DNA of 64,000 bases from Pseudomonas flavescens. GTDB taxonomy: Bacteria; Pseudomonadota; Gammaproteobacteria; Pseudomonadales; Pseudomonadaceae. Each line of letters starts with the position of its first letter. Position 1 is the stretch's first letter. The notes below the pieces were generated by a model that was not told where the DNA came from, did not search any database, and worked only from the letters and a program-made list of their open reading frames with translations. Shown here piece by piece: positions 1-64,000 of the stretch. Both the position numbers and the translations under genes were made by a program. Location: the NCBI RefSeq assembly GCF_013408425.1, contig NZ_JACBYV010000001.1, positions 4,092,001 through 4,156,000 of the forward strand. The letters run 5' to 3'.

Positions 1-180
1 TTCCTTGAGGATCTCCTGAGCCCGCGGCATGACGATGAACTGACCACCGAGGATGACCGCCTGGGTGATCATGTCGTTGGTGAGTTCGTCCTCGGCCTGG
101 GCGTTTTCCAACGCCTGGTCGAATTCGGCCTCGGGGGTGTTCTCTACCGCGGTGTTGCCATCTACCGAGCTGACTGCCAT
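1..180 (-). CDS. Small T3SS-cluster protein, N-terminal 60 residues (cut by window edge)
   Basis: The reading frame starts at an ATG at 180 behind a very good ribosome binding site (AAAGGAGAG) and runs off the left edge, so only the first 60 residues are visible. They are acidic and helix-prone, begin MAVSSVDGNTAVEN and contain FDQALENAQAEDELTND and a hydrophobic stretch AVILGGQFIVMPRAQ. There is no signal peptide. It is the next minus-strand gene after the split secretin N-domain gene and probably continues the T3SS operon. Its size and composition would suit a secreted filament, inner-rod or regulator protein, but I do not recognise the family and the C-terminus is missing. Confidence 0.6.
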   Translation of the reverse strand, partial: MAVSSVDGNTAVENTPEAEFDQALENAQAEDELTNDMITQAVILGGQFIVMPRAQEILKE

Positions 181-219
181 GGAATCTCTCCTTTCACCTG
201 GATGTTGAAAAGCTACCTG

Positions 220-891
220 CTATTGGTCCGCACCCTTGACCACCTGGATGCCGGCACTACCGCGAAACACCCGCACCCCCCGCTCGCGAACCACCTCGGG
301 CTCCGCCGCCACCGGGCTCTGCAGCTGATCGATACGTTGCTGAACCAGCGCCATATAGGGCGGCGGCCCGGAAATCAGCATGCCGTCACCGTGAAAACTG
401 CTGCGCAGAGACAGGTGCTTGCCTGCCACGCCCAGCTCGTCCAGGGAGCTCTGCAACTCGTCGAGCTGAAAACCGCTGGGTTCGAACTGGCGAATCTCGA
501 TCTCTTCCTCACTGTTCACGTGCAGCATGTTGCCGTCGAAGAACCAGGTCAGGCCGCTGTTGCCACACAGCGCGTCGAGAAACTCGCCAGCGCTGGAAGC
601 ACGCAGGTTGCTCTGTGCACGCCCCTTGATCCGGTTGGAAATCGCCATCGGCAGACCGAGGTTGCGCCCGAAGGCCTCCAGCGCACTGCGCAGATCCTGA
701 TTGATCACCACGTAGGCATAGGGCTGCTCGTACCACTGCGGCATCGCCTCGGCGCGCGCCAGCCCCGCACTGCCCGCCAGCAACAGCAGCGACAGCGCCA
801 GGCCGCGCCTGACGGAACCACTATCGGCGCAGGCAGGGCGATGAAACAACCGCCGGCCGGCAACAATCACAAGATTTCGCAGCCGCTTCAC
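220..891 (-). CDS. SctC-type secretin N-domain protein (RhcC1/HrcC1-like)
   Basis: About 223 residues if translation starts at the GTG at 891, which has a weak GGGG ahead of it. No better start is visible and the start is uncertain. A hydrophobic leader (LALSLLLLAGSAGLARA, about residues 31-47) predicts export. The mature part (YAYVVINQDLRSALEAFGRN, then ISNRIKG, FLDALCGNSGLTWFFDGNMLHV and GPPPYMALVQQRIDQL) follows the N0/N1 pattern of T3SS secretins, but the protein stops before any secretin beta-barrel. Split secretins of this kind (short C1, separate C2) are known for rhizobial T3SS and the second T3SS of some P. syringae strains. It would form the periplasmic vestibule of the T3SS outer ring together with the separate secretin at 2204-3481. 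It is transcribed divergently from the TadD-like gene. Confidence 0.7.
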   Translation of the reverse strand: MKRLRNLVIVAGRRLFHRPACADSGSVRRGLALSLLLLAGSAGLARAEAMPQWYEQPYAYVVINQDLRSALEAFGRNLGLPMAISNRIKGRAQSNLRASSAGEFLDALCGNSGLTWFFDGNMLHVNSEEEIEIRQFEPSGFQLDELQSSLDELGVAGKHLSLRSSFHGDGMLISGPPPYMALVQQRIDQLQSPVAAEPEVVRERGVRVFRGSAGIQVVKGADQ

Positions 892-957
892 ATACCCCGC
901 CGAAGATGGCTCTATAGAATGCCCAGCACGTGCCGGATCAACCCAGGAGCAGCGCCT

Positions 958-1767
958 TTGCCGTCGATTTCCCCCCGCCACTTCGTGCTGCTCGCCAGCT
1001 TCGCCCTGCTGGGCGCCTGCAGCAGCAACGCGCCCAGCAATCCGTCCGCGCCAGCGAGCGATGACGCCTACCAACGCCTGATGAAATTGGCCAATGACGT
1101 CGAGGCGCGTGGTGACCGTGGTACCGCCGCAACGCTGTATCAGCGTGCCGCCGAACAACCCGGCGCCGGTTTCGAGGCCTGGCAGCGACTGGGCCGCGCG
1201 CGGCTGGACAGCGGCAATACCCGGGGTGCTGAAGAGGCGTACCAGAAAGCCGTCGCGCTGGAGCCGGACAACCCAGTGGGCCTGCTCGGCCTGGGCACCG
1301 CGCAGCTGCGCCTGGGTTACCCGGAGCGCGCCCAGCCCCTGCTCGCCAGTGCCGCCGAGCAATTGCCCAACGATGCCCAGGCCTTCGCCCGCCTGGGTGC
1401 CGCCGAAGCGCAACTGGGCAATATCGCCGCCATGCAGCGTGCCTTCGCCACCGCGCGCAAGCTGGCTCCCGGCGATCTCGATGCGCGCAGCAACCTGGCG
1501 CTGGCCTACGCCCTCAATGGCGACAGTGCCAATGCGCTGCGCGAGATCGACGGCATCGATCGCGCGCCAACCGCTCAGTTGCGCCATCAGCGCAACGCGC
1601 TGCTGGTCCAGGTGCTGGCTGGCGAGCGCGGCAAACCGGCCAGCGTGCAGCTCGACGACACCAGCGCGGCCAAGCGCCAGGCGCTGATCGCCGAAGCCCG
1701 GCGCATCGCTGCCATCAGTGACCCCGCCGAACGGGCACGGGCCCTGGGGCTGAGCGCTGGGAGATAA
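958..1767 (+). CDS. TPR lipoprotein, TadD-like (candidate secretin pilotin)
   Basis: 269 residues from a TTG start at 958, chosen because AGGAG at 945-949 sits 8 bases upstream and a lipoprotein signal follows at once (FVLLASFALLGAC, lipid-anchored Cys at residue 21). An ATG at 919 in the same frame would put a poor, longer leader ahead of the signal. The rest is a chain of TPR helices (AWQRLGRARLDSGNTRGAEE, DNPVGLLGLGTAQLRLG, AQAFARLGAAEAQLGN, DARSNLALAYALNGD). TPR lipoproteins of this form are TadD proteins, which assist the Tad pilus secretin. Its place between the split secretin N-domain gene and a CpaD-like gene suggests the same role for the T3SS secretin. It is the only plus-strand gene in the T3SS block, and it converges on the CpaD-like gene with 26 bases between stops. 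Confidence 0.75.
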   Translation: MPSISPRHFVLLASFALLGACSSNAPSNPSAPASDDAYQRLMKLANDVEARGDRGTAATLYQRAAEQPGAGFEAWQRLGRARLDSGNTRGAEEAYQKAVALEPDNPVGLLGLGTAQLRLGYPERAQPLLASAAEQLPNDAQAFARLGAAEAQLGNIAAMQRAFATARKLAPGDLDARSNLALAYALNGDSANALREIDGIDRAPTAQLRHQRNALLVQVLAGERGKPASVQLDDTSAAKRQALIAEARRIAAISDPAERARALGLSAGR

Positions 1768-1793
1768 AAGTGGCGACCGCGTGATCGCCTGGC

Positions 1794-2189
1794 TCATTGC
1801 CCACCCCCGGTATCGCTCTGCGCCGCCTGCTCCTGCCGGCGACGGCGCTTCTCGTCGGTTTCGAAGCCTTCCAGATACGACTGAGCTGCCCGGCCCACCG
1901 GCGCGGCCAGCGTCGGCCCCGTCTGTCTGCCGCGCAGCAGATCACCGCGGCGCTCGACCATCTGCAGCAGATTGGCGTTGTTGGCGCAGCCAGGCGGCAG
2001 TGGCAGCAGCTCACGCTCGTCGACCGGCTGACCCTCCTCACTGACGCGACGGCAGGCATCCGGCACCAGCAAGGGCTGGCCGTTGGCGTCGACGAGGGTC
2101 TGGTAGCCGTGGGAATAGCTCGGCGCCTGCAGTTCCGTCTGGCAGGCGCCAAGCAGCAGGCAGGTGGACAGCACGCTCAGACGCGTCAT
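1794..2189 (-). CDS. CpaD-like outer-membrane lipoprotein
   Basis: 131 residues from the ATG at 2189, preceded by GGGGG. An alternative ATG at 2207 overlaps the secretin stop codon (ATGA) and adds six residues. The N-terminus MTRLSVLSTCLLLGAC is a lipoprotein signal with lipobox LLGAC (Cys16). The segment PPGCANNANLLQMVERRGDL (about residues 66-85) followed by LRGRQTGP is the signature of the CpaD/RcpB family, the lipoprotein partner of the CpaC secretin in Tad pili. It directly follows a CpaC-like secretin on the same strand, as in tad loci. I infer that it stabilises or positions the secretin of this T3SS. No other tad genes (ATPase, TadBC, pilin) are in the window. Confidence 0.75.
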   Translation of the reverse strand: MTRLSVLSTCLLLGACQTELQAPSYSHGYQTLVDANGQPLLVPDACRRVSEEGQPVDERELLPLPPGCANNANLLQMVERRGDLLRGRQTGPTLAAPVGRAAQSYLEGFETDEKRRRRQEQAAQSDTGGGQ

Positions 2190-2203
2190 CGCGATACCCC
2201 CGT

Positions 2204-3481
2204 TCATTGCACGTGGAACCCGAAGGAGCTGCTGCGCGCCGGTGCATCGGCACGTGCCCCGAGGGTGCGATCGAGGGGCGTGAGCATGGCTTGGGTCTGC
2301 ACCGGCTCGACCAGATAGGGCGTGATCAGGATCACCAGCTCGGTTTCGTTCTGCTGGAAGCGCTTGGAGCGGAACAGGTTGCCGAGGATCGGCATGTCAC
2401 CGAGCAGCGGGACTTTCTCCAGATCCTGAGCGTTCTCTCGCTGGAACAGGCCCGCGATGGCGAAGGTTTGCCCGCTGCCCACCTCGACACGGGTATCGGC
2501 GCGGCGCACACGGAACGACGGCACGCGGAACCCGGACACCTCCAGCGTGCTGCCGCCCATCAGGCTGCTGACCTCCGGACGCACCTGCAGGCCGATACGG
2601 TCATTGGGCAATAGTGTCGGGCTGAACAGCAGCGACACACCGTAGGATTTGTACTCGACGCCCACCAGATCGCTGTTCACCGGCACCGGCACCGGCACTT
2701 CGCCGCCCGCCAGGAAGCTCGCCGTTTCACCGGTCATGGCGGTGATGTTGGGCTCGGCGAGAATCTCCAGCACGCCGTTGCTCTGCAGCGCCTCGAGCAC
2801 GGTATCAATATTGAAGTTGCCGCTGTCCAGGCCTACGCCGATCAGGTTGGAGGCGCCCGCGGCAGCCTCCGCCGCCAGATTGCCTCCGGTGAGCAGGCCG
2901 AACGAGAACGTGCCGTTGTTGAACAGCGCGTTCCAGCTCACCCCGTAACGCAGCAGCTCTTCGCGGGACACTTCGGCGAAGCGTACGCGAATGTTCACCT
3001 GCGCCGACCCCGGGTAGGTCGCGGTATTCACCGCGCCCTGCCATTCCTGCCCGGTAGGGTCGAGCATGGCATTGAGGTCCAGCGCCTCGCCGACGCTGCT
3101 GACCTGGCCGCGGGCCGCCAGGCGGTTGCCCACGCCTTTCACTTCGGTAGCGCTTTGCGGATGGCGGCTGCGCAGCGCGCTGCTGATCGGTCGACCATTG
3201 CTGCCGACGTTGATCTGCAGCGAGGCGATCTCTCGCTCGTCGCTGCCCAGGGCCACCAGCGTGGTGTGCCCGGCACGCTTGCCGAACAGGTAGATGACGC
3301 CAGGCGACACCACCTGCAGGTCGGCGACGCCAGGCTCGGCGACCATCACCGCATCCACCGGCTCGGCGAAACGCATGATGCGCCCCTCCCCCGTCGCCAG
3401 GTCGATGCTGCCTCCTGACGGTGACTGCGCCACGGCCAGCAACGGTATGCAGCAGAGCATCAGCAGCAGCCCGCGCATCAT
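2204..3481 (-). CDS. Secretin of CpaC/RcpA type serving the T3SS (RhcC2-like)
   Basis: 425 residues with a signal peptide (residues 1-18, cleavage after AVA). A pilus-type N domain follows (about 25-95: RIMRFAEPVDAVMVAEPGVA, then LQVVSPGVIYLFGKRAG), then the secretin core (about 225-390) with LEILAEPNITAM, the glycine/valine gate segment AGGEVPVPVPVNSDL and the C-terminal signature VPLLGDMPILGNLF (357-370). This layout is that of Tad pilus CpaC/RcpA secretins, not of a full-length SctC. The start codon overlaps the stop of sctV by four bases, so translation is probably coupled and it belongs to the T3SS operon. It would form the outer-membrane channel. Confidence 0.85.
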   Translation of the reverse strand: MMRGLLLMLCCIPLLAVAQSPSGGSIDLATGEGRIMRFAEPVDAVMVAEPGVADLQVVSPGVIYLFGKRAGHTTLVALGSDEREIASLQINVGSNGRPISSALRSRHPQSATEVKGVGNRLAARGQVSSVGEALDLNAMLDPTGQEWQGAVNTATYPGSAQVNIRVRFAEVSREELLRYGVSWNALFNNGTFSFGLLTGGNLAAEAAAGASNLIGVGLDSGNFNIDTVLEALQSNGVLEILAEPNITAMTGETASFLAGGEVPVPVPVNSDLVGVEYKSYGVSLLFSPTLLPNDRIGLQVRPEVSSLMGGSTLEVSGFRVPSFRVRRADTRVEVGSGQTFAIAGLFQRENAQDLEKVPLLGDMPILGNLFRSKRFQQNETELVILITPYLVEPVQTQAMLTPLDRTLGARADAPARSSSFGFHVQ

Positions 3482-5613
3482 GTGGCACCTGCCAGAGCAG
3501 CAGGTGCGGGCTCGTTTCTTTCCGCCCGCGAGGTGGCCGGTGAGCCGATCACCTTGATCGCCTGCAGGCTGTATTCCGGAGCCAGTTCGGTAAAGGACAG
3601 CACGGCCATCTCCAGTTCGTCACGAATGCACAGGCGCAGGATCCGGCGGCGTAGCTCGGGGTGTACCACCAGGGTCGGTTTGATCTGTTCGGGGAGTTGC
3701 GCACACTGCTGACGCAGTGCCTTGAGCAGACCGCGGGTGGCCTCCCGGGCACGGATTTCACCGCGGCCGGTGTCTTGCTGGCGCGCCGCCTCCAGCAACT
3801 GAGCCTCCAGGGCCGAGCCCAGCACGAAGGCGGCGATCACCCGCTTTTCATCGGCATGCTGATGGCTGATCTGGCGGGCCAGCGCGGTACGCAGGTGGTC
3901 GCTAAAACGCCCGACGTCACCTTCGCGGCCCCCCCACTCGACCATCGCTTCGAGCAGCGCACGGCGATTGCGGATCGATACCCCTTCGGCGACCAGCCGA
4001 CGCAGGGCATCGGCGACACGCTGCAGAGGTACGGCACGCAGGGCTTCCTTGACCAGTTCGCCATGGCTCTCCTCCAGATGGGCGAGCAACTGACGGGTTT
4101 CCTGGATACCGAGAAAGTCCCCGGCGTAGCGGCGCAGGGTGCGCGCCATCACATCGCGAAGAATTTCATCCGGGCGCAGGTAGACGATGCCCGCATCGCT
4201 CAGCTCGGCCTGGTGCTCGCCAGGGATCCACAGGCCCGGGCGGCTGCTCAGCGGCGAGGCGCGCTCCTCGCCCTGAATGTCGAGCAGTTGCAGGTGCACG
4301 GGGTCGTCGCGCAGCAGTACCTGGGCAGGATTCAGGTCGCCCTGATCCACCGGCACGCCCTCCAGCTCGACCCGGTAGCTGCCCGTTGCAGCGGCCATGT
4401 CGACCCGCACCGACGGCAGCGGAAATTCGATGCCCAGCTCGTTGTGCAGATCGTGGCAGAGCACCTCGAGGCGCTGCTTGAAGGGCTGCAGAGGCACCAC
4501 CTCGGCCAGCCCCGGACCGATGGACAGCAGCACGCGGGAGTCGGCGGTGGCGGGAGAGGCCTCGGCTTCGGGCTCGACCTCCACAGCAGCCGCTTCGACC
4601 ACCTCGGCCGCGCACGCCTCGGCTTCCTGCTCGCGGCGCTGGCGACGCATCAGCATCCAGGCGCACAGCCCCAGCACCGCCGACAGGCCGAGAAACACCG
4701 GCGCCGGGAAGCCAGGGATGAAGGCGACGGCAGCCAGGATCAGCGCCGTGAGCGTAAGGGCCCGCTGGCTATTGCCCATCTGGCGGATAATCTCGGTACC
4801 CAGGTCGGCCTGCTCGGCCTCGTTGTTGACCCGGGTAACCACGGTACCGGCCGCCACGGCGATCAGCAGGGCCGGGATCTGCGCGATCAGCCCGTCGCCC
4901 ACGGTGAGCAGCGAGTAGGTGTGCCCGGCCTCGGCGAAGGACATGCCACGCGACAGCATGCCGATCAGCAGGCCGCCAATCAGGTTGACGAAGAGAATCA
5001 CCAGGCCGGCGATGGCGTCGCCTTTGACGAACTTCATCGAGCCGTCCATGGCGCCGAACAGCTGGCTCTCGCGCTGCAGGTCGGAACGTCGACGACGGGC
5101 CTCGCCGGCATCGATATCGCCGTTGCGCAGGTCGTTGTCGATGCTCATCTGCTTGCCAGGCATGGCATCCAGGCTGAAACGCGCCGCCACCTCGGCGACC
5201 CGCTCGGCGCCTTTGGTGATCACCACGAACTGCGCCACGGTGATGATCAGGAAGATCACCAGACCGACCACCACTTCGCCGGCGATGACGAATTTGCCGA
5301 AGGCTTCGATGATGTGCCCGGCATCGCCGTGCAGCAGAATCAGCCGCGTGGTGCTGATCGACAGAGCCAGCCGGAACAAGGTGCTGAGCAGGATCAGCGC
5401 TGGCAGCGCAGACAGCTCCAGCGGCTTGCTGATGTAGAACGCGACGATCAGCACGAGGATGCTGAGGGCGATGCTGATGCCGATCAGGGTGTCGACCAGG
5501 TAGGTCGGCAGCGGGATGATCATCATCACGATGGCCATCATCATGAAGGCGACGATCACCACCTCGGTACGTTGCGCGGCCATGCCCGCCAGGGCGCTGA
5601 GACGCGCCATCAT
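3478..5613 (-). CDS. sctV: T3SS export gate protein SctV (FHIPEP family)
   Basis: 711 residues, the usual length for SctV/HrcV/RhcV/LcrD. The first roughly 330 residues carry hydrophobic helices separated by the FHIPEP-family loop (ARFSLDAMPGKQMSIDNDLR, about 144-163, then NGDIDAGEARRRR). The second half is the cytoplasmic domain that assembles into a nonameric ring and receives substrates and chaperones. Flagellar FlhA is the paralogue; T3SS assignment rests on the adjacent sctD, YscY-like and secretin genes and the absence of flagellar genes. The start overlaps the preceding TPR gene by four bases and the end overlaps the secretin gene by four bases, so this is a tightly coupled operon. Confidence 0.95.
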   Translation of the reverse strand: MMARLSALAGMAAQRTEVVIVAFMMMAIVMMIIPLPTYLVDTLIGISIALSILVLIVAFYISKPLELSALPALILLSTLFRLALSISTTRLILLHGDAGHIIEAFGKFVIAGEVVVGLVIFLIITVAQFVVITKGAERVAEVAARFSLDAMPGKQMSIDNDLRNGDIDAGEARRRRSDLQRESQLFGAMDGSMKFVKGDAIAGLVILFVNLIGGLLIGMLSRGMSFAEAGHTYSLLTVGDGLIAQIPALLIAVAAGTVVTRVNNEAEQADLGTEIIRQMGNSQRALTLTALILAAVAFIPGFPAPVFLGLSAVLGLCAWMLMRRQRREQEAEACAAEVVEAAAVEVEPEAEASPATADSRVLLSIGPGLAEVVPLQPFKQRLEVLCHDLHNELGIEFPLPSVRVDMAAATGSYRVELEGVPVDQGDLNPAQVLLRDDPVHLQLLDIQGEERASPLSSRPGLWIPGEHQAELSDAGIVYLRPDEILRDVMARTLRRYAGDFLGIQETRQLLAHLEESHGELVKEALRAVPLQRVADALRRLVAEGVSIRNRRALLEAMVEWGGREGDVGRFSDHLRTALARQISHQHADEKRVIAAFVLGSALEAQLLEAARQQDTGRGEIRAREATRGLLKALRQQCAQLPEQIKPTLVVHPELRRRILRLCIRDELEMAVLSFTELAPEYSLQAIKVIGSPATSRAERNEPAPAALAGAT

Positions 5614-5951
5614 GCGTCACGCTCCTGGCGCAGTTGCCGGTAGCGAGTGAAACAGGCGCGGGCCTCGGTGTACTGGCCGCAGCTCCACAGGGCGCGGCTG
5701 CGCAGCAGCAGCCAGGCTGCCGACTCGCCCTGCAGCGCATGCAGGCGATCCAGAGTGCGCAGCGCCCGCTCGCCATCGCCGATGGCGGTGAAGGCCGCAG
5801 CCAGGCGGGCCAGCAACACCTGATCGTCAGGGTTCAGTTGCACGGCCAGCAGCAACAGCACCAGCGCGCGCTGCCCTTGGCCAACCCGCAGATAGAGATC
5901 GCCCAGGCCTTGCAACAGCTTGGCGGCATCATGATCGTCGCGCTGCATCAT
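5610..5951 (-). CDS. Small TPR protein, YscY/Y4yS-like
   Basis: 113 residues, cytoplasmic, two to three TPR-like helical hairpins (KLLQGLGDLYLRVGQGQRAL, LNPDDQVLLARLAAAFTAIG, AWLLLRSRALWSCGQYTEAR). Length and pattern match YscY (114 residues), especially the end, where an AWL.L.SRA motif leads into a final helix. YscY binds YscX and the SctV cytoplasmic domain. Rhizobial clusters also carry a TPR protein (Y4yS) beside rhcV. The gene lies directly before sctV and overlaps its neighbours by four bases on both sides (ATGA junctions). I infer that it supports SctV assembly or early-substrate export. Whether it is a true SctY orthologue cannot be settled by eye. Confidence 0.65.
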   Translation of the reverse strand: MMQRDDHDAAKLLQGLGDLYLRVGQGQRALVLLLLAVQLNPDDQVLLARLAAAFTAIGDGERALRTLDRLHALQGESAAWLLLRSRALWSCGQYTEARACFTRYRQLRQERDA

Positions 5952-6319
5952 TCCCCCGTCTCGGTTTCGACCCGCTGCCGGTCCAGTGCCTGACGGGTGT
6001 CGAGCTCTTCACGGACGAGGGCCATGGCCAGCGTTCTGGTTTCGCCGTCGAGCGGCAGCGTCGGCAGGATGCGTTCGAGAATGTCCTCGAGAATTTCCGC
6101 GGGCCGCGAACCGGCGAACAGCCCCGGTTCCACACCAGCGGCCAGCTCCAGCGCCTGCAGGTCATCCTGTACCGATGGCAGAGGTGGCGTGCGCGGCAGG
6201 CTGGGCTGGCGGACGGCCGGTGGCGGCGTGGGTGATGCGGGGGACAGCTCGCTCGGACGCGTACGAACATCCGACGCTGCATCCGCTGGAGCTAACGGGG
6301 CGCGTGAATCGATCTTCAT
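5948..6319 (-). CDS. Unassigned T3SS operon protein in the SctX position
   Basis: 123 residues from the ATG at 6319, one base after the stop of sctD. The first half is rich in Pro, Ala and Ser (about residues 6-50: PLAPADAAS, SPASPTPPPAVRQPSLPR) and looks disordered. The second half is helical and acidic (PAEILEDILERILPTLPLDG, then LAMALVREELDTRQALDRQR). YscX, the YscY partner, is about 122 residues and is encoded next to yscY, so position and length would fit SctX. I see no convincing sequence match, so the assignment is positional only. A disordered N-terminus would suit a T3SS substrate or chaperone-bound protein. Confidence 0.55.
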   Translation of the reverse strand: MKIDSRAPLAPADAASDVRTRPSELSPASPTPPPAVRQPSLPRTPPLPSVQDDLQALELAAGVEPGLFAGSRPAEILEDILERILPTLPLDGETRTLAMALVREELDTRQALDRQRVETETGE

Positions 6320-6320
6320 G

Positions 6321-7271
6321 CTAGCCCTCAGGCACTGGCGAAGGTCCGAGCGTGAGGGCGAAACGCTCGTCACCGAGCGCCAGCACCACCTGGCCATCCT
6401 CGATACGCTCGAGCTTCCAGCCACCTTCGAGGGGGGCACCGGGGTACAGGCGCGCACCTGATGCGTTGATCACGTAGGGGTTGTCGCCGAACCACACGGC
6501 CTGAAAATTGACCCGGGGGCGGGCGGCGTTTTCGCGCACGCTGACATCACCGCGCAGTACGTATTGGCGGCCGTAACGGCCATCGAAGTACTGCTGCAGG
6601 GCCAGCCAGTCCTGCTCCTGACCAGGCTCCACGGTGCCGCTGACGCGCAACTGCCCGGCACTGGCGTCCAGTTTGAGGTTGTTCAGCCCGGCGGCCTTGG
6701 CCTGGCTGGCCAGGTCGGCGCGGGCCAGTTGCAATGACGCGGCCCTGGGCACTTGCGCTGGCTGCTCCTCGGCGATCGTCAGCCGCTGCAGCGACTCGGG
6801 TTCCGCGGCGTACATCGGGGAGTCGCGCAGCATCGCCAGGGCGCCCGCGCAGATGAACATGAACAGCGCGGCGATGGCCCATTGCGCCTTGCCGTACCAC
6901 ACGGGGTTGGCAGCCGTGCCACGCTGCGGCATGGCGAGACGCAGGGTGGCGTCGCCGACGCGGATATCCACAGGCAGTCGACCGCGGTAGCCGTGCCCGC
7001 GCGCGATCATGGTTTCACGCCCGCCGCGGATCACCCGTACGTCGCCGCCGGTGGCCTCCACGCCGACGTGGCGGGCACTGAAGCGCAGGGTCAGGTGACG
7101 CTCCGCAACCCCGGCGTCACGCAGCATCAGGTTCGCCGCAGCGCCACTGCCGATGCTGTACACCGCTTCATCGAGCGGCAGGGAAACGCCACGGTGGATG
7201 CCGGCGGTCACATCCAGACGGGGCAGGTCGCCGCTGTTCGGCAGGACGGAACTAGAGGCTATCGCAGTCAT
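6321..7271 (-). CDS. sctD: T3SS inner-membrane ring protein SctD with FHA domain
   Basis: 316 residues from the ATG at 7271, which has GGTGAG just ahead. A GTG at 7280 would add three residues. An N-terminal FHA-like domain (about 20-112: LDVTAGIHRGVSLPLDEAVY, SIGSGAAANLMLRD, ERHLTLRF) is followed by one transmembrane helix (about 131-148, WAIAALFMFICAGALAML) and a periplasmic part with BON/ring-building repeats (LDASAGQLRVSGTVEPGQEQ, then VLRGDVSVRENAAR). This is the YscD/HrpQ/Y4yQ layout: cytoplasmic FHA, single membrane pass, periplasmic ring domains. It forms the outer of the two inner-membrane rings and contacts the secretin. It is followed after one base by the SctX-position gene. Confidence 0.8.
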   Translation of the reverse strand: MTAIASSSVLPNSGDLPRLDVTAGIHRGVSLPLDEAVYSIGSGAAANLMLRDAGVAERHLTLRFSARHVGVEATGGDVRVIRGGRETMIARGHGYRGRLPVDIRVGDATLRLAMPQRGTAANPVWYGKAQWAIAALFMFICAGALAMLRDSPMYAAEPESLQRLTIAEEQPAQVPRAASLQLARADLASQAKAAGLNNLKLDASAGQLRVSGTVEPGQEQDWLALQQYFDGRYGRQYVLRGDVSVRENAARPRVNFQAVWFGDNPYVINASGARLYPGAPLEGGWKLERIEDGQVVLALGDERFALTLGPSPVPEG

Positions 7272-7397
7272 ATGACTCACCGGGTTCGCGGCTCGCGCCT
7301 GGGCTCAGGGATTGCACTATCGAACGACGCATCGGGCCAGAACGGCTCGACCACGCACTCGATGGAAAAGATGCCGATAACGGCGCAGACACAGGTT

Positions 7398-7422
7398 GCA
7401 GGCGACGCCGAGCGCCGCCTGC
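7398..7422 (-). other. Stem-loop after the 53-residue gene
   Basis: GCAGGCG at 7398-7404 pairs with CGCCTGC at 7416-7422 around an 11-base GC-rich loop, just after the stop codon of the small T3SS gene and 127 bases before sctD. It has no U-tract. An RNA stem here could stabilise the short upstream message or attenuate read-through, giving more of the small protein than of the machine parts. This is inference from position only. Confidence 0.3.
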
Positions 7423-7430
7423 AGCCCGGG

Positions 7431-7592
7431 TCAGTTCTGCGGACGCTGCTTGGTCGCGTCGAGCTCGGCTTTCTTGGCCGTGGTGATCTCGGTGATCTTG
7501 GCGGACTTCTCGATCGCCATATCGAATACTGCGGACATCTTGTCGATGGCGGCGTCTGAGTTGCCACTGTTTACTGCAGGAGTCTCAGCCAT
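7431..7592 (-). CDS. 53-residue T3SS cluster protein, candidate filament or export substrate
   Basis: Starts at the ATG at 7592 and encodes a 53-residue, Cys-free, soluble helical protein (MAETPAVNSGNSDAAIDKMS ... IEKSAKITEITTAKKAELDA). It is the first gene of the minus-strand T3SS operon, ahead of sctD, with about 160 bases and a stem-loop in between. First-gene position, small size, Ser/Asn-rich N-terminus and long amphipathic helix are features of needle, pilin or rod subunits of T3SS, but it is shorter than typical SctF proteins (about 80 residues) and I do not recognise the family. The leader reads MAxxxxVxxxx, much like the other small cluster protein at the left edge. Confidence 0.5.
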   Translation of the reverse strand: MAETPAVNSGNSDAAIDKMSAVFDMAIEKSAKITEITTAKKAELDATKQRPQN

Positions 7593-7723
7593 GGGATATC
7601 TCCGAACGGTTCTAAGGGTAATTGGCGGCACCACCAGCGGTGATGGCCGGTTTCAGGAAAACCACCTCGGTGAGCGGGCTTTCCTGCAACGACTCGAAGA
7701 CTAGGGAGGGATGACCAAGCGGT

Positions 7724-7753
7724 GTTGTTAAAGGTTGTTAAAGCTTGTTGAGC
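7724..7753. promoter_or_regulatory. Three 10-bp direct repeats in a divergent control region
   Basis: GTTGTTAAAG occurs at 7724-7733 and again at 7734-7743, followed by a diverged copy CTTGTTGAGC at 7744-7753. The repeats sit one helical turn apart in the 252-base region between the divergent T3SS small gene (start 7592) and the marR gene (start 7845). GCTTAAC motifs follow at about 7777 and 7814. Helically phased direct repeats are typical of activator sites, so this could control the T3SS operon or the MarR gene. Confidence 0.4.
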
Positions 7754-7844
7754 AGCGCTTAACGAATGTGCAGAACCGCGCCACTGGCCAGCTGCAGCAC
7801 GAGCATGCAAAATGCTTAACACGCTTAACCGAAGAAGAGCCCCC

Positions 7845-8324
7845 ATGAGCAGCCCCTCCAGTCAGATCGATACCGCTCCAGGCACCTCGCACGGGGCCGA
7901 TGCCCTCAGCGACAACTGGCTGGACACGCTGGTCGGCTACGCCCTGCGCCGCGCCCAGTTGAAAGTGTTCCAGCATCTGGTGGGCAATCTCGCCGAACAT
8001 GACCTGCGCCCTGCACAATTCACCGCCATGGTGATCATCGACAACGAGCCCGGCCTCATGCAGGCGGATCTGGCCCGCCAGCTTGCCATCGAACCGCCGC
8101 AACTGGTGCCTCTGCTCAACAAGCTGGAAACCCGCGGCCTGGCGCAGCGCGTACGGGGCGTGCAGGACAAGCGCGCCTACGGGGTGTTCCTCACCAAGGC
8201 CGGGCTGACCCTGCTGGAGCAGCTCAAGGCCGTCGCCGTGGCCAGCGACGATGCCGCCACCGCCGCCCTCGACGAAGATGAGCGCGTGCAATTGCTGCAC
8301 CTGCTGCGCAAGGTCAATGGCTAA
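7845..8324 (+). CDS. MarR-family transcriptional regulator
   Basis: 159 residues from the ATG at 7845. A winged-helix MarR core runs from about residue 25 to 145: LRPAQFTAMVIIDNEPGLMQ, then LARQLAIEPPQLVPLLNKLE (recognition region) and GLAQRVRGVQDKRAYGVFLT (wing). MarR proteins of this kind control hydroxycinnamate catabolism and sense the CoA thioester (FerC/FerR type). The gene converges on the end of the acd-aat-fcs-vdh-ech operon, and an inverted repeat overlaps the -35 box of that operon, so I infer that it represses ech and is relieved by feruloyl- or coumaroyl-CoA. The link to the T3SS side is less likely but it shares the upstream region with it. Confidence 0.8.
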   Translation: MSSPSSQIDTAPGTSHGADALSDNWLDTLVGYALRRAQLKVFQHLVGNLAEHDLRPAQFTAMVIIDNEPGLMQADLARQLAIEPPQLVPLLNKLETRGLAQRVRGVQDKRAYGVFLTKAGLTLLEQLKAVAVASDDAATAALDEDERVQLLHLLRKVNG

Positions 8325-8369
8325 GCGCAGCGTCGAGCGACAAGGCTCGCGTTGCCTGTCGACGCGCTG

Positions 8370-8385
8370 CAGGTGCTTGCACCTG
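8370..8385. terminator. Hairpin between convergent marR and acd
   Basis: CAGGTGC and GCACCTG form a perfect 7-bp stem with a 2-base loop immediately after the acd stop codon. A second inverted repeat, built on GCAGCGTCGA and its near complement, lies at about 8333-8369. Neither is followed by a clear U-tract. They lie in the 63-base gap between two convergent genes and may end transcription from both sides. Confidence 0.35.
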
Positions 8386-8387
8386 GC

Positions 8388-10130
8388 TCAGTGCAGAAAG
8401 GCCAACGGCGCACGGGCGGCCTCGATTCGCGCGATACGCAGGTCGATTTCCGGCAACAGATAGCTGAAGAAGAACGCCGCGCTATCGAGCTTTTCCTGAT
8501 ACCCCTCATCCTCCGTCAGCAGCGTGCGCGCCAGGCGTGCCGAGCGCGCCCAGGCATGGGCCAGCAGTGCCCAGCCCATCAGATGGAGAAAGTCACCGGC
8601 GATCCGGTAGGGATATTCAGCGTCGCCCTCGACGCCTTCACGGATCCGTAGCAAGACCCCGCGCAGCGTGCTGCACAGGTCACTCAACAGCCCGGCGTAC
8701 GCACCGCCAGCGGCACTCTCCTCGTCGAACAGCGCGAGCAGTTCGGTGAAGGCCAGGCCCTGATCGGCGAGCACCTTGCGCAGCAGCAGATCGTTGGCCT
8801 GAATCTCGTTGCTGCCTTCGTAGATCATGGCGATACGGCTATCGCGCAGGGTCTGCTCGACGGCGTACTCGCCGATGTAGCCGTAACCACCGAAGACCTG
8901 CAGCGCCTCGCTGGCCAGGTGAAAGCCCTGATCGGTGAAGAATGCCTTGATGACTGGCGTCAGCAGACCCGCCAGGCGCTGAGCCTGCTGGCGCGTCGGC
9001 TCGGCGACGGCGTGCTCGGCCTGGTCCAGCAGATGCGCCCCCCAGTAACCGATGACCCGCAGACCCTGGCTGACCGTGCGCAGGCGCAGCAGGGCCAGAC
9101 GCATGGCCGGGTGGTAATGGATCGGGTCGGCGCCAGCAGCAGCAGCCACCCCGGCAGGGCGCGCCGGTGCCCGCATCTGCTGACGCTGACGGGCGTAATC
9201 CGCGGCGTTCTGCCAGGCGGCCTCGGCATGCCCAAGGCCCTGCAGACCGACGTGCAGGCGCGCCGAGTTCATCATCACGAAGATCGCCGCCAGCCCGCGA
9301 TGCGCCTCACCGATCAACCACCCCTGGGCGCCGTCGAAATTCAGCGAACAGGTGGCGCTGCCCTTGATGCCCATCTTGTGCTCGATGCCGTCACAACGCA
9401 GGGCATTGCGCTGGCCATCCTTCAGGTACTTGGGCACCAGAAACAGCGAAATGCCTCGGCTGCCGGCTGGCGCATCCGGCAGCCGGGCCAGCACCAGATG
9501 CAGGATATCGTCGGTCAGGTCGTGCTCGCCGCCGGAGATGAACAGCTTGCTGCCGGTGATCCGGTAACTGCCATCCGCATGGGCTTCGGCTCGGCAACGC
9601 AGCAAGCCGACATCGCTGCCGGCCTGCGGCTCGGTCAGGCACATGGTCGGCAGCGCCTGCCCGGATACGACGGCTTCCAGGTAGCGTGCCTTGATGCCCT
9701 CCGGCGCGTGGGCCTGCAGACACAGGTAGGCACCATGGGCGATGCCGGTGTACATGGCCCAGGCGTGGTTGCTGGCGTAGAGCATTTCCTGCAGCGCTGC
9801 GTCGAGCAACTGCGGCAAGCCCTGGCCACCATGGGCGGGGTCACAGGCCAGCGCCGGCCAACCGCCCTCCACGAATGCGCGGTAGGCGTCCGCGAATCCC
9901 TCGGGCGTGCTCACCTCGCCATCGTGCCAGCGGCAACCCTGACGATCGCCGCTGCCGTTCAGGGGCGCCAGCACGCCTGAACTGAAGCGCCCGGCTTCCT
10001 CCAGCACCTGCAGCGCCAACGGCAGATCGACGTCAGCGAAAGACGGCAGCTCGGCCCAGGCCGCAGGTGCCTGCAGCCAGTGTTCGAGAACGAATTGCAT
10101 ATCGCGCAGAGGCGCTTGGTAATGCCACAT
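8388..10130 (-). CDS. Acyl-CoA dehydrogenase of the hydroxycinnamate operon
   Basis: 580 residues, longer than the usual 380-residue enzymes and of the DmdC-like class with an extended C-terminus. Family motifs include TMCLTEPQAGSDVGLLRCRA (flavin and substrate region), KLFISGGEHDLTDDI, NFDGAQGWLIGEAHRGL and IAMIYEGSNEIQANDLLLRK, in which the Glu of YEG is the expected catalytic base. It is the last gene of the ech-vdh-fcs-aat-acd run. In P. putida and P. fluorescens a dehydrogenase and a thiolase accompany fcs/ech and were proposed to serve a beta-oxidative side route, while the main route uses Ech. The gap to aat is 30 bases, so co-transcription is likely. Confidence 0.85.
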   Translation of the reverse strand: MWHYQAPLRDMQFVLEHWLQAPAAWAELPSFADVDLPLALQVLEEAGRFSSGVLAPLNGSGDRQGCRWHDGEVSTPEGFADAYRAFVEGGWPALACDPAHGGQGLPQLLDAALQEMLYASNHAWAMYTGIAHGAYLCLQAHAPEGIKARYLEAVVSGQALPTMCLTEPQAGSDVGLLRCRAEAHADGSYRITGSKLFISGGEHDLTDDILHLVLARLPDAPAGSRGISLFLVPKYLKDGQRNALRCDGIEHKMGIKGSATCSLNFDGAQGWLIGEAHRGLAAIFVMMNSARLHVGLQGLGHAEAAWQNAADYARQRQQMRAPARPAGVAAAAGADPIHYHPAMRLALLRLRTVSQGLRVIGYWGAHLLDQAEHAVAEPTRQQAQRLAGLLTPVIKAFFTDQGFHLASEALQVFGGYGYIGEYAVEQTLRDSRIAMIYEGSNEIQANDLLLRKVLADQGLAFTELLALFDEESAAGGAYAGLLSDLCSTLRGVLLRIREGVEGDAEYPYRIAGDFLHLMGWALLAHAWARSARLARTLLTEDEGYQEKLDSAAFFFSYLLPEIDLRIARIEAARAPLAFLH

Positions 10131-10160
10131 GAAGCACCTCGCAAAGTACCGGTTGAAGCC

Positions 10161-11399
10161 TCAAGGCCGATAGCCTGGGTTCTCGATCAGCAGCGCCATG
10201 CCCTGTCCACCACCAATGCAGGCAGCGGCGATGCCGTAACGTAGATTGGCGTCGCGCAGCTGCCGTGCCAGGGTCATCACCAAACGCAGGCCGGTAGCGG
10301 CCAGTGGGTGGCCAAGAGCGATGGAGCCGCCGCGTTGATTCAGACGCGAAGGATCCAGCTCCAGCACCTGACTGACCGCTAGTACCTGGGCGCCCTGAGC
10401 CTCGTTGATTTCCAGCAGACCGATCTCATCGAGCCTCAGGCCGCTGCGCTTCAGCAATAGCTGGATGGCGGGCGCGGGGCCGATGCCCATGCTCTCCGGC
10501 GCCACGCCGATCACGCTGGCAGCGCGCAGCAGCGCCAGAGGCGAGCGCGTGCAGTCGCACGCGCGGCCGACCAGGGCCGCCGCCGCGCCATCGACCACCG
10601 CGCAGCTGTTGCCAGCGGTCTGCACACCGCTGGGATGAATGGCGTTCAAGCGGGCCAGCGCCTCGGCATCGGTAGGCCGTGGATGACTATCCTGCGCCAC
10701 GTCGGCAACCCGCCTGGGCAGTTGAATGCCGCGCGTCTGATAGCCATCCAGTTCAAAGCGCTCATTGCCGACGGCGACGATCTCTTCGGCCAGCCAGCCA
10801 CCGTCGCGAGCCTGCAGGGCTCGCTGGTGACTGCTCAGCGCATAGGCATCCACCTGCTCGCGGCTGATGCCATAGTCATGGGCCAGGCGTTCTGCGGTGG
10901 CGATCATGTCCACGCCCGGGGCCGGGTCGTAAAGGGCCTCCCAGAGGAAATCCTTGAACTCCACTGCTGCGCCAAGGCGAAACCCTGCGCGGTGTGCATA
11001 GGCGACGATGGGGTTGCGCGACATGGACTCGGCGCCCACGCACAGTGCCAGTTGCACACCGTCACGCAACTGCGTGCCGGCCTGGCGCAACAGCTCCAGG
11101 CCGGTGCCGCAGATCCGCTGCAAGGCCAGAGCAGGCACCTGTCGTGGCACGCCACTGTAGAGGCCGACATGCCTTGGCAGCAGGTAGGCGTCGAAACTGG
11201 CCTGGGCCATGCAGCCGGCCAGCACGCTGTCTACCGCGCCTGGCTCGAGACCTGCTCGTGCCAGCACGGCGCGCCCGACCTTGATGCCCAGATCGATGGG
11301 CGAGACCTGGGCCAGCGCCCCATTGAGGTCGACCCAGGGCGTGCGCACCGCCTCGATGATCGCGACATCGTCGAAGCCCGTGAACTGCCCGCCGTTCAC
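10161..11399 (-). CDS. aat: Thiolase (acetyl-CoA acetyltransferase family) of the ferulate operon
   Basis: 412 residues, a full-length thiolase. The acyl-accepting Cys is in LQRICGTGLELLRQ, the glycine-rich HPLAATGLRLV carries the active-site His, and the second catalytic Cys is in AACIGGGQGMALL near the C-terminus. Function: thiolytic cleavage or condensation of 3-ketoacyl-CoA. It overlaps fcs by four bases and precedes acd. It corresponds to the Aat thiolase found beside fcs/ech/vdh in P. putida, where it is not essential for ferulate breakdown. The gene symbol is from that neighbourhood and is tentative. Confidence 0.8.
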   Translation of the reverse strand: MNGGQFTGFDDVAIIEAVRTPWVDLNGALAQVSPIDLGIKVGRAVLARAGLEPGAVDSVLAGCMAQASFDAYLLPRHVGLYSGVPRQVPALALQRICGTGLELLRQAGTQLRDGVQLALCVGAESMSRNPIVAYAHRAGFRLGAAVEFKDFLWEALYDPAPGVDMIATAERLAHDYGISREQVDAYALSSHQRALQARDGGWLAEEIVAVGNERFELDGYQTRGIQLPRRVADVAQDSHPRPTDAEALARLNAIHPSGVQTAGNSCAVVDGAAAALVGRACDCTRSPLALLRAASVIGVAPESMGIGPAPAIQLLLKRSGLRLDEIGLLEINEAQGAQVLAVSQVLELDPSRLNQRGGSIALGHPLAATGLRLVMTLARQLRDANLRYGIAAACIGGGQGMALLIENPGYRP

Positions 11400-13267
11400 G
11401 AACCCGTCTCGGCCCGCAGGATCGAATCGTCCTGCCCGCGATACAGCGCTTCGACCTTATCGGCACGCCACTGCAATACGGCACGTTGGTTGAGCGAGCC
11501 CTTGTCGGTGATCTCGCCACGGTCGATGGAAGGCGCCTGGTCCATCAGCGCGAGCCACTCCAGACGTGTGGCATTACCGGTCGCTTCACGGTTGAGACGC
11601 TGCAGCCAGCCGGCGAACCAGTCGCGCACCCCGGCACTGGACAGCACCTCGGCATCGCTGGCAACGGCATCCAGCCCGGCCAGCTGCCGGCACTCGTGCA
11701 GGCGCGGGAACACCAGCAGCCCCAGGCATTCGCGATCCGGCGCGGCGACCACCACGTCCTGCACGTAGGGCGAGCCTTCGAGCACTGCGCGGTTACGCAA
11801 CGGGCCGACGCTGACGAACACCCCGGAAGACAGCTTGAAGTCTTCGGCGATACGCCCGTCGAACATCAGGCCGAGCTGCGGATCTGCCGGATCGGCCAGC
11901 TTGAGGGCGTCACCGGAACAGTAGAACCCTTCCTCGTCGAACACCTCCTCGCTCTGCTGCGGAGCACGCCAGTAGCCGGGCATGATGTGCGGCCCGCGGA
12001 AACGACCTTCCAGCTTGCCGTCAGCCGGTACCAGACGCACTTCACAGCCCGGCGCCGGCAGGCCGATGTAGCCGGCCATGGACAGCGGTCCGGTGGTGAA
12101 GGTGCAGGACGGCGCGGCCTCGGTCATGCCCAGCCCGGCCATCATGCGGATACGTTCGCCACAGTGCTGCTCGGCGACCCGATCGAGGCGGTCCCAGACA
12201 CTCTGCGACAGCCCGGCAGCGGCGAAGAAGAACAGTTTGATGCGGGCGAAGAAGGTCTCGCGCAGGGCGGCGTCCTGTTCCAGTGCACTGACCAGCTCTT
12301 CCCAGCCCTTGGGTACGGTGAGGTAGGCAGTGGGCGAAATCTCTCGCAGGTTGCGCAGGGTTTCGGCCATGCCCTGGGGCGTGGGCTTGCCTTCGTCGAG
12401 GTAGAAGGTGCCGCCGTTGTAGAGCACGATACCCAGGTTATGGCTGCCACCGAAGGTGTGGTTCCAGGGTAGCCAGTCGACCAGTATCGGTGGCTCTTCG
12501 CCGAACACCGGAAAGGTCTGCAGGAGCATCTGCTGATTGGCGCAGAGCATGCGCTGGGTGGTGACCACCGCCTTGGGCAGCTTGGTCGAACCGGAGGTGA
12601 AGAGAAACTTGGCGATGCTGTCCGGCCCGGTGGCCGCGAATGCCGCCTCGGCTTCGGCACCACCTGGCTGTTCCAGCAGGCTGGCGAAGGGGAGGCAATG
12701 CCGGCCGTGGACTTCACCGCGTACGGCAATCACCGGCACATCGCCTGGGATCACCGCTTCGATGGCGCGCTGGAACGGCTGGCTATCGGCGACGAACACC
12801 AGCCCGGGGCGCAGCAGATCGCAGACGTGGCGCAGCTTGGCGTAGTCCTGGGAGAGCAGCGAGTAGGCCGGCGATACCGGGCAATAGGGGATGCCCGCGT
12901 ACATCGCGCCGAGGGCGATCTGCAGATGTTCCAGGCCATTGCCGGAGAGGATCGCCAGCGGCCGTTCGGCGCTCAGGCCGAAGCCCAGCAGGCTTTGCGC
13001 GATGGCGCGCACCTGGCCGAGCATCTGTGCATAGCTGGTGTGCTGCCAGGCACCCGCACTGTCGCGCACGGCCAGGAAGGTCTGCTGCGGGCGCACCTCG
13101 GCCCAGTGCAGCAGACGATCGAGCAGGCGCTCGGGTAGCGGCGCCAACGGCTCCAGCGAACGCATGTGGAGAATGCCCTTGCGCTCACTGACTTCCACGG
13201 CCGGATGGCCGATGGAAACCTGGCGATAACGCGGTCTGATATCGGAGTTCACCTTGCGTTTCTCCAT
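11396..13267 (-). CDS. fcs: Feruloyl-CoA synthetase
   Basis: About 623 residues, an ANL-superfamily acyl-CoA ligase. The P-loop is FLFTSGSTKLPKAVV, followed by WLPWNHTFGG and the adenylate motif MAGLGMTEAAPSCTF; the hinge region is CSGDALKLADPADPQ with LMFDGRIAEDFKLSSG. It activates ferulate, p-coumarate or caffeate to the CoA thioester for Ech. I start it at the ATG at 13267 (MEKRKVNSDIRPRYRQ). A GTG at 13288 is in frame, and GGCGGA/TCCGCC form an inverted repeat between these two codons. A-rich Crc/Hfq-like sequence AACAAGAA lies upstream at 13294-13301. It overlaps aat by four bases. Confidence 0.9.
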   Translation of the reverse strand: MEKRKVNSDIRPRYRQVSIGHPAVEVSERKGILHMRSLEPLAPLPERLLDRLLHWAEVRPQQTFLAVRDSAGAWQHTSYAQMLGQVRAIAQSLLGFGLSAERPLAILSGNGLEHLQIALGAMYAGIPYCPVSPAYSLLSQDYAKLRHVCDLLRPGLVFVADSQPFQRAIEAVIPGDVPVIAVRGEVHGRHCLPFASLLEQPGGAEAEAAFAATGPDSIAKFLFTSGSTKLPKAVVTTQRMLCANQQMLLQTFPVFGEEPPILVDWLPWNHTFGGSHNLGIVLYNGGTFYLDEGKPTPQGMAETLRNLREISPTAYLTVPKGWEELVSALEQDAALRETFFARIKLFFFAAAGLSQSVWDRLDRVAEQHCGERIRMMAGLGMTEAAPSCTFTTGPLSMAGYIGLPAPGCEVRLVPADGKLEGRFRGPHIMPGYWRAPQQSEEVFDEEGFYCSGDALKLADPADPQLGLMFDGRIAEDFKLSSGVFVSVGPLRNRAVLEGSPYVQDVVVAAPDRECLGLLVFPRLHECRQLAGLDAVASDAEVLSSAGVRDWFAGWLQRLNREATGNATRLEWLALMDQAPSIDRGEITDKGSLNQRAVLQWRADKVEALYRGQDDSILRAETGS

Positions 13268-13381
13268 TTGGGCGGATCGGTCCGCCACTGTTGTTCTTGT
13301 TTTCTTCTGTCGCGCCGCCGCCCCGCTGAAAGGACGGCAGGCAGACGCAGCCAGGCAGGTACGGTATTGGACCGGCCGCGG

Positions 13382-14830
13382 CTAAATGGGATAGTGCCGC
13401 GGGCCGTTCTGCAGGGTGACCCAGCGCAGTTGGGTGAACTGCTCGATCGCCGATCTGCCGCCGAAGCTGCCGTAGCCGCTGGACTTGACGCCACCGAAAG
13501 GCATTTGCGCCTCGTCGTGCACGGTCGGCCCATTGATGTGGCAGATGCCCGACTCGACGCGCTGCGCCAGCGCCAGCGCACGGCCGGTGTCACGGCTGAA
13601 GATCGCTGCCGACAGCCCGAACTCGGAGTCGTTGGCCAGGCGCAGCAGGTCCTCGTCGCCGTCACCGCGTAGCACCACGGCAACCGGGCCAAAGGACTCT
13701 TCGGCATACAGACGCATCGCCGGGGTCACCCCGTCGAGCAGCGTGGCCTGCATGATGCTGCCTTCGACCTGACCGCCCGCGACCAGGCGCGCGCCCTTGC
13801 TGACGGCATCGTCGACCAATGCCTTGATACGCTCGCCTGCCGACACGTCGACCAGCGAACCCAGCACCGAAGCGCTGTCGGCCGGGTCACCGGCACGCAA
13901 GGTGGCGATCTTCTCGGCCAGCTTGGCCACGAAGGCATCGGCAACCCGGGCATCCACCAGCAGCCGTTCGGTGGACATGCAGATCTGCCCCTGGTTGAAG
14001 TAGGCACCGAACGCCGCGGCGTCGACGGCGGCATCCAGATCGGCGTCATCGAGCACCAGCAAGGGAGCCTTGCCACCGAGTTCCAGCAGTGCCGGCTTGA
14101 GGTGACGTGCCGAGAGCTCACCGACGATGCGCCCGACCTTGGTCGAGCCGGTGAAGTTGACCCGTCGCACCGCCGGGTTGGCGATCAGCCGCTCGACGAT
14201 CGCCGCGGCATCGGCCGGCGCGTTGCTGATCACGTTGACCACGCCATCACCCAGGCCGGCATCCTGCAGCACCTGGCCGATCAGCCGATGCACCGCCGGG
14301 CTCAGCTCGGATGCCTTGAGCACCACGGTATTGCCGCAAGCCAACGGCATGGCGATGGCGCGGGTGGCGAGAATCACCGGCGCGTTCCAGGGCGCGATGC
14401 CAAGCACCACGCCACAGGGTTGCCGCAAGGCCATGGCGAAACTGCCGGGGACGTCGGAGGGAATCACCTCGCCGTTGATCTGCGTGGTCAGCGACGCCGC
14501 CTCGCGCAGCATGTTGGACGCCAGGTGCACGTTGAAACCGTACCAGTTGGCCATCGCCCCGGTTTCCCCGGCGGCGGCGATGAACTCGCCGGCCCGTGCC
14601 TGCATCTGCTCGGCCGCCTTGAGCAGGCGTGTACGCCGCTCGTTGGGGGCCAGCGCAGCCCAGGCGGGAAAGGCAGCCTGGGCCGCGGCAACCGCCGCGT
14701 CGGCATCCTCCAGCGTGGCGGCAGCGACACGCGAAACCAGGTCACCGGTCACCGGGTTGCGGCGCTCGAAGGTTCGTCCATCACCGGCGGGGCACGATTG
14801 GCCGCCGATCAGCAGGGGCACGTCCAGCAT
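13382..14830 (-). CDS. vdh: Vanillin / 4-hydroxybenzaldehyde dehydrogenase
   Basis: 482 residues from the ATG at 14830 (AGAGGA six bases upstream). NAD(P)-dependent aldehyde dehydrogenase fold: GIAPWNAPVILATRAIAMPL, NFTGSTKVGRIVGEL (nucleotide binding), ALLELGGKAPLLVLDDADLD (catalytic Glu) and YFNQGQICMSTERLLV (catalytic Cys). It oxidises the aldehyde released by Ech, vanillin to vanillate and 4-hydroxybenzaldehyde to 4-hydroxybenzoate. It lies between ech and fcs, the arrangement known from pseudomonads. The products feed VanAB (23.4 kb) and PobA (28.4 kb) in the same window. Confidence 0.92.
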   Translation of the reverse strand: MLDVPLLIGGQSCPAGDGRTFERRNPVTGDLVSRVAAATLEDADAAVAAAQAAFPAWAALAPNERRTRLLKAAEQMQARAGEFIAAAGETGAMANWYGFNVHLASNMLREAASLTTQINGEVIPSDVPGSFAMALRQPCGVVLGIAPWNAPVILATRAIAMPLACGNTVVLKASELSPAVHRLIGQVLQDAGLGDGVVNVISNAPADAAAIVERLIANPAVRRVNFTGSTKVGRIVGELSARHLKPALLELGGKAPLLVLDDADLDAAVDAAAFGAYFNQGQICMSTERLLVDARVADAFVAKLAEKIATLRAGDPADSASVLGSLVDVSAGERIKALVDDAVSKGARLVAGGQVEGSIMQATLLDGVTPAMRLYAEESFGPVAVVLRGDGDEDLLRLANDSEFGLSAAIFSRDTGRALALAQRVESGICHINGPTVHDEAQMPFGGVKSSGYGSFGGRSAIEQFTQLRWVTLQNGPRHYPI

Positions 14831-14921
14831 GATGATTCCTCTTATTGTCTTTATCGGGAGCTGCCTGTGTCGGCAACACTGCGGCGCTGTCGCCAGCGCC
14901 ACATGAAGCAAGGCACAGCGA

Positions 14922-15752
14922 TCAGCGCTTGTAGGCCTGCAGGCCGGGCTTGATGCTCTTGTCGTCGAGGAACTGCTTCATGCCCTGCTCGCGGCCACCC
15001 TCCTCGTCGAGCAGACGCGACTGATCGAGCTTGGCGTACAGGTAATCTTCGTTCTGCTCCCAGGTCAGCTCGCGGCAGCGCTTGAAGCCATGCTTGGCCG
15101 CGCGCAGCACCACCGGGTTCTTCTCCAGCAGGTTGCGCGCCAGCTCCAGGGTGGTTTCACGCAGTTGCGCCAGAGGCACGCTCTCGTTGACCAGCCCCAT
15201 CTCGGCGGCTTTCTGACCACCGAAGGTCTTGCCGGTCATGATGTAGTACAGCGACTGACGATGGCCCACGGTGTCGGCCATCGCCTTGCTCACCAGATTG
15301 CCCGGCGGGATGCCCCAGTTGATCTCCGACAGACCGAAGGTGGCTTCGTCGGCGCAGATCGCCAGGTCACAGGCCACCAGCGGGCTGAAACCGCCTCCGA
15401 AGCACCAGCCATTGACCATGGCGATGGTCGGCTTGGCGTAAAAGCGCAGCAGGCGCCATTGCCATTGCGAGGCTTCGCGACGGATCTTCTCCTGAAGGAT
15501 TTCCGGGCCAGCGTCCACTTCGCGGAAGTATTCCTTGAGGTCCATGCCCGCGGTCCAGGACTCGCCGGCACCGGTAAGCACCAGCACGCGAGCCTCGGCA
15601 TCCTGTTCCAGCACCTCGAGAATCTCGACCATCTCGCGATTGAGGGTCGGGCTCATGGCGTTGCGTTTTTCAGGACGATTGAGGGTGACCCAGGCGATGC
15701 CTTCTTCGACATCGACCTTGACGGTTTGCCAGCGGCCTTCGTACTTGCTCAT
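14922..15752 (-). CDS. ech: Feruloyl-CoA hydratase/lyase (enoyl-CoA hydratase family)
   Basis: 276 residues, exactly the length of pseudomonad Ech proteins. Crotonase-fold motifs: LTGAGESWTAGMDLKEYFRE (oxyanion hole), VNGWCFGGGFSPLVACDLAI and ATFGLSEINWGIPPGNLVSK, where the Glu of SEINWG is the expected catalytic residue. It hydrates feruloyl-CoA or coumaroyl-CoA and cleaves it to the aldehyde plus acetyl-CoA. It is the first gene of the operon. Its leader holds AACAAGAG, close to a Crc/Hfq motif, then AAGAGAG as ribosome binding site. Confidence 0.95.
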   Translation of the reverse strand: MSKYEGRWQTVKVDVEEGIAWVTLNRPEKRNAMSPTLNREMVEILEVLEQDAEARVLVLTGAGESWTAGMDLKEYFREVDAGPEILQEKIRREASQWQWRLLRFYAKPTIAMVNGWCFGGGFSPLVACDLAICADEATFGLSEINWGIPPGNLVSKAMADTVGHRQSLYYIMTGKTFGGQKAAEMGLVNESVPLAQLRETTLELARNLLEKNPVVLRAAKHGFKRCRELTWEQNEDYLYAKLDQSRLLDEEGGREQGMKQFLDDKSIKPGLQAYKR

Positions 15753-15788
15753 CGAATTGCTCTCTTGTTGTCTGTTGTCGATGAGCAG

Positions 15789-15822
15789 AAGCTAGCCCTG
15801 AAAAATAGTTATGTCAATTAAC
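15789..15822 (-). promoter_or_regulatory. ech promoter with overlapping inverted repeat
   Basis: On the minus strand TTGACA (15817-15812) is followed after exactly 17 bases by TAGCTT (15794-15789), a good sigma-70 promoter reading into ech. The -35 box lies inside GTTATGTCAATTAAC (15808-15822, plus strand), whose ends GTTA and TAAC form an inverted repeat. AT-rich inverted repeats over the -35 box are usual for MarR-type repression, which suits the marR gene at the far end of the operon. Confidence 0.6.
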
Positions 15823-15924
15823 CATTAATCAAAATCATCATTTCCTTGGCGACCGTATAAATGCACGCTGTAAACGACACAGGCCGCCCTTTATAACCTC
15901 GACCCGTGCACATCGCCGCTTCGG

Positions 15925-15942
15925 TATAGCGAAAGGCTTACA
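15925..15942 (+). promoter_or_regulatory. Possible GacA-type upstream element
   Basis: GGCTTACA at 15935-15942 matches the right half of the GacA box (TGTAAG-N6-CTTACA); the left half is degenerate (TATAGC at 15925-15930). It is centred about 65 bases before the predicted start of the downstream sRNA, the distance usual for rsm genes. A -10 like TAATCT lies at 15987-15992. The weak left half lowers confidence. Confidence 0.4.
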
Positions 15943-15998
15943 CGACAGTGCGCCGGTTGGCTCTGGTGACAACCCAGGCGGCGCCGTAATCTATGCCC

Positions 15999-16111
15999 AT
16001 ACCTGCAGCACAGGACGTGCTCAGGGTCATGGACGACATGACCATAGCCAGGATGGCGCGCCGACAGGATGTTGGCATTGGTCAGTAAAAGCCCGCTTCG
16101 GCGGGTTTTTT
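15999..16111 (+). ncRNA. RsmX/RsmY/RsmZ-like CsrA/RsmA-sequestering sRNA
   Basis: About 112 nucleotides with four consecutive hairpins that each present a GGA: AGCAC/GTGCT around AGGAC (16007-16021), GGTCAT/ATGACC around a GGACGAC loop (16025-16043), GCC/GGC around AGGAT (16047-16057), and GCCGAC/GTTGGC around AGGAT (16060-16076). A strong intrinsic terminator follows. Exposed A(N)GGA motifs in loops are the hallmark of RNAs that titrate RsmA/CsrA proteins under Gac/Rsm control. No open reading frame of note covers it. Start at 15999 is inferred from the TAATCT box. It lies in the 407-base gap between ech and the DUF3237 gene and reads away from ech. Which paralogue it is cannot be told from this window. 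Confidence 0.78.
16090..16111 (+). terminator. Intrinsic terminator of the Rsm-like sRNA
   Basis: CCCGC (16092-16096) and GCGGG (16101-16105) enclose a stable TTCG tetraloop and are followed by six T residues (16106-16111). Preceding A residues make it partly bidirectional, so it could also serve the DUF3237 gene, which ends at 16160 on the other strand. Confidence 0.85.
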
Positions 16112-16159
16112 ATTGCCTGTGGAAAAGTGCGGCGACCATAGGGCCACCGCGCCTTTCAC

Positions 16160-16699
16160 TCACTTCACCAGAAAGGCGTCATAGACCACGGCCTTCTGCA
16201 GGCGCATGGCACTGCCTACGCCGACCATGCCGTTGAGCCAGCTGTAATTAGGATCACTGGTTTCGAACTGCAGAGTCACCCGGAAGTAGTACTGCGACGG
16301 ATCCACCGGCTCGCCTCTGGCGACCTTGCGCAGTACCTCGGCTGGCCCATGGCGATAGCCTTTGGTCTGCAGATAGAGCAGCGCGCCATCATCGGTCTGC
16401 AGCAGGTAACGGGTATCGATGATGGCCAGGCCATTGCTGTCGACCAGTTGCCAGTCCGCGCCGTTGTCGAGGATCTTGCCCTTGAAGCCGGGCCCCTCGA
16501 AATGACCGCTGGTGATCGGGATGATTCGCCGCTGGCCCTGGGGGCCGACGGCGCCCAGCTCCCAGACCGGCGCCTCCAGATTCACGGTGAAACGCGCCAG
16601 GGGTTCGAGCTTTATCGGCGGCGGTGCATTCACATCGGCGCAGGCCAGGCCGCCTGCCAGGCTCAGGATGATTGCCAGTACAGCTGTCAGTCTTTTCAT
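16160..16699 (-). CDS. Exported DUF3237 (UPF0311) protein
   Basis: 179 residues from the ATG at 16699 (signal peptide MKRLTAVLAIILSLAGGLACA, residues 1-21). The mature part has the DUF3237 pattern: LEPLARFTVNLEAPVWELGA, RRIIPITSGHFEGPGFKGKI, DWQLVDSNGLAIIDTRYLLQ, YYFRVTLQFETSDPNYSWLN. The biochemical role of the family is not established; members often sit in aromatic degradation clusters. It starts 13 bases after the stop of the MFS transporter and is probably co-transcribed with it. Confidence 0.8.
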   Translation of the reverse strand: MKRLTAVLAIILSLAGGLACADVNAPPPIKLEPLARFTVNLEAPVWELGAVGPQGQRRIIPITSGHFEGPGFKGKILDNGADWQLVDSNGLAIIDTRYLLQTDDGALLYLQTKGYRHGPAEVLRKVARGEPVDPSQYYFRVTLQFETSDPNYSWLNGMVGVGSAMRLQKAVVYDAFLVK

Positions 16700-16712
16700 C
16701 GGCACGGCCCTC

Positions 16713-17930
16713 TCAGTGGGAAGTCGGCGAAACCACGGGCGCATCGGCAGCTCGTCGACGACTCATGCCGAGCACCACCAGCGCGGCGATCACCAGCCCG
16801 GGCGAGGCGGCCAGCAATACGCCGGCTGTACCGGCACCTGCTGCCAGGATCTGCCCGGCAGCCAACGGCCCGGATACCGAACCCAGACGACCTATGGCCA
16901 CCGCAGCGCCAACACCGGTAGCGCGCACCGAGGTCGGATAGGTGGGCGGAGCCAGTGCGTAGAGCACCAGTTGTGCGGCAATGACAAACAGCCCGGCGGC
17001 GAACCCGGCGATCGCCATGGCCAGCATGCCCGAGGCCAGCCCCAGGCCGGCCAGGGATGCCAGCACGCCGCCATAGACGAACAGGACCACACCAGTGCGA
17101 CCACGACGATCCAGCAATACCCCGCCCAGCAGCGAACCCATAGCGCCGCCGATGTTGAACAGCATCTGGATGGTGCCGGCCTGGGACTTGCTGAAACCCT
17201 GTTCGAGCAGCAGCGAAGGCAGCCAGTTGAGCAGCATGTACATCACGGTGAGGGTGAAGAAGTAGCTGACCCACAGGGCCAGCGTTGCACCCGCACGGTT
17301 CTCGCCGAACAGCGCGTGCAGGGTGGATTCGCGAACCGGCGCCGCACTCTGGCGCTGCTCACGGAAGTCCCGGGACTCGGGCAGCAGCACCATCAGCAGG
17401 GGCGCTACCAGCAACGGCGCCACGCCGCCGACGATGAACACCGCCTGCCAGCTTTCACCACCGAGCATGCCGACCACCGCCGCGATCGCACCCCCCAGAG
17501 GAACACCGCAGTACATGATGCTGATGGCCGTACCGCGACGCCGCTCGTCGACGGCCTCGGCACACAGCGCGATCAGGTTGGGCAATGCCGCACCAAGGCC
17601 CAGGCCGGTCATGAAGCGCGCCAGCAGCAGCGCATTGACACTGCCGACATAGGCCGTCCACAGGGAAAAGATGCCGAAGATGATCACTGCACCGATCAAC
17701 ACTCGCTTGCGACCGATGCGATCGGCCAGCCAGCCCCCGAAGAAGGCGCCGGGCAGCAGGCCGATGATGCTGGCACTGAACATCCAGCCCATCATTTTCT
17801 GATCGAGCTCGAAGGCCTGGCGAATTCCGGCGGCAGCGATACCTGCCGACTGCAGATCCAGCCCTTCGATGAGCGCGACGATGAAACACAGCGTGACGGT
17901 CAGCGTCGAGCGACGCGATGGCGTGTCCAT
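16713..17930 (-). CDS. MFS aromatic acid:H+ symporter (AAHS family)
   Basis: 405 residues with 12 predicted membrane helices. The AAHS signature is clear: ALIEGLDLQSAGIA in helix 1 (the Asp needed for transport), GGWLADRIGRKRVLI in loop 2-3 and LLDRRGRTGVVLF in loop 8-9. Close to PcaK/MhpT-type carriers. Likely substrates are ferulate, coumarate or a related acid, given the neighbours. The start at 17930 has GAGG upstream and an A-rich AACAACAA at 17949-17956 (minus strand), a candidate Crc/Hfq site. Transcribed divergently from the OprD porin. Confidence 0.88.
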   Translation of the reverse strand: MDTPSRRSTLTVTLCFIVALIEGLDLQSAGIAAAGIRQAFELDQKMMGWMFSASIIGLLPGAFFGGWLADRIGRKRVLIGAVIIFGIFSLWTAYVGSVNALLLARFMTGLGLGAALPNLIALCAEAVDERRRGTAISIMYCGVPLGGAIAAVVGMLGGESWQAVFIVGGVAPLLVAPLLMVLLPESRDFREQRQSAAPVRESTLHALFGENRAGATLALWVSYFFTLTVMYMLLNWLPSLLLEQGFSKSQAGTIQMLFNIGGAMGSLLGGVLLDRRGRTGVVLFVYGGVLASLAGLGLASGMLAMAIAGFAAGLFVIAAQLVLYALAPPTYPTSVRATGVGAAVAIGRLGSVSGPLAAGQILAAGAGTAGVLLAASPGLVIAALVVLGMSRRRAADAPVVSPTSH

Positions 17931-18294
17931 GGATAAACCTCGATTTTATTGTTGTTGTATCCGCCCCCGAAAACGGCCGATTACCGCCCGTGACGGGTAG
18001 TCGTTTGAAGACCCATGAAAAGATTAACAAAGATAATGAATAACGAAAGTAATCTTTATTGAATGCTGCTTCGAGCGATTACCGGATAGGAATCAGCCAC
18101 TTACCCGAAGGAAACGATTAAAACTAAAAATAATTAACAATTTTAACGTTCGATTATCGATCACCGCACATTGACCGCCCGTCATTGCCTTTCCATTCTC
18201 GCCACCCAGCAGGCACGCATTCCTGCACCGGCACAGGCCCCTCCGAGAGGCTGCCGCCGCAACGCGCCAACAACAAGAATAAAAGGACAATGAC
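17931..18294. promoter_or_regulatory. AT-rich divergent promoter region between MFS and oprD
   Basis: 364 bases without a gene, with a marked AT-rich core (18015-18150). AAAGATTA (18019-18026) and TAATCTTT (18050-18057) form an 8-bp inverted repeat with a 23-base spacer, a possible operator. I cannot assign a regulator. Candidate Crc/Hfq motifs flank it on both sides (17949-17956 minus; 18269-18276 plus). Confidence 0.45.
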
Positions 18295-19614
18295 ATGCAG
18301 ACCCATCGGGTGAACACCACCACGACTCCCCCTTCTATCCACTGGCGCTACGGCGCCCCTCTGCTGGGCATTCTGTTGGCCCCCTGGGCACTGGCTGGCA
18401 ACGCCGTGGCGCAAGGGTTCATCGAAGACAGCACCGCCAAGCTGACCACACGCAACTACTACATGGACCGGGACTACAAAGATGGCGGGGCAAAATCCGC
18501 GGCCCGCGAATGGGCCCAGGGCTTCATCCTGAAGATGGAATCGGGCTACACACCTGGCGAGATCGGCTTCGGCCTGGATGTTACCGGCCTGCTGGGCGTC
18601 AAGCTGGACTCCTCGCCTGAGCGCAGCGGCACCGAGCTGCTGCCGGTATCGGCCAGCACGGGCCGCGCGGCGGACGAATATTCACGCCTGGCGCCTACGG
18701 CCAAGGTACGCGCCGGCAAGAGCGTATTGAAAGTGGGCGATGTCTCGCCGTTCCTGCCCTCTATCGTCGCCAGTCCGGCCAGGCTGCTACCGCAGTCATT
18801 CCGCGGCGCGTATCTGCAGTCCATGGAAGTCGACGACCTGACGCTGCACGCTGGCTATCTCGATCGCATCAACCGCCGCGACTCCAGCAACTACCAGGCG
18901 ATGACGGTCGCCTCGCCGAACCGACGCTTCAACCCGACAGCCGAAAGCTCGCACGCGGTATTTTTCGGGGGCGACTATCAAGTCAGCCAACGCCTGAAAC
19001 TGCGTGCCTACCACACCGAAGTCGCCGAACTGTATCGCCAGGAATACCTTGGTCTACTGCACGAGCTGCCCGTTGGCCCCGGCGTATTGAGCACCGATCT
19101 ACGCGCTTTCGACAGCGGCGAGGACGGCAGCGCCAGGGCCGGCAAGGTCGACAACCGCAACCTGGCGGCGCAATTCGCCTACGCCATCGACGGCCATCGT
19201 TTCACGCTGGGCTACATGCACCAGAGCGGCGACAGCGCCAAACCCTACATTTCCGGCACGGAGTCGATGGTGATCAGCGAAATGGCGATGAGCTCGGACT
19301 TCGTCAATCCGAAAGAACGCACCTGGCAGGCGATCTACGATCACGACTTCGCCACTACCGGCATTCCGGGCCTGAAGACCCGCTTGCGCTATCTGCGTGG
19401 CGACAACATCGAACTGGTCGCCCTCGGCGGCAGCGACCTCAAGGAGCGGGAACTGCAGCTGGAAGTGGGCTACGTGATTCAAAGCGGCACCTTCAAGGGC
19501 GTCGGGCTCAAGGCACGTCACTCGATCTACCGCAATGATTTCCCCGCTGCCGCATCGTTTCGCGACGAGAACCAGACCCGCCTGCACATCGACTACACCC
19601 TGGCGCTCTGGTGA
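18295..19614 (+). CDS. OprD-family outer-membrane porin
   Basis: 439 residues from the ATG at 18295 (AAAAGGA eight bases upstream). The signal peptide ends near residue 40 (ALAGNAVAQG). OprD-family features: FIEDSTAKLTTRNYYMDRDY at the mature start, EWAQGFILKMESGYTPGEIG, FGLDVTGLLGVKLDSSPERS, and alternating beta-strand residues to a C-terminal aromatic (DYTLALW). The OpdK-like subgroup takes up aromatic acids such as vanillate, which fits the cluster. The leader contains AACAACAA at 18269-18276, a Crc/Hfq-type motif next to the ribosome binding site. Confidence 0.9.
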   Translation: MQTHRVNTTTTPPSIHWRYGAPLLGILLAPWALAGNAVAQGFIEDSTAKLTTRNYYMDRDYKDGGAKSAAREWAQGFILKMESGYTPGEIGFGLDVTGLLGVKLDSSPERSGTELLPVSASTGRAADEYSRLAPTAKVRAGKSVLKVGDVSPFLPSIVASPARLLPQSFRGAYLQSMEVDDLTLHAGYLDRINRRDSSNYQAMTVASPNRRFNPTAESSHAVFFGGDYQVSQRLKLRAYHTEVAELYRQEYLGLLHELPVGPGVLSTDLRAFDSGEDGSARAGKVDNRNLAAQFAYAIDGHRFTLGYMHQSGDSAKPYISGTESMVISEMAMSSDFVNPKERTWQAIYDHDFATTGIPGLKTRLRYLRGDNIELVALGGSDLKERELQLEVGYVIQSGTFKGVGLKARHSIYRNDFPAAASFRDENQTRLHIDYTLALW

Positions 19615-19756
19615 CGGGCCTCGGCGAGAGCCAACTACCCGCGACGCGGCATGATTGGAGTCCATCATCACCAGGCCAGTCGGTGCTCGCGCATCGCTGG
19701 CCGTGGTGACCAATGATGCGCAGGATGAAGCGCTCATCCGAGACCGTGGGCCTGTG

Positions 19757-20434
19757 TTAGCAGCCGCGGCCTTCAGGCAACGCGACCGTTCGCTTCTGCT
19801 CGATACGTTCGTGGAAATTCAGGTACTGCAGGCCCTGCTGCACCAGAAAGGCTTCGACCTTGCCGTTCTGGCAGTTCTCGTTGTAGGCCGTAACCCGCAG
19901 CCGATACACGATTCGCCGCAGGTGCCGGTCCCAGGCCGTCAGGGTGAATGTCGAACGGGTGGTCTGACCGGTGCGCTCCGAAGTTCCCACCACGCCGTAG
20001 TGGCTTTGCGGTGTATGGGTACAGATGAGGCGTTTGTCCTTCTTCTTGCTCTTCCTGTCTTCCCGGCAGACGGTCGAGGTATGCGTCGTGACCTGCCCGT
20101 AATCGTTGGCGGTATAGCGGTAGCGGGTGCGCTTGCTGCCGACATCGAGGGTGAAGGTCAGGTCCGCCGCCGTGTCGACGGATGGACGGGTGCGATCGGT
20201 GAAGACATTGCGAAAGCCCTCCCCCTTCAATGCGCTGACCATGTCATGCAGGTAGTAGCGGGCATTGAGAGCGTTTTCATCGTCACCGTCGGCGGTGGTC
20301 ACCAGTACCGCGGCATTTCGGTCGAAAGGGTAATCGGGGTCGGGGGTCGCATTGATCGCCACATCCATTTTGCTGGCGCAGCCGCTGACCAGCGCGAGCA
20401 GACATAGCAGCGCGAAGAGTCTGTATCGATTCAT
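19757..20434 (-). CDS. Lipoprotein of unknown function
   Basis: 225 residues with a lipoprotein signal (MNRYRLFALLCLLALVSGC, Cys19). The mature region has a Rossmann-like start (VDVAINATPDPDYPFDRNAA-like pattern, residues 22-42), a beta-rich middle with basic KSKKKDKR and several Cys (SGCA, VCRED, LICTH, NENCQ, terminal C). I do not recognise a named family; similar DUF4136-type lipoproteins exist. It faces the oprD gene with 142 bases between stop codons. No link to aromatic catabolism is visible. Confidence 0.7.
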   Translation of the reverse strand: MNRYRLFALLCLLALVSGCASKMDVAINATPDPDYPFDRNAAVLVTTADGDDENALNARYYLHDMVSALKGEGFRNVFTDRTRPSVDTAADLTFTLDVGSKRTRYRYTANDYGQVTTHTSTVCREDRKSKKKDKRLICTHTPQSHYGVVGTSERTGQTTRSTFTLTAWDRHLRRIVYRLRVTAYNENCQNGKVEAFLVQQGLQYLNFHERIEQKRTVALPEGRGC

Positions 20435-20514
20435 GTAAGTGCCATTGCGCGACGAAGAGCCGTGCCTCGTGAGTCAGGCCCCCGGCATCGCAGGGCGCCG
20501 TGATTCGAGGCGGC

Positions 20515-20721
20515 TCAGTCTTTCTGATACTCCAGCAGGTCACCGGGCTGGCAATCCAGCGCGGCGCAAAGCTTGGCCAGCGTTTCCATCTTCATTCCCT
20601 TGACCTTGCCATTTTTCAGCAACGACAGATTCGCCTCGGTGATTCCCAGGGTGCTGGCGAGCTCCTTCGAGCGAATTTTGCGTTTGGCCATGACAACGTC
20701 AAGACGAATGATAATGGTCAT
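20515..20721 (-). CDS. Small Cro/C1-type HTH regulator (YozG-like)
   Basis: 68 residues, a single helix-turn-helix domain: MTIIIRLDVVMAKRKIRSKE, LASTLGITEANLSLLKNGKV, KLCAALDCQPGDLLEYQKD. The ending LDCQPGDLLEY is typical of YozG-type regulators, which are commonly encoded with a DUF2975 membrane protein, as here (nine bases between them). They probably form a membrane-linked regulatory pair, but the target and signal are unknown. Confidence 0.85.
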   Translation of the reverse strand: MTIIIRLDVVMAKRKIRSKELASTLGITEANLSLLKNGKVKGMKMETLAKLCAALDCQPGDLLEYQKD

Positions 20722-20730
20722 TTCATTGTT

Positions 20731-21342
20731 CTATATGTATTGGCTCTGCTCGTCGCTGAGCACTTTGGCGTCGCGCATGATAGTGGAAAACGAACAGAGC
20801 AGTATGCCCTTGACCACCTCGGAAGCCGCGTAGGAAGACATGCCTGCCGAAACGTGAACGATGCGCTCTCCCGCGGGCAGATCGATGGACAGCGCCAGGC
20901 TCTGCAAGGTCAATGCGATGGGGAATGTGGCCGGAGAAATGATGCACAGCACGCCGATGATCCAGAGCATGCGTACGTTGCGGTCGGTCCAGGTTTCGCC
21001 TCTCGACAGGCGCAGGAAAAACACTCCGGTCAGCCACAGCATGTAGGCCACCAGCACCTGAGGCAGGGCATCGAGGACGATGATCAGTGCCGCACTCAGC
21101 GGTGAGAGCATCAACCCGGGATTGATCCATACCTCGCCAGCGTCGGTGAAAGGATCGAGCAGCGGTGATACCCCATTGGCGAAGGCGCTGAGGATGACGG
21201 TGAGCATTCCATTCCTGTCACTGACCCAGATGGCGACATAGCTGATGAACTCGATCGCGCCCATGCCCCAAGCCAGCATGGCGGCGAGTATGCCGACCCA
21301 GCGCAACCGCTTCCGGGCCAGGCCAGTGATGTGGGTATTCAT
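20731..21342 (-). CDS. DUF2975 membrane protein
   Basis: 203 residues with four predicted membrane segments (WVGILAAMLAWGMGAIEFIS; LSAALIIVLDALPQVLVAYM; NVRMLWIIGVLCIISPATFP; VVKGILLCSFSTIM). The loop FLRLSRGETWTDRNVRMLW is the DUF2975 hallmark. It precedes the HTH gene on the same strand. Function unknown; the pair is often read as a membrane sensor or modulator plus regulator. Confidence 0.8.
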   Translation of the reverse strand: MNTHITGLARKRLRWVGILAAMLAWGMGAIEFISYVAIWVSDRNGMLTVILSAFANGVSPLLDPFTDAGEVWINPGLMLSPLSAALIIVLDALPQVLVAYMLWLTGVFFLRLSRGETWTDRNVRMLWIIGVLCIISPATFPIALTLQSLALSIDLPAGERIVHVSAGMSSYAASEVVKGILLCSFSTIMRDAKVLSDEQSQYI

Positions 21343-21698
21343 ACGGGTATTTCCTTATGGGGAGGTAAGTGCGCGCCGATTATTAGAAATAAATTATCGA
21401 ATTACAATAATTATATTCAAATAAAGAAGGCCACCCCCATCCGCTCGATACAGCTCACCACTCATGGAGAAGGATGAGACCAGACAGGTCTCGCGTCGCG
21501 CCGATCGATGATGCAGCCCTGCGCATGCCGGACGGCAAGCTCATCTGTCGATCGGTCGAGCAGCACGCTTCTGGCTGACACCAGCATGTCGGCCGATGAA
21601 ACGAGGCAGAGAGGGCCGGAATCACCAGCCCCCTTCATCGCCAAAGCCGAGAAGCCTGGCCCAAGGCGGGCCAGCGAGGGTGTGGTGATAAAAGTGGT
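21343..21698. other. Intergenic region upstream of the DUF2975 gene
   Basis: The stretch 21370-21430 is strongly AT-rich and is probably the DUF2975/HTH promoter. The remaining 21431-21698 has an open minus-strand frame (21462-21710) but no ribosome binding site or recognisable protein features, and it overlaps the terminator of the neighbouring transporter. I see no supported gene in it. Confidence 0.5.
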
Positions 21699-21722
21699 AG
21701 CGCGAGGCATGCGCCTCGCGCT
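21699..21722 (-). terminator. Intrinsic terminator of the second MFS gene
   Basis: A perfect 10-bp stem (AGCGCGAGGC with GCCTCGCGCT) and a 4-base loop lie 10 bases after the transporter stop codon. On the minus strand TTTTATC follows within about eight bases. This is a good factor-independent terminator. Confidence 0.75.
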
Positions 21723-21731
21723 GCACGATGA

Positions 21732-23060
21732 TCACGCTTGCGCAGGCTTCAACCCGCCGGCTTTCTGCGCGGGCAGCAGGGTCAGCAACAGGAGTGCAGC
21801 CGCCACGAACACCAGCGCGAACCAGGTGTACAGCTGCAGAGGCTGCCAACCGCCATCGAGCATGAAACCAGCTACGGTCGGCGACAGGATCGCGCCACCT
21901 CGCCCGATACCGATGGCCCAACCCACCCCGGTGGCGCGCACCGAAGCGCCATAGATCAGCGGCGAGAGCGCGTACAGGCCGGCCACGCAGCCGTTGGAAA
22001 ACAGGCCGATCAGCAGTCCCATGCACAGAGCGGCCGTGAACGACGAGCCGATGCTGGTGAACACCACCAGCATCACCGCGGTGATGAGCATGAACGACGC
22101 CAGCACCCGGGCCAGGGAGAAACGTGCCGACAGCAGGCCGAGCAGCGCCGCACCGAAGATCCCGCCGATGCTCAGCAATACCCCCCCCGTTACGCCCTGC
22201 TGCACCGACAGGCCGGAAGAGGTGAGCAGCTTGGGCGTCCAGCTCATGATGAAGTAGAAGCCGAACATCACCAGGAAGAACAGTAGCCAGATAAGGAAGG
22301 TACTGCGACGCTGCTCGGGGCCGAACAGGCGTGCGAATGATCCACCTCTGCCCTGCTCCCCCGCCGGCAACGGCGGCAGTGCTGCAAGGCTCGGCTGCCC
22401 CAGGCGAACCGCCAGCGCGTTGACCCGTACCAGCGCCTTCGCTGGCCGCTTGGACAGCAGGAAATCCAGGGATTCGGGCAGCCACAGCAGCACCAGCGGA
22501 ATGGCCGCGAAGGTCATCAGACCACCCGCGAAGAACACCGAACGCCAGCCCCATTGCGACAGCAACCACACCGCCAGCAGGCCGCCGAGGGTGGCGCCCA
22601 GCGCATAGCCGGTGGACTGCAGGCTGACCGCCAGACCACGCCAGCGCTTGCAGGCGTACTCGCTGGCGATCACGTTGCTGCTGGCCAGAATGCCGCCGAT
22701 ACCCAGACCCGTTAGGCCGCGCAGCAGCGCCAGCTGGGTGGGCGTCTGGCTCAGAGACGACAGCAGCATACCGGTGCCGGAAACCACCAGACACAGCAGG
22801 ATCAGCGGGCGCCGGCCAATACGATCCGCCCAGGGCGCGATGAACAGCGAACCGGCCGCCATGCCAAGCAGACCGGCACTGAGCAGCAGGCCGATCTCGG
22901 CACCACTGAGCTGCCACTCCGCCGCCACCGACGACGCCGTGAAGGCCATTACCAGCACATCGAAGCCATCGATCATGTTGAGGACGATGCACACCCCGAT
23001 GGCGACCCACTGAAAGCCGCGCATCGGCCCCTGGTCGACGACCTGCCTGAGATCGCTCAT
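21732..23060 (-). CDS. MFS aromatic acid transporter (VanK-like)
   Basis: 442 residues with 12 membrane helices. AAHS motifs: VLNMIDGFDVLVMAFTASSV in helix 1, APWADRIGRRPLILL in loop 2-3, and ASEYACKRWRGLAVSLQSTG. It is divergent from vanAB, so vanillate or protocatechuate uptake is likely (VanK/PcaK role). GGGAGGTGC precedes the ATG at 23060. The start codon overlaps the stop codon of a 37-codon ORF (23057-23170) as ATGA, suggesting coupled translation. Confidence 0.88.
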   Translation of the reverse strand: MSDLRQVVDQGPMRGFQWVAIGVCIVLNMIDGFDVLVMAFTASSVAAEWQLSGAEIGLLLSAGLLGMAAGSLFIAPWADRIGRRPLILLCLVVSGTGMLLSSLSQTPTQLALLRGLTGLGIGGILASSNVIASEYACKRWRGLAVSLQSTGYALGATLGGLLAVWLLSQWGWRSVFFAGGLMTFAAIPLVLLWLPESLDFLLSKRPAKALVRVNALAVRLGQPSLAALPPLPAGEQGRGGSFARLFGPEQRRSTFLIWLLFFLVMFGFYFIMSWTPKLLTSSGLSVQQGVTGGVLLSIGGIFGAALLGLLSARFSLARVLASFMLITAVMLVVFTSIGSSFTAALCMGLLIGLFSNGCVAGLYALSPLIYGASVRATGVGWAIGIGRGGAILSPTVAGFMLDGGWQPLQLYTWFALVFVAAALLLLTLLPAQKAGGLKPAQA

Positions 23061-23170
23061 TGCGCACCTCCCGCATCGAAGGTGGAGAACGCGAGCGGGT
23101 GACGTGCGGGTGCAGGCGAGCGGAGGCTGCCCACGGCAGCGACGTCCAGAAAGGAGAAAGGATGGTTCAT
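23057..23170 (-). CDS. 37-residue ORF overlapping the MFS start (possible leader peptide)
   Basis: From an ATG at 23170 this frame encodes a 37-residue peptide beginning MNHPFSFLDVAAVGSLRS and ends with a TGA that overlaps the transporter ATG (ATGA). It has AAGGG nine bases before its start and, just before that, an A-rich AAAAACAA (minus strand of 23187-23194), the consensus of Crc/Hfq sites. The sequence resembles no family I know. Translation through it could couple transporter synthesis to catabolite repression. Coding status is not proven. Confidence 0.4.
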   Translation of the reverse strand: MNHPFSFLDVAAVGSLRSPAPARHPLAFSTFDAGGAQ

Positions 23171-23389
23171 CAGCGCAAACCCTTGATTGTTTTTATGGGG
23201 AACAGCTGAACAGCAAACTCGCAGAAATGGATCCAACTCTCAATCCATGGAAACTGCCTGAAAAAGCCCTTGGACGGCTCTGAATCGATGCGATGCCCGA
23301 AAACCGGGTGCCAGGCCTACTTGGCTGATCTGAATATTACGTTCGATGATCGGACAGTTTGTTTTGTTAACTATTTTTCCGAACGGCCA

Positions 23390-23429
23390 TTGACATTAGG
23401 CTGTTTAAAAATCAACCATTGGATCCAAT
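23390..23429 (+). promoter_or_regulatory. vanAB promoter with VanR operator
   Basis: ATTGGATCCAAT at 23418-23429 is a perfect 12-bp palindrome and is the known VanR (GntR/FCD) operator sequence of Caulobacter vanillate systems. A TTGACA -35 box is at 23390-23395; the -10 region is weak, around 23410-23418, so the operator would cover the promoter start region. A second imperfect copy (ATGGATCCAA at 23227-23236) lies nearer the divergent MFS gene. The vanR gene is at 26195-26908. Confidence 0.8.
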
Positions 23430-23455
23430 AACACCAACAAGAATAGAGGTCACTC

Positions 23456-24520
23456 ATGTACCCGAAAAACGCCTGGTATGTCGCATGCACCCCTGACGAG
23501 ATCGCCGAAAAGCCCCTCGGCCGGCAGATCTGCGGAGAAAAGATCGTCTTCTATCGAGGCGCCGATGCGCAGGTCGTGGCACTCGAAGATTTCTGCCCGC
23601 ACCGCGGAGCGCCGCTGTCGCTCGGCTATGTGGAGAACGGCAACCTGATCTGCGGCTATCACGGCCTGGAGATGGGCTGCGAAGGCAAGACCGTGGCCAT
23701 GCCTGGCCAGCGCGTTCGTGGCTTCCCGGGCATCCGCCGTTTCGCTGCAGTGGAGCGCCACGGTTTCATCTGGGTGTGGACGGGCGATCAGGAACTGGCC
23801 GATCCGGCCACCATTCACCACCTGGAATGGGCGCAAAACCCAGAGTGGGCATATGGCGGCGGCCTGTTTCACATCAACTGCGATTACCGCCTGATGATCG
23901 ACAACCTGATGGACCTGACCCACGAGACCTACGTGCACGCGTCGAGCATCGGCCAGAAGGAAATCGACGAGGCCCCACCCGTCACCAAGGTGGACGGCGA
24001 TGAAGTGATCACCAGCCGCCATATGGAAAACATCATGGCCCCGCCTTTCTGGCGCATGGCGCTGCGTGGCAATGGCCTGGCCGAGGATGTACCGGTGGAC
24101 CGCTGGCAGATCTGCCGCTTCAGCCCGCCCAGCCACGTGATGATCGAAGTCGGTGTGGCTCATGCCGGCCATGGCGGCTACGAGGCACCCACGGAGGTCA
24201 AGGCGGCCAGCGTGGTGGTGGACTTCATCACCCCAGAGAGCGATACCTCGATCTGGTACTTCTGGGGCATGGCACGCAGCTTCAAGCCCGAGGACCAGGC
24301 CCTCACCGACAGCATTCGCGAAGGGCAGGGCAAGATCTTCAGCGAGGACCTGGAGATGCTCGAACTGCAGCAGCGCAACCTGCTTTGGCAGCCCGAGCGC
24401 CAGTTGCTCAAGCTCAATATCGACGCCGGCGGCGTGCAATCGCGGCGCATCATCGAACGGCTGATCAACGAGGAACAGGCCAGCGCCGCCCAGAAGATCG
24501 ACGTCCGCCAGGTCGGCTGA
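23456..24520 (+). CDS. vanA: Vanillate O-demethylase oxygenase subunit
   Basis: 354 residues, a Rieske non-heme iron oxygenase. Rieske ligands are Cys47, His49 (DFCPHRG) and Cys66, His69 (CGYHG). The catalytic iron site includes DNLMDLTHETYVHASSIG. It demethylates vanillate to protocatechuate with formaldehyde release, using electrons from VanB. AACAAGAATAGAGG precedes the start, holding both a Crc/Hfq-type motif (23436-23443) and the ribosome binding site. First gene of vanAB, 68 bases before vanB. Confidence 0.96.
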   Translation: MYPKNAWYVACTPDEIAEKPLGRQICGEKIVFYRGADAQVVALEDFCPHRGAPLSLGYVENGNLICGYHGLEMGCEGKTVAMPGQRVRGFPGIRRFAAVERHGFIWVWTGDQELADPATIHHLEWAQNPEWAYGGGLFHINCDYRLMIDNLMDLTHETYVHASSIGQKEIDEAPPVTKVDGDEVITSRHMENIMAPPFWRMALRGNGLAEDVPVDRWQICRFSPPSHVMIEVGVAHAGHGGYEAPTEVKAASVVVDFITPESDTSIWYFWGMARSFKPEDQALTDSIREGQGKIFSEDLEMLELQQRNLLWQPERQLLKLNIDAGGVQSRRIIERLINEEQASAAQKIDVRQVG

Positions 24521-24588
24521 GACCTCGTCCGCCCGTAGCGCTCGCCACCGATGTGGGGAGCGGAGCGAATTTTCGTGAGAGAACCATC

Positions 24589-25536
24589 ATGATCGACGTC
24601 GTCGTCAAATCCATCGAGCAGCAGGCCCAGAACATTCTCAGCTTCGACCTGGCCCGTGAAGATGATGCCCCCCTGCCGGCCTTCAGCGCGGGTGCTCACA
24701 TCGACGTGCACCTTCCCGATGGGCTGATTCGCCAGTACTCGCTGTGCAACCATCCTGAAGAGCGTCATCGCTACCAGATCGCCGTATTGCAAAGCGCCGA
24801 GTCCCGCGGTGGATCCAGAGCCATGCATGGCTTGCAGCAAGGTGTCAGGCTGAGCATCAGCGAGCCGCGCAATCTGTTCCCGCTGCAGCACGATGCCAGC
24901 CGTCACCTGCTGATGGCTGGCGGCATCGGCATTACCCCGATCCTCTGCATGGCCGAACGCTTGAGCCATACCGGCGCCGACTTCACCCTGCACTACTTCG
25001 CTCGCTCGGCGCAGCAGGCCGCCTTCGTCGAACGCTTGCGGCAATCGCCGTTCGCCGACCGCGTGCACCTGCACTTCGATGAAGGCGACCCCGGTAAACG
25101 CCCGGATAGCGCAGCGCTGATCGGCACGCCGCAGGCGACAACCCATCTGTACGTGTGCGGCCCCGGCGGCTTCATGGAGCATGTGCTCGACAGCGCCCGC
25201 AACCTGGGCTGGGCAGGCGACAACCTGCACCGCGAATACTTCAGCGCCGAAACCGATGACCAGCCTCAGGAGGGCTTCGAGATTCAGTTGGCCAGCAGCG
25301 GCGATGTGCTGCAGGTACCGGTAGGGATCAGTGTGGTGGAGGTGCTGCGTGGCATCGGCGTGGAGATTCCGGTGTCCTGCGAGCAAGGCATCTGCGGCAC
25401 CTGTCTGACCCGCGTCCTGGAAGGTGAGCCGGACCATCGTGACCTGTTCCTCACCGAGGACGAACAGGCCGCCAACGACCAGTTCACGCCCTGCTGCTCA
25501 CGCTCGAAGAGCGCGCGGCTGGTGCTGGATATCTGA
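24589..25536 (+). CDS. vanB: Vanillate O-demethylase reductase subunit
   Basis: 315 residues, class IA reductase: FMN-binding RQYSLCN, NAD-binding MAGGIGITPILCMAERL and VCGPGGFMEHVL, and a C-terminal plant-type [2Fe-2S] ferredoxin with CEQGICGTCLTRVLEGEPDH and the last Cys in QFTPCC. It passes electrons from NADH to VanA. The ATG at 24589 is preceded by GAGAG. Downstream lies a tandem REP-like array instead of an obvious terminator. Confidence 0.96.
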   Translation: MIDVVVKSIEQQAQNILSFDLAREDDAPLPAFSAGAHIDVHLPDGLIRQYSLCNHPEERHRYQIAVLQSAESRGGSRAMHGLQQGVRLSISEPRNLFPLQHDASRHLLMAGGIGITPILCMAERLSHTGADFTLHYFARSAQQAAFVERLRQSPFADRVHLHFDEGDPGKRPDSAALIGTPQATTHLYVCGPGGFMEHVLDSARNLGWAGDNLHREYFSAETDDQPQEGFEIQLASSGDVLQVPVGISVVEVLRGIGVEIPVSCEQGICGTCLTRVLEGEPDHRDLFLTEDEQAANDQFTPCCSRSKSARLVLDI

Positions 25537-25551
25537 TCCCTGCCGCCAGCG

Positions 25552-25722
25552 ATGGTGGGCTGAAGCCCACCCTACAGCCCGAGCTTTCGTCAGGGTGGGC
25601 TTCAACCCACCAAATCGAATCCACGGCCTGAGCCCACGGTAGGGTGGGCTTCAGCCCACCAAATCGAATCCACGGCCTGAGCTCACGGTAGGGTGGGCTT
25701 CAGCCCACCAAGTCGAATCTCC
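25552..25722. repeat. 49-bp tandem repeats with GGTGGGCT palindromes
   Basis: GGTGGGCTTCAGCCCACC-type palindromes occur three times at a 49-base spacing (AGGGTGGGC at 25592, 25641 and 25690), preceded by an oppositely oriented copy at 25555. The intervening sequence (AAATCGAATCCACGGCCTGA) is also repeated, so whole units have been duplicated. Similar palindromes occur at 45728. They may act as terminators or mRNA stabilisers after vanB. Confidence 0.85.
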
Positions 25723-25740
25723 GACAGCGTGCTGAGGCGA

Positions 25741-26202
25741 TCAGCCATCACCGATCGGGCGGGCCATCACCAGGGTTCGCTCGTCACCTTCGACGACTTC
25801 ACGTACCACGCTGTAACCGAGGGCCGAGTAGAAGCCCACGGCCGTCAGCGAAGCCGGCACCAGCAGTTGGTGAACGCCGGCATCACGCGCCACGCTTTCG
25901 ACATGGTTCATCAGCGCCTTGCCCAGACCACGGCCCTGCATCTCGGGCAACACGAACACTGACCTGACCACATCGTCCGCCAGGCTCGCAGTGGCCACCA
26001 CTCGGGCCTCATCGAGCGCTACGAATACCTGCCGCGAGGCCATCAGTGCACGCACGCCAGCGACGTCGAAATTATCCACCACCCGGTCGATCACTTCGGG
26101 TGGATAATCCTCGGCATTACTGAGCCGCAGGGTCTCCACGATCACCCGACTCAGCGCTTCGGCATCACCCTCGAGTGCGCGGCGAATGCAGGGTTCAGCC
26201 AT
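25741..26202 (-). CDS. GNAT-family N-acetyltransferase
   Basis: 153 residues with the acetyl-CoA site VFVLPEMQGRGLGKALMNHV (motif A, R/QxxGxG) and a short C-terminal LVPASLTAVGFYSALGYSVV. Substrate not predictable. It follows vanR with an 8-base overlap, so the two are co-transcribed, but a role in vanillate metabolism is not known. Confidence 0.8.
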   Translation of the reverse strand: MAEPCIRRALEGDAEALSRVIVETLRLSNAEDYPPEVIDRVVDNFDVAGVRALMASRQVFVALDEARVVATASLADDVVRSVFVLPEMQGRGLGKALMNHVESVARDAGVHQLLVPASLTAVGFYSALGYSVVREVVEGDERTLVMARPIGDG

Positions 26203-26908
26203 GCCGCAACACGGTCATCGCCGTCTCGCTCGAATCCCCCAGTTGCACCGTGCGAGCGTAACGCAGCGTGGCGTTGGCGTGCTCGCGCATGATGCCTTCG
26301 GCGCGGGCGCCCTGGCCGTTGATCAGCGCGTCGTAGACGGCGTGATGCTGCATATGGGCGAAGCTGAAGCGCCGGTACTCGCGCGGCATGTCGTTGCCAT
26401 CCACCGCCAGGGAACTGACCGAAGCGAACGGCAGATGGTCGTTGCGCGAGAGGGCCACGGCGATGGCACTGTTGCCGCTGGCTTCGATGATCGCCTGGTG
26501 AAAGCGTTTGTTGAGGTCGTGGTAGATCTCCAGCTCCTCCATCACCACATGGCCTTTCTCGAACAGGCGATCGCCTTCCACCAGGCAGGCATGCAGACGG
26601 CTACGAATGGCTTCGGACAGGCCTCGCTCGGCCGCTTGGCGCGCCGCCAGCCCCTCCAGCACGCCGCGGACCTCCACGGCGCCCGCGATATCGTCGTCGG
26701 TCACCGCGCGTACCGTGTAACCGCGGCCAGGCGCCTTGCAGAGCAAACCCTCCTGTTCGAGCGTGCGAAAGGCGATGCGCACGGGCGTACGGGAAACCTG
26801 CAACCGTTCGGCGGTAGGGATCTCGGCGATACGCTCGCCGGCCACCAGCTCGCCAGACGCGATCATCTGCCGCAACGCTGCCAGTACCCGCTGTCCGGAT
26901 TTGTACAT
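26195..26908 (-). CDS. vanR: VanR, GntR/FCD-family repressor of vanAB
   Basis: 237 residues from the ATG at 26908. N-terminal winged helix (GERIAEIPTAERLQVSRTPV, then RIAFRTLEQEGLLCKAPGRG) and a C-terminal FCD effector domain (VRGVLEGLAARQAAERGL; HDLNKRFHQAIIEASGNSAI; MQHHAVYDALINGQGARAEG, with metal/ligand-binding Asp and His). Placed 0.7 kb after vanAB, with its presumed operator ATTGGATCCAAT in front of vanA. Vanillate should release it. Confidence 0.85.
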   Translation of the reverse strand: MYKSGQRVLAALRQMIASGELVAGERIAEIPTAERLQVSRTPVRIAFRTLEQEGLLCKAPGRGYTVRAVTDDDIAGAVEVRGVLEGLAARQAAERGLSEAIRSRLHACLVEGDRLFEKGHVVMEELEIYHDLNKRFHQAIIEASGNSAIAVALSRNDHLPFASVSSLAVDGNDMPREYRRFSFAHMQHHAVYDALINGQGARAEGIMREHANATLRYARTVQLGDSSETAMTVLRHG

Positions 26909-26939
26909 CACGCCCTCGCCCCCCTCGTAGGAAGCCCCA

Positions 26940-27326
26940 TCATACCGCTCGCCAGCGCTGCAGTGCCCAGCCTGCCAGAGCGGCTGACACCACCTCGAAC
27001 AGCGCGGCCCAGAGATTGAACGTCTGCTGCGCGCCGCCATCGAGCCACAGGCCGGCGATGCGCCCCAGCGCCAGGCTGGCGTAGACGACCAGCAGCAGGA
27101 TCAGCGCCGGTCGGGTGAGGTCGCGCAGCCACAGCCCCAGGCCGAGAAAAAACGCCACGCCGATTTGCAGGGTGCCGTAATAGGCCCGCACATCGGTCAC
27201 CGCAGCGGCCTCCATCAGCAGCATGCCGCTGACCGCGCCCATCTCCTGAGGGCGCAGGAAATACGCCACGCCGAATCCGGCGAGCACGAGAATCTGCACA
27301 GCGAGAAAAATACGGGCGAACAACAT
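26940..27326 (-). CDS. Small DUF4345-like membrane protein
   Basis: 128 residues from the ATG at 27326 (GGAGG eight bases upstream). Four hydrophobic segments: ARIFLAVQILVLAGFGVAYF, VTDVRAYYGTLQIGVAFFLG, ALILLLVVYASLALGRIAGL and LWAALFEVVSAALAGWALQ. This is the DUF4345 pattern; the function is unknown. It lies between pobR and vanR on the same strand, with short gaps. Confidence 0.7.
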   Translation of the reverse strand: MLFARIFLAVQILVLAGFGVAYFLRPQEMGAVSGMLLMEAAAVTDVRAYYGTLQIGVAFFLGLGLWLRDLTRPALILLLVVYASLALGRIAGLWLDGGAQQTFNLWAALFEVVSAALAGWALQRWRAV

Positions 27327-27362
27327 GGCATGACCCTCCAAGGTCAGTTGAGCATAGGCCAC

Positions 27363-28229
27363 TCAACGCTGCTGCCGAAAGGCGCTGGGCGTCTGGCCGG
27401 TCAGGCGTTTGAAGAAGCGCGAGAAATACGCGGGCTCGGAAAACTGCAGGGCGTCGGCGATCTGGCTGAGGGTCATCGACGAATACACCAGCAGGCGCTT
27501 GGCTTCCAGCAGTTGGCGTTGATGCACCAGGGCCTGGGCGCTCTGCCCGGCGTAACGACGGGTCATGCTGTTGAGGTGCGCCGTGGTGATGCCGAGGCGC
27601 CTGGCGTACTCCTCGATCGACAGCTGCTCACGGAAATGCAGCTCCACCAAGCGTGTGAAGGCGGTCAGATGCTGCTCACCGCGCGCCGGCCGATCAGCGG
27701 CCTGGCGCACCAGCACCTGGCGCCCTAGCCAGACCGCCAGCACGCCGACCAGCGACTGCAGCAGCAGGTTGCGTGCCGGTGCGCTCTGCCCGTACTCGCC
27801 GTCGATGGCGTCGAACAGGCTATCCAGATAGCCCTGATCGCCGCCCGCCGGATACAGCGCGGGTGCGCTGAAAACCGGATGCTGCGCGCCGAGATGCACC
27901 TCCAGTTGCGCTACCAGTGGCGCGGCCAGCGTCAGCACGTAGCCGTCCACGTCATCGGAAAACTGGAAACCATGCACGCACAGCGGCGGCAAGACCTGCA
28001 GCGCGGCCTCTTCGATACGCGACTGCACGCCCTCTACCTCGATCAGCGCCCAGCCACGACGCAGATACAGCAGTTGCAGCAGATCCGGATGGCGATGGGG
28101 CTCGATCACCCAGTCATGCAGGCGGCTGCGTTTGGGAATCGACTCGCAGTGCAGCAGGTCGGGGGTCGGCCACTCCAGGGCATCGCCATACAGTTTGAAT
28201 GCCGGCACGGCGATCTGCTGCTGGCTCAT
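27363..28229 (-). CDS. pobR: PobR, AraC-family activator of pobA
   Basis: 288 residues from the ATG at 28229 (GGAGGGCGCC upstream). The N-terminal cupin-like effector domain (FKLYGDALEWPTPDLLHCES; HRHPDLLQLLYLRRGWALIE) binds 4-hydroxybenzoate, and the C-terminal 100 residues carry two HTHs (LSIEEYARRLGITTAHLNSM; LSQIADALQFSEPAYFSRFF). It is divergent from pobA across 143 bases, the standard arrangement. It should activate pobA in response to 4-hydroxybenzoate. Confidence 0.92.
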   Translation of the reverse strand: MSQQQIAVPAFKLYGDALEWPTPDLLHCESIPKRSRLHDWVIEPHRHPDLLQLLYLRRGWALIEVEGVQSRIEEAALQVLPPLCVHGFQFSDDVDGYVLTLAAPLVAQLEVHLGAQHPVFSAPALYPAGGDQGYLDSLFDAIDGEYGQSAPARNLLLQSLVGVLAVWLGRQVLVRQAADRPARGEQHLTAFTRLVELHFREQLSIEEYARRLGITTAHLNSMTRRYAGQSAQALVHQRQLLEAKRLLVYSSMTLSQIADALQFSEPAYFSRFFKRLTGQTPSAFRQQR

Positions 28230-28258
28230 GGCGCCCTCCTCGAAGAAATGGCCGATAG

Positions 28259-29557
<1,299 letters not shown>

Positions 29558-29611
29558 GGTAAATGCATCGTCGCGGCGCTATGCTCGTGCAACCCAATCG
29601 AGGATTCCAGC

Positions 29612-30046
29612 ATGCGCCCACTGCTTCTGCTGGCCGGCCTGTTCGCCGGCATAGCCCAGGCCGCCGAGCCACCGACCATCGACGTCCACCGCGATGCCAA
29701 CTGCGGTTGCTGCAAGGGCTGGATCAGCCATCTGCAGGCCAACGGCTTCCAGGTCAACGACCATGTCGAGACCGACATGCATAGGGTCAAACAGCGCCTC
29801 GGCGTACCCGAGCATCTGGGCTCCTGCCACACCGCTGTGATCGACGGCAAATTCGTCGAGGGCCATGTCCCGGCGGCGGACATCCTCACCCTGCGCCAGC
29901 GCCCGGATCTGCTCGGCATCGCCGCACCTGGAATGCCCACCGGCTCGCCGGGGATGGAGCGCGGCGACATCCGCGATGCCTACCAGGTCATCGGCCTGGA
30001 CGCACGAGGCGAGGAAAGCGTGGTCAGTAGCTACCCGGGCAACTGA
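29612..30046 (+). CDS. Exported DUF411 protein
   Basis: 144 residues with a signal peptide (MRPLLLLAGLFAGIAQA). The mature start IDVHRDANCGCCKGWISHLQ holds the CxCC motif of DUF411, and CHTAVIDGKFVEGHVPAADI with a second conserved Cys completes the pattern. The family is linked to metal (copper) handling in the periplasm, but the mechanism is not settled. Lies 54 bases after pobA with its own GAGGA site. Confidence 0.8.
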   Translation: MRPLLLLAGLFAGIAQAAEPPTIDVHRDANCGCCKGWISHLQANGFQVNDHVETDMHRVKQRLGVPEHLGSCHTAVIDGKFVEGHVPAADILTLRQRPDLLGIAAPGMPTGSPGMERGDIRDAYQVIGLDARGEESVVSSYPGN

Positions 30047-30062
30047 TTGAAAGGACAATGCC

Positions 30063-30926
30063 ATGCGCTGGAAACGAGCACGACGCAGTGACAACGTGGT
30101 GGATGCCCGCGGCAGCGGTGGGTCGCGCTTTGGCGGTGGCCGCGGCCTGGGCCTGGGCGGTATCGCCATCGTCGTGGTGGTCGGCCTGCTGATGGGCCAG
30201 GATCCGTTACAGATTCTCGGCCAACTGGCTGGCCAGTCGGGCGGCTATTCCACCAGCCAGACGGAGCAGCCAGCGGCGGATGACGAACAGTCGCAATTCG
30301 TGCGGGCGGTTCTCGGCGATACCGAAGACACCTGGCGCGCTATCTTCCAGTCCGCCAATCGCCAGTATCAGGACCCGACGCTGGTGCTGTTCGATGGCGG
30401 TGTGAACTCCGCTTGCGGCTTCGCCAGTTCGGCGGTGGGCCCCTTCTATTGCCCGGGCGACAAGCAGGTCTATCTGGACCTGAGCTTCTTCCGCGATCTG
30501 GAGCAGCGCTACGGCGCGGCTGGCGACTTCGCCCAGGCCTATGTGATCGCTCACGAGGTCGGCCACCACGTGCAGACCCTGCTGGGCGTCTCCGCCAAGG
30601 TCAACGCGGCGCGCCAGCGCGGCGAGAATCTGGAGGGTGCCAACGGTCTGCTGGTTCGCCAGGAGCTGCAGGCAGACTGCCTGGCAGGTATCTGGGCACA
30701 CCATGCGCAGCGGCGCCTGGACTGGCTCGAACCCGGCGACCTGGAGGAAGCCCTGAACGCCGCCAACGCCATCGGCGATGACCGCCTGCAGCAACAGGCC
30801 CGTGGCAGGGTGGTGCCGGACTCCTTCACCCACGGCACGTCGGAGCAGCGCGTGCGCTGGTTCACCACCGGTTTCGAGGGTGGCCAGGTCAGTGCCTGCG
30901 ACACCTTTTCCAGCGCGCGGCTGTAA
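30063..30926 (+). CDS. Neutral zinc metallopeptidase (YpfJ family)
   Basis: 287 residues. N-terminal basic region with [18 protein letters not shown], one membrane segment ([20 protein letters not shown]), then the catalytic domain with [15 protein letters not shown] (HExxH near residue 163), [20 protein letters not shown] and [16 protein letters not shown] (third zinc ligand region). Anchored in the inner membrane facing the periplasm by prediction. Substrate unknown. 16 bases after the DUF411 gene. Confidence 0.85.
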
Positions 30927-31030
30927 ACCGCCAGCCGCACCCGGCTCACGGAAGCGGCCGGGGCTTGCCCGCTGTACGCAAAACCTGCCGGGCAGGCATA
31001 CTTCACACTTTTACCGTCGGGCTATCTTCA

Positions 31031-32098
31031 ATGCGCATTCTCGTCACCGGCGGCGCGGGCTTCATCGGCTCCGCGCTGATTCGCCACCTGATCAACGATA
31101 CCGATCATGAGGTGCTCAATCTCGACAAGCTGACCTACGCCGGCAATCTGGAATCCCTCCAGCAGGTCGAGAACGACCCGCGCTACCGCTTCGTGCAGGC
31201 GGACATCGGCGATCAGGCCGCAGTGGCCGATGCCCTGCAGCACTTTCAGCCGGACGCCATCATGCACCTGGCTGCCGAGTCCCACGTCGACCGCTCCATC
31301 GACGGCCCGGCGGCGTTCATCCAGACCAACATCGTCGGCACCTATGCCCTGCTCGAGGCCACCCGCGCCTACTGGCTGGGGCTGGACGAACAGCGCCGTC
31401 AGGCATTCCGTTTCCACCACATTTCCACCGACGAGGTGTATGGCGACCTGCACGGCGTCGACGATCTGTTCACCGAGCAGACACCCTACGCACCCAGCTC
31501 GCCCTACTCGGCCAGCAAGGCCGCCTCGGACCATCTGGTGCGCGCCTGGCAGCGAACCTATGGCTTGCCGGTGCTGCTGACCAACTGCTCGAACAACTAC
31601 GGCCCGTATCACTTCCCGGAGAAGCTGATCCCGTTGGTCATCCTCAATGCCCTGGATGGCAAACCGCTGCCGGTATATGGCAACGGCCAGCAGGTGCGCG
31701 ACTGGCTGTTCGTCGAGGATCACGCCCGGGCCCTGCTGCAGGTGGTCAGCCGCGGCGCGGTTGGCGAGACCTACAACATCGGCGGCCACAACGAGCAGAA
31801 GAACCTCGACGTGGTGCATGCCATCTGCGACCTGCTCGACGAGCTGCAGCCGCGTGCGGCGGGCTCCTACCGCGAGCAGATCACCTTCGTCACCGACCGC
31901 CCCGGCCATGACCTGCGCTACGCCATCGACGCCAGCAAGATCGAGCGCGAGCTGGGCTGGACACCGCAAGAGACCTTCCCCAGCGGCCTGCGCAAGACCG
32001 TGCGCTGGTACCTGGACAACCTCGACTGGTGCCGCCGCGTACAGGACGGCAGCTATCAGCGTGAGCGGCTCGGCGCCCCCAAGGAGCAACAACAGTGA
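31031..32098 (+). CDS. rmlB: dTDP-glucose 4,6-dehydratase
   Basis: 355 residues, extended SDR: NAD-binding [15 protein letters not shown], catalytic STDEVYGDL and [15 protein letters not shown] (YxxxK), with [15 protein letters not shown]. Second step of dTDP-L-rhamnose synthesis for LPS core and rhamnolipid. First gene of rmlB-A-C-D, overlapping rmlA by four bases. Confidence 0.97.
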
Positions 32099-32964
32099 AA
32101 GGCATCATTCTCGCCGGAGGCTCCGGCACCCGTCTGCACCCGATCACCCTGGGCGTGTCCAAGCAGTTGCTGCCGATCTACGACAAGCCGATGATCTACT
32201 ACCCGCTGTCGGTGCTGATGCTGGCCGGCATCCGCGAGATCCTGATCATTTCCACGCCCCACGACCTGCCGCAGTTCCAGAAGATGCTTGGCGACGGCAG
32301 CCAGTTCGGCCTGCAACTGAGCTACGCCGAACAGCCCGAGCCGGATGGCCTGGCACGCGCTTTCATCATTGGCGAGTCGTTCATCGGTGACGATTCGGTG
32401 TGCCTGATCCTTGGCGACAATATCTTCCATGGTCAGCACTTCACCGAGAAACTGCTGCGTGCCGCCGCAGCGGACAAGGGCGCCACGGTATTCGGCTACT
32501 GGGTCCGGGACCCCGAGCGCTTCGGCGTGGTCGAGTTCGATGCCCAGGGCCAGGCCATTTCCATCGAGGAAAAACCGGCGCAACCGCGCTCTCAGTATGC
32601 GGTGACCGGGCTGTACTTCTACGACAACGACGTGATCGAGATCGCCAAGGCGGTCAAACCCTCGGCACGTGGCGAACTGGAAATCACCGACATCAACAAC
32701 GCTTACCTTCAGCGCGGCGATCTGCGCGTGGAACGCCTCGGCCGTGGCTTCGCCTGGCTCGACACCGGCACCCACGACAGCCTGCTGGAAGCCTCGCAAT
32801 ACGTGCAAACCATCGAGCACCGCCAGGGTCTGAAGGTCGCCTGCCTGGAAGAAATCGCCTATGGGCAGGACTGGATCGATCGTGACCGCCTGCTGCAACA
32901 GGCCAAGGCGTTCGGCAAAACCGGCTATGGCCAGTACCTGTTCGGGCTGGCCGAGGACAATTGA
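32095..32964 (+). CDS. rmlA: Glucose-1-phosphate thymidylyltransferase
   Basis: 289 residues; nucleotidyltransferase motif [20 protein letters not shown] at the start, [11 protein letters not shown] (metal Asp) and [11 protein letters not shown]. It makes dTDP-glucose from glucose-1-phosphate and dTTP and is feedback-inhibited by dTDP-rhamnose in the family. Start and stop codons overlap its neighbours (ATGA type). Confidence 0.97.
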
Positions 32965-33509
32965 TGCAAGTCATCCAAACCGAAATCCCCGATGTACTCA
33001 TTCTGCAACCCAAGGTGTTCGGTGATGAGCGGGGCTTCTTCTTCGAGAGTTTCAATGCCCAGGCCTTCACCGAAGCGACCGGCCTGAACCCCACCTTCGT
33101 GCAGGACAACCATTCCCGCTCGCAGCGCGGGGTGTTGCGCGGCCTGCACTATCAGGTGCAACAGGCCCAGGGCAAGCTGGTGCGCGTCAGCGCAGGCGAG
33201 GTCTATGACGTCGCCGTTGACCTGCGTCGCCAGTCGCCAACCTTCGGCCAGTGGGTCGGTGCCTACCTTTCCGCGGACAACAAGCGCCAGATGTGGGTGC
33301 CGGAAGGCTTCGCCCATGGTTTTCTGGTGCTCAGCGAATTCGCCGAATTCCTCTACAAGACCACCGATTACTACGCCCCGGCCCACGAGCGCTGCATCCG
33401 CTGGGACGATCCCAAGCTGGCCATCGACTGGCAACTGCAAGGCGATCCCAAACTCTCGGCGAAGGATCAGCAGGGCCTGAGCTTCGACGAGGCCGAGCTG
33501 TTTCCATGA
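32964..33509 (+). CDS. rmlC: dTDP-4-dehydrorhamnose 3,5-epimerase
   Basis: 181 residues from the ATG at 32964, which shares its A with the rmlA stop. RmlC cupin motifs: VFGDERGFFFESFN, DNHSRSQRGVLRGLHYQ (catalytic His region), VRVSAGEVYDVAVDLRR and WVPEGFAHGFLVLS. Third step of the pathway. Confidence 0.97.
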   Translation: MQVIQTEIPDVLILQPKVFGDERGFFFESFNAQAFTEATGLNPTFVQDNHSRSQRGVLRGLHYQVQQAQGKLVRVSAGEVYDVAVDLRRQSPTFGQWVGAYLSADNKRQMWVPEGFAHGFLVLSEFAEFLYKTTDYYAPAHERCIRWDDPKLAIDWQLQGDPKLSAKDQQGLSFDEAELFP

Positions 33510-34375
33510 AGATCCTACTGCTCGGCCAGCACGGCCAGGTCAGCCGCGAGCTGCAATTGCTGCTTGGTCAGCATCACGAACTCATCGTGCTGGGCAGAGA
33601 GCAACTCGACCTTGCCGATACCGGGCGCGTTCGTGACGCCGTACGCCACCTGCGCCCCGAACTGATCGTCAATGCCGCCGCACACACCGCGGTCGATGCG
33701 GCAGAAAGCGAGCCGGACGCGGCCTTCGCGATCAATGCCAGCGCTCCCGGTGTACTCGCCGAGGAAGCGGCCGACCTCGACGTGCCGCTGATCCACTACT
33801 CCACCGATTACGTGTTCGATGGCAGCAACCCCGCTGCCTACCACGAGCAGGACACGCCCAATCCGCTGGGCGTCTACGGGCGCAGCAAGCTGGCCGGCGA
33901 GCAGGCCATCGCCGCGGTCGGTGGCAAGCACCTGATCCTGCGAACCAGCTGGGTGTATTCCCTGCACGGACGCAACTTCCTGTTGACCATGCAGCGCCTG
34001 CTGCAGGATCGAGCGCAGCTCAGCGTAGTGGCCGATCAGGTTGGTGCACCGACCTGGGCAGGCAGCATCGCAGCGGCCACCGCTCAGTTGATCGAGCGCT
34101 GGCAAACGCAGCAGACCAATGCCTGGGGTCTCTATCACTTCACCGCGCGCGGCGAGACCTCCTGGTTCGGTTTCGCCGAAGCCATCGCCGCACAGTTGCA
34201 GGCCCAAGGCAGATCCGTCGCGCAGCTGGCGCCGATTGCCACCACGGACTACCCGACACCCGCGCAGCGCCCCCTCAATTCGCGCCTGGACGGTACTCGT
34301 CTGGAGCAGGACTGGGGCGTACGCCTGCCGGACTGGCAGGACGGCCTGCTGGAATGCCTGAACAGCCCGCGCTGA
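33506..34375 (+). CDS. rmlD: dTDP-4-dehydrorhamnose reductase
   Basis: 289 residues; LLLGQHGQVSRELQLL is the NAD(P) site, STDYVFDGSNPAAYHEQDTP and YGRSKLAGEQAI (YxxxK) the catalytic core. Last step of dTDP-L-rhamnose synthesis. It overlaps rmlC by four bases. In P. aeruginosa PAO1 the order is rmlBDAC, so rmlD has a different place here. Confidence 0.95.
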   Translation: MKILLLGQHGQVSRELQLLLGQHHELIVLGREQLDLADTGRVRDAVRHLRPELIVNAAAHTAVDAAESEPDAAFAINASAPGVLAEEAADLDVPLIHYSTDYVFDGSNPAAYHEQDTPNPLGVYGRSKLAGEQAIAAVGGKHLILRTSWVYSLHGRNFLLTMQRLLQDRAQLSVVADQVGAPTWAGSIAAATAQLIERWQTQQTNAWGLYHFTARGETSWFGFAEAIAAQLQAQGRSVAQLAPIATTDYPTPAQRPLNSRLDGTRLEQDWGVRLPDWQDGLLECLNSPR

Positions 34376-34502
34376 CGCCACTGCGCCGCCTGGGTTGAGC
34401 GCAGCGATACACGGCTCTTGCCAAGCATCGCAGGCTCGACCCGGGCTACCCGGCTGAAAGCTTATGCGCTCATAATGCCCGGGTCTTCCCGGCGCCTACT
34501 TC

Positions 34503-36320
34503 ATGAACACGATTCCCACCACCATGCCCAAACGCCCACGCTGGCGCAGCCTGGCCCTGCTGGCGCTGCTGCTGGCGCCGTTGCTGTGGCCGCTGCAGCA
34601 CCTCGCCGAGCGTTACTACCGCGCCGAACTGACCGAGCAGAATCGTCAGACCCTCGACCTGTATGTGGCCAACCTGCTGGGCACCTTGCGCCGTTATGAG
34701 GTACTGCCACCGATTCTTGGCGACTTGCCAGGCCTGCGTACCGTCCTCGCGACGCCGGCAGACGAAGCGGCCCAGGCCGCGGCCAATCAGCTGCTCAAAC
34801 GGGTTCGCCAGCAGACTGGTGCCGACGTGATCTACCTGATGAACCCCGCCGGGGAAACCCTGGCTGCCTCCAACTGGGATCAGCAGGACACCTTCGTGCG
34901 TGGCAACTTCGCCTTCCGGCCCTACTTCCAGGAAGCCCTGGCCGGCCGCCTGGGGCGCTTCTTCGGTCTTGGCACGACTTCCGGCAAGCGTGGCTACTAC
35001 TTCGCCTCCGCCGTTTACGATGGCAACCAGAAGATTGGCGTGATGGTGATCAAGGTCGACCTCGACCACACCGAGAGCCTGTGGGGCAATACCCCGGAAC
35101 AGCTACTGGTGACCGACGGCAATGGCGTGGTGATACTCACGTCGCGACCGGACTGGCGGTTTCACGCCAGCCGTCCGCTGGACAAGGCCGAGCGCGCCTC
35201 CATCGCCGCCATCCAGCCGTATCCGACCCAATCGCCACCGCCCCTGCACCTCGATGCCGATGTCTGGCTGACCCAGAGCAGGGTGCTCGACGAGACCGGC
35301 TGGAGCGTCAGCATTCTAGCCCCCCGCGTGGTGCTCGATCGCTCGGTACGCACCGTGGTGGCCATCGGTGGTGGCGCCCTGCTGGTGCTGATTCTGCTCC
35401 TCGGCCTGATGATGCAGCGACGCCGTCACTACCTCGACCGCATCGCCCTGAGCACCCGGGCCCGTCAGGAACTGGAGCAGCGCGTGCAGGAGCGAACCCA
35501 GGATCTTGAGCGCCTCAACAGCCGTCTGAAGCAGGAAGTACTGGAGCGCGAGCAGGCTCAGCAGGAACTGGTACAGGCCCAGGACGAACTGGTGCAAGCC
35601 AGCAAGCTGACGGCCCTTGGCACCATGAGTGCCAGCATCAGCCACGAACTCAATCAACCACTTGCAGCCATCCGCAGCTACGCGGAGAACGCCGGGGTAC
35701 TGCTCGACCACGAACGCACCGAAGACGCTCGCGGCAACCTCAAGCTGATCAGCCAGCTCACCGAGCGCATGGCCTCGATCATCGCTCACCTGCGGGCCTT
35801 CGCCCGGCGCGATCGCCATGCCCCGGAAAGCGTGGCCCTGCAACCGGCCATCGACGATGCCCTGGCGCTACTGGCCAAGCGCCGTCGTGCCATGGACGTG
35901 GAGCTTATCCGCGACCTGCCCGATGCCACGCTCTGGGTCCAGGCCGGCGAAACCCGCCTGCGTCAGGTGCTCAGCAACCTGCTGGCCAATGCCCTCGATG
36001 CCCTCGGCGAACGGGCACAACCGCGACGTATCTGGATCAGCACCGAGCTGCACGACAACCTGGTCGAGCTGCACCTGCGCGACAACGGTCCGGGCTTTTC
36101 CGAGACGGCCCTGGCCCACGCCCGGGAACCCTTCTTCACCACCAAGACCAGCGCCCAGGGCCTCGGTCTCGGCCTGGCGATCTGCGACACCCTGATGCGC
36201 GCCCTGGGTGGCGAGCTGCTATTCAGCAACCACCCCAAAGGGGGGGCTCACCTGATCCTGCGCCTGCACAGCGCCGAAAACGGCGTGAACATCCAGCCGC
36301 CAGAGGACTTCGCCGTATGA
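34503..36320 (+). CDS. dctB: C4-dicarboxylate sensor histidine kinase DctB
   Basis: 605 residues. Two membrane helices (about 15-36 and 284-304) enclose a periplasmic double-Cache sensor with RPYFQEALAGRLGRFFGLGT and GKRGYYFASAVYD. Then a coiled coil (about 320-370, EQRVQERTQDLERLNSRLKQ), the phosphoacceptor motif SISHELNQPLAAIRSYAENA (His near residue 381) and ATPase motifs DNGPGFSETALAHAREPFFT and GLGLGLAICDTLM. It senses C4-dicarboxylates and phosphorylates DctD. The stop overlaps the dctD start by four bases. Confidence 0.93.
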   Translation: MNTIPTTMPKRPRWRSLALLALLLAPLLWPLQHLAERYYRAELTEQNRQTLDLYVANLLGTLRRYEVLPPILGDLPGLRTVLATPADEAAQAAANQLLKRVRQQTGADVIYLMNPAGETLAASNWDQQDTFVRGNFAFRPYFQEALAGRLGRFFGLGTTSGKRGYYFASAVYDGNQKIGVMVIKVDLDHTESLWGNTPEQLLVTDGNGVVILTSRPDWRFHASRPLDKAERASIAAIQPYPTQSPPPLHLDADVWLTQSRVLDETGWSVSILAPRVVLDRSVRTVVAIGGGALLVLILLLGLMMQRRRHYLDRIALSTRARQELEQRVQERTQDLERLNSRLKQEVLEREQAQQELVQAQDELVQASKLTALGTMSASISHELNQPLAAIRSYAENAGVLLDHERTEDARGNLKLISQLTERMASIIAHLRAFARRDRHAPESVALQPAIDDALALLAKRRRAMDVELIRDLPDATLWVQAGETRLRQVLSNLLANALDALGERAQPRRIWISTELHDNLVELHLRDNGPGFSETALAHAREPFFTTKTSAQGLGLGLAICDTLMRALGGELLFSNHPKGGAHLILRLHSAENGVNIQPPEDFAV

Positions 36321-37702
36321 CCATCATCGACGCCCGTACCCAGGTTCTACTGATCGACGACGACCCGCACCTGCGCCAGGCCCTCAGCCAGACCCTCGAC
36401 CTGGCCGGCCTCAAGGTCACCACCCTGGCCGATGCCAAGGGCCTCGCCGAGCGTATCGACCGCGACTGGCCCGGCGTGGTGGTCAGCGATATCCGCATGC
36501 CCGGCGTCGACGGCCTGCAACTGCTCAAGCAACTGCACGAACAGGACCCTGAGCTGCCGGTTCTACTGATCACCGGCCATGGCGACGTGCCCCTGGCCGT
36601 ACAGGCCATGCGCGCCGGTGCCTACGACTTCCTGGAGAAGCCCTTCGCCAGCGAAGACCTGCTGGAAAGCGTGCGCCGCGCCCTGGCCCTGCGGCGCCTG
36701 GTGCTGGACAACCGCAGCCTGCGTCTGGCCCTCGCCGACCGCCAGCAACTGTCCGCTCGCCTGGTCGGTCACTCGCCCGCGATCCAGCGCCTGCGCGAGC
36801 AGATCGGCTCCCTCGCGGGGATCAGCACCGATGTGCTGATCCTCGGTGAAACCGGTGCCGGCAAGGAAGTGGTGGCGCGTGCGCTGCACGATCTGTCGAG
36901 CCGACGTGACGGGCCATTCGTGGCCATCAACGCTGGCGCGTTAGCCGAGTCGGTGGTGGAAAGCGAGCTGTTCGGCCACGAGCCTGGTGCCTTCACCGGC
37001 GCGCAGAAACGCCGCATCGGCAAATTCGAGTTCGCCAACGGCGGCACCCTGTTCCTCGACGAGATCGAGAGCATGAGCCTGGAGGTGCAGGTCAAGCTAC
37101 TGCGCCTGCTGCAGGAGCGTGTGGTCGAGCGCCTCGGTGGCAACCAGTTGATCCCCCTGGATATCCGTGTGATCGCGGCCACCAAGGAAGACCTGCGCAC
37201 CGCCGCCGATCAGGGCCGCTTCCGCGCTGACCTGTATTACCGGCTGAACGTCGCGCCGCTGCGTATTCCGCCACTTCGCGAACGTGGCGAAGACATCCTC
37301 GTGTTGTTCCAGCACTTCGCCAACAACGCCAGCACCCGCCATGGCCTGACCCAGCGCGAACTGCAGCCTGGCCAACGTGCCCTGCTGCTGCGTCATCCCT
37401 GGCCAGGCAACGTGCGGGAACTGCAGAACGCTGGCGAGCGTTTCGCGCTGGGGCTGGACCTTGGGCTGGAACTGTCCCATGACAGCCCGCTGCACAACGC
37501 CCCCCTGTCCGGAAGCCTGAGCGAGCAGGTCGAGGCCTTCGAGCGCGCGCTGATCGCCGCTGAGCTGACCCGCAATCACGGCTCGCTGCGTAGCCTGGCA
37601 GAAGCCCTGGGGGTGCCACGCAAGACGCTGCACGACAAACTGCGCAAGCACGGGCTGAACTTCGCGGATGCTGGCGGAAGCTCGCCAGAGGACATCGAGT
37701 AA
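36317..37702 (+). CDS. dctD: Sigma-54-dependent response regulator DctD
   Basis: 461 residues. Receiver (phospho-Asp in VVVSDIRMPGVDG, near residue 58), AAA+ core with Walker A GETGAGKEVVARALHDLSSR (near 177), the sigma-54 contact GAFTGA (near 224) and FRADLYYRLNVAPLRIPPLR, and a C-terminal Fis-type HTH (LRSLAEALGVPRKTLHDKLR). It should activate the dctPQM sigma-54 promoter at 37862-37876 from the palindrome at 37816-37836. Confidence 0.95.
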   Translation: MTIIDARTQVLLIDDDPHLRQALSQTLDLAGLKVTTLADAKGLAERIDRDWPGVVVSDIRMPGVDGLQLLKQLHEQDPELPVLLITGHGDVPLAVQAMRAGAYDFLEKPFASEDLLESVRRALALRRLVLDNRSLRLALADRQQLSARLVGHSPAIQRLREQIGSLAGISTDVLILGETGAGKEVVARALHDLSSRRDGPFVAINAGALAESVVESELFGHEPGAFTGAQKRRIGKFEFANGGTLFLDEIESMSLEVQVKLLRLLQERVVERLGGNQLIPLDIRVIAATKEDLRTAADQGRFRADLYYRLNVAPLRIPPLRERGEDILVLFQHFANNASTRHGLTQRELQPGQRALLLRHPWPGNVRELQNAGERFALGLDLGLELSHDSPLHNAPLSGSLSEQVEAFERALIAAELTRNHGSLRSLAEALGVPRKTLHDKLRKHGLNFADAGGSSPEDIE

Positions 37703-39040
<1,338 letters not shown>

Positions 39041-39206
39041 GGCCGCCCGGCTCCGCATCCTGGAGCCATCCGGTGGCGACTCCTGAACGGGGTCGTCACC
39101 CGCTTTGCCGATATCGACACCCGATGGCTGCAGCGCCGCTGCCGAGCCCCGGGTGCCGCTGTCTCTTACGTCGCCTCGCGACCGCTCTCATACACGGAGA
39201 TAACCC

Positions 39207-39839
39207 ATGCACGCTGTCGCTCGTGTCTGGAACCAAGCCGAAGAGGTGATGGTGGCATTCCTGCTTGCAGGCATGACCCTGGTCACCTTCTCGTACGTGG
39301 TATTCAACAACCTCTACGGCGTTTTCTACGCCCTGGGTGATTCCCTGCCGTTCGCCAACGATGCGATGTTCAGCATTGGCGACGGCATCCTTTATGTCGC
39401 CCAGGAAATGACCTGGAGCGTGGCCCTGACCAAGGCCATGTTCGGCTGGCTGATCTTCGTCGGTCTGGCCTGGGGCGTGCGCATCGGTGCGCACATCGGC
39501 GTCGACCTGCTGGTGCGCATGTTCAAGCCTGCCCTGCAGAAAACCGTGGCGATCATCGCCTTGATCATCTGCCTGGCGTATTGCGCGCTGATGGCCTACT
39601 CCAGCGAGCAGTGGGTCGCGGTGCTGTTCAACATCGGCACCGGTGCCGAGGACCTGGACCGCTTCGGCGTCCAGCAGTGGCACATCGTGATGATCGTGCC
39701 GATTGGCTTCTCTCTCATGTTCCTGCGTTTCGCCCAGGTATTGGTGCGGGTGATCCAGGACAAGCAGATTGGTTTTGGTGGTCACGGCGAAGTCGAAGAC
39801 GCCATCAAACTCGCCGAAGAGACGGAGGCTAAACGATGA
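39207..39839 (+). CDS. dctQ: TRAP transporter small permease DctQ
   Basis: 210 residues with four membrane helices (EVMVAFLLAGMTLVTFSYVV; MFGWLIFVGLAWGVRIGAHI; TVAIIALIICLAYCALMAYS; HIVMIVPIGFSLMFLRFAQV). GVRIGAHIGVDLLVR is typical of the DctQ family. Overlaps dctM by four bases. The gap of 166 bases after dctP has no clear hairpin with U-tract. Confidence 0.95.
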   Translation: MHAVARVWNQAEEVMVAFLLAGMTLVTFSYVVFNNLYGVFYALGDSLPFANDAMFSIGDGILYVAQEMTWSVALTKAMFGWLIFVGLAWGVRIGAHIGVDLLVRMFKPALQKTVAIIALIICLAYCALMAYSSEQWVAVLFNIGTGAEDLDRFGVQQWHIVMIVPIGFSLMFLRFAQVLVRVIQDKQIGFGGHGEVEDAIKLAEETEAKR

Positions 39840-41119
39840 CCATCGCATTTCTGTTCGTCGCCCTGTTCGCGCTGATGTTCATCGGCATTCCGGTGGCGAT
39901 TTCCCTGGGTTTGTCCGGGGCCATGACCATCCTGTTCTTCAGCAACGACTCGGTGCGTTCGCTGGCGATCAAGCTGTTCGAGACCAGCGAGCACTACACG
40001 CTGCTGGCGATTCCGTTCTTCCTGCTGTCGGGTGCGTTCATGACCAGCGGCGGCGTGGCCCGTCGGCTGATCGATTTCGCCAACGCCTGCGTCGGCCATA
40101 TCAAGGGTGGCCTGGCCATCGCCGCGATCCTGGCGTGCATGCTGTTCGCCGCGCTGAGCGGCTCGTCGCCGGCCACGGTGGCGGCGGTCGGTTCGATCGT
40201 CATCGCCGGCATGGTGCGCTCGGGCTACAAGAAGGAGTTCGCCGCCGGTATCGTCTGTAACGCCGGTACCCTGGGCATCCTGATTCCGCCGTCGATCGTC
40301 ATGGTGGTCTACGCCACCGCGACCGAGACCTCGGTGGGCAAGCTGTTCATGGCCGGCGTGGTGCCGGGGCTGCTGCTGGGCGTGTTCCTGATGATCACCA
40401 TCTACATCATCGCCCGGGTGAAGAACATGCCGTCGCTGCCGCGGGCGTCGATGAGCGAGATCCTCACTGCCGGGCGCAAGGCCGGCTGGGGGCTGGCGCT
40501 GATCGTGATCATCCTCGGCGGCATCTACTCGGGCATGTTCACGCCGACCGAGGCCGCTGCGGTGGCGGCGGTGTACGCGGCCTTCGTGGCGATCTTCATC
40601 TACAAGGACATGACCGTTCGCGAGTGCCCGAAGGTGTTCGTCGAGGCCGGCAAGCTGAGCGTGGTGCTGATGTTCATCATCGCCAACGCCATGCTGTTCG
40701 CCCACGTGCTGACCACCGAGCAGATCCCGCAGTCGATCACCGCCTGGGTCGTCGACCAGGGCTTCAGCCCGATCGAGTTCCTGATCGTGGTGAACATCGT
40801 GCTGCTGATCGCCGGTACCTTCATGGAGCCGTCGGCGATCATCCTGATCCTGGCGCCGATCCTGTTCCCGATCGCCATGCAGCTGGGCATCGACCCGATC
40901 CACTTGGGCATCATCATGGTGGTGAACATGGAGATCGGCCTGATCACGCCGCCCACAGGTCTGAACCTGTTCGTCACCTCGGCGGTCACCGGCATGCCGC
41001 TGACCCGCGTGGTGCGCGCGGTATCGCCATGGCTGCTGGTGATGCTGGCATTCCTGATCCTGGTGACCTATGTGCCGTTTATCTCGCTGGGGCTGCCGAA
41101 CTGGCTGGGCATGAACTGA
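39836..41119 (+). CDS. dctM: TRAP transporter large permease DctM
   Basis: 427 residues with 12 or more hydrophobic segments and DctM motifs: LLAIPFFLLSGAFMTSGGVA, AALSGSSPATVAAVGSIVIA, GIVCNAGTLGILIPPSIVMV and MEIGLITPPTGLNLFVTSAV. It is the sodium-coupled translocation subunit. It ends the dctPQM operon, with a terminator 22 bases after the stop. Confidence 0.96.
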   Translation: MTIAFLFVALFALMFIGIPVAISLGLSGAMTILFFSNDSVRSLAIKLFETSEHYTLLAIPFFLLSGAFMTSGGVARRLIDFANACVGHIKGGLAIAAILACMLFAALSGSSPATVAAVGSIVIAGMVRSGYKKEFAAGIVCNAGTLGILIPPSIVMVVYATATETSVGKLFMAGVVPGLLLGVFLMITIYIIARVKNMPSLPRASMSEILTAGRKAGWGLALIVIILGGIYSGMFTPTEAAAVAAVYAAFVAIFIYKDMTVRECPKVFVEAGKLSVVLMFIIANAMLFAHVLTTEQIPQSITAWVVDQGFSPIEFLIVVNIVLLIAGTFMEPSAIILILAPILFPIAMQLGIDPIHLGIIMVVNMEIGLITPPTGLNLFVTSAVTGMPLTRVVRAVSPWLLVMLAFLILVTYVPFISLGLPNWLGMN

Positions 41120-41140
41120 CGCTTAGCGCGTAAAAACGAG

Positions 41141-41162
41141 AGCCCGGCCATAGTGCCGGGCT
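41141..41162 (+). terminator. Terminator after dctM
   Basis: AGCCCGGC (41141-41148) pairs with GCCGGGCT (41155-41162) around a 6-base loop, followed by a mixed T-rich tail (TCTTCGTT) and preceded by AAAAACG. This should end the dctPQM message. Confidence 0.7.
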
Positions 41163-41381
41163 TCTTCGTTATGGCGATGCGCATCCGGTTCGTGCCGCCG
41201 CCCGCGATAACGGGTAACCTTGTATCAAGTCGTGACTTGTGGGTCATGGATCGCGTCACCATAGGCACCCGAATAGCCGTCATGGCGCCTTTCCGTCGAG
41301 AAATGCGCGCCTCGCCTCGATCCGCTGACCCGGTATGCGCCTGTTCCGCATGCCGATCTAATTAGTTGAAGGAGTGTCCGC

Positions 41382-43298
41382 GTGAAGTCTCGTTTGCCTG
41401 TGATCGTCGGTTTCGGTGGCTACAATGCCGCCGGCCGCAGCTCCTTCCACCACGGTTTCCGCCGCACGGTGATCGAATCGCTGGACGAACAGGCACGCCG
41501 CGAAACCCTCATCGGTCTGGCCGTGATGACCAAGCTGGTACGCGTGGTCGACGGCGCCTATCAGAGCCACGACGGCGAGCCATTGTCCGGCGTGGAGATC
41601 GAGCGCCGCTATGCCGAGCAGGTACTGGCCTCCACCCTGGTGCGCCGCATCGAGAAACAGCACCTCGACCCCGACGCCGCCCACTGGCACAAGAGCATCG
41701 CCCTGAACGGCGAAGGCGGCAGCCTGACCTTCATCAGTACCCGCAAACAGCTGCCCGAGCCACTGCCAGCCAACTGGTCGGTCGACGAGCTCGATGGCAA
41801 CGAGGTGCGCGTCACCCTGCACGACACCTGTGAATTCAAGGTCGACAGCTACCGCGCCCTGCCGGTGAAATCCGCGGGCCAGCTGCCAACCGGCTTCGAG
41901 CCGGGCGAACTGTACAATTCGCGCTTCCACCCCCGCGGCCTGCAGATGGCCGTGGTCGGCGTCACCGACGCCCTGCGCGCCACCGGCCTGCCCTGGCAGA
42001 CCATCGTCGACCAGGTAGCGCCGGACGAAATCGCGGTATTCGCCGGCAGCATCATGAGCCAGCTCGACGAAAACGGCTTCGGCGGCCTGATGCAGTCGCG
42101 CCTCAAGGGCCATCGCGTCAGCTCCAAGCAACTGGCCCTGGGCCTGAACACCATGCCCGCTGACTTCATCAACGCCTATGTGCTGGGCAGCGTCGGCACC
42201 ACCGGCAGCATCACCGGCGCCTGTGCCACGTTCCTCTACAACCTGCAGAAAGGCATCGAGCAGATCAATGCCGGCACCGCGCGGGTAGTGATCGTCGGCA
42301 ACAGCGAGGCGCCGATCAACGCCGAGTGCATCGAGGGCTATGGCGCCATGGGCGCACTGGCCACCGAAGACGGCCTGCGCCTGATCGAAGGCAAGACCGA
42401 CACGGCCCAGGGTGACGTCGACTTCCGTCGCGCCAGCCGCCCGTTCGGCGACAACTGCGGCTTCACCCTGTCGGAAGCCTGCCAGTTCGTGGTGTTGATG
42501 GACGATGAGCTGGCCCTGCAACTGGGTGCCGACATCCACGGCGCCGCCACCGATGTGTTCATCAACGCCGACGGCTTCAAGAAATCCATTTCCGCGCCCG
42601 GCCCAGGCAACTACCTGACCGTCGCCAAGGCCGTGGCCAGCGCCGTGCAGCTACTGGGTGTCGATGCCGTGCGTCAGCGCAGCTTCGTACATGCCCACGG
42701 TTCAAGCACCCCGGCCAACCGGGTCACCGAGTCCGAACTGCTGGATCGCGTAGCAGCGGCTTTCGCCATCGACAGCTGGCCGGTGGCCGCGGTCAAGGCG
42801 TTCGTCGGCCATTCCCTGGCAACCGCCAGTGGCGACCAGGTGATCTCCGCGCTGGGCACCTTCAAGTACGGCATCATTCCTGGCATCAAGACCATCGATG
42901 AAGTGGCTGCGGACGTGCACCAGCAGCACCTGAGCATCAGCAACGTGGACCGTCACGACCAGCGCATGGACGTGTGCTTCATCAACTCCAAGGGTTTTGG
43001 CGGCAACAACGCCAGCGCCGTGGTACTCGCCCCCCACGTGGTCGAGCGCATGCTGCGCAAGCGCCATGGCGAAGCGGCGTTCAGCGCCTACCAGCAGCGT
43101 CGCGAGCAGACCCGCGTGAATGCCCGTGCCTACGACGAGCAGGCAATGAAGGGCCAGCTGGATATCATCTACAACTTCGGCAACGACCTGATCGACGACA
43201 CGCAGATCGATATCGGCAGCGAGCAGATCAAGGTTCCGGGCTTCGCCCAGCCGCTGGTGTTCAAGCAGGATGATCGCTACCGCGACATGCTCGACTGA
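41382..43298 (+). CDS. fabY: Beta-ketoacyl-ACP synthase FabY
   Basis: 638 residues from a GTG at 41382 (GGAG seven bases upstream). The protein begins with a FabY-specific N-terminal part (LPVIVGFGGYNAAGRSSFHH) and has the thiolase-fold catalytic residues in TGSITGACATFLYNLQKG (Cys near 281), VHAHGSSTPANRVTE (His) and VKAFVGHSLATASGDQVI (His). Length matches P. aeruginosa FabY (PA5174, about 634 residues), which starts fatty acid synthesis from acetyl-CoA and malonyl-ACP in place of FabH. Its neighbours cysQ, nudE and yrfG match the P. aeruginosa order. Confidence 0.93.
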   Translation: MKSRLPVIVGFGGYNAAGRSSFHHGFRRTVIESLDEQARRETLIGLAVMTKLVRVVDGAYQSHDGEPLSGVEIERRYAEQVLASTLVRRIEKQHLDPDAAHWHKSIALNGEGGSLTFISTRKQLPEPLPANWSVDELDGNEVRVTLHDTCEFKVDSYRALPVKSAGQLPTGFEPGELYNSRFHPRGLQMAVVGVTDALRATGLPWQTIVDQVAPDEIAVFAGSIMSQLDENGFGGLMQSRLKGHRVSSKQLALGLNTMPADFINAYVLGSVGTTGSITGACATFLYNLQKGIEQINAGTARVVIVGNSEAPINAECIEGYGAMGALATEDGLRLIEGKTDTAQGDVDFRRASRPFGDNCGFTLSEACQFVVLMDDELALQLGADIHGAATDVFINADGFKKSISAPGPGNYLTVAKAVASAVQLLGVDAVRQRSFVHAHGSSTPANRVTESELLDRVAAAFAIDSWPVAAVKAFVGHSLATASGDQVISALGTFKYGIIPGIKTIDEVAADVHQQHLSISNVDRHDQRMDVCFINSKGFGGNNASAVVLAPHVVERMLRKRHGEAAFSAYQQRREQTRVNARAYDEQAMKGQLDIIYNFGNDLIDDTQIDIGSEQIKVPGFAQPLVFKQDDRYRDMLD

Positions 43299-43317
43299 GG
43301 CATAAGCCATCCCCGCA

Positions 43318-43490
43318 GGAGCGTCGCCCCCGGCGCGAACGGTTGTGGCCATGCCGCTTTTTTCGCGCCGGCCAGACGATTCGCCGCGAGGTCGCGGCTC
43401 CTACACAAAGCGCATCGCCACAACCCCGTAGGAACGTCGCCCCCGGCGCGAACGGTTGTGGCCATGCCGCGTTCTTCGCGCTGGCCAAAT
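43318..43490. repeat. Two direct copies of a 40-base element with a REP palindrome between
   Basis: A roughly 41-base sequence starting AGGAGCGTCGCCCCCGGCGC at 43318 recurs with one change (AGGAACGTCG) at 43431; both continue GAACGGTTGTGGCCATGCCG. A REP-like palindrome lies between them. The copies fill the 211-base gap between convergent fabY and cysQ and probably act as a transcription boundary. Confidence 0.75.
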
Positions 43491-43509
43491 GGCGGTTGCC
43501 GGGGTTGCG

Positions 43510-44340
43510 CTAATTAGCTGGGGTGAGCCGCTTGGCTTGCTCGACCAGCACCGCGCGCCACTCGACGTCAGCTGGCAACGCCAGGAAGAAGGGGTTGAGC
43601 AGCGACTCCTTCGCCTCATAGCGCAGCGGCTCGCCCTGCAGCGTCAGCACCACACCACCCGCCCCCTCCAGCACGCCCTGCGCCGCAGCGGTGTCCCACT
43701 GCGAAGTGGGTGCCAGGCGCGGATAGAAGTCGGCGCTGCCTTCGGCCAGTTGGCAAAATTTCAGCGAACTGCCGACGCTGACTCGCTCGATATCGCCAAA
43801 ACGCGCAACCAGCGCAGCCAGCAATTGCTCCTGCAAGGCGCTGCCATGCCGGCGGCTGGCAACCACGGTCAGACCACTGGCCGGGGTTTCTCGTACGACG
43901 ATCGCCTGCGGCTCCTCACCCGGCTCAGCGCGCCAGGCGCCCAGGCCGCTGCCGCCGTAATAGACAACGCCCGAGGCAGGAATGCCGACCACCCCGAACA
44001 CCACCTGCCCACCCTCGATCAACGCCACGTTGACGGTGAACTCCTCGCTGTCGGCGATGAATTCCTTGGTGCCATCCAGTGGATCGACCAGCCACCAGCG
44101 CGCCCAGAGAGCACGTTCACTCAGGGCAATATCGGCATCCTCTTCGGACAGCACGGGAATGCTCGCATCCAGCGCCTGCAGGCCATCGGCGAGGATGCGA
44201 TGCGCGGCCAGATCGGCGGCGGTCACTGGCGAGGCATCGGCCTTCTCGACCACCTGAACACCCTGGCGCCAGAACGGCAGAATGGCGGCCCCCGCCTGCT
44301 GCACCAGCGCCAGCACGGCAGGCAGTAACGGATGGCTCAT
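43510..44340 (-). CDS. cysQ: 3'(2'),5'-bisphosphate nucleotidase CysQ
   Basis: 276 residues, inositol monophosphatase fold: DASPVTAADLAAHRILADGL, VLSEEDADIALSERALWARW, WLVDPLDGTKEFIADSEEFT (metal-binding DPLDGT) and WDTAAAQGVLEGAGG. It removes phosphate from PAP made by sulfate assimilation. It starts four bases inside the nudE stop, so the two are coupled. Confidence 0.93.
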   Translation of the reverse strand: MSHPLLPAVLALVQQAGAAILPFWRQGVQVVEKADASPVTAADLAAHRILADGLQALDASIPVLSEEDADIALSERALWARWWLVDPLDGTKEFIADSEEFTVNVALIEGGQVVFGVVGIPASGVVYYGGSGLGAWRAEPGEEPQAIVVRETPASGLTVVASRRHGSALQEQLLAALVARFGDIERVSVGSSLKFCQLAEGSADFYPRLAPTSQWDTAAAQGVLEGAGGVVLTLQGEPLRYEAKESLLNPFFLALPADVEWRAVLVEQAKRLTPAN

Positions 44341-44903
44341 CGGCTCAGTTCCCCACGCTGCTCCAGCAGATCGCGCACCAGATACAGGGCTGCCAGAGCG
44401 CGGCCTTCGCTGAACTGCGGATGCTGAATCAGGGCGGACAGCTCACGCAGACTGACTTTGTCCACGCGCAGCGGCTCCGGCTCGTCGCCGGGCAGCGTTT
44501 GTGGATACAGGTCGCGGGCCAGGACCACCTGGATCTTCTGGCTCATGTAGCCGGGAGACAGGCTCAGCTCGGTCAGATGCTCCAGCTTGCGGGCCCCGAA
44601 ACCGGCCTCTTCCTGCAATTCTCGATTGGCAGCATCGAGTACATCCTCGTCCGGCTCGATCAATCCCTTGGGCAGGGAGATCTCGTAGTCGCCAGTGCCG
44701 CCGCAATATTCTTCGACCAGCAGGACGTGCTCGTCATCCACCATGGCCACGATCATCACCGCACCGTGCCCGGTGCCTCGCCCGACCAGCCGTTCATATG
44801 TGCGCTCGGCACCGTTGCTGAAGCGCAACTGGATTTCCTCGACACGGAACAGGCGGCTGCTGGCGACGATTTCTCGGGCGATGACGGTGGGCTTCTGACG
44901 CAT
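44337..44903 (-). CDS. nudE: ADP compounds hydrolase NudE
   Basis: 188 residues; Nudix box from LPKGLIEPDEDVLDAANREL to QEEAGFG (GxxxxxEx7REUxEExGU). Hydrolyses ADP-ribose, NADH and related nucleotides. Upstream of cysQ in one operon and divergent from yrfG. Confidence 0.92.
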   Translation of the reverse strand: MRQKPTVIAREIVASSRLFRVEEIQLRFSNGAERTYERLVGRGTGHGAVMIVAMVDDEHVLLVEEYCGGTGDYEISLPKGLIEPDEDVLDAANRELQEEAGFGARKLEHLTELSLSPGYMSQKIQVVLARDLYPQTLPGDEPEPLRVDKVSLRELSALIQHPQFSEGRALAALYLVRDLLEQRGELSR

Positions 44904-45037
44904 GGGTGAGTCCTGCTGCTGGGCTGACCGGAACGGTTATCATACCGCGCCTGCCTGGATTGTCTGCGCTCTAAAAGCGCGCACTGACGACCAGCAAGCA
45001 CCGTTCGCCCATTTCTACCTTAGAGAGCCGCCCCGCC

Positions 45038-45706
45038 ATGAACCTGCCCTGGTCCGAGATCGACACCGTACTGCTGGACATGGACGGCACCCTGCTCGAT
45101 CTGCATTTCGACAATCACTTCTGGCTCGAACACCTGCCGCAGCGTTATGCCGAGCACCATGGCGTCAGCCGTGCCCTGGCCGATGCCGAACTGCAACCGT
45201 TGTTCGTCAAGCACGCCGGCCAACTGAACTGGTACTGCACCGACTTCTGGAGCCGCGAGCTGAACCTGTCGATCCGTGACCTCAAGCGTGAGGTCGCCGA
45301 CCTGATCGCCCTGCGCCCGGACGCCGACACCTTTCTCGCCGCCATCCGCCAGGCCGGCAAACAGGTGGTGATGATCACCAACGCCCACCGCGACTCGCTG
45401 TCCCTGAAGCTGGAACGCATCGAACTGGCGCCCTACTTCGACCGCCTGATCAGCTCCCATGATTACGGTTTCCCCAAGGAGGACGCGCAGTTCTGGTTCG
45501 CCCTCCAGCAGGACCTGCCCTTCGATCCGGCGCGCAGCCTGTTCATCGACGATAACGTGCCGATCCTGCGCAGCGCCCAACGCTTCGGCGTGAAGCACCT
45601 GCTGGCGGTCCTCGAGCCGGATAGCCGCAAGGGCGTGAAGGACACCGAAGAGTTCGAGGCCGTGCGGGATTACCGGGCGCTACTGAACGGGCTGAGCGGC
45701 TGGTGA
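45038..45706 (+). CDS. yrfG: HAD-family GMP/IMP nucleotidase YrfG
   Basis: 222 residues with the HAD motifs DTVLLDMDGTLLDLHFDNHF (nucleophile Asp), VVMITNAHRDSLSLKLERIE (motif II), GFPKEDAQFWFALQQD (motif III Lys) and LFIDDNVPILRSAQRFGVKH (motif IV). The neighbourhood (nudE/cysQ/fabY) agrees with P. aeruginosa PA5177. Confidence 0.9.
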   Translation: MNLPWSEIDTVLLDMDGTLLDLHFDNHFWLEHLPQRYAEHHGVSRALADAELQPLFVKHAGQLNWYCTDFWSRELNLSIRDLKREVADLIALRPDADTFLAAIRQAGKQVVMITNAHRDSLSLKLERIELAPYFDRLISSHDYGFPKEDAQFWFALQQDLPFDPARSLFIDDNVPILRSAQRFGVKHLLAVLEPDSRKGVKDTEEFEAVRDYRALLNGLSGW

Positions 45707-45719
45707 GTGGCGATAGCGG

Positions 45720-45870
45720 ACCTTCGATTTGGTGGGCTAAAGCCCACCCTACAGCCTGCCATTTTGTGGGAGCGGGCCATGCCCGCGAAATCTTGCAGCC
45801 AATCGGCGAGAGCGTCGTCATACCTCAGATCGCTTCGCGGGCATGGCCCGCTCCCACAGATTTTTGCGCT
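45720..45870. repeat. REP palindromes: GGTGGGCT element plus inverted REP pair
   Basis: A GGTGGGCTAAAGCCCACC palindrome lies near 45730, followed by an inverted REP pair: TGTGGGAGCGGGCCATGCCC (from 45764) and its reverse complement GGGCATGGCCCGCTCCCACA (45839-45858). Such pairs are typical intergenic elements of Pseudomonas. They follow yrfG and could stop transcription before the urea cluster. Confidence 0.85.
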
Positions 45871-46036
45871 CACCCAGAAGATCTACTCTGGCTCGTGGGG
45901 TGGGCGCCAGTCCAATACTTATCCGAGCCGCCCACCGCGCACCAAAAGGCTTCAGCGCGGCTCCGCTACGGTGCAGGAATAGTCATAAAAAACCCCCTTA
46001 TAAAATAAAATTCATAAAAATCAGTTAGTTAAAAAC

Positions 46037-46051
46037 TGGCATTGCTCTTGC
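46037..46051 (+). promoter_or_regulatory. Sigma-54-type promoter ahead of the urea amidolyase genes
   Basis: TGGCAT (46037-46042), five bases, then TTGC (46048-46051) followed by T has the -24/-12 spacing of sigma-54 promoters with one mismatch at the sixth base. GCACCA (45939-45944) and GGTGCA (45970-45975) upstream resemble separated halves of an NtrC site. Nitrogen-limitation control of urea use would be expected. The region 45980-46035 is very AT-rich. Confidence 0.7.
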
Positions 46052-46077
46052 TCTAGTAATTCCAACTTGGATACAAG

Positions 46078-47898
46078 ATGGAATCTCAGAGCATGTCCAA
46101 CGCCTCCTTCGCTTTTACCCTCGCCGACTGGCAACAGGCTTACCGTGATGCCGCGCAACCAGCGGAACTGCTGCGTGACCTGCTCGCGCAACTGAGCCGT
46201 GACGACAACGCCTGGATCTGCCTGGCCAGCGCTGCCCAGCTCGACGCCCAGTTGAGCCATCTGCAGGCCCTGCTCGACAAGGCTGAAGGCCAGCAGGACA
46301 AGCTGCCGCTGTACGGCGTGCCGTTCGCCATCAAGGACAACATCGACGCCGCAGGCTGGTCCACCACCGCCGCCTGCCCCGAATTCGCCTATGACGCCGA
46401 GGCCGATGCCACCGTGGTAGCGCGCCTGCGCGCCGCCGGGGCCATCCTCATCGGCAAGACCAATCTCGATCAGTTCGCTACCGGTCTGGTCGGCACCCGC
46501 TCGCCCCACGGCGCGGTCGCCAACAGCTTCAATCCGCAGTACGTCAGCGGCGGTTCCAGCTCCGGCTCGGCCAGCGTGGTCGCACGCGGCCTGGTGCCGT
46601 TCTCCCTGGGTACCGATACGGCCGGCTCGGGCCGAGTGCCAGCGGGCTTCAACAATATCGTCGGGCTCAAGCCGACCAAGGGCTGGCTACCGAACACCGG
46701 CCTGGTACCGGCGTGCCGTACCGTGGATTGCATCTCGGTGTTCGCCCTCACGGTCGGTGACGCCGAAACCGTCGCCTGCCTCGCGGGCGGTTACGACGCC
46801 GAGGACGGCTACTCGCGCCGCAATCCCAACAGCGCACCTGTCGGCATGAAGTCCGCACCGACCTTCGCGGTGCCGGACAGCCTGGAGTTCTTCGGCGATA
46901 CCCAGACCCAGGCCGTGTTCGAGCAGGCGCTGGGGCAGCTGAAAAGCCTTGGTGTGACCCTCAAGACCATCGATTTCAGCCCCTTCCGTGAGCTTGCCGA
47001 GCAGTTGTACTACGGCCCCTGGGTCGCCGAACGTACCGTCGCCGTGGAAGGCGTGCCGGTGGAGCACCTCGATCCGGTGGTACGCGGCATCGTCGATAGC
47101 GGCCACCAGTACAGCGCCTGCGACGCCTACAAGGCCGAGTACCTGCGCGCCGAATTGAGCCGCAGGATCAACGACGCGCTGGCAGGTGTCGACGCGCTGG
47201 TGGTGCCGACTTCTCCGACCATTCGCAGCCTCGATGAAATGCGTCAGGAGCCGGTGCTGTTCAACAGCCAGTTCGGCACCTACACCAACTTCACCAACCT
47301 CGCCGACCTTTCTGCTCTGGCACTGCCCGCCGGCCTGCGCGACGACGGCCTGCCCGCCGGCATCACCCTGCTCGCCCCCGCCTGGCATGACCTGGCCCTG
47401 GCGGCTTTCGGCAAACGCTGGCAGGCCAGCCTGGAGCTGCCGCTCGGCGCCACCGGTCGCGCGCTGCCACCGCAAACCCCGGCCACGGCTGTGCCTGTCG
47501 GCAGCGTGCGAGTCGCCGTGGTAGGCGCACACCTGACCGGTATGCCGCTGAACTTCCAGCTGACCACCCGCAACGCGGTGCTGGTCGAGCAGACCCTGAC
47601 CTCGCCGGACTATCGCCTCTACGCCCTGGCCGGCACCGTGCCGCCCAAACCCGGCCTGGCGCGCAGCAGCGACGGCACCTCGATCATCGTCGAGCTGTGG
47701 GACATCCCCCTGGCGCGCTTCGGCGAATTCGTCGCCGAAATCCCCGCGCCGCTGGGTATCGGCAACCTGACCCTGGCGGGCGGGCGCAGCGTGAAGGGTT
47801 TCATCTGCGAGCCCTGGGCGCTGGCCGATGCCCGAGACATCACCAGTTTCGGTGGATGGCGCGCCTTTATCGCCAGCCAGCAAGCAGCCAAGAACTGA
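46078..47898 (+). CDS. atzF: Allophanate hydrolase
   Basis: 606 residues (591 if the ATG at 46093 is used; both have a weak GGA upstream). Amidase-signature domain (1-450): GVPFAIKDNIDAAG (catalytic Lys near 85), YVSGGSSSGSASVVARGLV and SLGTDTAGSGRVPAGFNNIV (Ser-cis-Ser pair), then the allophanate hydrolase C-terminal domain from about 470 (VAVVGAHLTGMPLNFQLTTR; SVKGFICEPWALADARDITS). It splits allophanate made by urea carboxylase into ammonia and carbon dioxide. First gene of the urea cluster. Confidence 0.93.
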   Translation: MESQSMSNASFAFTLADWQQAYRDAAQPAELLRDLLAQLSRDDNAWICLASAAQLDAQLSHLQALLDKAEGQQDKLPLYGVPFAIKDNIDAAGWSTTAACPEFAYDAEADATVVARLRAAGAILIGKTNLDQFATGLVGTRSPHGAVANSFNPQYVSGGSSSGSASVVARGLVPFSLGTDTAGSGRVPAGFNNIVGLKPTKGWLPNTGLVPACRTVDCISVFALTVGDAETVACLAGGYDAEDGYSRRNPNSAPVGMKSAPTFAVPDSLEFFGDTQTQAVFEQALGQLKSLGVTLKTIDFSPFRELAEQLYYGPWVAERTVAVEGVPVEHLDPVVRGIVDSGHQYSACDAYKAEYLRAELSRRINDALAGVDALVVPTSPTIRSLDEMRQEPVLFNSQFGTYTNFTNLADLSALALPAGLRDDGLPAGITLLAPAWHDLALAAFGKRWQASLELPLGATGRALPPQTPATAVPVGSVRVAVVGAHLTGMPLNFQLTTRNAVLVEQTLTSPDYRLYALAGTVPPKPGLARSSDGTSIIVELWDIPLARFGEFVAEIPAPLGIGNLTLAGGRSVKGFICEPWALADARDITSFGGWRAFIASQQAAKN

Positions 47899-47956
47899 AA
47901 CCGTAGGGTGGATTGCGCACATCCCTGGTGCCTTTCCCTCACCCATGAAACCGCAT

Positions 47957-47982
47957 GGTGGATCGATAAAGCGCGATCCACC
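47957..47982 (+). other. Stem-loop between atzF and urea carboxylase
   Basis: GGTGGATCG (47957-47965) and CGATCCACC (47974-47982) form a 9-bp stem with an 8-base loop, and related GTAGGGTGGAT sequence lies at 47903. No U-tract follows. It resembles the GGTGGAT palindromes common between Pseudomonas genes. Confidence 0.5.
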
Positions 47983-48001
47983 CTACGTCGAGGACAAGAC
48001 C

Positions 48002-48237
48002 ATGTTCCAGACCGTACTGATCGCCAACCGCGGTGACCAGCCGCGCAGCGGCGCAGCGACGAAGTCAAAGTGCCGGGCGGGCGCAGCCCGTCACGGCGAT
48101 CTCGCCACGGAGAACCACCATGTTTGAAACAGTCCTGATCGCCAACCGTGGCGACCAGCCGCGCAGCGGCGCAGCGACGAAGTCAAAGTGCCGGGCGGGC
48201 GCAGCCCGTCACGGCGATCTCGCCACGGAGAACCACC
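48002..48237 (+). repeat. Two 118-bp tandem copies of the urea carboxylase start region
   Basis: Units at 48002-48119 and 48120-48237 each begin with an ATG and about 35 bases of urea carboxylase 5' coding sequence, then switch after GGCGA to the same 83-base GC-rich sequence ending in GGAGAACCACC. The true gene starts at 48238. The second unit's first 35 bases are identical to the gene; the first unit differs at several mostly silent positions. Each unit encodes a 41-residue mini-ORF (MFQTVLIANRG... and MFETVLIANRG...) whose TGA overlaps the next ATG by eight bases. Confidence 0.9.
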
Positions 48238-48281
48238 ATGTTTGAAACAGTCCTGATCGCCAACCGTGGCGAGATCGCCGT
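48211..48281 (+). promoter_or_regulatory. 18-bp perfect inverted repeat flanking the urea carboxylase start codon
   Basis: ACGGCGATCTCGCCACGG (48211-48228) is the exact reverse complement of CCGTGGCGAGATCGCCGT (48264-48281, codons 9-15 of the gene). In mRNA this would form an 18-bp stem whose 35-base loop holds the ATG and the end of the ribosome binding site GGAG (48227-48230). It could limit initiation unless ribosomes arrive from the overlapping upstream mini-ORF. Confidence 0.65.
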
Positions 48282-51200
48282 CCGCGCCATCCGCACCCTC
48301 AAGCGTCTCGGCGTGAAGAGCGTGGCGGTGTATTCGGACGCCGACCGCAATGCCCAGCATGTACGTGATGCCGACGTGGCCGTGGCGCTGGGCGGTGACA
48401 AGGCCGCCGACAGCTACCTGCGTATCGACAAGATTCTCGCTGCCGCCAAGGAAACTGGCGCCCAGGCGATCTATCCCGGTTATGGCTTCCTCTCGGAAAG
48501 CGCCGAATTCGCCGAGGCCTGTGAAAACGCGGGCATCGCCTTCGTCGGCCCGACGCCGACGCAGATCCGCGAGTTCGGCCTCAAGCACCGGGCTCGCGAG
48601 CTGGCCGCCGACGCGCAGGTGCCGATGGCGCCCGGCACCGGCCTGCTGCAGAGCCTCGACGAAGCCCTGGCGGCCGCCGAAGGCATCGGCTACCCGGTGA
48701 TGCTCAAGACCACCGCGGGCGGCGGCGGTATCGGCCTGACCCGCTGCGCCGACGCCGTGGCCCTGGCCAGCGCCTATGACGGTGTCAAGCGCATGGGCGA
48801 GCAGTTCTTCAGTGATTCGGGGGTATTCCTCGAGCGCTTCGTCGACCAGGCGCGTCATGTCGAAGTGCAGATATTCGGTGATGGCAAAGGCCGCGTGGCA
48901 GCCCTGGGAGAGCGCGACTGCTCGCTGCAGCGGCGCAACCAGAAGGTGGTCGAGGAAACCCCGGCACCGAACCTGCCGCAAGCCACCCGCGAGCGCCTGC
49001 ATGCCGCTGCTGTCGAGCTGGGCGAGTCGGTGAGCTACCGCAGTGCCGGCACCGTGGAGTTCATCTACGACGCCGCTCGCGACGATTTCTACTTTCTCGA
49101 AGTGAACACCCGCCTGCAGGTCGAGCACCCGGTGACCGAGATGGTCACCGGCCTGGATCTCATCGAGTGCATGCTGCGCGTGGCCGCAGGCGACGAGCTG
49201 GACTGGGTCGCTCTGAGCCGCGCCCCGCAAGGTGCGGCCATCGAAGTGCGCATCTATGCCGAAGACCCGCTGAAGAACTTCCAGCCCAGCCCGGGCGTGC
49301 TGACCGACGTGCACTTCCCGGACGACGTCCGTGTCGATGGCTGGGTCAGTACCGGTAGCGAAGTGTCGGCCTTCTACGACCCGATGATCGCCAAACTGAT
49401 CGTCCACGCCGCCACGCGCGACGAGGCCATTGCCAAGCTACAGAAAGCGCTGGGCGAAACCCGTCTGCACGGTATCGCCAGCAACCTCGACTACCTGCGC
49501 CAGGTAGTTGCCGAGCCGCGCTTCCACGCCGCACAGATCTGGACCCGCCTGCTCGACACCTTCAGCTACGCGGCGCAGGTGGTCGAAGTGCTGGAGCCCG
49601 GCACTTACAGCAGCGTGCAGGATTTCCCCGGTCGCCTCGGCTACTGGGACATCGGCGTACCGCCATCCGGGCCGATGGACGACTACGCGTTCCGCCTGGC
49701 CAACCGCATCGTCGGCAACCACCAGAGCGCTGCCGGGCTGGAGTTCACCCTGCAGGGCCCGAGCCTGCGCTTCCACAGCGATGCGCTGATCGCCCTGGCC
49801 GGTGCTGACTGCCCGGCCGAGCTGGATGGTGAGAGCGTGCCCTATTGGGCGCCAATCGCCATCAAGGCAGGTCAAGTGCTCAAGCTCGGCCGCGCGCAAA
49901 GTGGCTGCCGTACTTACCTCGCCGTGCGCGGCGGCTTCGATGTGCCCGTGTACCTGGGCAGCCGCTCGACCTTCGCCCTCGGCGAATTCGGCGGCCATGC
50001 CGGGCGCACCCTGCGCACCGCCGACATGCTGGCCATCTCCCAGGACTTGCCCGCCTGCACCACGCCGGCGCCGGTCAGCGAGCCCCAGGCGCTGGATACC
50101 AGTCTGGTTCCCGAGTACGGCACGACCTGGAACATCGGTGTGCTCTATGGCCCCCACGGTGCGCCGGACTTCTTCACGCTCGAAACGATCGAGCAGTTCT
50201 TCGCCGCCGACTGGCAGGTGCACTACAACTCCAACCGCCTGGGCGTGCGCCTCTCCGGGCCGAAGCCGAGCTGGACCCGCGCCGACGGCGGCGAAGCCGG
50301 CCTGCATCCGTCCAACGTGCATGACTGCGAATACGCCATCGGCGCGATCAACTTCACCGGCGACTTCCCGGTGATTCTCACCAAGGACGGCCCGAGCCTT
50401 GGCGGTTTCGTCTGCCCGGTGACCATCGCCAAGGCCGAGCTGTGGAAAGTCGGCCAGGTCAAGCCAGGCGACACCCTGCGTTTTCATCCGATCAGCTTCG
50501 AGCAGGCTCAGGCGCTGGAGCAGGCGCAACTGGGCAGCCTCGAACGGCTCAGCGCGGTCAGCGCCTTACAGTTGCCGGCGCCCAGCCTGCAGCCGGGCGA
50601 CACCGTATCGGCCACCGTGCTGGCCGAGCTGCCAGCCGATGGCAGCCGCCCGCGCGCGGTCTACCGCCAGGCTGGCGATGCCTACATCCTGCTCGAATAC
50701 GGCGACAACGTGCTCGACCTGGCGCTGCGTCTGCGTGTGCACCTGCTGATGGAAGCGCTCAAGGCGACTCCGCTCACCGGTCTGGAAGAGCTGGCGCCGG
50801 GCGTCCGCTCGTTGCAACTGCGTTACGACAGCCGCGTACTGCATCAACAGGCGCTGCTCGATCACCTGCTGCGCCTCGAGCGCGAGCTGGGTGATGTCAG
50901 CACGCTCAAGGTGCCGACCCGCATCGTTCACCTGCCGATGGCCTTCGAAGACAGCGCCACCCTCGCTGCCGTCACCCGTTACAGCGAGACCGTGCGCAGC
51001 CAGGCCCCGTGGCTGCCGAACAACGTCGACTTCATCCAGCGCGCCAATGGCCTGGCCAGCCGCGAGGACGTGCGCGACATCCTCTTCGAGGCCAGCTACC
51101 TGATCCTCGGCCTCGGCGACGTCTACCTCGACGCGCCCTGCGCCGTGCCGCTCGACCCGCGCCACCGGCTGCTCAGCTCCAAGTACAACCCGGCACGTAC

Positions 51201-51864
51201 CTACACCGCCGAAGGCACCGTGGGTATCGGCGGCATGTACATGTGCATCTACGGCATGGACTCGCCCGGCGGCTACCAGCTGGTCGGCCGTACCCTGCCG
51301 ATCTGGAACAAGTTCGTGAAGAACCCCCAGTTCGCCAACGGCCAGCCGTGGCTGCTGCACTTCTTCGATCAGGTGCGTTTCTACCCGGTCAGCGAAGCCG
51401 AGCTGGATGAATTCCGCGACGCCTTCCGTGAAGGCCGCGCGCAAATCCGTATCGAGCAGAGCACCTTCGATTTCGCCGAATACCAGCGCTTCCTGGCCGA
51501 CAACGCCAGCAGCATCGCCAGCTTCCAGAAACTGCAGAAGCAGGCCTTCAACGCCGAAGTGCAGCTGTGGCGCGACGACGACGCCGACAGCCACGCCGCG
51601 CCCGTTGCCAGCAGCGAGGAGGACGAAGCCGTCGATGGTCAGGTGGTCAGCGCCGACATGTGCGGCAGCGTCTGGAAGGTACTGGTCGAGCCTGGCCAGT
51701 ATGTCGAAGCCGGTACGCCGTTGCTGGTGGTCGAGGCGATGAAGATGGAGCTGGCCGTGCTCGCGCCGGCAGCGGGAACGGTCAAGGCCGTGCGCTGCCA
51801 GCCGGGCAAGGCGGTCACCCCGGGCGACGTGCTGCTGATCCTCGACCCGAGCGAGGCGGCCTGA
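48238..51864 (+). CDS. uca: Urea carboxylase (biotin-dependent)
   Basis: 1208 residues. Domains: biotin carboxylase (1-450; LIANRGEIAVRAIRTLKRLG, TTAGGGGIGLTRC, FYFLEVNTRLQVEHPVTEMV), carboxyltransferase KipA/AHS2 type (about 460-800; GTYSSVQDFPGRLGYWDIGV; HPSNVHDCEYAIGAINFTGD), KipI/AHS1 type (about 820-1050; LAAVTRYSETVRSQAPWLPN) and a C-terminal biotinyl domain with LVVEAMKMELAVLAP (biotin Lys near 1169). It carboxylates urea to allophanate for AtzF. Related enzymes act on guanidine, but those usually accompany carboxyguanidine deiminase genes, which are absent, whereas a Urt importer is present. The start at 48238 was chosen over longer frames created by the upstream duplication. Confidence 0.9.
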   Translation: MFETVLIANRGEIAVRAIRTLKRLGVKSVAVYSDADRNAQHVRDADVAVALGGDKAADSYLRIDKILAAAKETGAQAIYPGYGFLSESAEFAEACENAGIAFVGPTPTQIREFGLKHRARELAADAQVPMAPGTGLLQSLDEALAAAEGIGYPVMLKTTAGGGGIGLTRCADAVALASAYDGVKRMGEQFFSDSGVFLERFVDQARHVEVQIFGDGKGRVAALGERDCSLQRRNQKVVEETPAPNLPQATRERLHAAAVELGESVSYRSAGTVEFIYDAARDDFYFLEVNTRLQVEHPVTEMVTGLDLIECMLRVAAGDELDWVALSRAPQGAAIEVRIYAEDPLKNFQPSPGVLTDVHFPDDVRVDGWVSTGSEVSAFYDPMIAKLIVHAATRDEAIAKLQKALGETRLHGIASNLDYLRQVVAEPRFHAAQIWTRLLDTFSYAAQVVEVLEPGTYSSVQDFPGRLGYWDIGVPPSGPMDDYAFRLANRIVGNHQSAAGLEFTLQGPSLRFHSDALIALAGADCPAELDGESVPYWAPIAIKAGQVLKLGRAQSGCRTYLAVRGGFDVPVYLGSRSTFALGEFGGHAGRTLRTADMLAISQDLPACTTPAPVSEPQALDTSLVPEYGTTWNIGVLYGPHGAPDFFTLETIEQFFAADWQVHYNSNRLGVRLSGPKPSWTRADGGEAGLHPSNVHDCEYAIGAINFTGDFPVILTKDGPSLGGFVCPVTIAKAELWKVGQVKPGDTLRFHPISFEQAQALEQAQLGSLERLSAVSALQLPAPSLQPGDTVSATVLAELPADGSRPRAVYRQAGDAYILLEYGDNVLDLALRLRVHLLMEALKATPLTGLEELAPGVRSLQLRYDSRVLHQQALLDHLLRLERELGDVSTLKVPTRIVHLPMAFEDSATLAAVTRYSETVRSQAPWLPNNVDFIQRANGLASREDVRDILFEASYLILGLGDVYLDAPCAVPLDPRHRLLSSKYNPARTYTAEGTVGIGGMYMCIYGMDSPGGYQLVGRTLPIWNKFVKNPQFANGQPWLLHFFDQVRFYPVSEAELDEFRDAFREGRAQIRIEQSTFDFAEYQRFLADNASSIASFQKLQKQAFNAEVQLWRDDDADSHAAPVASSEEDEAVDGQVVSADMCGSVWKVLVEPGQYVEAGTPLLVVEAMKMELAVLAPAAGTVKAVRCQPGKAVTPGDVLLILDPSEAA

Positions 51865-51865
51865 C

Positions 51866-52588
51866 ATGCAACTGGTCGACCCGATCAAGCGCGGCAAGGA
51901 GCGTCCGGAGAACCTCGCAGAGCGTATCTACGGGCAGCTCAAGGACGACATTTCCGAGTTCCGCCTGCTGCCGGGCGATCGTTTCAGCGAAGGTGAGGTG
52001 GCCGAGCGCATGGCCGCCAGCCGCACACCGGTGCGCCAGGCGCTCTATCGCCTGGAGCGCGAGGGTTACCTGGAGGTGTATTTCCGCAGCGGCTGGCAGG
52101 TCAAGCCGTTCGACTTCCATCATTTCGAAGAGCTCTACGACGTGCGCATCGTGCTCGAGCTGGCGGCAGTTCGGCGTCTGTGCGACCGCCCGGCGGGTGA
52201 AACGCCAGAACAATTGGAAGAACTGCGCCACATCTGGACGGCACCGCCCGAGCAACGCCCGCCAGAAGGCCGCGAAGTGTCGCTGCTCGACGAACGCTTC
52301 CACTGCCAGCTGGTGGAGGCCACCGGCAACCGCGAGATGGCTCGCCTGCACCGCGAAATCAGCGAAAAGATTCGTATCGTCCGTCGCCTGGACTTCACCA
52401 AAACGCCTCGGGTGGAAGCCACCTACGAAGAGCACGCACGCATCCTCGGCGCGATCCTGTCGCGTCGTTGCGAAGAAGCACAGCTGTTGCTGAAGACCCA
52501 CATAGAGGTCAGCAAGGCGGAAGTGCGCAAGATCACCCTGCACATGCTGCACAACGCCCGCGAGCGGGCCGTACAGGCGCAGGGCTGA
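51866..52588 (+). CDS. GntR-family transcriptional regulator of the urea cluster
   Basis: 240 residues: N-terminal winged helix (ENLAERIYGQLKDDISEFRL; VAERMAASRTPVRQALYRLE; GYLEVYFRSGWQVKPFDFHH) and a C-terminal FCD domain (YDVRIVLELAAVRRLCDRPA; DERFHCQLVEATGNREMARL; TYEEHARILGAILSRRCEEA). One base after the urea carboxylase stop, so co-transcribed and possibly autoregulating. Its ligand is not known; a urea-derived compound is a guess. Confidence 0.85.
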   Translation: MQLVDPIKRGKERPENLAERIYGQLKDDISEFRLLPGDRFSEGEVAERMAASRTPVRQALYRLEREGYLEVYFRSGWQVKPFDFHHFEELYDVRIVLELAAVRRLCDRPAGETPEQLEELRHIWTAPPEQRPPEGREVSLLDERFHCQLVEATGNREMARLHREISEKIRIVRRLDFTKTPRVEATYEEHARILGAILSRRCEEAQLLLKTHIEVSKAEVRKITLHMLHNARERAVQAQG

Positions 52589-52649
52589 TGTGGTGTCCCT
52601 TGATCCACTGCCAACAACATAAAACTCGTCAGTCAATGGAGATCGTCCT

Positions 52650-53915
52650 ATGCAACGTCGCAGCCTGATCAAGGCCTTCACCCTTTCCGCGTCCATCGTC
52701 GCCATGGGCCTGAGCTGGAGCATCCAGGCCGCCGAGACCATCAAGGTCGGCGTCCTGCACTCGCTGTCCGGCACCATGGCCATTTCGGAAACCTCGCTCA
52801 AAGACATGGCGCTGATGACCATCGACGAGATCAACGCCAAGGGCGGTGTGCTCGGCAAGCAGCTCGAAGCGGTGGTGGTCGACCCGGCCTCCAACTGGCC
52901 GCTGTTCGCCGAGCGTGGCCGTCAGTTGCTGACCCAGGACAAGGTCGCGGTGACTTTCGGCTGCTGGACGTCGGTATCGCGTAAATCGGTGCTGCCGGTC
53001 TATGAAGAACTCAATGGCCTGCTGTTCTACCCCGTGCAGTACGAAGGCGAAGAAATGTCGCCGAACGTGTTCTACACCGGCGCCGCGCCGAACCAGCAGG
53101 CGATCCCGGCGGTGGAATACCTGCTCAGCGAAGACGGCGGCGCCGCCAAGCGTTTCTTCCTGCTCGGCACCGACTACGTCTACCCGCGCACCACCAACAA
53201 GATCCTGCGCGCCTTCCTGCACAGCAAGGGCGTTCAGGACAAGGACATCGAAGAGGTCTACACGCCGTTCGGCCACAGCGATTACCAGACCATCGTCGCC
53301 AACATCAAGAAGTTCTCCGCCGGCGGCAAGACCGCGGTGGTTTCCACCGTCAACGGTGACTCCAACGTGCCGTTCTACAAGGAACTGGCCAACCAGGGTA
53401 TCGAAGCCACCGACGTACCGGTGGTGGCCTTCTCGGTAGGTGAAGAAGAACTGCGCGGTATCGACACCAAGCCGCTGGTCGGCCACCTGGCCGCATGGAA
53501 CTACTTCCAGTCGGTGGAGAACCCGGTCAACGAGAAATTCGTCGCCGACTGGAAAGCCTACGCCAAGGCCAAGAAGCTGCCGAACGCCGACACCGTGGTC
53601 ACCAACGACCCGATGGAAGCCACCTACGTGGGCATTCACATGTGGGCCCAGGCCGTCGAAAAGGCCGGCACCACCGACGTCGACAAGGTGCGTGCCGCCA
53701 TGGCCGGCCAGGAGTTCGCCGCACCGAGCGGTTTCACCCTGAAGATGGACGAGAAGAATCACCACCTGCACAAGCCGGTGATGATCGGCGAAGTCCAGGA
53801 CGACGGTCAGTTCTCCGTGGTCTGGGAAACCGACGGCCCGGTTCGCGCCCAGCCGTGGAGCCCGTACATCGAAGGCAACGACAAGAAAAGCGACACCCCG
53901 GTGAAGTCGAACTGA
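52650..53915 (+). CDS. urtA: Urea ABC transporter substrate-binding protein UrtA
   Basis: 421 residues with signal peptide MQRRSLIKAFTLSASIVAMG ending IQAAE (the twin Arg allows Tat or Sec export). UrtA motifs: VGVLHSLSGTMAISETSLKD, GCWTSVSRKSVLPVYEELNG, LLFYPVQYEGEEMSPNVFYT. Binds urea (or short amides in some members) in the periplasm. Supplies the amidolyase route encoded upstream. Confidence 0.94.
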   Translation: MQRRSLIKAFTLSASIVAMGLSWSIQAAETIKVGVLHSLSGTMAISETSLKDMALMTIDEINAKGGVLGKQLEAVVVDPASNWPLFAERGRQLLTQDKVAVTFGCWTSVSRKSVLPVYEELNGLLFYPVQYEGEEMSPNVFYTGAAPNQQAIPAVEYLLSEDGGAAKRFFLLGTDYVYPRTTNKILRAFLHSKGVQDKDIEEVYTPFGHSDYQTIVANIKKFSAGGKTAVVSTVNGDSNVPFYKELANQGIEATDVPVVAFSVGEEELRGIDTKPLVGHLAAWNYFQSVENPVNEKFVADWKAYAKAKKLPNADTVVTNDPMEATYVGIHMWAQAVEKAGTTDVDKVRAAMAGQEFAAPSGFTLKMDEKNHHLHKPVMIGEVQDDGQFSVVWETDGPVRAQPWSPYIEGNDKKSDTPVKSN

Positions 53916-53935
53916 TCCGACGCGTCAGCTATCAG

Positions 53936-54012
53936 TAGGAGCCAGCTTGCTGGCGATCGATCTTCAGAGCGACTCACTACTCAAGAGCGATCGCTGGCAA
54001 GCCAGCTCCTAC
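53936..54012. repeat. Inverted REP pair between urtA and urtB
   Basis: TAGGAGCCAGCTTGCTGGCG at 53937 is matched in inverse by CGCTGGCAAGCCAGCTCCTA ending at 54012, with about 37 bases between. A foldback here may shield the abundant urtA message and lower urtBCDE expression, a common effect of REP pairs after solute-binding protein genes. Confidence 0.85.
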
Positions 54013-54048
54013 GTTCCCCGGTTTTATCGGGCAACCTAGGACATCCCC

Positions 54049-55620
54049 ATGCACAACACCTTTGTCCGACTATTTCTAGGCCTGCTGCTCCTGCTGCCGT
54101 TCGTCGCTCAGGCGGGCGAGGCCGACGATTTCGTCGCCGCCAGCCCGGCACAGCAGGCAAAGCTGCTGGAAAGTTGGGCCGCCATGCCCGACCCGAAGCG
54201 CCAGCCGCTGCTCGATGCACTGCAGCAGGGCCGCGTGGCTGCGGATAGCGAAAAGACCGCGTTCATCGAAACCAGCGACGGCTACCAGGCTGCCGAGGGT
54301 GAAGCATCCCCTGTGGACAACCCGCGCAAATTGCGCCTGAACAATCGCCTGCGTGGCCTGATCGCCAACGCCCAGGCCAGCCATCAGTTGCTTGCCGAAG
54401 AGCCGGCACAGCGGCTGAGTGCTGCAGTGCAGTTGCAGAAGAGCGCCCAGCCGGCACAGTTGCCCCTGCTCGCCCAGACGCTGGACCGCGAGGACGACGA
54501 CGTGATTCGCGACGCCCTGACCCTGGCCCTGGCCAACCTGCAACTGGTCGACGCCAACCCTGCGGTGCGCCTCGCTGCCGTGCGCCTGCTCGGTGAAACC
54601 GGCGAGCCGCTGGCCCGTACCCGCCTGGAAAATCTGCTGGAGCCCGGCGTGGAAAGCGACGCAGCCGTGCGCACCGCCGCCGAAACCAGCCTGGCTCAGG
54701 TCAAGCGCAAGCTGCTGATCGGCGAGCTGCTCGGCCAGGCATTCAGTGGCATGAGCCTGGGATCGATTCTGTTGCTCGCCGCGCTTGGGCTGGCCATCAC
54801 CTTCGGCCTGCTCGGGGTGATCAACATGGCCCACGGCGAGATGCTGATGCTCGGTGCCTATTCCACCTACATGGTGCAGATCCTCTTCCAGCGCTTCGCT
54901 CCCGAAGCCCTGGCGCTTTACCCGCTGGTGGCACTGCCGGTGGCTTTCTGCGTGACCGCCATCATCGGCATGGCGCTGGAGCGCACGGTGATTCGTCACC
55001 TCTACGGCCGTCCACTGGAAACCCTGCTCGCCACCTGGGGCATCAGCCTGATCCTGATCCAGCTGGTGCGCGTGCTGTTCGGTGCGCAGAACGTCGAGGT
55101 GGCTAACCCCTACTGGCTGTCCGGCGGCATCCAGGTGCTGCCCAACCTGGTGCTGCCGTACAACCGCATCGTGATCATCGGCTTCGCCCTGGCCGTGGTG
55201 GTGCTGACCTGGTTGCTGCTGAACAAGACCCGCCTGGGGCTCAACGTGCGCGCCGTCACCCAGAACCGCAACATGGCCGCCTGCTGCGGCGTACCCACCG
55301 GCCGAGTGGACATGATGGCCTTCGGTCTCGGCTCGGGTATCGCCGGCCTGGGCGGCGTGGCCCTCAGCCAGATCGGCAACGTCGGCCCGGATCTCGGCCA
55401 GAGCTACATCATCGATTCCTTCCTGGTGGTGGTACTCGGTGGCGTCGGCCAACTGGCCGGCAGCGTCATGGCGGCCTTCGGCCTGGGCATCGCCAACAAG
55501 ATCCTGGAACCACAGATCGGCGCCGTGCTCGGCAAGATCCTCATCCTCGCGCTGATCATTCTGTTCATTCAGAAACGTCCGCAAGGCTTGTTCGCCCTGA
55601 AAGGGAGGGTGATCGATTGA
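54049..55620 (+). CDS. urtB: Urea ABC transporter permease UrtB
   Basis: 523 residues. Signal-like N-terminus (FVRLFLGLLLLLPFVAQAGE), a helical periplasmic part of about 220 residues peculiar to UrtB, then the LivH-type permease (FSGMSLGSILLLAALGLAIT; LLGVINMAHGEMLMLGAYST; NVRAVTQNRNMAACCGVPTG; VGQLAGSVMAAFGLGIANKI). Pairs with UrtC in the membrane. Followed by a 616-base gap largely filled by a tandem repeat. Confidence 0.93.
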   Translation: MHNTFVRLFLGLLLLLPFVAQAGEADDFVAASPAQQAKLLESWAAMPDPKRQPLLDALQQGRVAADSEKTAFIETSDGYQAAEGEASPVDNPRKLRLNNRLRGLIANAQASHQLLAEEPAQRLSAAVQLQKSAQPAQLPLLAQTLDREDDDVIRDALTLALANLQLVDANPAVRLAAVRLLGETGEPLARTRLENLLEPGVESDAAVRTAAETSLAQVKRKLLIGELLGQAFSGMSLGSILLLAALGLAITFGLLGVINMAHGEMLMLGAYSTYMVQILFQRFAPEALALYPLVALPVAFCVTAIIGMALERTVIRHLYGRPLETLLATWGISLILIQLVRVLFGAQNVEVANPYWLSGGIQVLPNLVLPYNRIVIIGFALAVVVLTWLLLNKTRLGLNVRAVTQNRNMAACCGVPTGRVDMMAFGLGSGIAGLGGVALSQIGNVGPDLGQSYIIDSFLVVVLGGVGQLAGSVMAAFGLGIANKILEPQIGAVLGKILILALIILFIQKRPQGLFALKGRVID

Positions 55621-55676
55621 GCACCATGACCTTCTGCACCGTGGGCGGCGGCCAAGCCAGCGGCATCCCCACCATC

Positions 55677-56218
55677 GTTCGCGCGCATGGCGCGCTCCCA
55701 CAGGCCGGCAGCACGCACTTGAACAACCTGGCGCGCCCTGAGGGAGCTGGCCATGCCAGCGACTGCGTCACCGCAATCGTTCGCGCGCATGGCGCGCTCC
55801 CACAGGCTGGCAGCACGTACTTGAACAACCCAGCGCGCCCTGAGGGAGCTGGCCATGTCAGCGGCTGCATCCCCACCATCGTTCGCGCGCATGGCGCGCT
55901 CCCACAGGTCGGCAGCACGCACTTGGACAACCTGGCGCGCCCTGTGGGAGCTGGCCATGCCAGCGACTGCATCCCCACCATCGTTCGCGCGCATGGCGCG
56001 CTCCCACAGGTCGGCAGCACGCACTTGGACAACCTGGCGCGCCCTGTGGGAGCTGGCCATGCCAGCGACTGCATCCCCACCATCGTTCGCGCGCATGGCG
56101 CGCTCCCACAGGTCGGCAGCACGCACTTGGACAACCTGGCGCGCCCTGTGGGAGCTGGCCATGCCAGCGACTGCATCCCCACCATCGTTCGCGCTCATGG
56201 CGCGCTCCCACAGGTCGG
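55677..56218. repeat. 102-bp tandem repeat array (about 5.3 copies) between urtB and urtC
   Basis: Units begin with GTTCGCGCGCATGGCGCGCT at 55677, 55779, 55881, 55983, 56085 and 56187 (partial). Copies 3-5 look identical; copies 1 and 2 carry several substitutions. Each unit holds two REP-like palindromes in opposite orientation (GCGCGCATGGCGCGC and GAGCTGGCCATGCCAGC) with CCCACAGG and CCTGTGGG arms. As 102 is a multiple of three, frames stay open on both strands (about 207 codons), but no real gene is implied. It interrupts the urt operon just before urtC. Confidence 0.92.
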
Positions 56219-56236
56219 CTTACAGGGGATTCACCA

Positions 56237-57321
56237 ATGAACGCCGCCAACCAAACGCTACTGGCCCGCGCCAGCCATAAGCTTGGCCCGCAGGTGTCGC
56301 TGGCCCTCGGCCTGCTGGTGCTCGTCGTGCTGCTCGCCATGCCGCTGCTGCACCTGCTGCCCGGTGAGCATGCCCTGCACGTCTCGGCTTACACGCTGAC
56401 CCTGGTCGGCAAGATTCTCTGCTACTGCATCGTCGCCCTGGCGCTCGATCTGGTCTGGGGCTACGCCGGCCTGCTATCCCTCGGTCACGGCCTGTTCTTT
56501 GCCCTCGGCGGCTATGCCATGGGCATGTACCTGATGCGCGAAGCCGCTGGCGACGGCCTGCCGGCGTTCATGAGCTTCCTCGCCTGGACCGAGTTGCCCT
56601 GGTACTGGTACGGCACCGACAACTTCCTCTGGGCCATGTGCCTGGTGGTGCTGGCGCCTGGGCTGCTGGCCCTGGTGTTCGGGTTCTTCGCCTTTCGCTC
56701 GCGGATCAAGGGCGTGTATTTCTCGATCATGACCCAGGCACTGACCTTCGCCGGCATGCTGCTGTTCTTTCGCAACGAGACCGGCTTTGGCGGCAACAAC
56801 GGCTTCACCAACTTCCGCAGCATCCTCGGTTTCGAGATCACCGCAGCGAGCACCCGTGCCACGCTGTTCTTTCTGACCGTCGTGTTGCTGGTCAGCAGCC
56901 TGTATCTGGGCTGGCGCCTGGCGCGCAGCAAGTTCGGCCGGGTGCTGACCGCCCTGCGCGATGCCGAGAACCGCCTGATGTTCTGCGGCTACGATCCGCG
57001 CGGCTACAAGCTGTTCATCTGGGTGCTGAGCGCCGTGCTCTGCGGCCTGGCCGGTGCGCTGTACGTGCCTCAGGTGGGCATCATCAACCCCAGCGAAATG
57101 GCTCCGACGCAATCCATCGAGGCCGCCGTGTGGGTAGCGCTCGGCGGGCGTGGCACGCTGATCGGCCCCCTGCTCGGCGCGGGCCTGGTCAACGGCATGA
57201 AGAGCTGGTTCACCGTGGCCTTCCCCGAGTACTGGCTGTTCGCTCTCGGCGCGCTGTTCATCGTGGTCACCCTGTTTCTGCCCAAGGGTGTAATCGGCCT
57301 GCTCAAACGTGGGGACAAGTC

Positions 57322-57325
<4 letters not shown>
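56237..57325 (+). CDS. urtC: Urea ABC transporter permease UrtC
   Basis: 362 residues, LivM-type permease with about ten membrane helices: LALDLVWGYAGLLSLGHGLF, FFAFRSRIKGVYFSIMTQAL, RVLTALRDAENRLMFCGYDP, AVWVALGGRGTLIGPLLGAG. GGGGA precedes the ATG, right after the 102-bp array. The stop overlaps the urtD start by four bases. Confidence 0.94.
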
Positions 57326-58161
<836 letters not shown>

Positions 58162-58197
58162 GTCGTCGCCCGCAGACAGCGGGAACGACCATGATGG

Positions 58198-58262
58198 GTA
58201 GGAGCCGGCTTGCCGGCGATGCTAGATGTGCCGGCCTCTTCGCTGGCAAGCCAGCTCCTACA
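58198..58262. repeat. Inverted REP pair between urtD and urtE
   Basis: GTAGGAGCCGGCTTGCCGGC and the near-complement GCTGGCAAGCCAGCTCCTAC enclose about 25 bases in the 150-base urtD-urtE gap. It is the same REP class as at 53936-54012, in the same operon. Confidence 0.8.
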
Positions 58263-58311
58263 GGGAAATGAGTTGCTCACGCAGAGCGTGGGAACGATCA
58301 AGGGGTAAGCC

Positions 58312-59010
58312 ATGCTGCAAGTCCAACAGCTACACCAGTACTACGGCGGCAGCCACATCCTGCGCGGCCTGTCTTTCGACGTGAAGGTCGGCGAGGTTAC
58401 CTGCCTGCTTGGGCGCAACGGCGTGGGCAAGACCACCCTGCTCAAATGCCTGATGGGCCTGCTGCCGGCCAAGCAGGGCCAGGTCAGTTGGGAAGGCAAG
58501 CCGATCACCGGCTTCAAGCCGCACCAGCGGGTGCACGCCGGCATCGCCTACGTGCCCCAGGGCCGCGAAATCTTCGGCCGCCTGACCGTCGAGGAAAACC
58601 TGCTGATGGGCCTGTCGCGCTTTCCCGGCAGCCAGGCCAAGGAGGTTCCGGCCTTCATCTACGAGCTGTTCCCCGTGCTGCTGGAAATGAAACACCGCCG
58701 CGGCGGCGACCTGTCCGGCGGCCAGCAGCAACAGCTGGCCATCGGCCGTGCCCTGGCCAGCCAGCCACGCTTGCTGATCCTCGACGAACCCACGGAAGGC
58801 ATCCAGCCCTCGGTGATCAAGGAAATCGGCGTGGTGATCAAGAAGCTCGCCGCCCGTGGCGACATGGCCATTCTGCTGGTCGAGCAGTTCTACGATTTCG
58901 CTGCCGAACTGGCCGACCAGTACCTGGTGATGAGCCGTGGCGAAATCGTCCAGCAGGGGCGTGGCGAAACCATGGAAGCGGATGGCGTACGCGGCCTGGT
59001 GGCGATCTAG
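58312..59010 (+). CDS. urtE: Urea ABC transporter ATP-binding protein UrtE
   Basis: 232 residues: Walker A LLGRNGVGKTTLLKCL, signature LSGGQQQQLAIGRALA, Walker B LLILDEPTEGIQPSVI. Second nucleotide-binding subunit of the urea importer, end of the operon. Confidence 0.94.
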   Translation: MLQVQQLHQYYGGSHILRGLSFDVKVGEVTCLLGRNGVGKTTLLKCLMGLLPAKQGQVSWEGKPITGFKPHQRVHAGIAYVPQGREIFGRLTVEENLLMGLSRFPGSQAKEVPAFIYELFPVLLEMKHRRGGDLSGGQQQQLAIGRALASQPRLLILDEPTEGIQPSVIKEIGVVIKKLAARGDMAILLVEQFYDFAAELADQYLVMSRGEIVQQGRGETMEADGVRGLVAI

Positions 59011-59139
59011 CAGGCGACTGGACACCCGCCCGGGTGCCCCCATCGAGCCGTCGTCAGGACCAGGCAGTGCGGAAAATGCCCGTCACTGTATCTACGCGTC
59101 CCCGATCAGGGCGGTTATCCTTGCCGTCCGCCACCACGC

Positions 59140-60058
<919 letters not shown>

Positions 60059-60105
60059 CCTGATCCGGGGCCAATCCACTGGCCCCACTCGACAAGAGAC
60101 ACACC

Positions 60106-60624
60106 ATGCCTGCCGTTATCCGTGATGCCATTGCCGGCGACCTGCCCGCAATCCTCGCCATCTACAACGATGCCGTGCTCAACACCACCGCCATCTGGAA
60201 CGAACGTCCCGTGGACCTGGCCAACCGCCAGGCCTGGTTCGACGCCCGGGCGGTTCAGGGCTATCCGATTCTGGTGGCGGTCAACGAGGCAGAGGAGGTG
60301 CTGGGTTACGCGTCGTTCGGCGACTGGCGGCCGTTCGAAGGTTTCTGCAACACGGTCGAGCATTCCGTCTACGTGCGCAATGACACGCGCGGCCAGGGCC
60401 TCGGCCCGCTGCTGATGCAGGCGCTGGTCGAGCGAGCGCGCGAGGTAGGCAAACATGTGATGGTCGCCGCCATCGAAAGCGGCAACGGTGCTTCGGTCCG
60501 TCTGCACGAGCGCCTGGGCTTCACCATCACCGGGCAGATGCCGCAGGTCGGCTGCAAATTTGGCCGTTGGCTGGATCTGACCTTCATGCAGTTGATCCTG
60601 ACGCCACAGCGGAGCACGCCATGA
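60106..60624 (+). CDS. GNAT acetyltransferase, phosphinothricin/methionine sulfoximine type
   Basis: 172 residues: IRDAIAGDLPAILAIYNDAV at the start, VEHSVYVRNDTRGQGLGPLL (acetyl-CoA site) and ESGNGASVRLHERLGFTITG, the pattern of Pat/YncA-like enzymes that acetylate glutamine-synthetase inhibitors. Overlaps the next gene by four bases. Confidence 0.85.
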   Translation: MPAVIRDAIAGDLPAILAIYNDAVLNTTAIWNERPVDLANRQAWFDARAVQGYPILVAVNEAEEVLGYASFGDWRPFEGFCNTVEHSVYVRNDTRGQGLGPLLMQALVERAREVGKHVMVAAIESGNGASVRLHERLGFTITGQMPQVGCKFGRWLDLTFMQLILTPQRSTP

Positions 60625-61151
60625 CCGTGCAGATCCGCCAGCTCGATCAGAGCGCTTTCGACGACTGCCGGCAAGGCCTGATCGCCCTGCTGCTCGATGC
60701 CGTAGCCAACGGTGCGTCGGTGGGTTTTCTTGCCGGTATCGATAGGGAGGAGGCCGATCGCTACTTCGGTGAAGTTCGCCACAGCCTGGGCAGCGGCACC
60801 TTGGCGATCTGGGTCGCCGAGGATGAGGGGCAACTGCTGGGTTCGGTGCAACTCAGCCTGTGCCTGAAGCCCAACGGGCTGAATCGTGGCGAAGTGCAGA
60901 AGTTGCTGGTGCTGAGCGCCGCTCGGCGCCGAGGCATAGCGCGTTTACTGATGCAGCACCTCGAGGCACACGCGAAGGCCTTGCGGCGTGGTCTGCTCTA
61001 CCTTGATACCGAGGCCGGCAGTGACGCCGAGAATCTCTATCGCGCACTTGGCTATACCTGTATCGGCGGCCTGCCGGATTATGCCTGCGGCCCGGACGGC
61101 CAGTACCGCGCCAATGCGATCTACTACAAGACCCTCTCTCGCCCCATCTGA
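60621..61151 (+). CDS. GNAT acetyltransferase
   Basis: 176 residues from the ATG at 60621 (ATGA overlap with the previous stop). Acetyl-CoA site QKLLVLSAARRRGIARLLMQ and LYLDTEAGSDAENLYRALGY. Substrate unknown. Paired with the upstream GNAT gene. Its stop codon is directly adjacent (no spacing) to the stop of the convergent zinc-finger gene. Confidence 0.82.
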   Translation: MTVQIRQLDQSAFDDCRQGLIALLLDAVANGASVGFLAGIDREEADRYFGEVRHSLGSGTLAIWVAEDEGQLLGSVQLSLCLKPNGLNRGEVQKLLVLSAARRRGIARLLMQHLEAHAKALRRGLLYLDTEAGSDAENLYRALGYTCIGGLPDYACGPDGQYRANAIYYKTLSRPI

Positions 61152-61418
61152 CTAGCGCAGTTGGCTGTCCTTGCTGCCGCGGCGATTGAAGCCACCGGCC
61201 TTGGCCTGCTCGCTGTCTGCCTGAGCCTGACAGTTGACGCACAGCCGCACACCGGGAACGGCCTTGCGTCGCGCTTCGGGAATCGGCGCATCGCATTCTT
61301 CGCAGTGGCGAAGGCTTTCACCTGTGGGTAACTGACTGCGCGCGCGCTGCACGGCGTCTTCGATGGTGCTGTCGATCTGTTCCTGCACGGCGCCGTCTTG
61401 CGCCCAACCGGTGGCCAT
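61152..61418 (-). CDS. DksA/TraR-type zinc-finger protein (YbiI-like)
   Basis: 88 residues with the four-Cys zinc finger HCEECDAPIPEARRKAVPGV continuing RLCVNCQ (CxxC-x17-CxxC). The N-terminal coiled coil of full DksA is absent and only a short helix is present, as in YbiI-type proteins. Possible RNA polymerase-associated or regulatory role, unproven. Confidence 0.85.
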   Translation of the reverse strand: MATGWAQDGAVQEQIDSTIEDAVQRARSQLPTGESLRHCEECDAPIPEARRKAVPGVRLCVNCQAQADSEQAKAGGFNRRGSKDSQLR

Positions 61419-61550
61419 ATCGCTCTCCCGAAAAGAATACCGCTGACCGGAAGATAGGAGCGTGCAGACGCGATTGGCAAGGGGCAGCCGACGGCGGACT
61501 AATCGGCTCGCGTTGCGCGGCCGCTGTCCGGCGTGGCGGGTGAAGCGGGG

Positions 61551-62423
61551 TTATTCCTTGACGTTCATGAACTCGTCGGCCCAGGCCACGTAATCTTCGG
61601 GCTGGGTGTACTTGTGCGACAGCTCGGAAGCGCTGAGGTCACTGGCAGTGGCTTCGCGCTGCTCACGCAGGCAATCGTAGGTCGCCTTGATGGCCGCGAA
61701 ATAGGCGGCATGACCGTTGACCACGATACGTACACCCAGCTTGGCCAGGCGCGCGTTGTCACGCAGTTTGGGGTTGCCGTAGGTCACCAGCATCAACGGC
61801 ACGCTGAGGTGTTCGGCGATCTTTTCCAGGTGCTCGAAGTCCTCGACACCCACCATGCAGATGCCATCGGCGCCCGCCTTCTGATAGGCAACGGTGCGTT
61901 TGATCACTTCATCGACGCTGAGCACGCCGGCGTTGGTACGGGCGATGATCGCCAGCTCCCGATCGACCCGCGCCTCGAGGGCTGCACGCACCTTGCCGAC
62001 ACCTTCGGCGACGCTGATCAGGTCCGTCGACTTGCGGTTGAATTGCGCGGGCAGCAGGGTGTCTTCGATGGTCAGCGCGGAGATGCCGGCACGCTCCAGT
62101 TCGACAACGGTGCGCATCACGTTCAAGGCATTGCCGTAGCCGTGGTCGGCATCGGCGATCACCGGCAGGTTCGATACGCGACCGATGCGGGTGGCCTGCT
62201 CGACGAATTCGCTGAGGGTGATGAGGGCGAAATCAGGTGCGGCGAGCACCTGCAGCGAAGCCACAGAACCACCGAGGATACCGACCTCGAAGCCGAGGTC
62301 ACCAGCGATCCGGGCGGACATCGGGTCGAAGACCGACGCGGTGTGGTAGCAGGCGTCCGAAGCCAGCAGGGCACGGAAGGCGCGCCGCAGTTCATGGTGA
62401 GAAGCACGTTGCATGTTCGACAT
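61551..62423 (-). CDS. Oxaloacetate decarboxylase-like protein (ICL/PEP mutase superfamily)
   Basis: 290 residues: [24 protein letters not shown] N-terminal pattern, [20 protein letters not shown] (metal-binding Asp pair), [13 protein letters not shown] and [20 protein letters not shown]. It matches the P. aeruginosa PA4872-type oxaloacetate decarboxylases (about 287 residues), which lack the isocitrate lyase KKCGH motif. Monocistronic; 195 bases upstream without visible features. Confidence 0.82.
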
Positions 62424-62618
62424 AAGGCATTGTCCAAAACGTCAGATGAATCGGGTGCCCAGCGGCCTTGTTCCGGCCACGTTGAGCGAATTCTCGTGTC
62501 TTGCAGCTACCGGCACGGACGCGGAACGACAGCTGCATGGGCTGCCTGCGCGCCAATCGGGGTCTCGGGCCACCGGCCATGGCGGATCCAGCCAGGGAGC
62601 AGCAATTATCCCGCCAAC

Positions 62619-63374
62619 TCAGCGCAGGGCCTCGGGCAGCTCTACATCGGGCAGCCACTGGCGGAAAATCGCCGAAAAGCTGCCGTCACGGCGCATTTCC
62701 GCCAGCTCGCGCTGCCAGGCAGTGACGATCGCCGGGTCGGTATCCAGGGAGAAGGCGATGTAATACGACGACTCCATGAACACCATCTGCGGCTGCACGT
62801 CGGCAGGCGCCAGCTCTGCGGGGGCAAGCATGTCGCGCAGCAGGATGTCCTCCAGCAGGATCAGATTGACCCGCCCATGGGCAAAGATGGTGACCATGGT
62901 TTCCGGCGTCGGTACGCCATAAAGGTTCTGCAAACCCTGCTCTTTCAACACCTCGTAGCTGTACCACTGCTTGGGCACGGCCAGCGGGCCGCTGGCGGCG
63001 ACGTCCTCGATGCTGTCGACCTGCAGGTTGCGCGACTTCAGCGAGTAGAACCGCACCTTGCCGTGCAAAATCGGGCCGACCCACTGAAAACGCTTCTCCC
63101 GGTCCGGCGTACGCATCATGGCGAACAGTGCGACATCCGGGTCACGCTGGGCGATGGTGTAGGCACGCGTCCAGGGCATCATCTCGATCTGCGCCTGGGA
63201 GCCGGTGCGGGTAATCAGCTCGCGCACCACATCCACACCAAAACCCTGCAGCTCGCCGTCCTGCATGAACGCGGTAGGCGGGCCAGGCTCGGTAAGGATG
63301 CGCAGCCCGGCGTTCGCGTGTGCGCAAAGCAGCGACACGAGCAACAGCACACCGTAGCGACGCAACGGGCCCAT
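62619..63374 (-). CDS. Periplasmic solute-binding protein (family 3)
   Basis: 251 residues from the ATG at 63374, signal peptide RYGVLLLVSLLCAHANA. Family features: LRILTEPGPPTAFMQDGELQ, GFGVDVVRELITRTGSQAQI, EMMPWTRAYTIAQRDPDVAL, FAMMRTPDREKRFQWVGPIL. Proteins of this sort occur as orphan binding proteins in Pseudomonas with no adjacent permease, as here. Ligand unknown. Confidence 0.8.
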   Translation of the reverse strand: MGPLRRYGVLLLVSLLCAHANAGLRILTEPGPPTAFMQDGELQGFGVDVVRELITRTGSQAQIEMMPWTRAYTIAQRDPDVALFAMMRTPDREKRFQWVGPILHGKVRFYSLKSRNLQVDSIEDVAASGPLAVPKQWYSYEVLKEQGLQNLYGVPTPETMVTIFAHGRVNLILLEDILLRDMLAPAELAPADVQPQMVFMESSYYIAFSLDTDPAIVTAWQRELAEMRRDGSFSAIFRQWLPDVELPEALR

Positions 63375-63662
63375 TTGGCCATCCCCTAAATGCTTCAATA
63401 AAATCAGTTGGCCGAGTACCGGAGCCGGTACCACTGGTTTGTCGACGCAAACCTGACGGCGATGACCGTCAATTTTACCGCAGCGCCCGGTTAATTTCAG
63501 CTACCACTGCACCCTGGCCTCTACAAGCGGACAAATTGTCTCACTTTGTCTTGAACCCCCTGACGACGCCGAAGGACTTTGTGGTGATTGCGCCGACATT
63601 CGGGCTGGCGCCTGAGCCTCAGGCAGGCGATCATCGGGGCTCGTCCACCTGCGCGCAATGAC

Positions 63663-64000
63663 ATGACCGATATCACTCAGATGCCCCCCGCGACACACAA
63701 ACCTCGCCCGTTCATCGATCTGCTGATCAGTATTCTGATCCCCTCGCTGATCCTCATGAAGCTCAGCGGCGAAGCTCGCCTGGGCCCGGATGGCGCACTG
63801 GTGCTGGCCCTCGCCTTCCCGCTGTGCTGGGGTGCGTTCGAACTGATCAAGTACCGCAAATTCAACTTCGTCGCCCTGCTCGGCCTGGTCAGCGTGATCC
63901 TCACCGGCGGCATCGGTCTGCTGCACCTGGACAACCAGTGGCTGGCGATCAAGGAAGCGGCCATTCCCGGCCTGATCGGCATCGCCGTGCTGGTGTCGAC
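63663..64000 (+). CDS. VC0807-like multipass membrane protein, N-terminal part
   Basis: 112 complete codons before the right edge, starting MTDITQMPPATHKPRPFIDL. Three or more hydrophobic segments (LLISILIPSLILMKLSGEAR; ALVLALAFPLCWGAFELIKY; NFVALLGLVSVILTGGIGLL). The pattern suits the VC0807 family of unknown function. An ATG at 63658 in another frame is blocked by a stop at once. The gap 63375-63662 before it has no gene I can support. Confidence 0.65.
   Translation, partial: MTDITQMPPATHKPRPFIDLLISILIPSLILMKLSGEARLGPDGALVLALAFPLCWGAFELIKYRKFNFVALLGLVSVILTGGIGLLHLDNQWLAIKEAAIPGLIGIAVLVS

Follow-up and report, generated by a model that had tools for sequence, protein, structure and literature searches.

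Positions 220-7280 of the window, by which we mean the whole 64,000-nucleotide stretch of Pseudomonas flavescens DNA analysed here, encode the outer-ring half of a type III secretion system (T3SS) located on the chromosome. The locus is probably an Rhc-family T3SS of subgroup II, the P. syringae T3SS-2 type, with an outer-membrane part derived from a Tad pilus system. The split secretin, the opposite-strand TPR ORF between its halves C1 and C2, and the Tad origin of C2 have already been published for this subgroup, as far as excerpts of that literature go. New here are the candidate assignment of the TPR lipoprotein as a TadD homologue, the shortening of the neighbouring CpaD, and a conserved peptide at the end of the secretin RhcC2. 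Gene content, homology, secretin ancestry, neighbourhood and the conservation of the secretin tail and of an Asn in the TPR groove were all read from sequence.

The genes are real, and sctJ, L, N, Q, R, S, T and U adjoin the window directly on the left. On the reverse strand of the window, the export gate gene sctV (3478-5613) scores 757.4 bits against TIGR01399, above the equivalog cut-off of 692.25, and sctD (6321-7280, reverse) combines an FHA-type cytoplasmic domain (PF16697, 6.5e-10; PF21934, 3.9e-10) with the Y4YQ C-terminal domain (PF23893, 9.4e-17); the first-pass annotation had named sctV and an FHA-type sctD. That annotation had also called the small TPR protein at 5610-5951 (reverse) YscY/Y4yS-like; it is the TPR chaperone SctY (NF052415, 71.1 bits against a cut-off of 70), which rules out Y4yS. 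A 123-aa ORF between sctD and sctY (5948-6319, reverse) matched no family, has homologues at 31-33% identity in three other loci (L013, L014 and L015), and from its place is a possible SctX-like gene. Beyond sctU, where a hrpK-like gene was looked for, a 1185-aa ORF has no Pfam match.

This arrangement is that of Rhc subgroup II: C1 carries SctC N-domains and C2 the secretin domain, an opposite-facing TPR ORF and an ORF after C2 lie between them, C2 adjoins sctV, SctY precedes sctV, and SctD is of the Rhc type with its Y4yQ-like C-terminus. Excerpts of Gazi et al. (2012; PMC3574062) give the same gene order for P. syringae T3SS-2, including the split C1/C2, the opposite-facing TPR ORF between them, the ORF after C2, a SctY-like TPR ORF before V, and an ATPase-type regulator, which is also present in our cluster; those excerpts give no role for the TPR and post-C2 ORFs. 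Among the matches listed, C2 of the window is 71-72% identical to the copies of P. tremae, P. cerasi, P. viridiflava and P. syringae GR12-2; the host here has a Phytopseudomonas-like genome. Injection into eukaryotic cells, a trait of Rhc subgroup II, may extend to the present system.

RhcC1 (SctC1; 220-891, reverse) comprises the N0-N1 domains of a T3SS secretin in a separate protein, as the first-pass annotation had said: TIGR02516 is covered at positions 2-138 of 463 only (1.2e-20), and the N0 domain PF21304 (2.8e-4) scores under its cut-off. The start is uncertain (849, 870 or 891), making 223 aa an upper bound. An HMM match to RhcC1 lies within the locus stretch for 47/58 loci of subgroup II, and was also obtained in all seven of the 11 remaining loci that were searched as whole genomes (all but L039, L055, L065 and L069).

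RhcC2 (2204-3481, reverse) is a Tad (CpaC/RcpA)-type secretin with PF13629 at its N-terminus (3.9e-18) and PF00263 (7.4e-43). The start of its gene (ATG) shares 4 nt with the end of sctV, an overlap already recorded in the first pass, and its stop overlaps the ATG of the following CpaD-like gene (2204-2207). The best PDB match is RcpA (8odn, 8.6e-52), with the T3SS secretin MxiD at 2.4e-4. In a quick tree, where SctC, GspD and PilQ were represented by one long-branched row each, RhcC2 grouped with Tad secretins rather than with these; the secretin tree covered loci other than L015, L054, L106, L075, L086 and L078 after removal of near-copies above 85%, and a 55-row set additionally left out L113, L003, L004, L114, L110 and L111. 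An SctC of the YscC/HrcC/InvG clade, in which a single protein holds both the N-domains and the secretin domain, is not what we found, and the PDB ranking together with the tree rules out an SctC identity for RhcC2. The CpaC-type reading of the first-pass annotation thus stands; grouping with SctC, which it had named as the result that would count against it, was not obtained.

The lipoprotein encoded directly after RhcC2 (1794-2207, reverse) is, judged by motif and neighbourhood, a shortened CpaD. The Pfam profile PF09476 (Pilus_CpaD) matches over positions 160-198 of 200 (8.3e-6) at 26.1 bits, under the gathering cut-off of 31.1 and short of a full CpaD domain; a Halomonas copy exceeds the cut-off over the same part of the profile (34.8 bits). 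Aligned with four full CpaDs, the protein retains Cys-31 and, at its C-terminus, the motif GCAN..NL..M, and lacks most of the region from lipobox to motif. What was first described as a CpaD-signature lipoprotein therefore keeps its C-terminal motif and its secretin neighbour but is not a full-length CpaD. A CpaD homologue adjoins the secretin in 58/58 subgroup II and 6/6 subgroup I loci, as counted with an HMM iterated on members of the same neighbourhood. The structure model of the protein is poor (pLDDT 60.7).

Between C1 and C2, on the forward strand, lies the gene for a TPR lipoprotein (919-1767; lipobox Cys codon at 1018; alternative TTG start at 958). It stands opposite to the secretin and sctV and is thus not part of the sctV operon, a correction to the first pass, whose TadD-like reading of the gene holds. 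Searches of its own genome, with 30 and 41 candidates, gave as next best match the TPR protein encoded after tadC in the second Tad locus, and an HMM of 55 T3SS copies matches TadD-like proteins of alphaproteobacteria (8e-41 to 1.5e-25). By these comparisons the protein is a TadD homologue, closest among the matches listed to the TadDs of alphaproteobacterial (Rhodospirillales-like) Tad loci. The gene was found in the locus stretch of 55/58 subgroup II loci, and the genomes of the three remaining loci gave a match as well; it is opposite in strand to the secretin in 49 of the 55; excerpted literature reports the ORF missing in P. syringae pv. oryzae 1_6. Mature T3SS copies are 236-256 aa long; of eight alphaproteobacterial TadD-like proteins measured, four have 251-261 aa and the others 282-578.

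This nearness to TadD is seen in comparison with proteins of the genome itself and of the loci; it is not seen with PDB chains. TadD (8odn_B) was absent from the 60 PDB matches listed, both in a sequence search with the window protein and in one with a T3SS/TadD profile. Fold searches with the structure model (pLDDT 92.9) likewise did not return 8odn chain B among the matches listed, and generic TPR solenoids tied with the pilotins PilF and PilW. In the TPR tree (made without L012, a duplicate of L106, matches under 20 bits and near-copies above 75%), the copies from subgroup II come out as a single group (99) only if the long-branched pSymA orphan is included.

The C-terminus of RhcC2 is a conserved peptide preceded by a variable linker. 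In the window this is FGFHVQ, its last six codons (2207-2224, reverse), which from its conservation we propose as a docking tag for the TPR lipoprotein. Gly occupies position -5 in 58/58 subgroup II loci (30/30 without near-copies), followed at -4 by Phe in 50 and Leu in eight; all six subgroup I secretins end in GFI(I/V)E, and GF falls within the last six residues of 25/27 secretins from the Tad loci among the matches listed. GF is missing from two Tad secretins (NDAS), from the pSymA orphan (HFLELQ) and from the RcpA-type secretin of the genome itself (ADGLSR). In P. aeruginosa, RcpA binds TadD and assembles into a secretin only with its last four residues in place, and TadD D139 lies at the contact (PMC10499894). 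The conserved RhcC2 peptide stands where this tail does. On the TPR side, Asn159 of the mature protein, aligned to D139, is present in 57/57 T3SS copies, with Asn also in 6/6 Tad copies; TadD R79, which contacts the terminal residue of RcpA, aligns with Leu in the window protein. The RhcC2 tail may therefore dock on the TPR lipoprotein. Secretin and TPR lipoprotein families and the groove Asn/Asp position are common to the two systems, and the C-terminal peptide would have the same role in both; the P. aeruginosa pair serves a pilus, however, its tail sequence differs, and the 8odn structure was, according to the excerpted text, solved without a CpaD orthologue.

A charge swap between tail and groove was also considered. 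A clade of eight Lys-tailed rows has Ala, Asp or Glu at residue 98 of the TPR protein, a position occupied by Arg, Gln, His or Asn in the 49 remaining rows. We set this aside as support because 25 columns differ in charge between the clade and the remaining rows, because the swap may be a single event, and because six Tad rows have Ala at this residue.

In the assembly that we propose, the inner-membrane rings and export gate are ordinary T3SS parts, and the outer-membrane part is Tad-derived. RhcC2 would form the outer-membrane channel, and RhcC1, the retained N0-N1 ring of the old SctC, would serve as adaptor to SctD; RhcC1 as a linker was proposed by Abby and Rocha. The TadD-like lipoprotein would be the pilotin, its TPR groove holding the RhcC2 C-terminal peptide and carrying RhcC2 to the outer membrane, and the shortened CpaD would sit on the outside of the channel. 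Taken as a whole, this explanation seems to us a good deal more probable than its competitors.

The strongest of these, which we hold unlikely but worth weighing, assigns the assembly of RhcC2 to the CpaD-like lipoprotein, a task that CpaD appears to have in Caulobacter, and leaves the TPR protein an accessory or regulatory role. C. crescentus requires CpaD and can dispense with CpaO, its TadD orthologue, according to excerpts of PMC13170226; in the window it is the CpaD-like gene that overlaps with that of the secretin, the TPR gene being on the other strand, and a CpaD-like gene keeps its place beside the secretin in all 58 loci, compared with 55 for the TPR gene in the locus stretch. Yet little of CpaD is left in the T3SS version, which lacks the proposed peptidoglycan-binding part, and the conserved RhcC2 tail and groove Asn agree with the RcpA-TadD contact. 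Still less probable is that the gene between C1 and C2 encodes some other TPR lipoprotein, such as a chaperone or translocon factor, rather than a TadD orthologue. TPR domains are common, PDB sequence and fold searches return generic TPR proteins, and the opposite strand implies separate transcription; against this, the gene with its lipobox recurs in all 58 loci or their genomes, its mature length is near that of four of the eight alphaproteobacterial TadD-like proteins, and its next best match in the genome is the Tad-locus protein.

That a tad locus merely adjoins an unrelated T3SS, the case that the first-pass annotation had set against itself, is so improbable that we regard it as ruled out, even with Tad-type secretin, CpaD-like and TadD-like genes present. 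The sequence to the left holds sctJ-sctU, so that sct genes flank the secretin, which itself overlaps sctV. A tblastn search of the window and 20 kb to its left with 11 Tad proteins from both Tad loci of the same genome (threshold 1e-3) matched only the secretin within the window and nothing in the 20 kb, with no match for the Tad ATPase, platform, CpaB/RcpC or CpaE/TadZ; no TadA/CpaF or TadB/C gene stands beside the secretin. The two Tad loci of the genome lie elsewhere.

The preferred reading, a Rhc subgroup II T3SS with Tad-derived outer-membrane parts, bears on where those parts came from. The first-pass annotation had suggested wholesale capture of a Tad module in this Pseudomonas, but other pseudomonads, Halomonadaceae and rhizobia also have C2, the CpaD-like gene and the TPR gene as neighbours in their subgroup II loci. 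This shared neighbourhood indicates that the T3SS, which is of a known kind, brought its Tad parts along and that they were not captured here; the resident gamma-type Tad locus has no CpaD match. Rhizobial T3SSs of subgroup I (NGR234 pNGR234a, M. loti) share RhcC1, a Tad-type RhcC2 and an adjoining CpaD-family lipoprotein, which is full length there (188 aa, 1.7e-15 in M. huakuii) and shortened here. Their Y4yS adjoins sctV (two records, L098 and L102) and matches the subgroup II TPR profile at only 8.2e-6 (NGR234) and 8.8e-13 (Bosea); excerpted literature has already published the CpaD homology of the lipoprotein and the TadD likeness of Y4yS.

Among the matches listed, 17 alphaproteobacterial (Rhodospirillales-like) Tad loci have CpaD after CpaC in 17/17 (weakly in L075, which is cut). 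Their TadD-like gene is opposite in strand in 9/9 loci with a match, as in the T3SS; the other eight have no TadD match in the locus stretch, and L077, L079 and L089 none in about 9 kb after the secretin. Most of their secretins among the matches listed end in GFxx(D/E). Unlike the locus here, they carry CpaF/TadA and, in most, an unshortened CpaD. With Tad loci sampled unevenly, as those nearest to the subgroup II secretin among the matches listed, a single clade of subgroups I and II gave p-AU 0.077 for the secretin (careful tree of 31 chosen rows) and 0.106 for secretin, TadD and CpaD joined (30 chosen rows), values that decide for neither one nor two captures. A single capture is favoured by the truncation of RhcC1 that the two subgroups share. 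Repeated uptake is a tentative alternative that we rather doubt: Rhc T3SSs would have taken up Tad outer-membrane parts more than once, subgroup II with its own secretin, CpaD and TadD and subgroup I with a different set, including Y4yS, nearer to Burkholderia-type Tad, so that channel and pilotin would be an exchangeable cassette on a conserved T3SS, and pilotins would dock by the same C-terminal peptide code in Tad and T3SS.

The TPR lipoprotein would thus be a candidate pilotin for subgroup II, whose T3SSs, as a 2015 commentary (PMC4500985) observed, are without y4yS, which left their pilotin open, with a likely contact between the last RhcC2 residues and the TPR groove. Our results suggest that the move from Tad to T3SS involved a channel together with its helper lipoproteins, the old N-ring being kept as an adaptor, and they make the swapping of outer-membrane parts between secretion machines a testable question.

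On the minus strand of the window, sctD (7280-6321) is followed by a 123-aa ORF (6319-5948), sctY (5951-5610), sctV (5613-3478), the secretin gene rhcC2 (3481-2204), a CpaD-like lipoprotein gene (2207-1794) and rhcC1 (about 891-220), which encodes a separate SctC-type N-domain protein. Start/stop overlaps of 4 nt link the genes from the 123-aa ORF to the CpaD-like lipoprotein, and a TadD-like TPR lipoprotein gene (919-1767, plus strand) lies between the latter and rhcC1. The genome is one contig of 5.95 Mb (window at G000:C1:4092001-4156000), and the closest protein relatives carry Phytopseudomonas or Pseudomonas names (P. daroniae, P. argentinensis, P. dryadis). To the left of the window come a 67-aa ORF, a 135-aa ORF without a family at the place of sctI, sctJ, an ORF at the sctK place, sctL, sctN, an ORF at the sctO place, and then sctQ, sctR, sctS, sctT and sctU. 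SctJ, SctL, SctQ, SctR and SctT pass curated cut-offs; SctN, SctU and SctS fall below equivalog cut-offs, yet these families are their best or near-best matches. After sctU comes an oppositely oriented regulator gene whose product has winged-helix and NTPase domains, then a 1185-aa ORF without a Pfam match (5799-9356 of the left-flank locus L009), a candidate translocon or secreted protein.

The first-pass annotation had read positions 1-7592 of the window as a T3SS cluster with a Tad-like outer-membrane set, rather than a tad locus beside an unrelated T3SS, and the left flank bears this out: the sct genes looked for are there, and tblastn with 11 proteins from the genome's two Tad loci (threshold 1e-3) found nothing in the 20 kb left of the window. 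Within the window, the secretin was their sole match. Those Tad loci lie at ~4.56 Mb (L011/L105) and ~2.87 Mb (L012/L106); one is gamma-type, without a CpaD match and with a 501-aa TPR protein, and the other pairs a full CpaD (5.2e-35) with a TadD-like protein.

The Tad ancestry claimed for the secretin also held. Of the solved structures, RcpA matches it best (8odn; 8.6e-52, vs. 2.4e-4 for MxiD and 5.7e-4 for InvG), and a tree of 61 rows separates the T3SS and Tad secretins from PilQ, GspD and SctC (support 99), each represented by one long-branched row. Subgroup II, the P. syringae T3SS-2 type, and subgroup I, the rhizobial type with Y4yS, each form one clade (99 and 100). Abby and Rocha place RhcC2 in the Tad secretin branch, equate RhcC1 with the N-terminal portion of an NF-T3SS secretin and propose it as a linker to SctD (passages of PMC3459982).

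We scanned GTDB species genomes with the secretin alignment and kept the best 80 loci, 54 T3SS (L017-L070) and 26 Tad (L071-L096). Adding the window and the plasmid loci of NGR234 (pNGR234b), Rhizobium johnstonii and Halomonas sp. PA16-9 brought the subgroup II set to 58 loci, 54 of them from the best 80; SctV was matched in 57, the exception being the short L054. TadA/CpaF was matched in 24 of the 26 Tad loci, weakly in L090 (contig end), and not in L075 and L086, both short. An RhcC1 match of ≤1.1e-31 was present in 16 genomes, our own included, of the 149 sampled from the window's genus, out of 56 with any match at 1e-3; the remaining matches were weaker and mostly in long frames, the pattern that whole SctC-like or other secretins would give.

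Related loci were met in passing. In the Halomonas plasmid locus (L015), the secretin (13881-15184) and sctD (9832-10856) are each split in two reading frames, by either decay or sequencing error. On a Leisingera sp. S132 plasmid (L114 9923-13937; Rhodobacterales), a Tad-type secretin with the tail AGFLY immediately precedes an RhcC1-like N-domain protein (HMM 5.4e-29; PF03958 4.6e-6), and a gene with FlhA annotation comes next; this is a split-secretin T3SS relative or remnant. Mesorhizobium huakuii pMHb (L016 13129-15874) carries a response regulator, rhcC2 and cpaD with insertion sequences on each side and no annotated sct genes in the stretch around them. Sinorhizobium meliloti pSymA (L110 9872-12117) carries an orphan Tad-type secretin with a BON domain, a 98-aa ORF and a TPR protein, with no annotated Tad motor genes within the 21 kb stretch.

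The final residues of P. aeruginosa RcpA are described as sitting in the TadD groove and as needed for TadD binding and secretin assembly (passages of PMC10499894). All 58 subgroup II secretins have Gly at -5 from the C-terminus, with Phe (50) or Leu (8) at -4, and 50 of them are aromatic at -6; with near-copies removed, Gly is kept in 30/30, with Phe in 24 and Leu in 6. The 26 positions upstream are variable (2.0-3.5 bits, inflated by an ungapped count). The tail reads (F/Y)GF(Y/H/V)-hydrophobic-polar or charged in 50 and GLI(I/V)K in eight (L057, L063-L069), and GFI(I/V)E in 6/6 subgroup I secretins. Tad secretins (L071-L096 and L111) carry GF within the last six residues in 25/27, all except L077 and L086; outside this set, tails were ADGLSR and AGYLF (own genome), NGFYY (Vibrio) and HFLELQ (pSymA orphan).

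An HMM was built from 55 T3SS copies of the TPR protein, mostly from the best 80 loci. Of the 17 alphaproteobacterial Tad loci among those 80, nine contained a TPR protein that it matched (best per locus 8e-41 to 1.5e-25), all nine opposite the cpaC strand; five of the eight loci without a match end at a contig edge. The HMM also recognised TPR proteins in 8 of 9 Burkholderia-type loci, there on the cpaC strand (8.2e-18 to 6.1e-12), our genome's TadD2 (5.8e-13) and Y4yS of Bosea (8.8e-13) and NGR234 (8.2e-6). The T3SS copies of the gene run opposite to the secretin in 49/55 loci and along with it in 6/55; the three loci without it in their stretch each have a genomic match, sharing 80, 61 and 35% identity with the L068 copy. 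Against our whole genome, the R. johnstonii T3SS copy found the window gene (5.8e-40) and otherwise only the TPR protein after tadC in the second Tad locus (2e-8), which is also next for the window protein (5e-7), followed by one more TPR frame (8.3e-5). The structure model is confident (pLDDT 92.9, 13 helices); PDB searches by sequence and by fold did not single out TadD. By alignments read by eye, TadD D139, which other TadDs reportedly replace by Asn (PMC10499894), corresponds to Asn159 of the mature protein (57/57 T3SS and 6/6 Tad rows) and V142 to Leu162 (63/63); the R79 position is not conserved. Residue 98 is Ala, Asp or Glu instead of Arg or Gln in the clade with Lys-ended tails (L057, L063-L069), possibly a matched change.

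The CpaD-like lipoprotein retains the lipobox, a Cys and a C-terminal motif, and most of the region between is gone. Short CpaD-like frames of 131 aa also stand behind the secretin in Burkholderia-type Tad loci (e.g. L082, L083), which means that the T3SS need not be where the protein became short. In a Caulobacter model, CpaD encircles the secretin like a belt and its OmpA-like part binds peptidoglycan (passages of PMC13170226).

Subgroups I and II may have captured Tad parts once or twice. They do not group together in a 31-row secretin tree; subgroup I joins Burkholderia-type Tad there (95/91) and in the tree of secretin, TadD and CpaD joined (93/88), and Y4yS joins Burkholderia-type TadD (89). 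Forcing both together was not rejected (p-AU 0.077 secretin, 0.106 joined), and the truncated RhcC1 is common to both.

For subgroup I, Mercante et al. report CpaD homology for the lipoprotein mlr8762, a TadD-like Y4yS and lowered RhcC2 upon Y4yS loss (passages of PMC4311626); Gazi describes y4yS as missing from subgroup II (PMC4500985). The window arrangement fits P. syringae T3SS-2 as outlined in PMC3574062, including an opposite-facing TPR ORF between both secretin genes. The P. syringae ORF, PSPPH_2523, is not presented as a pilotin in the passages naming it, and the titles and abstract openings listed from open-licence literature described no subgroup II pilotin. The system is of an already known kind, a subgroup II T3SS, in a new host; by this reasoning, two subgroup II genes without an earlier role are now given putative functions.
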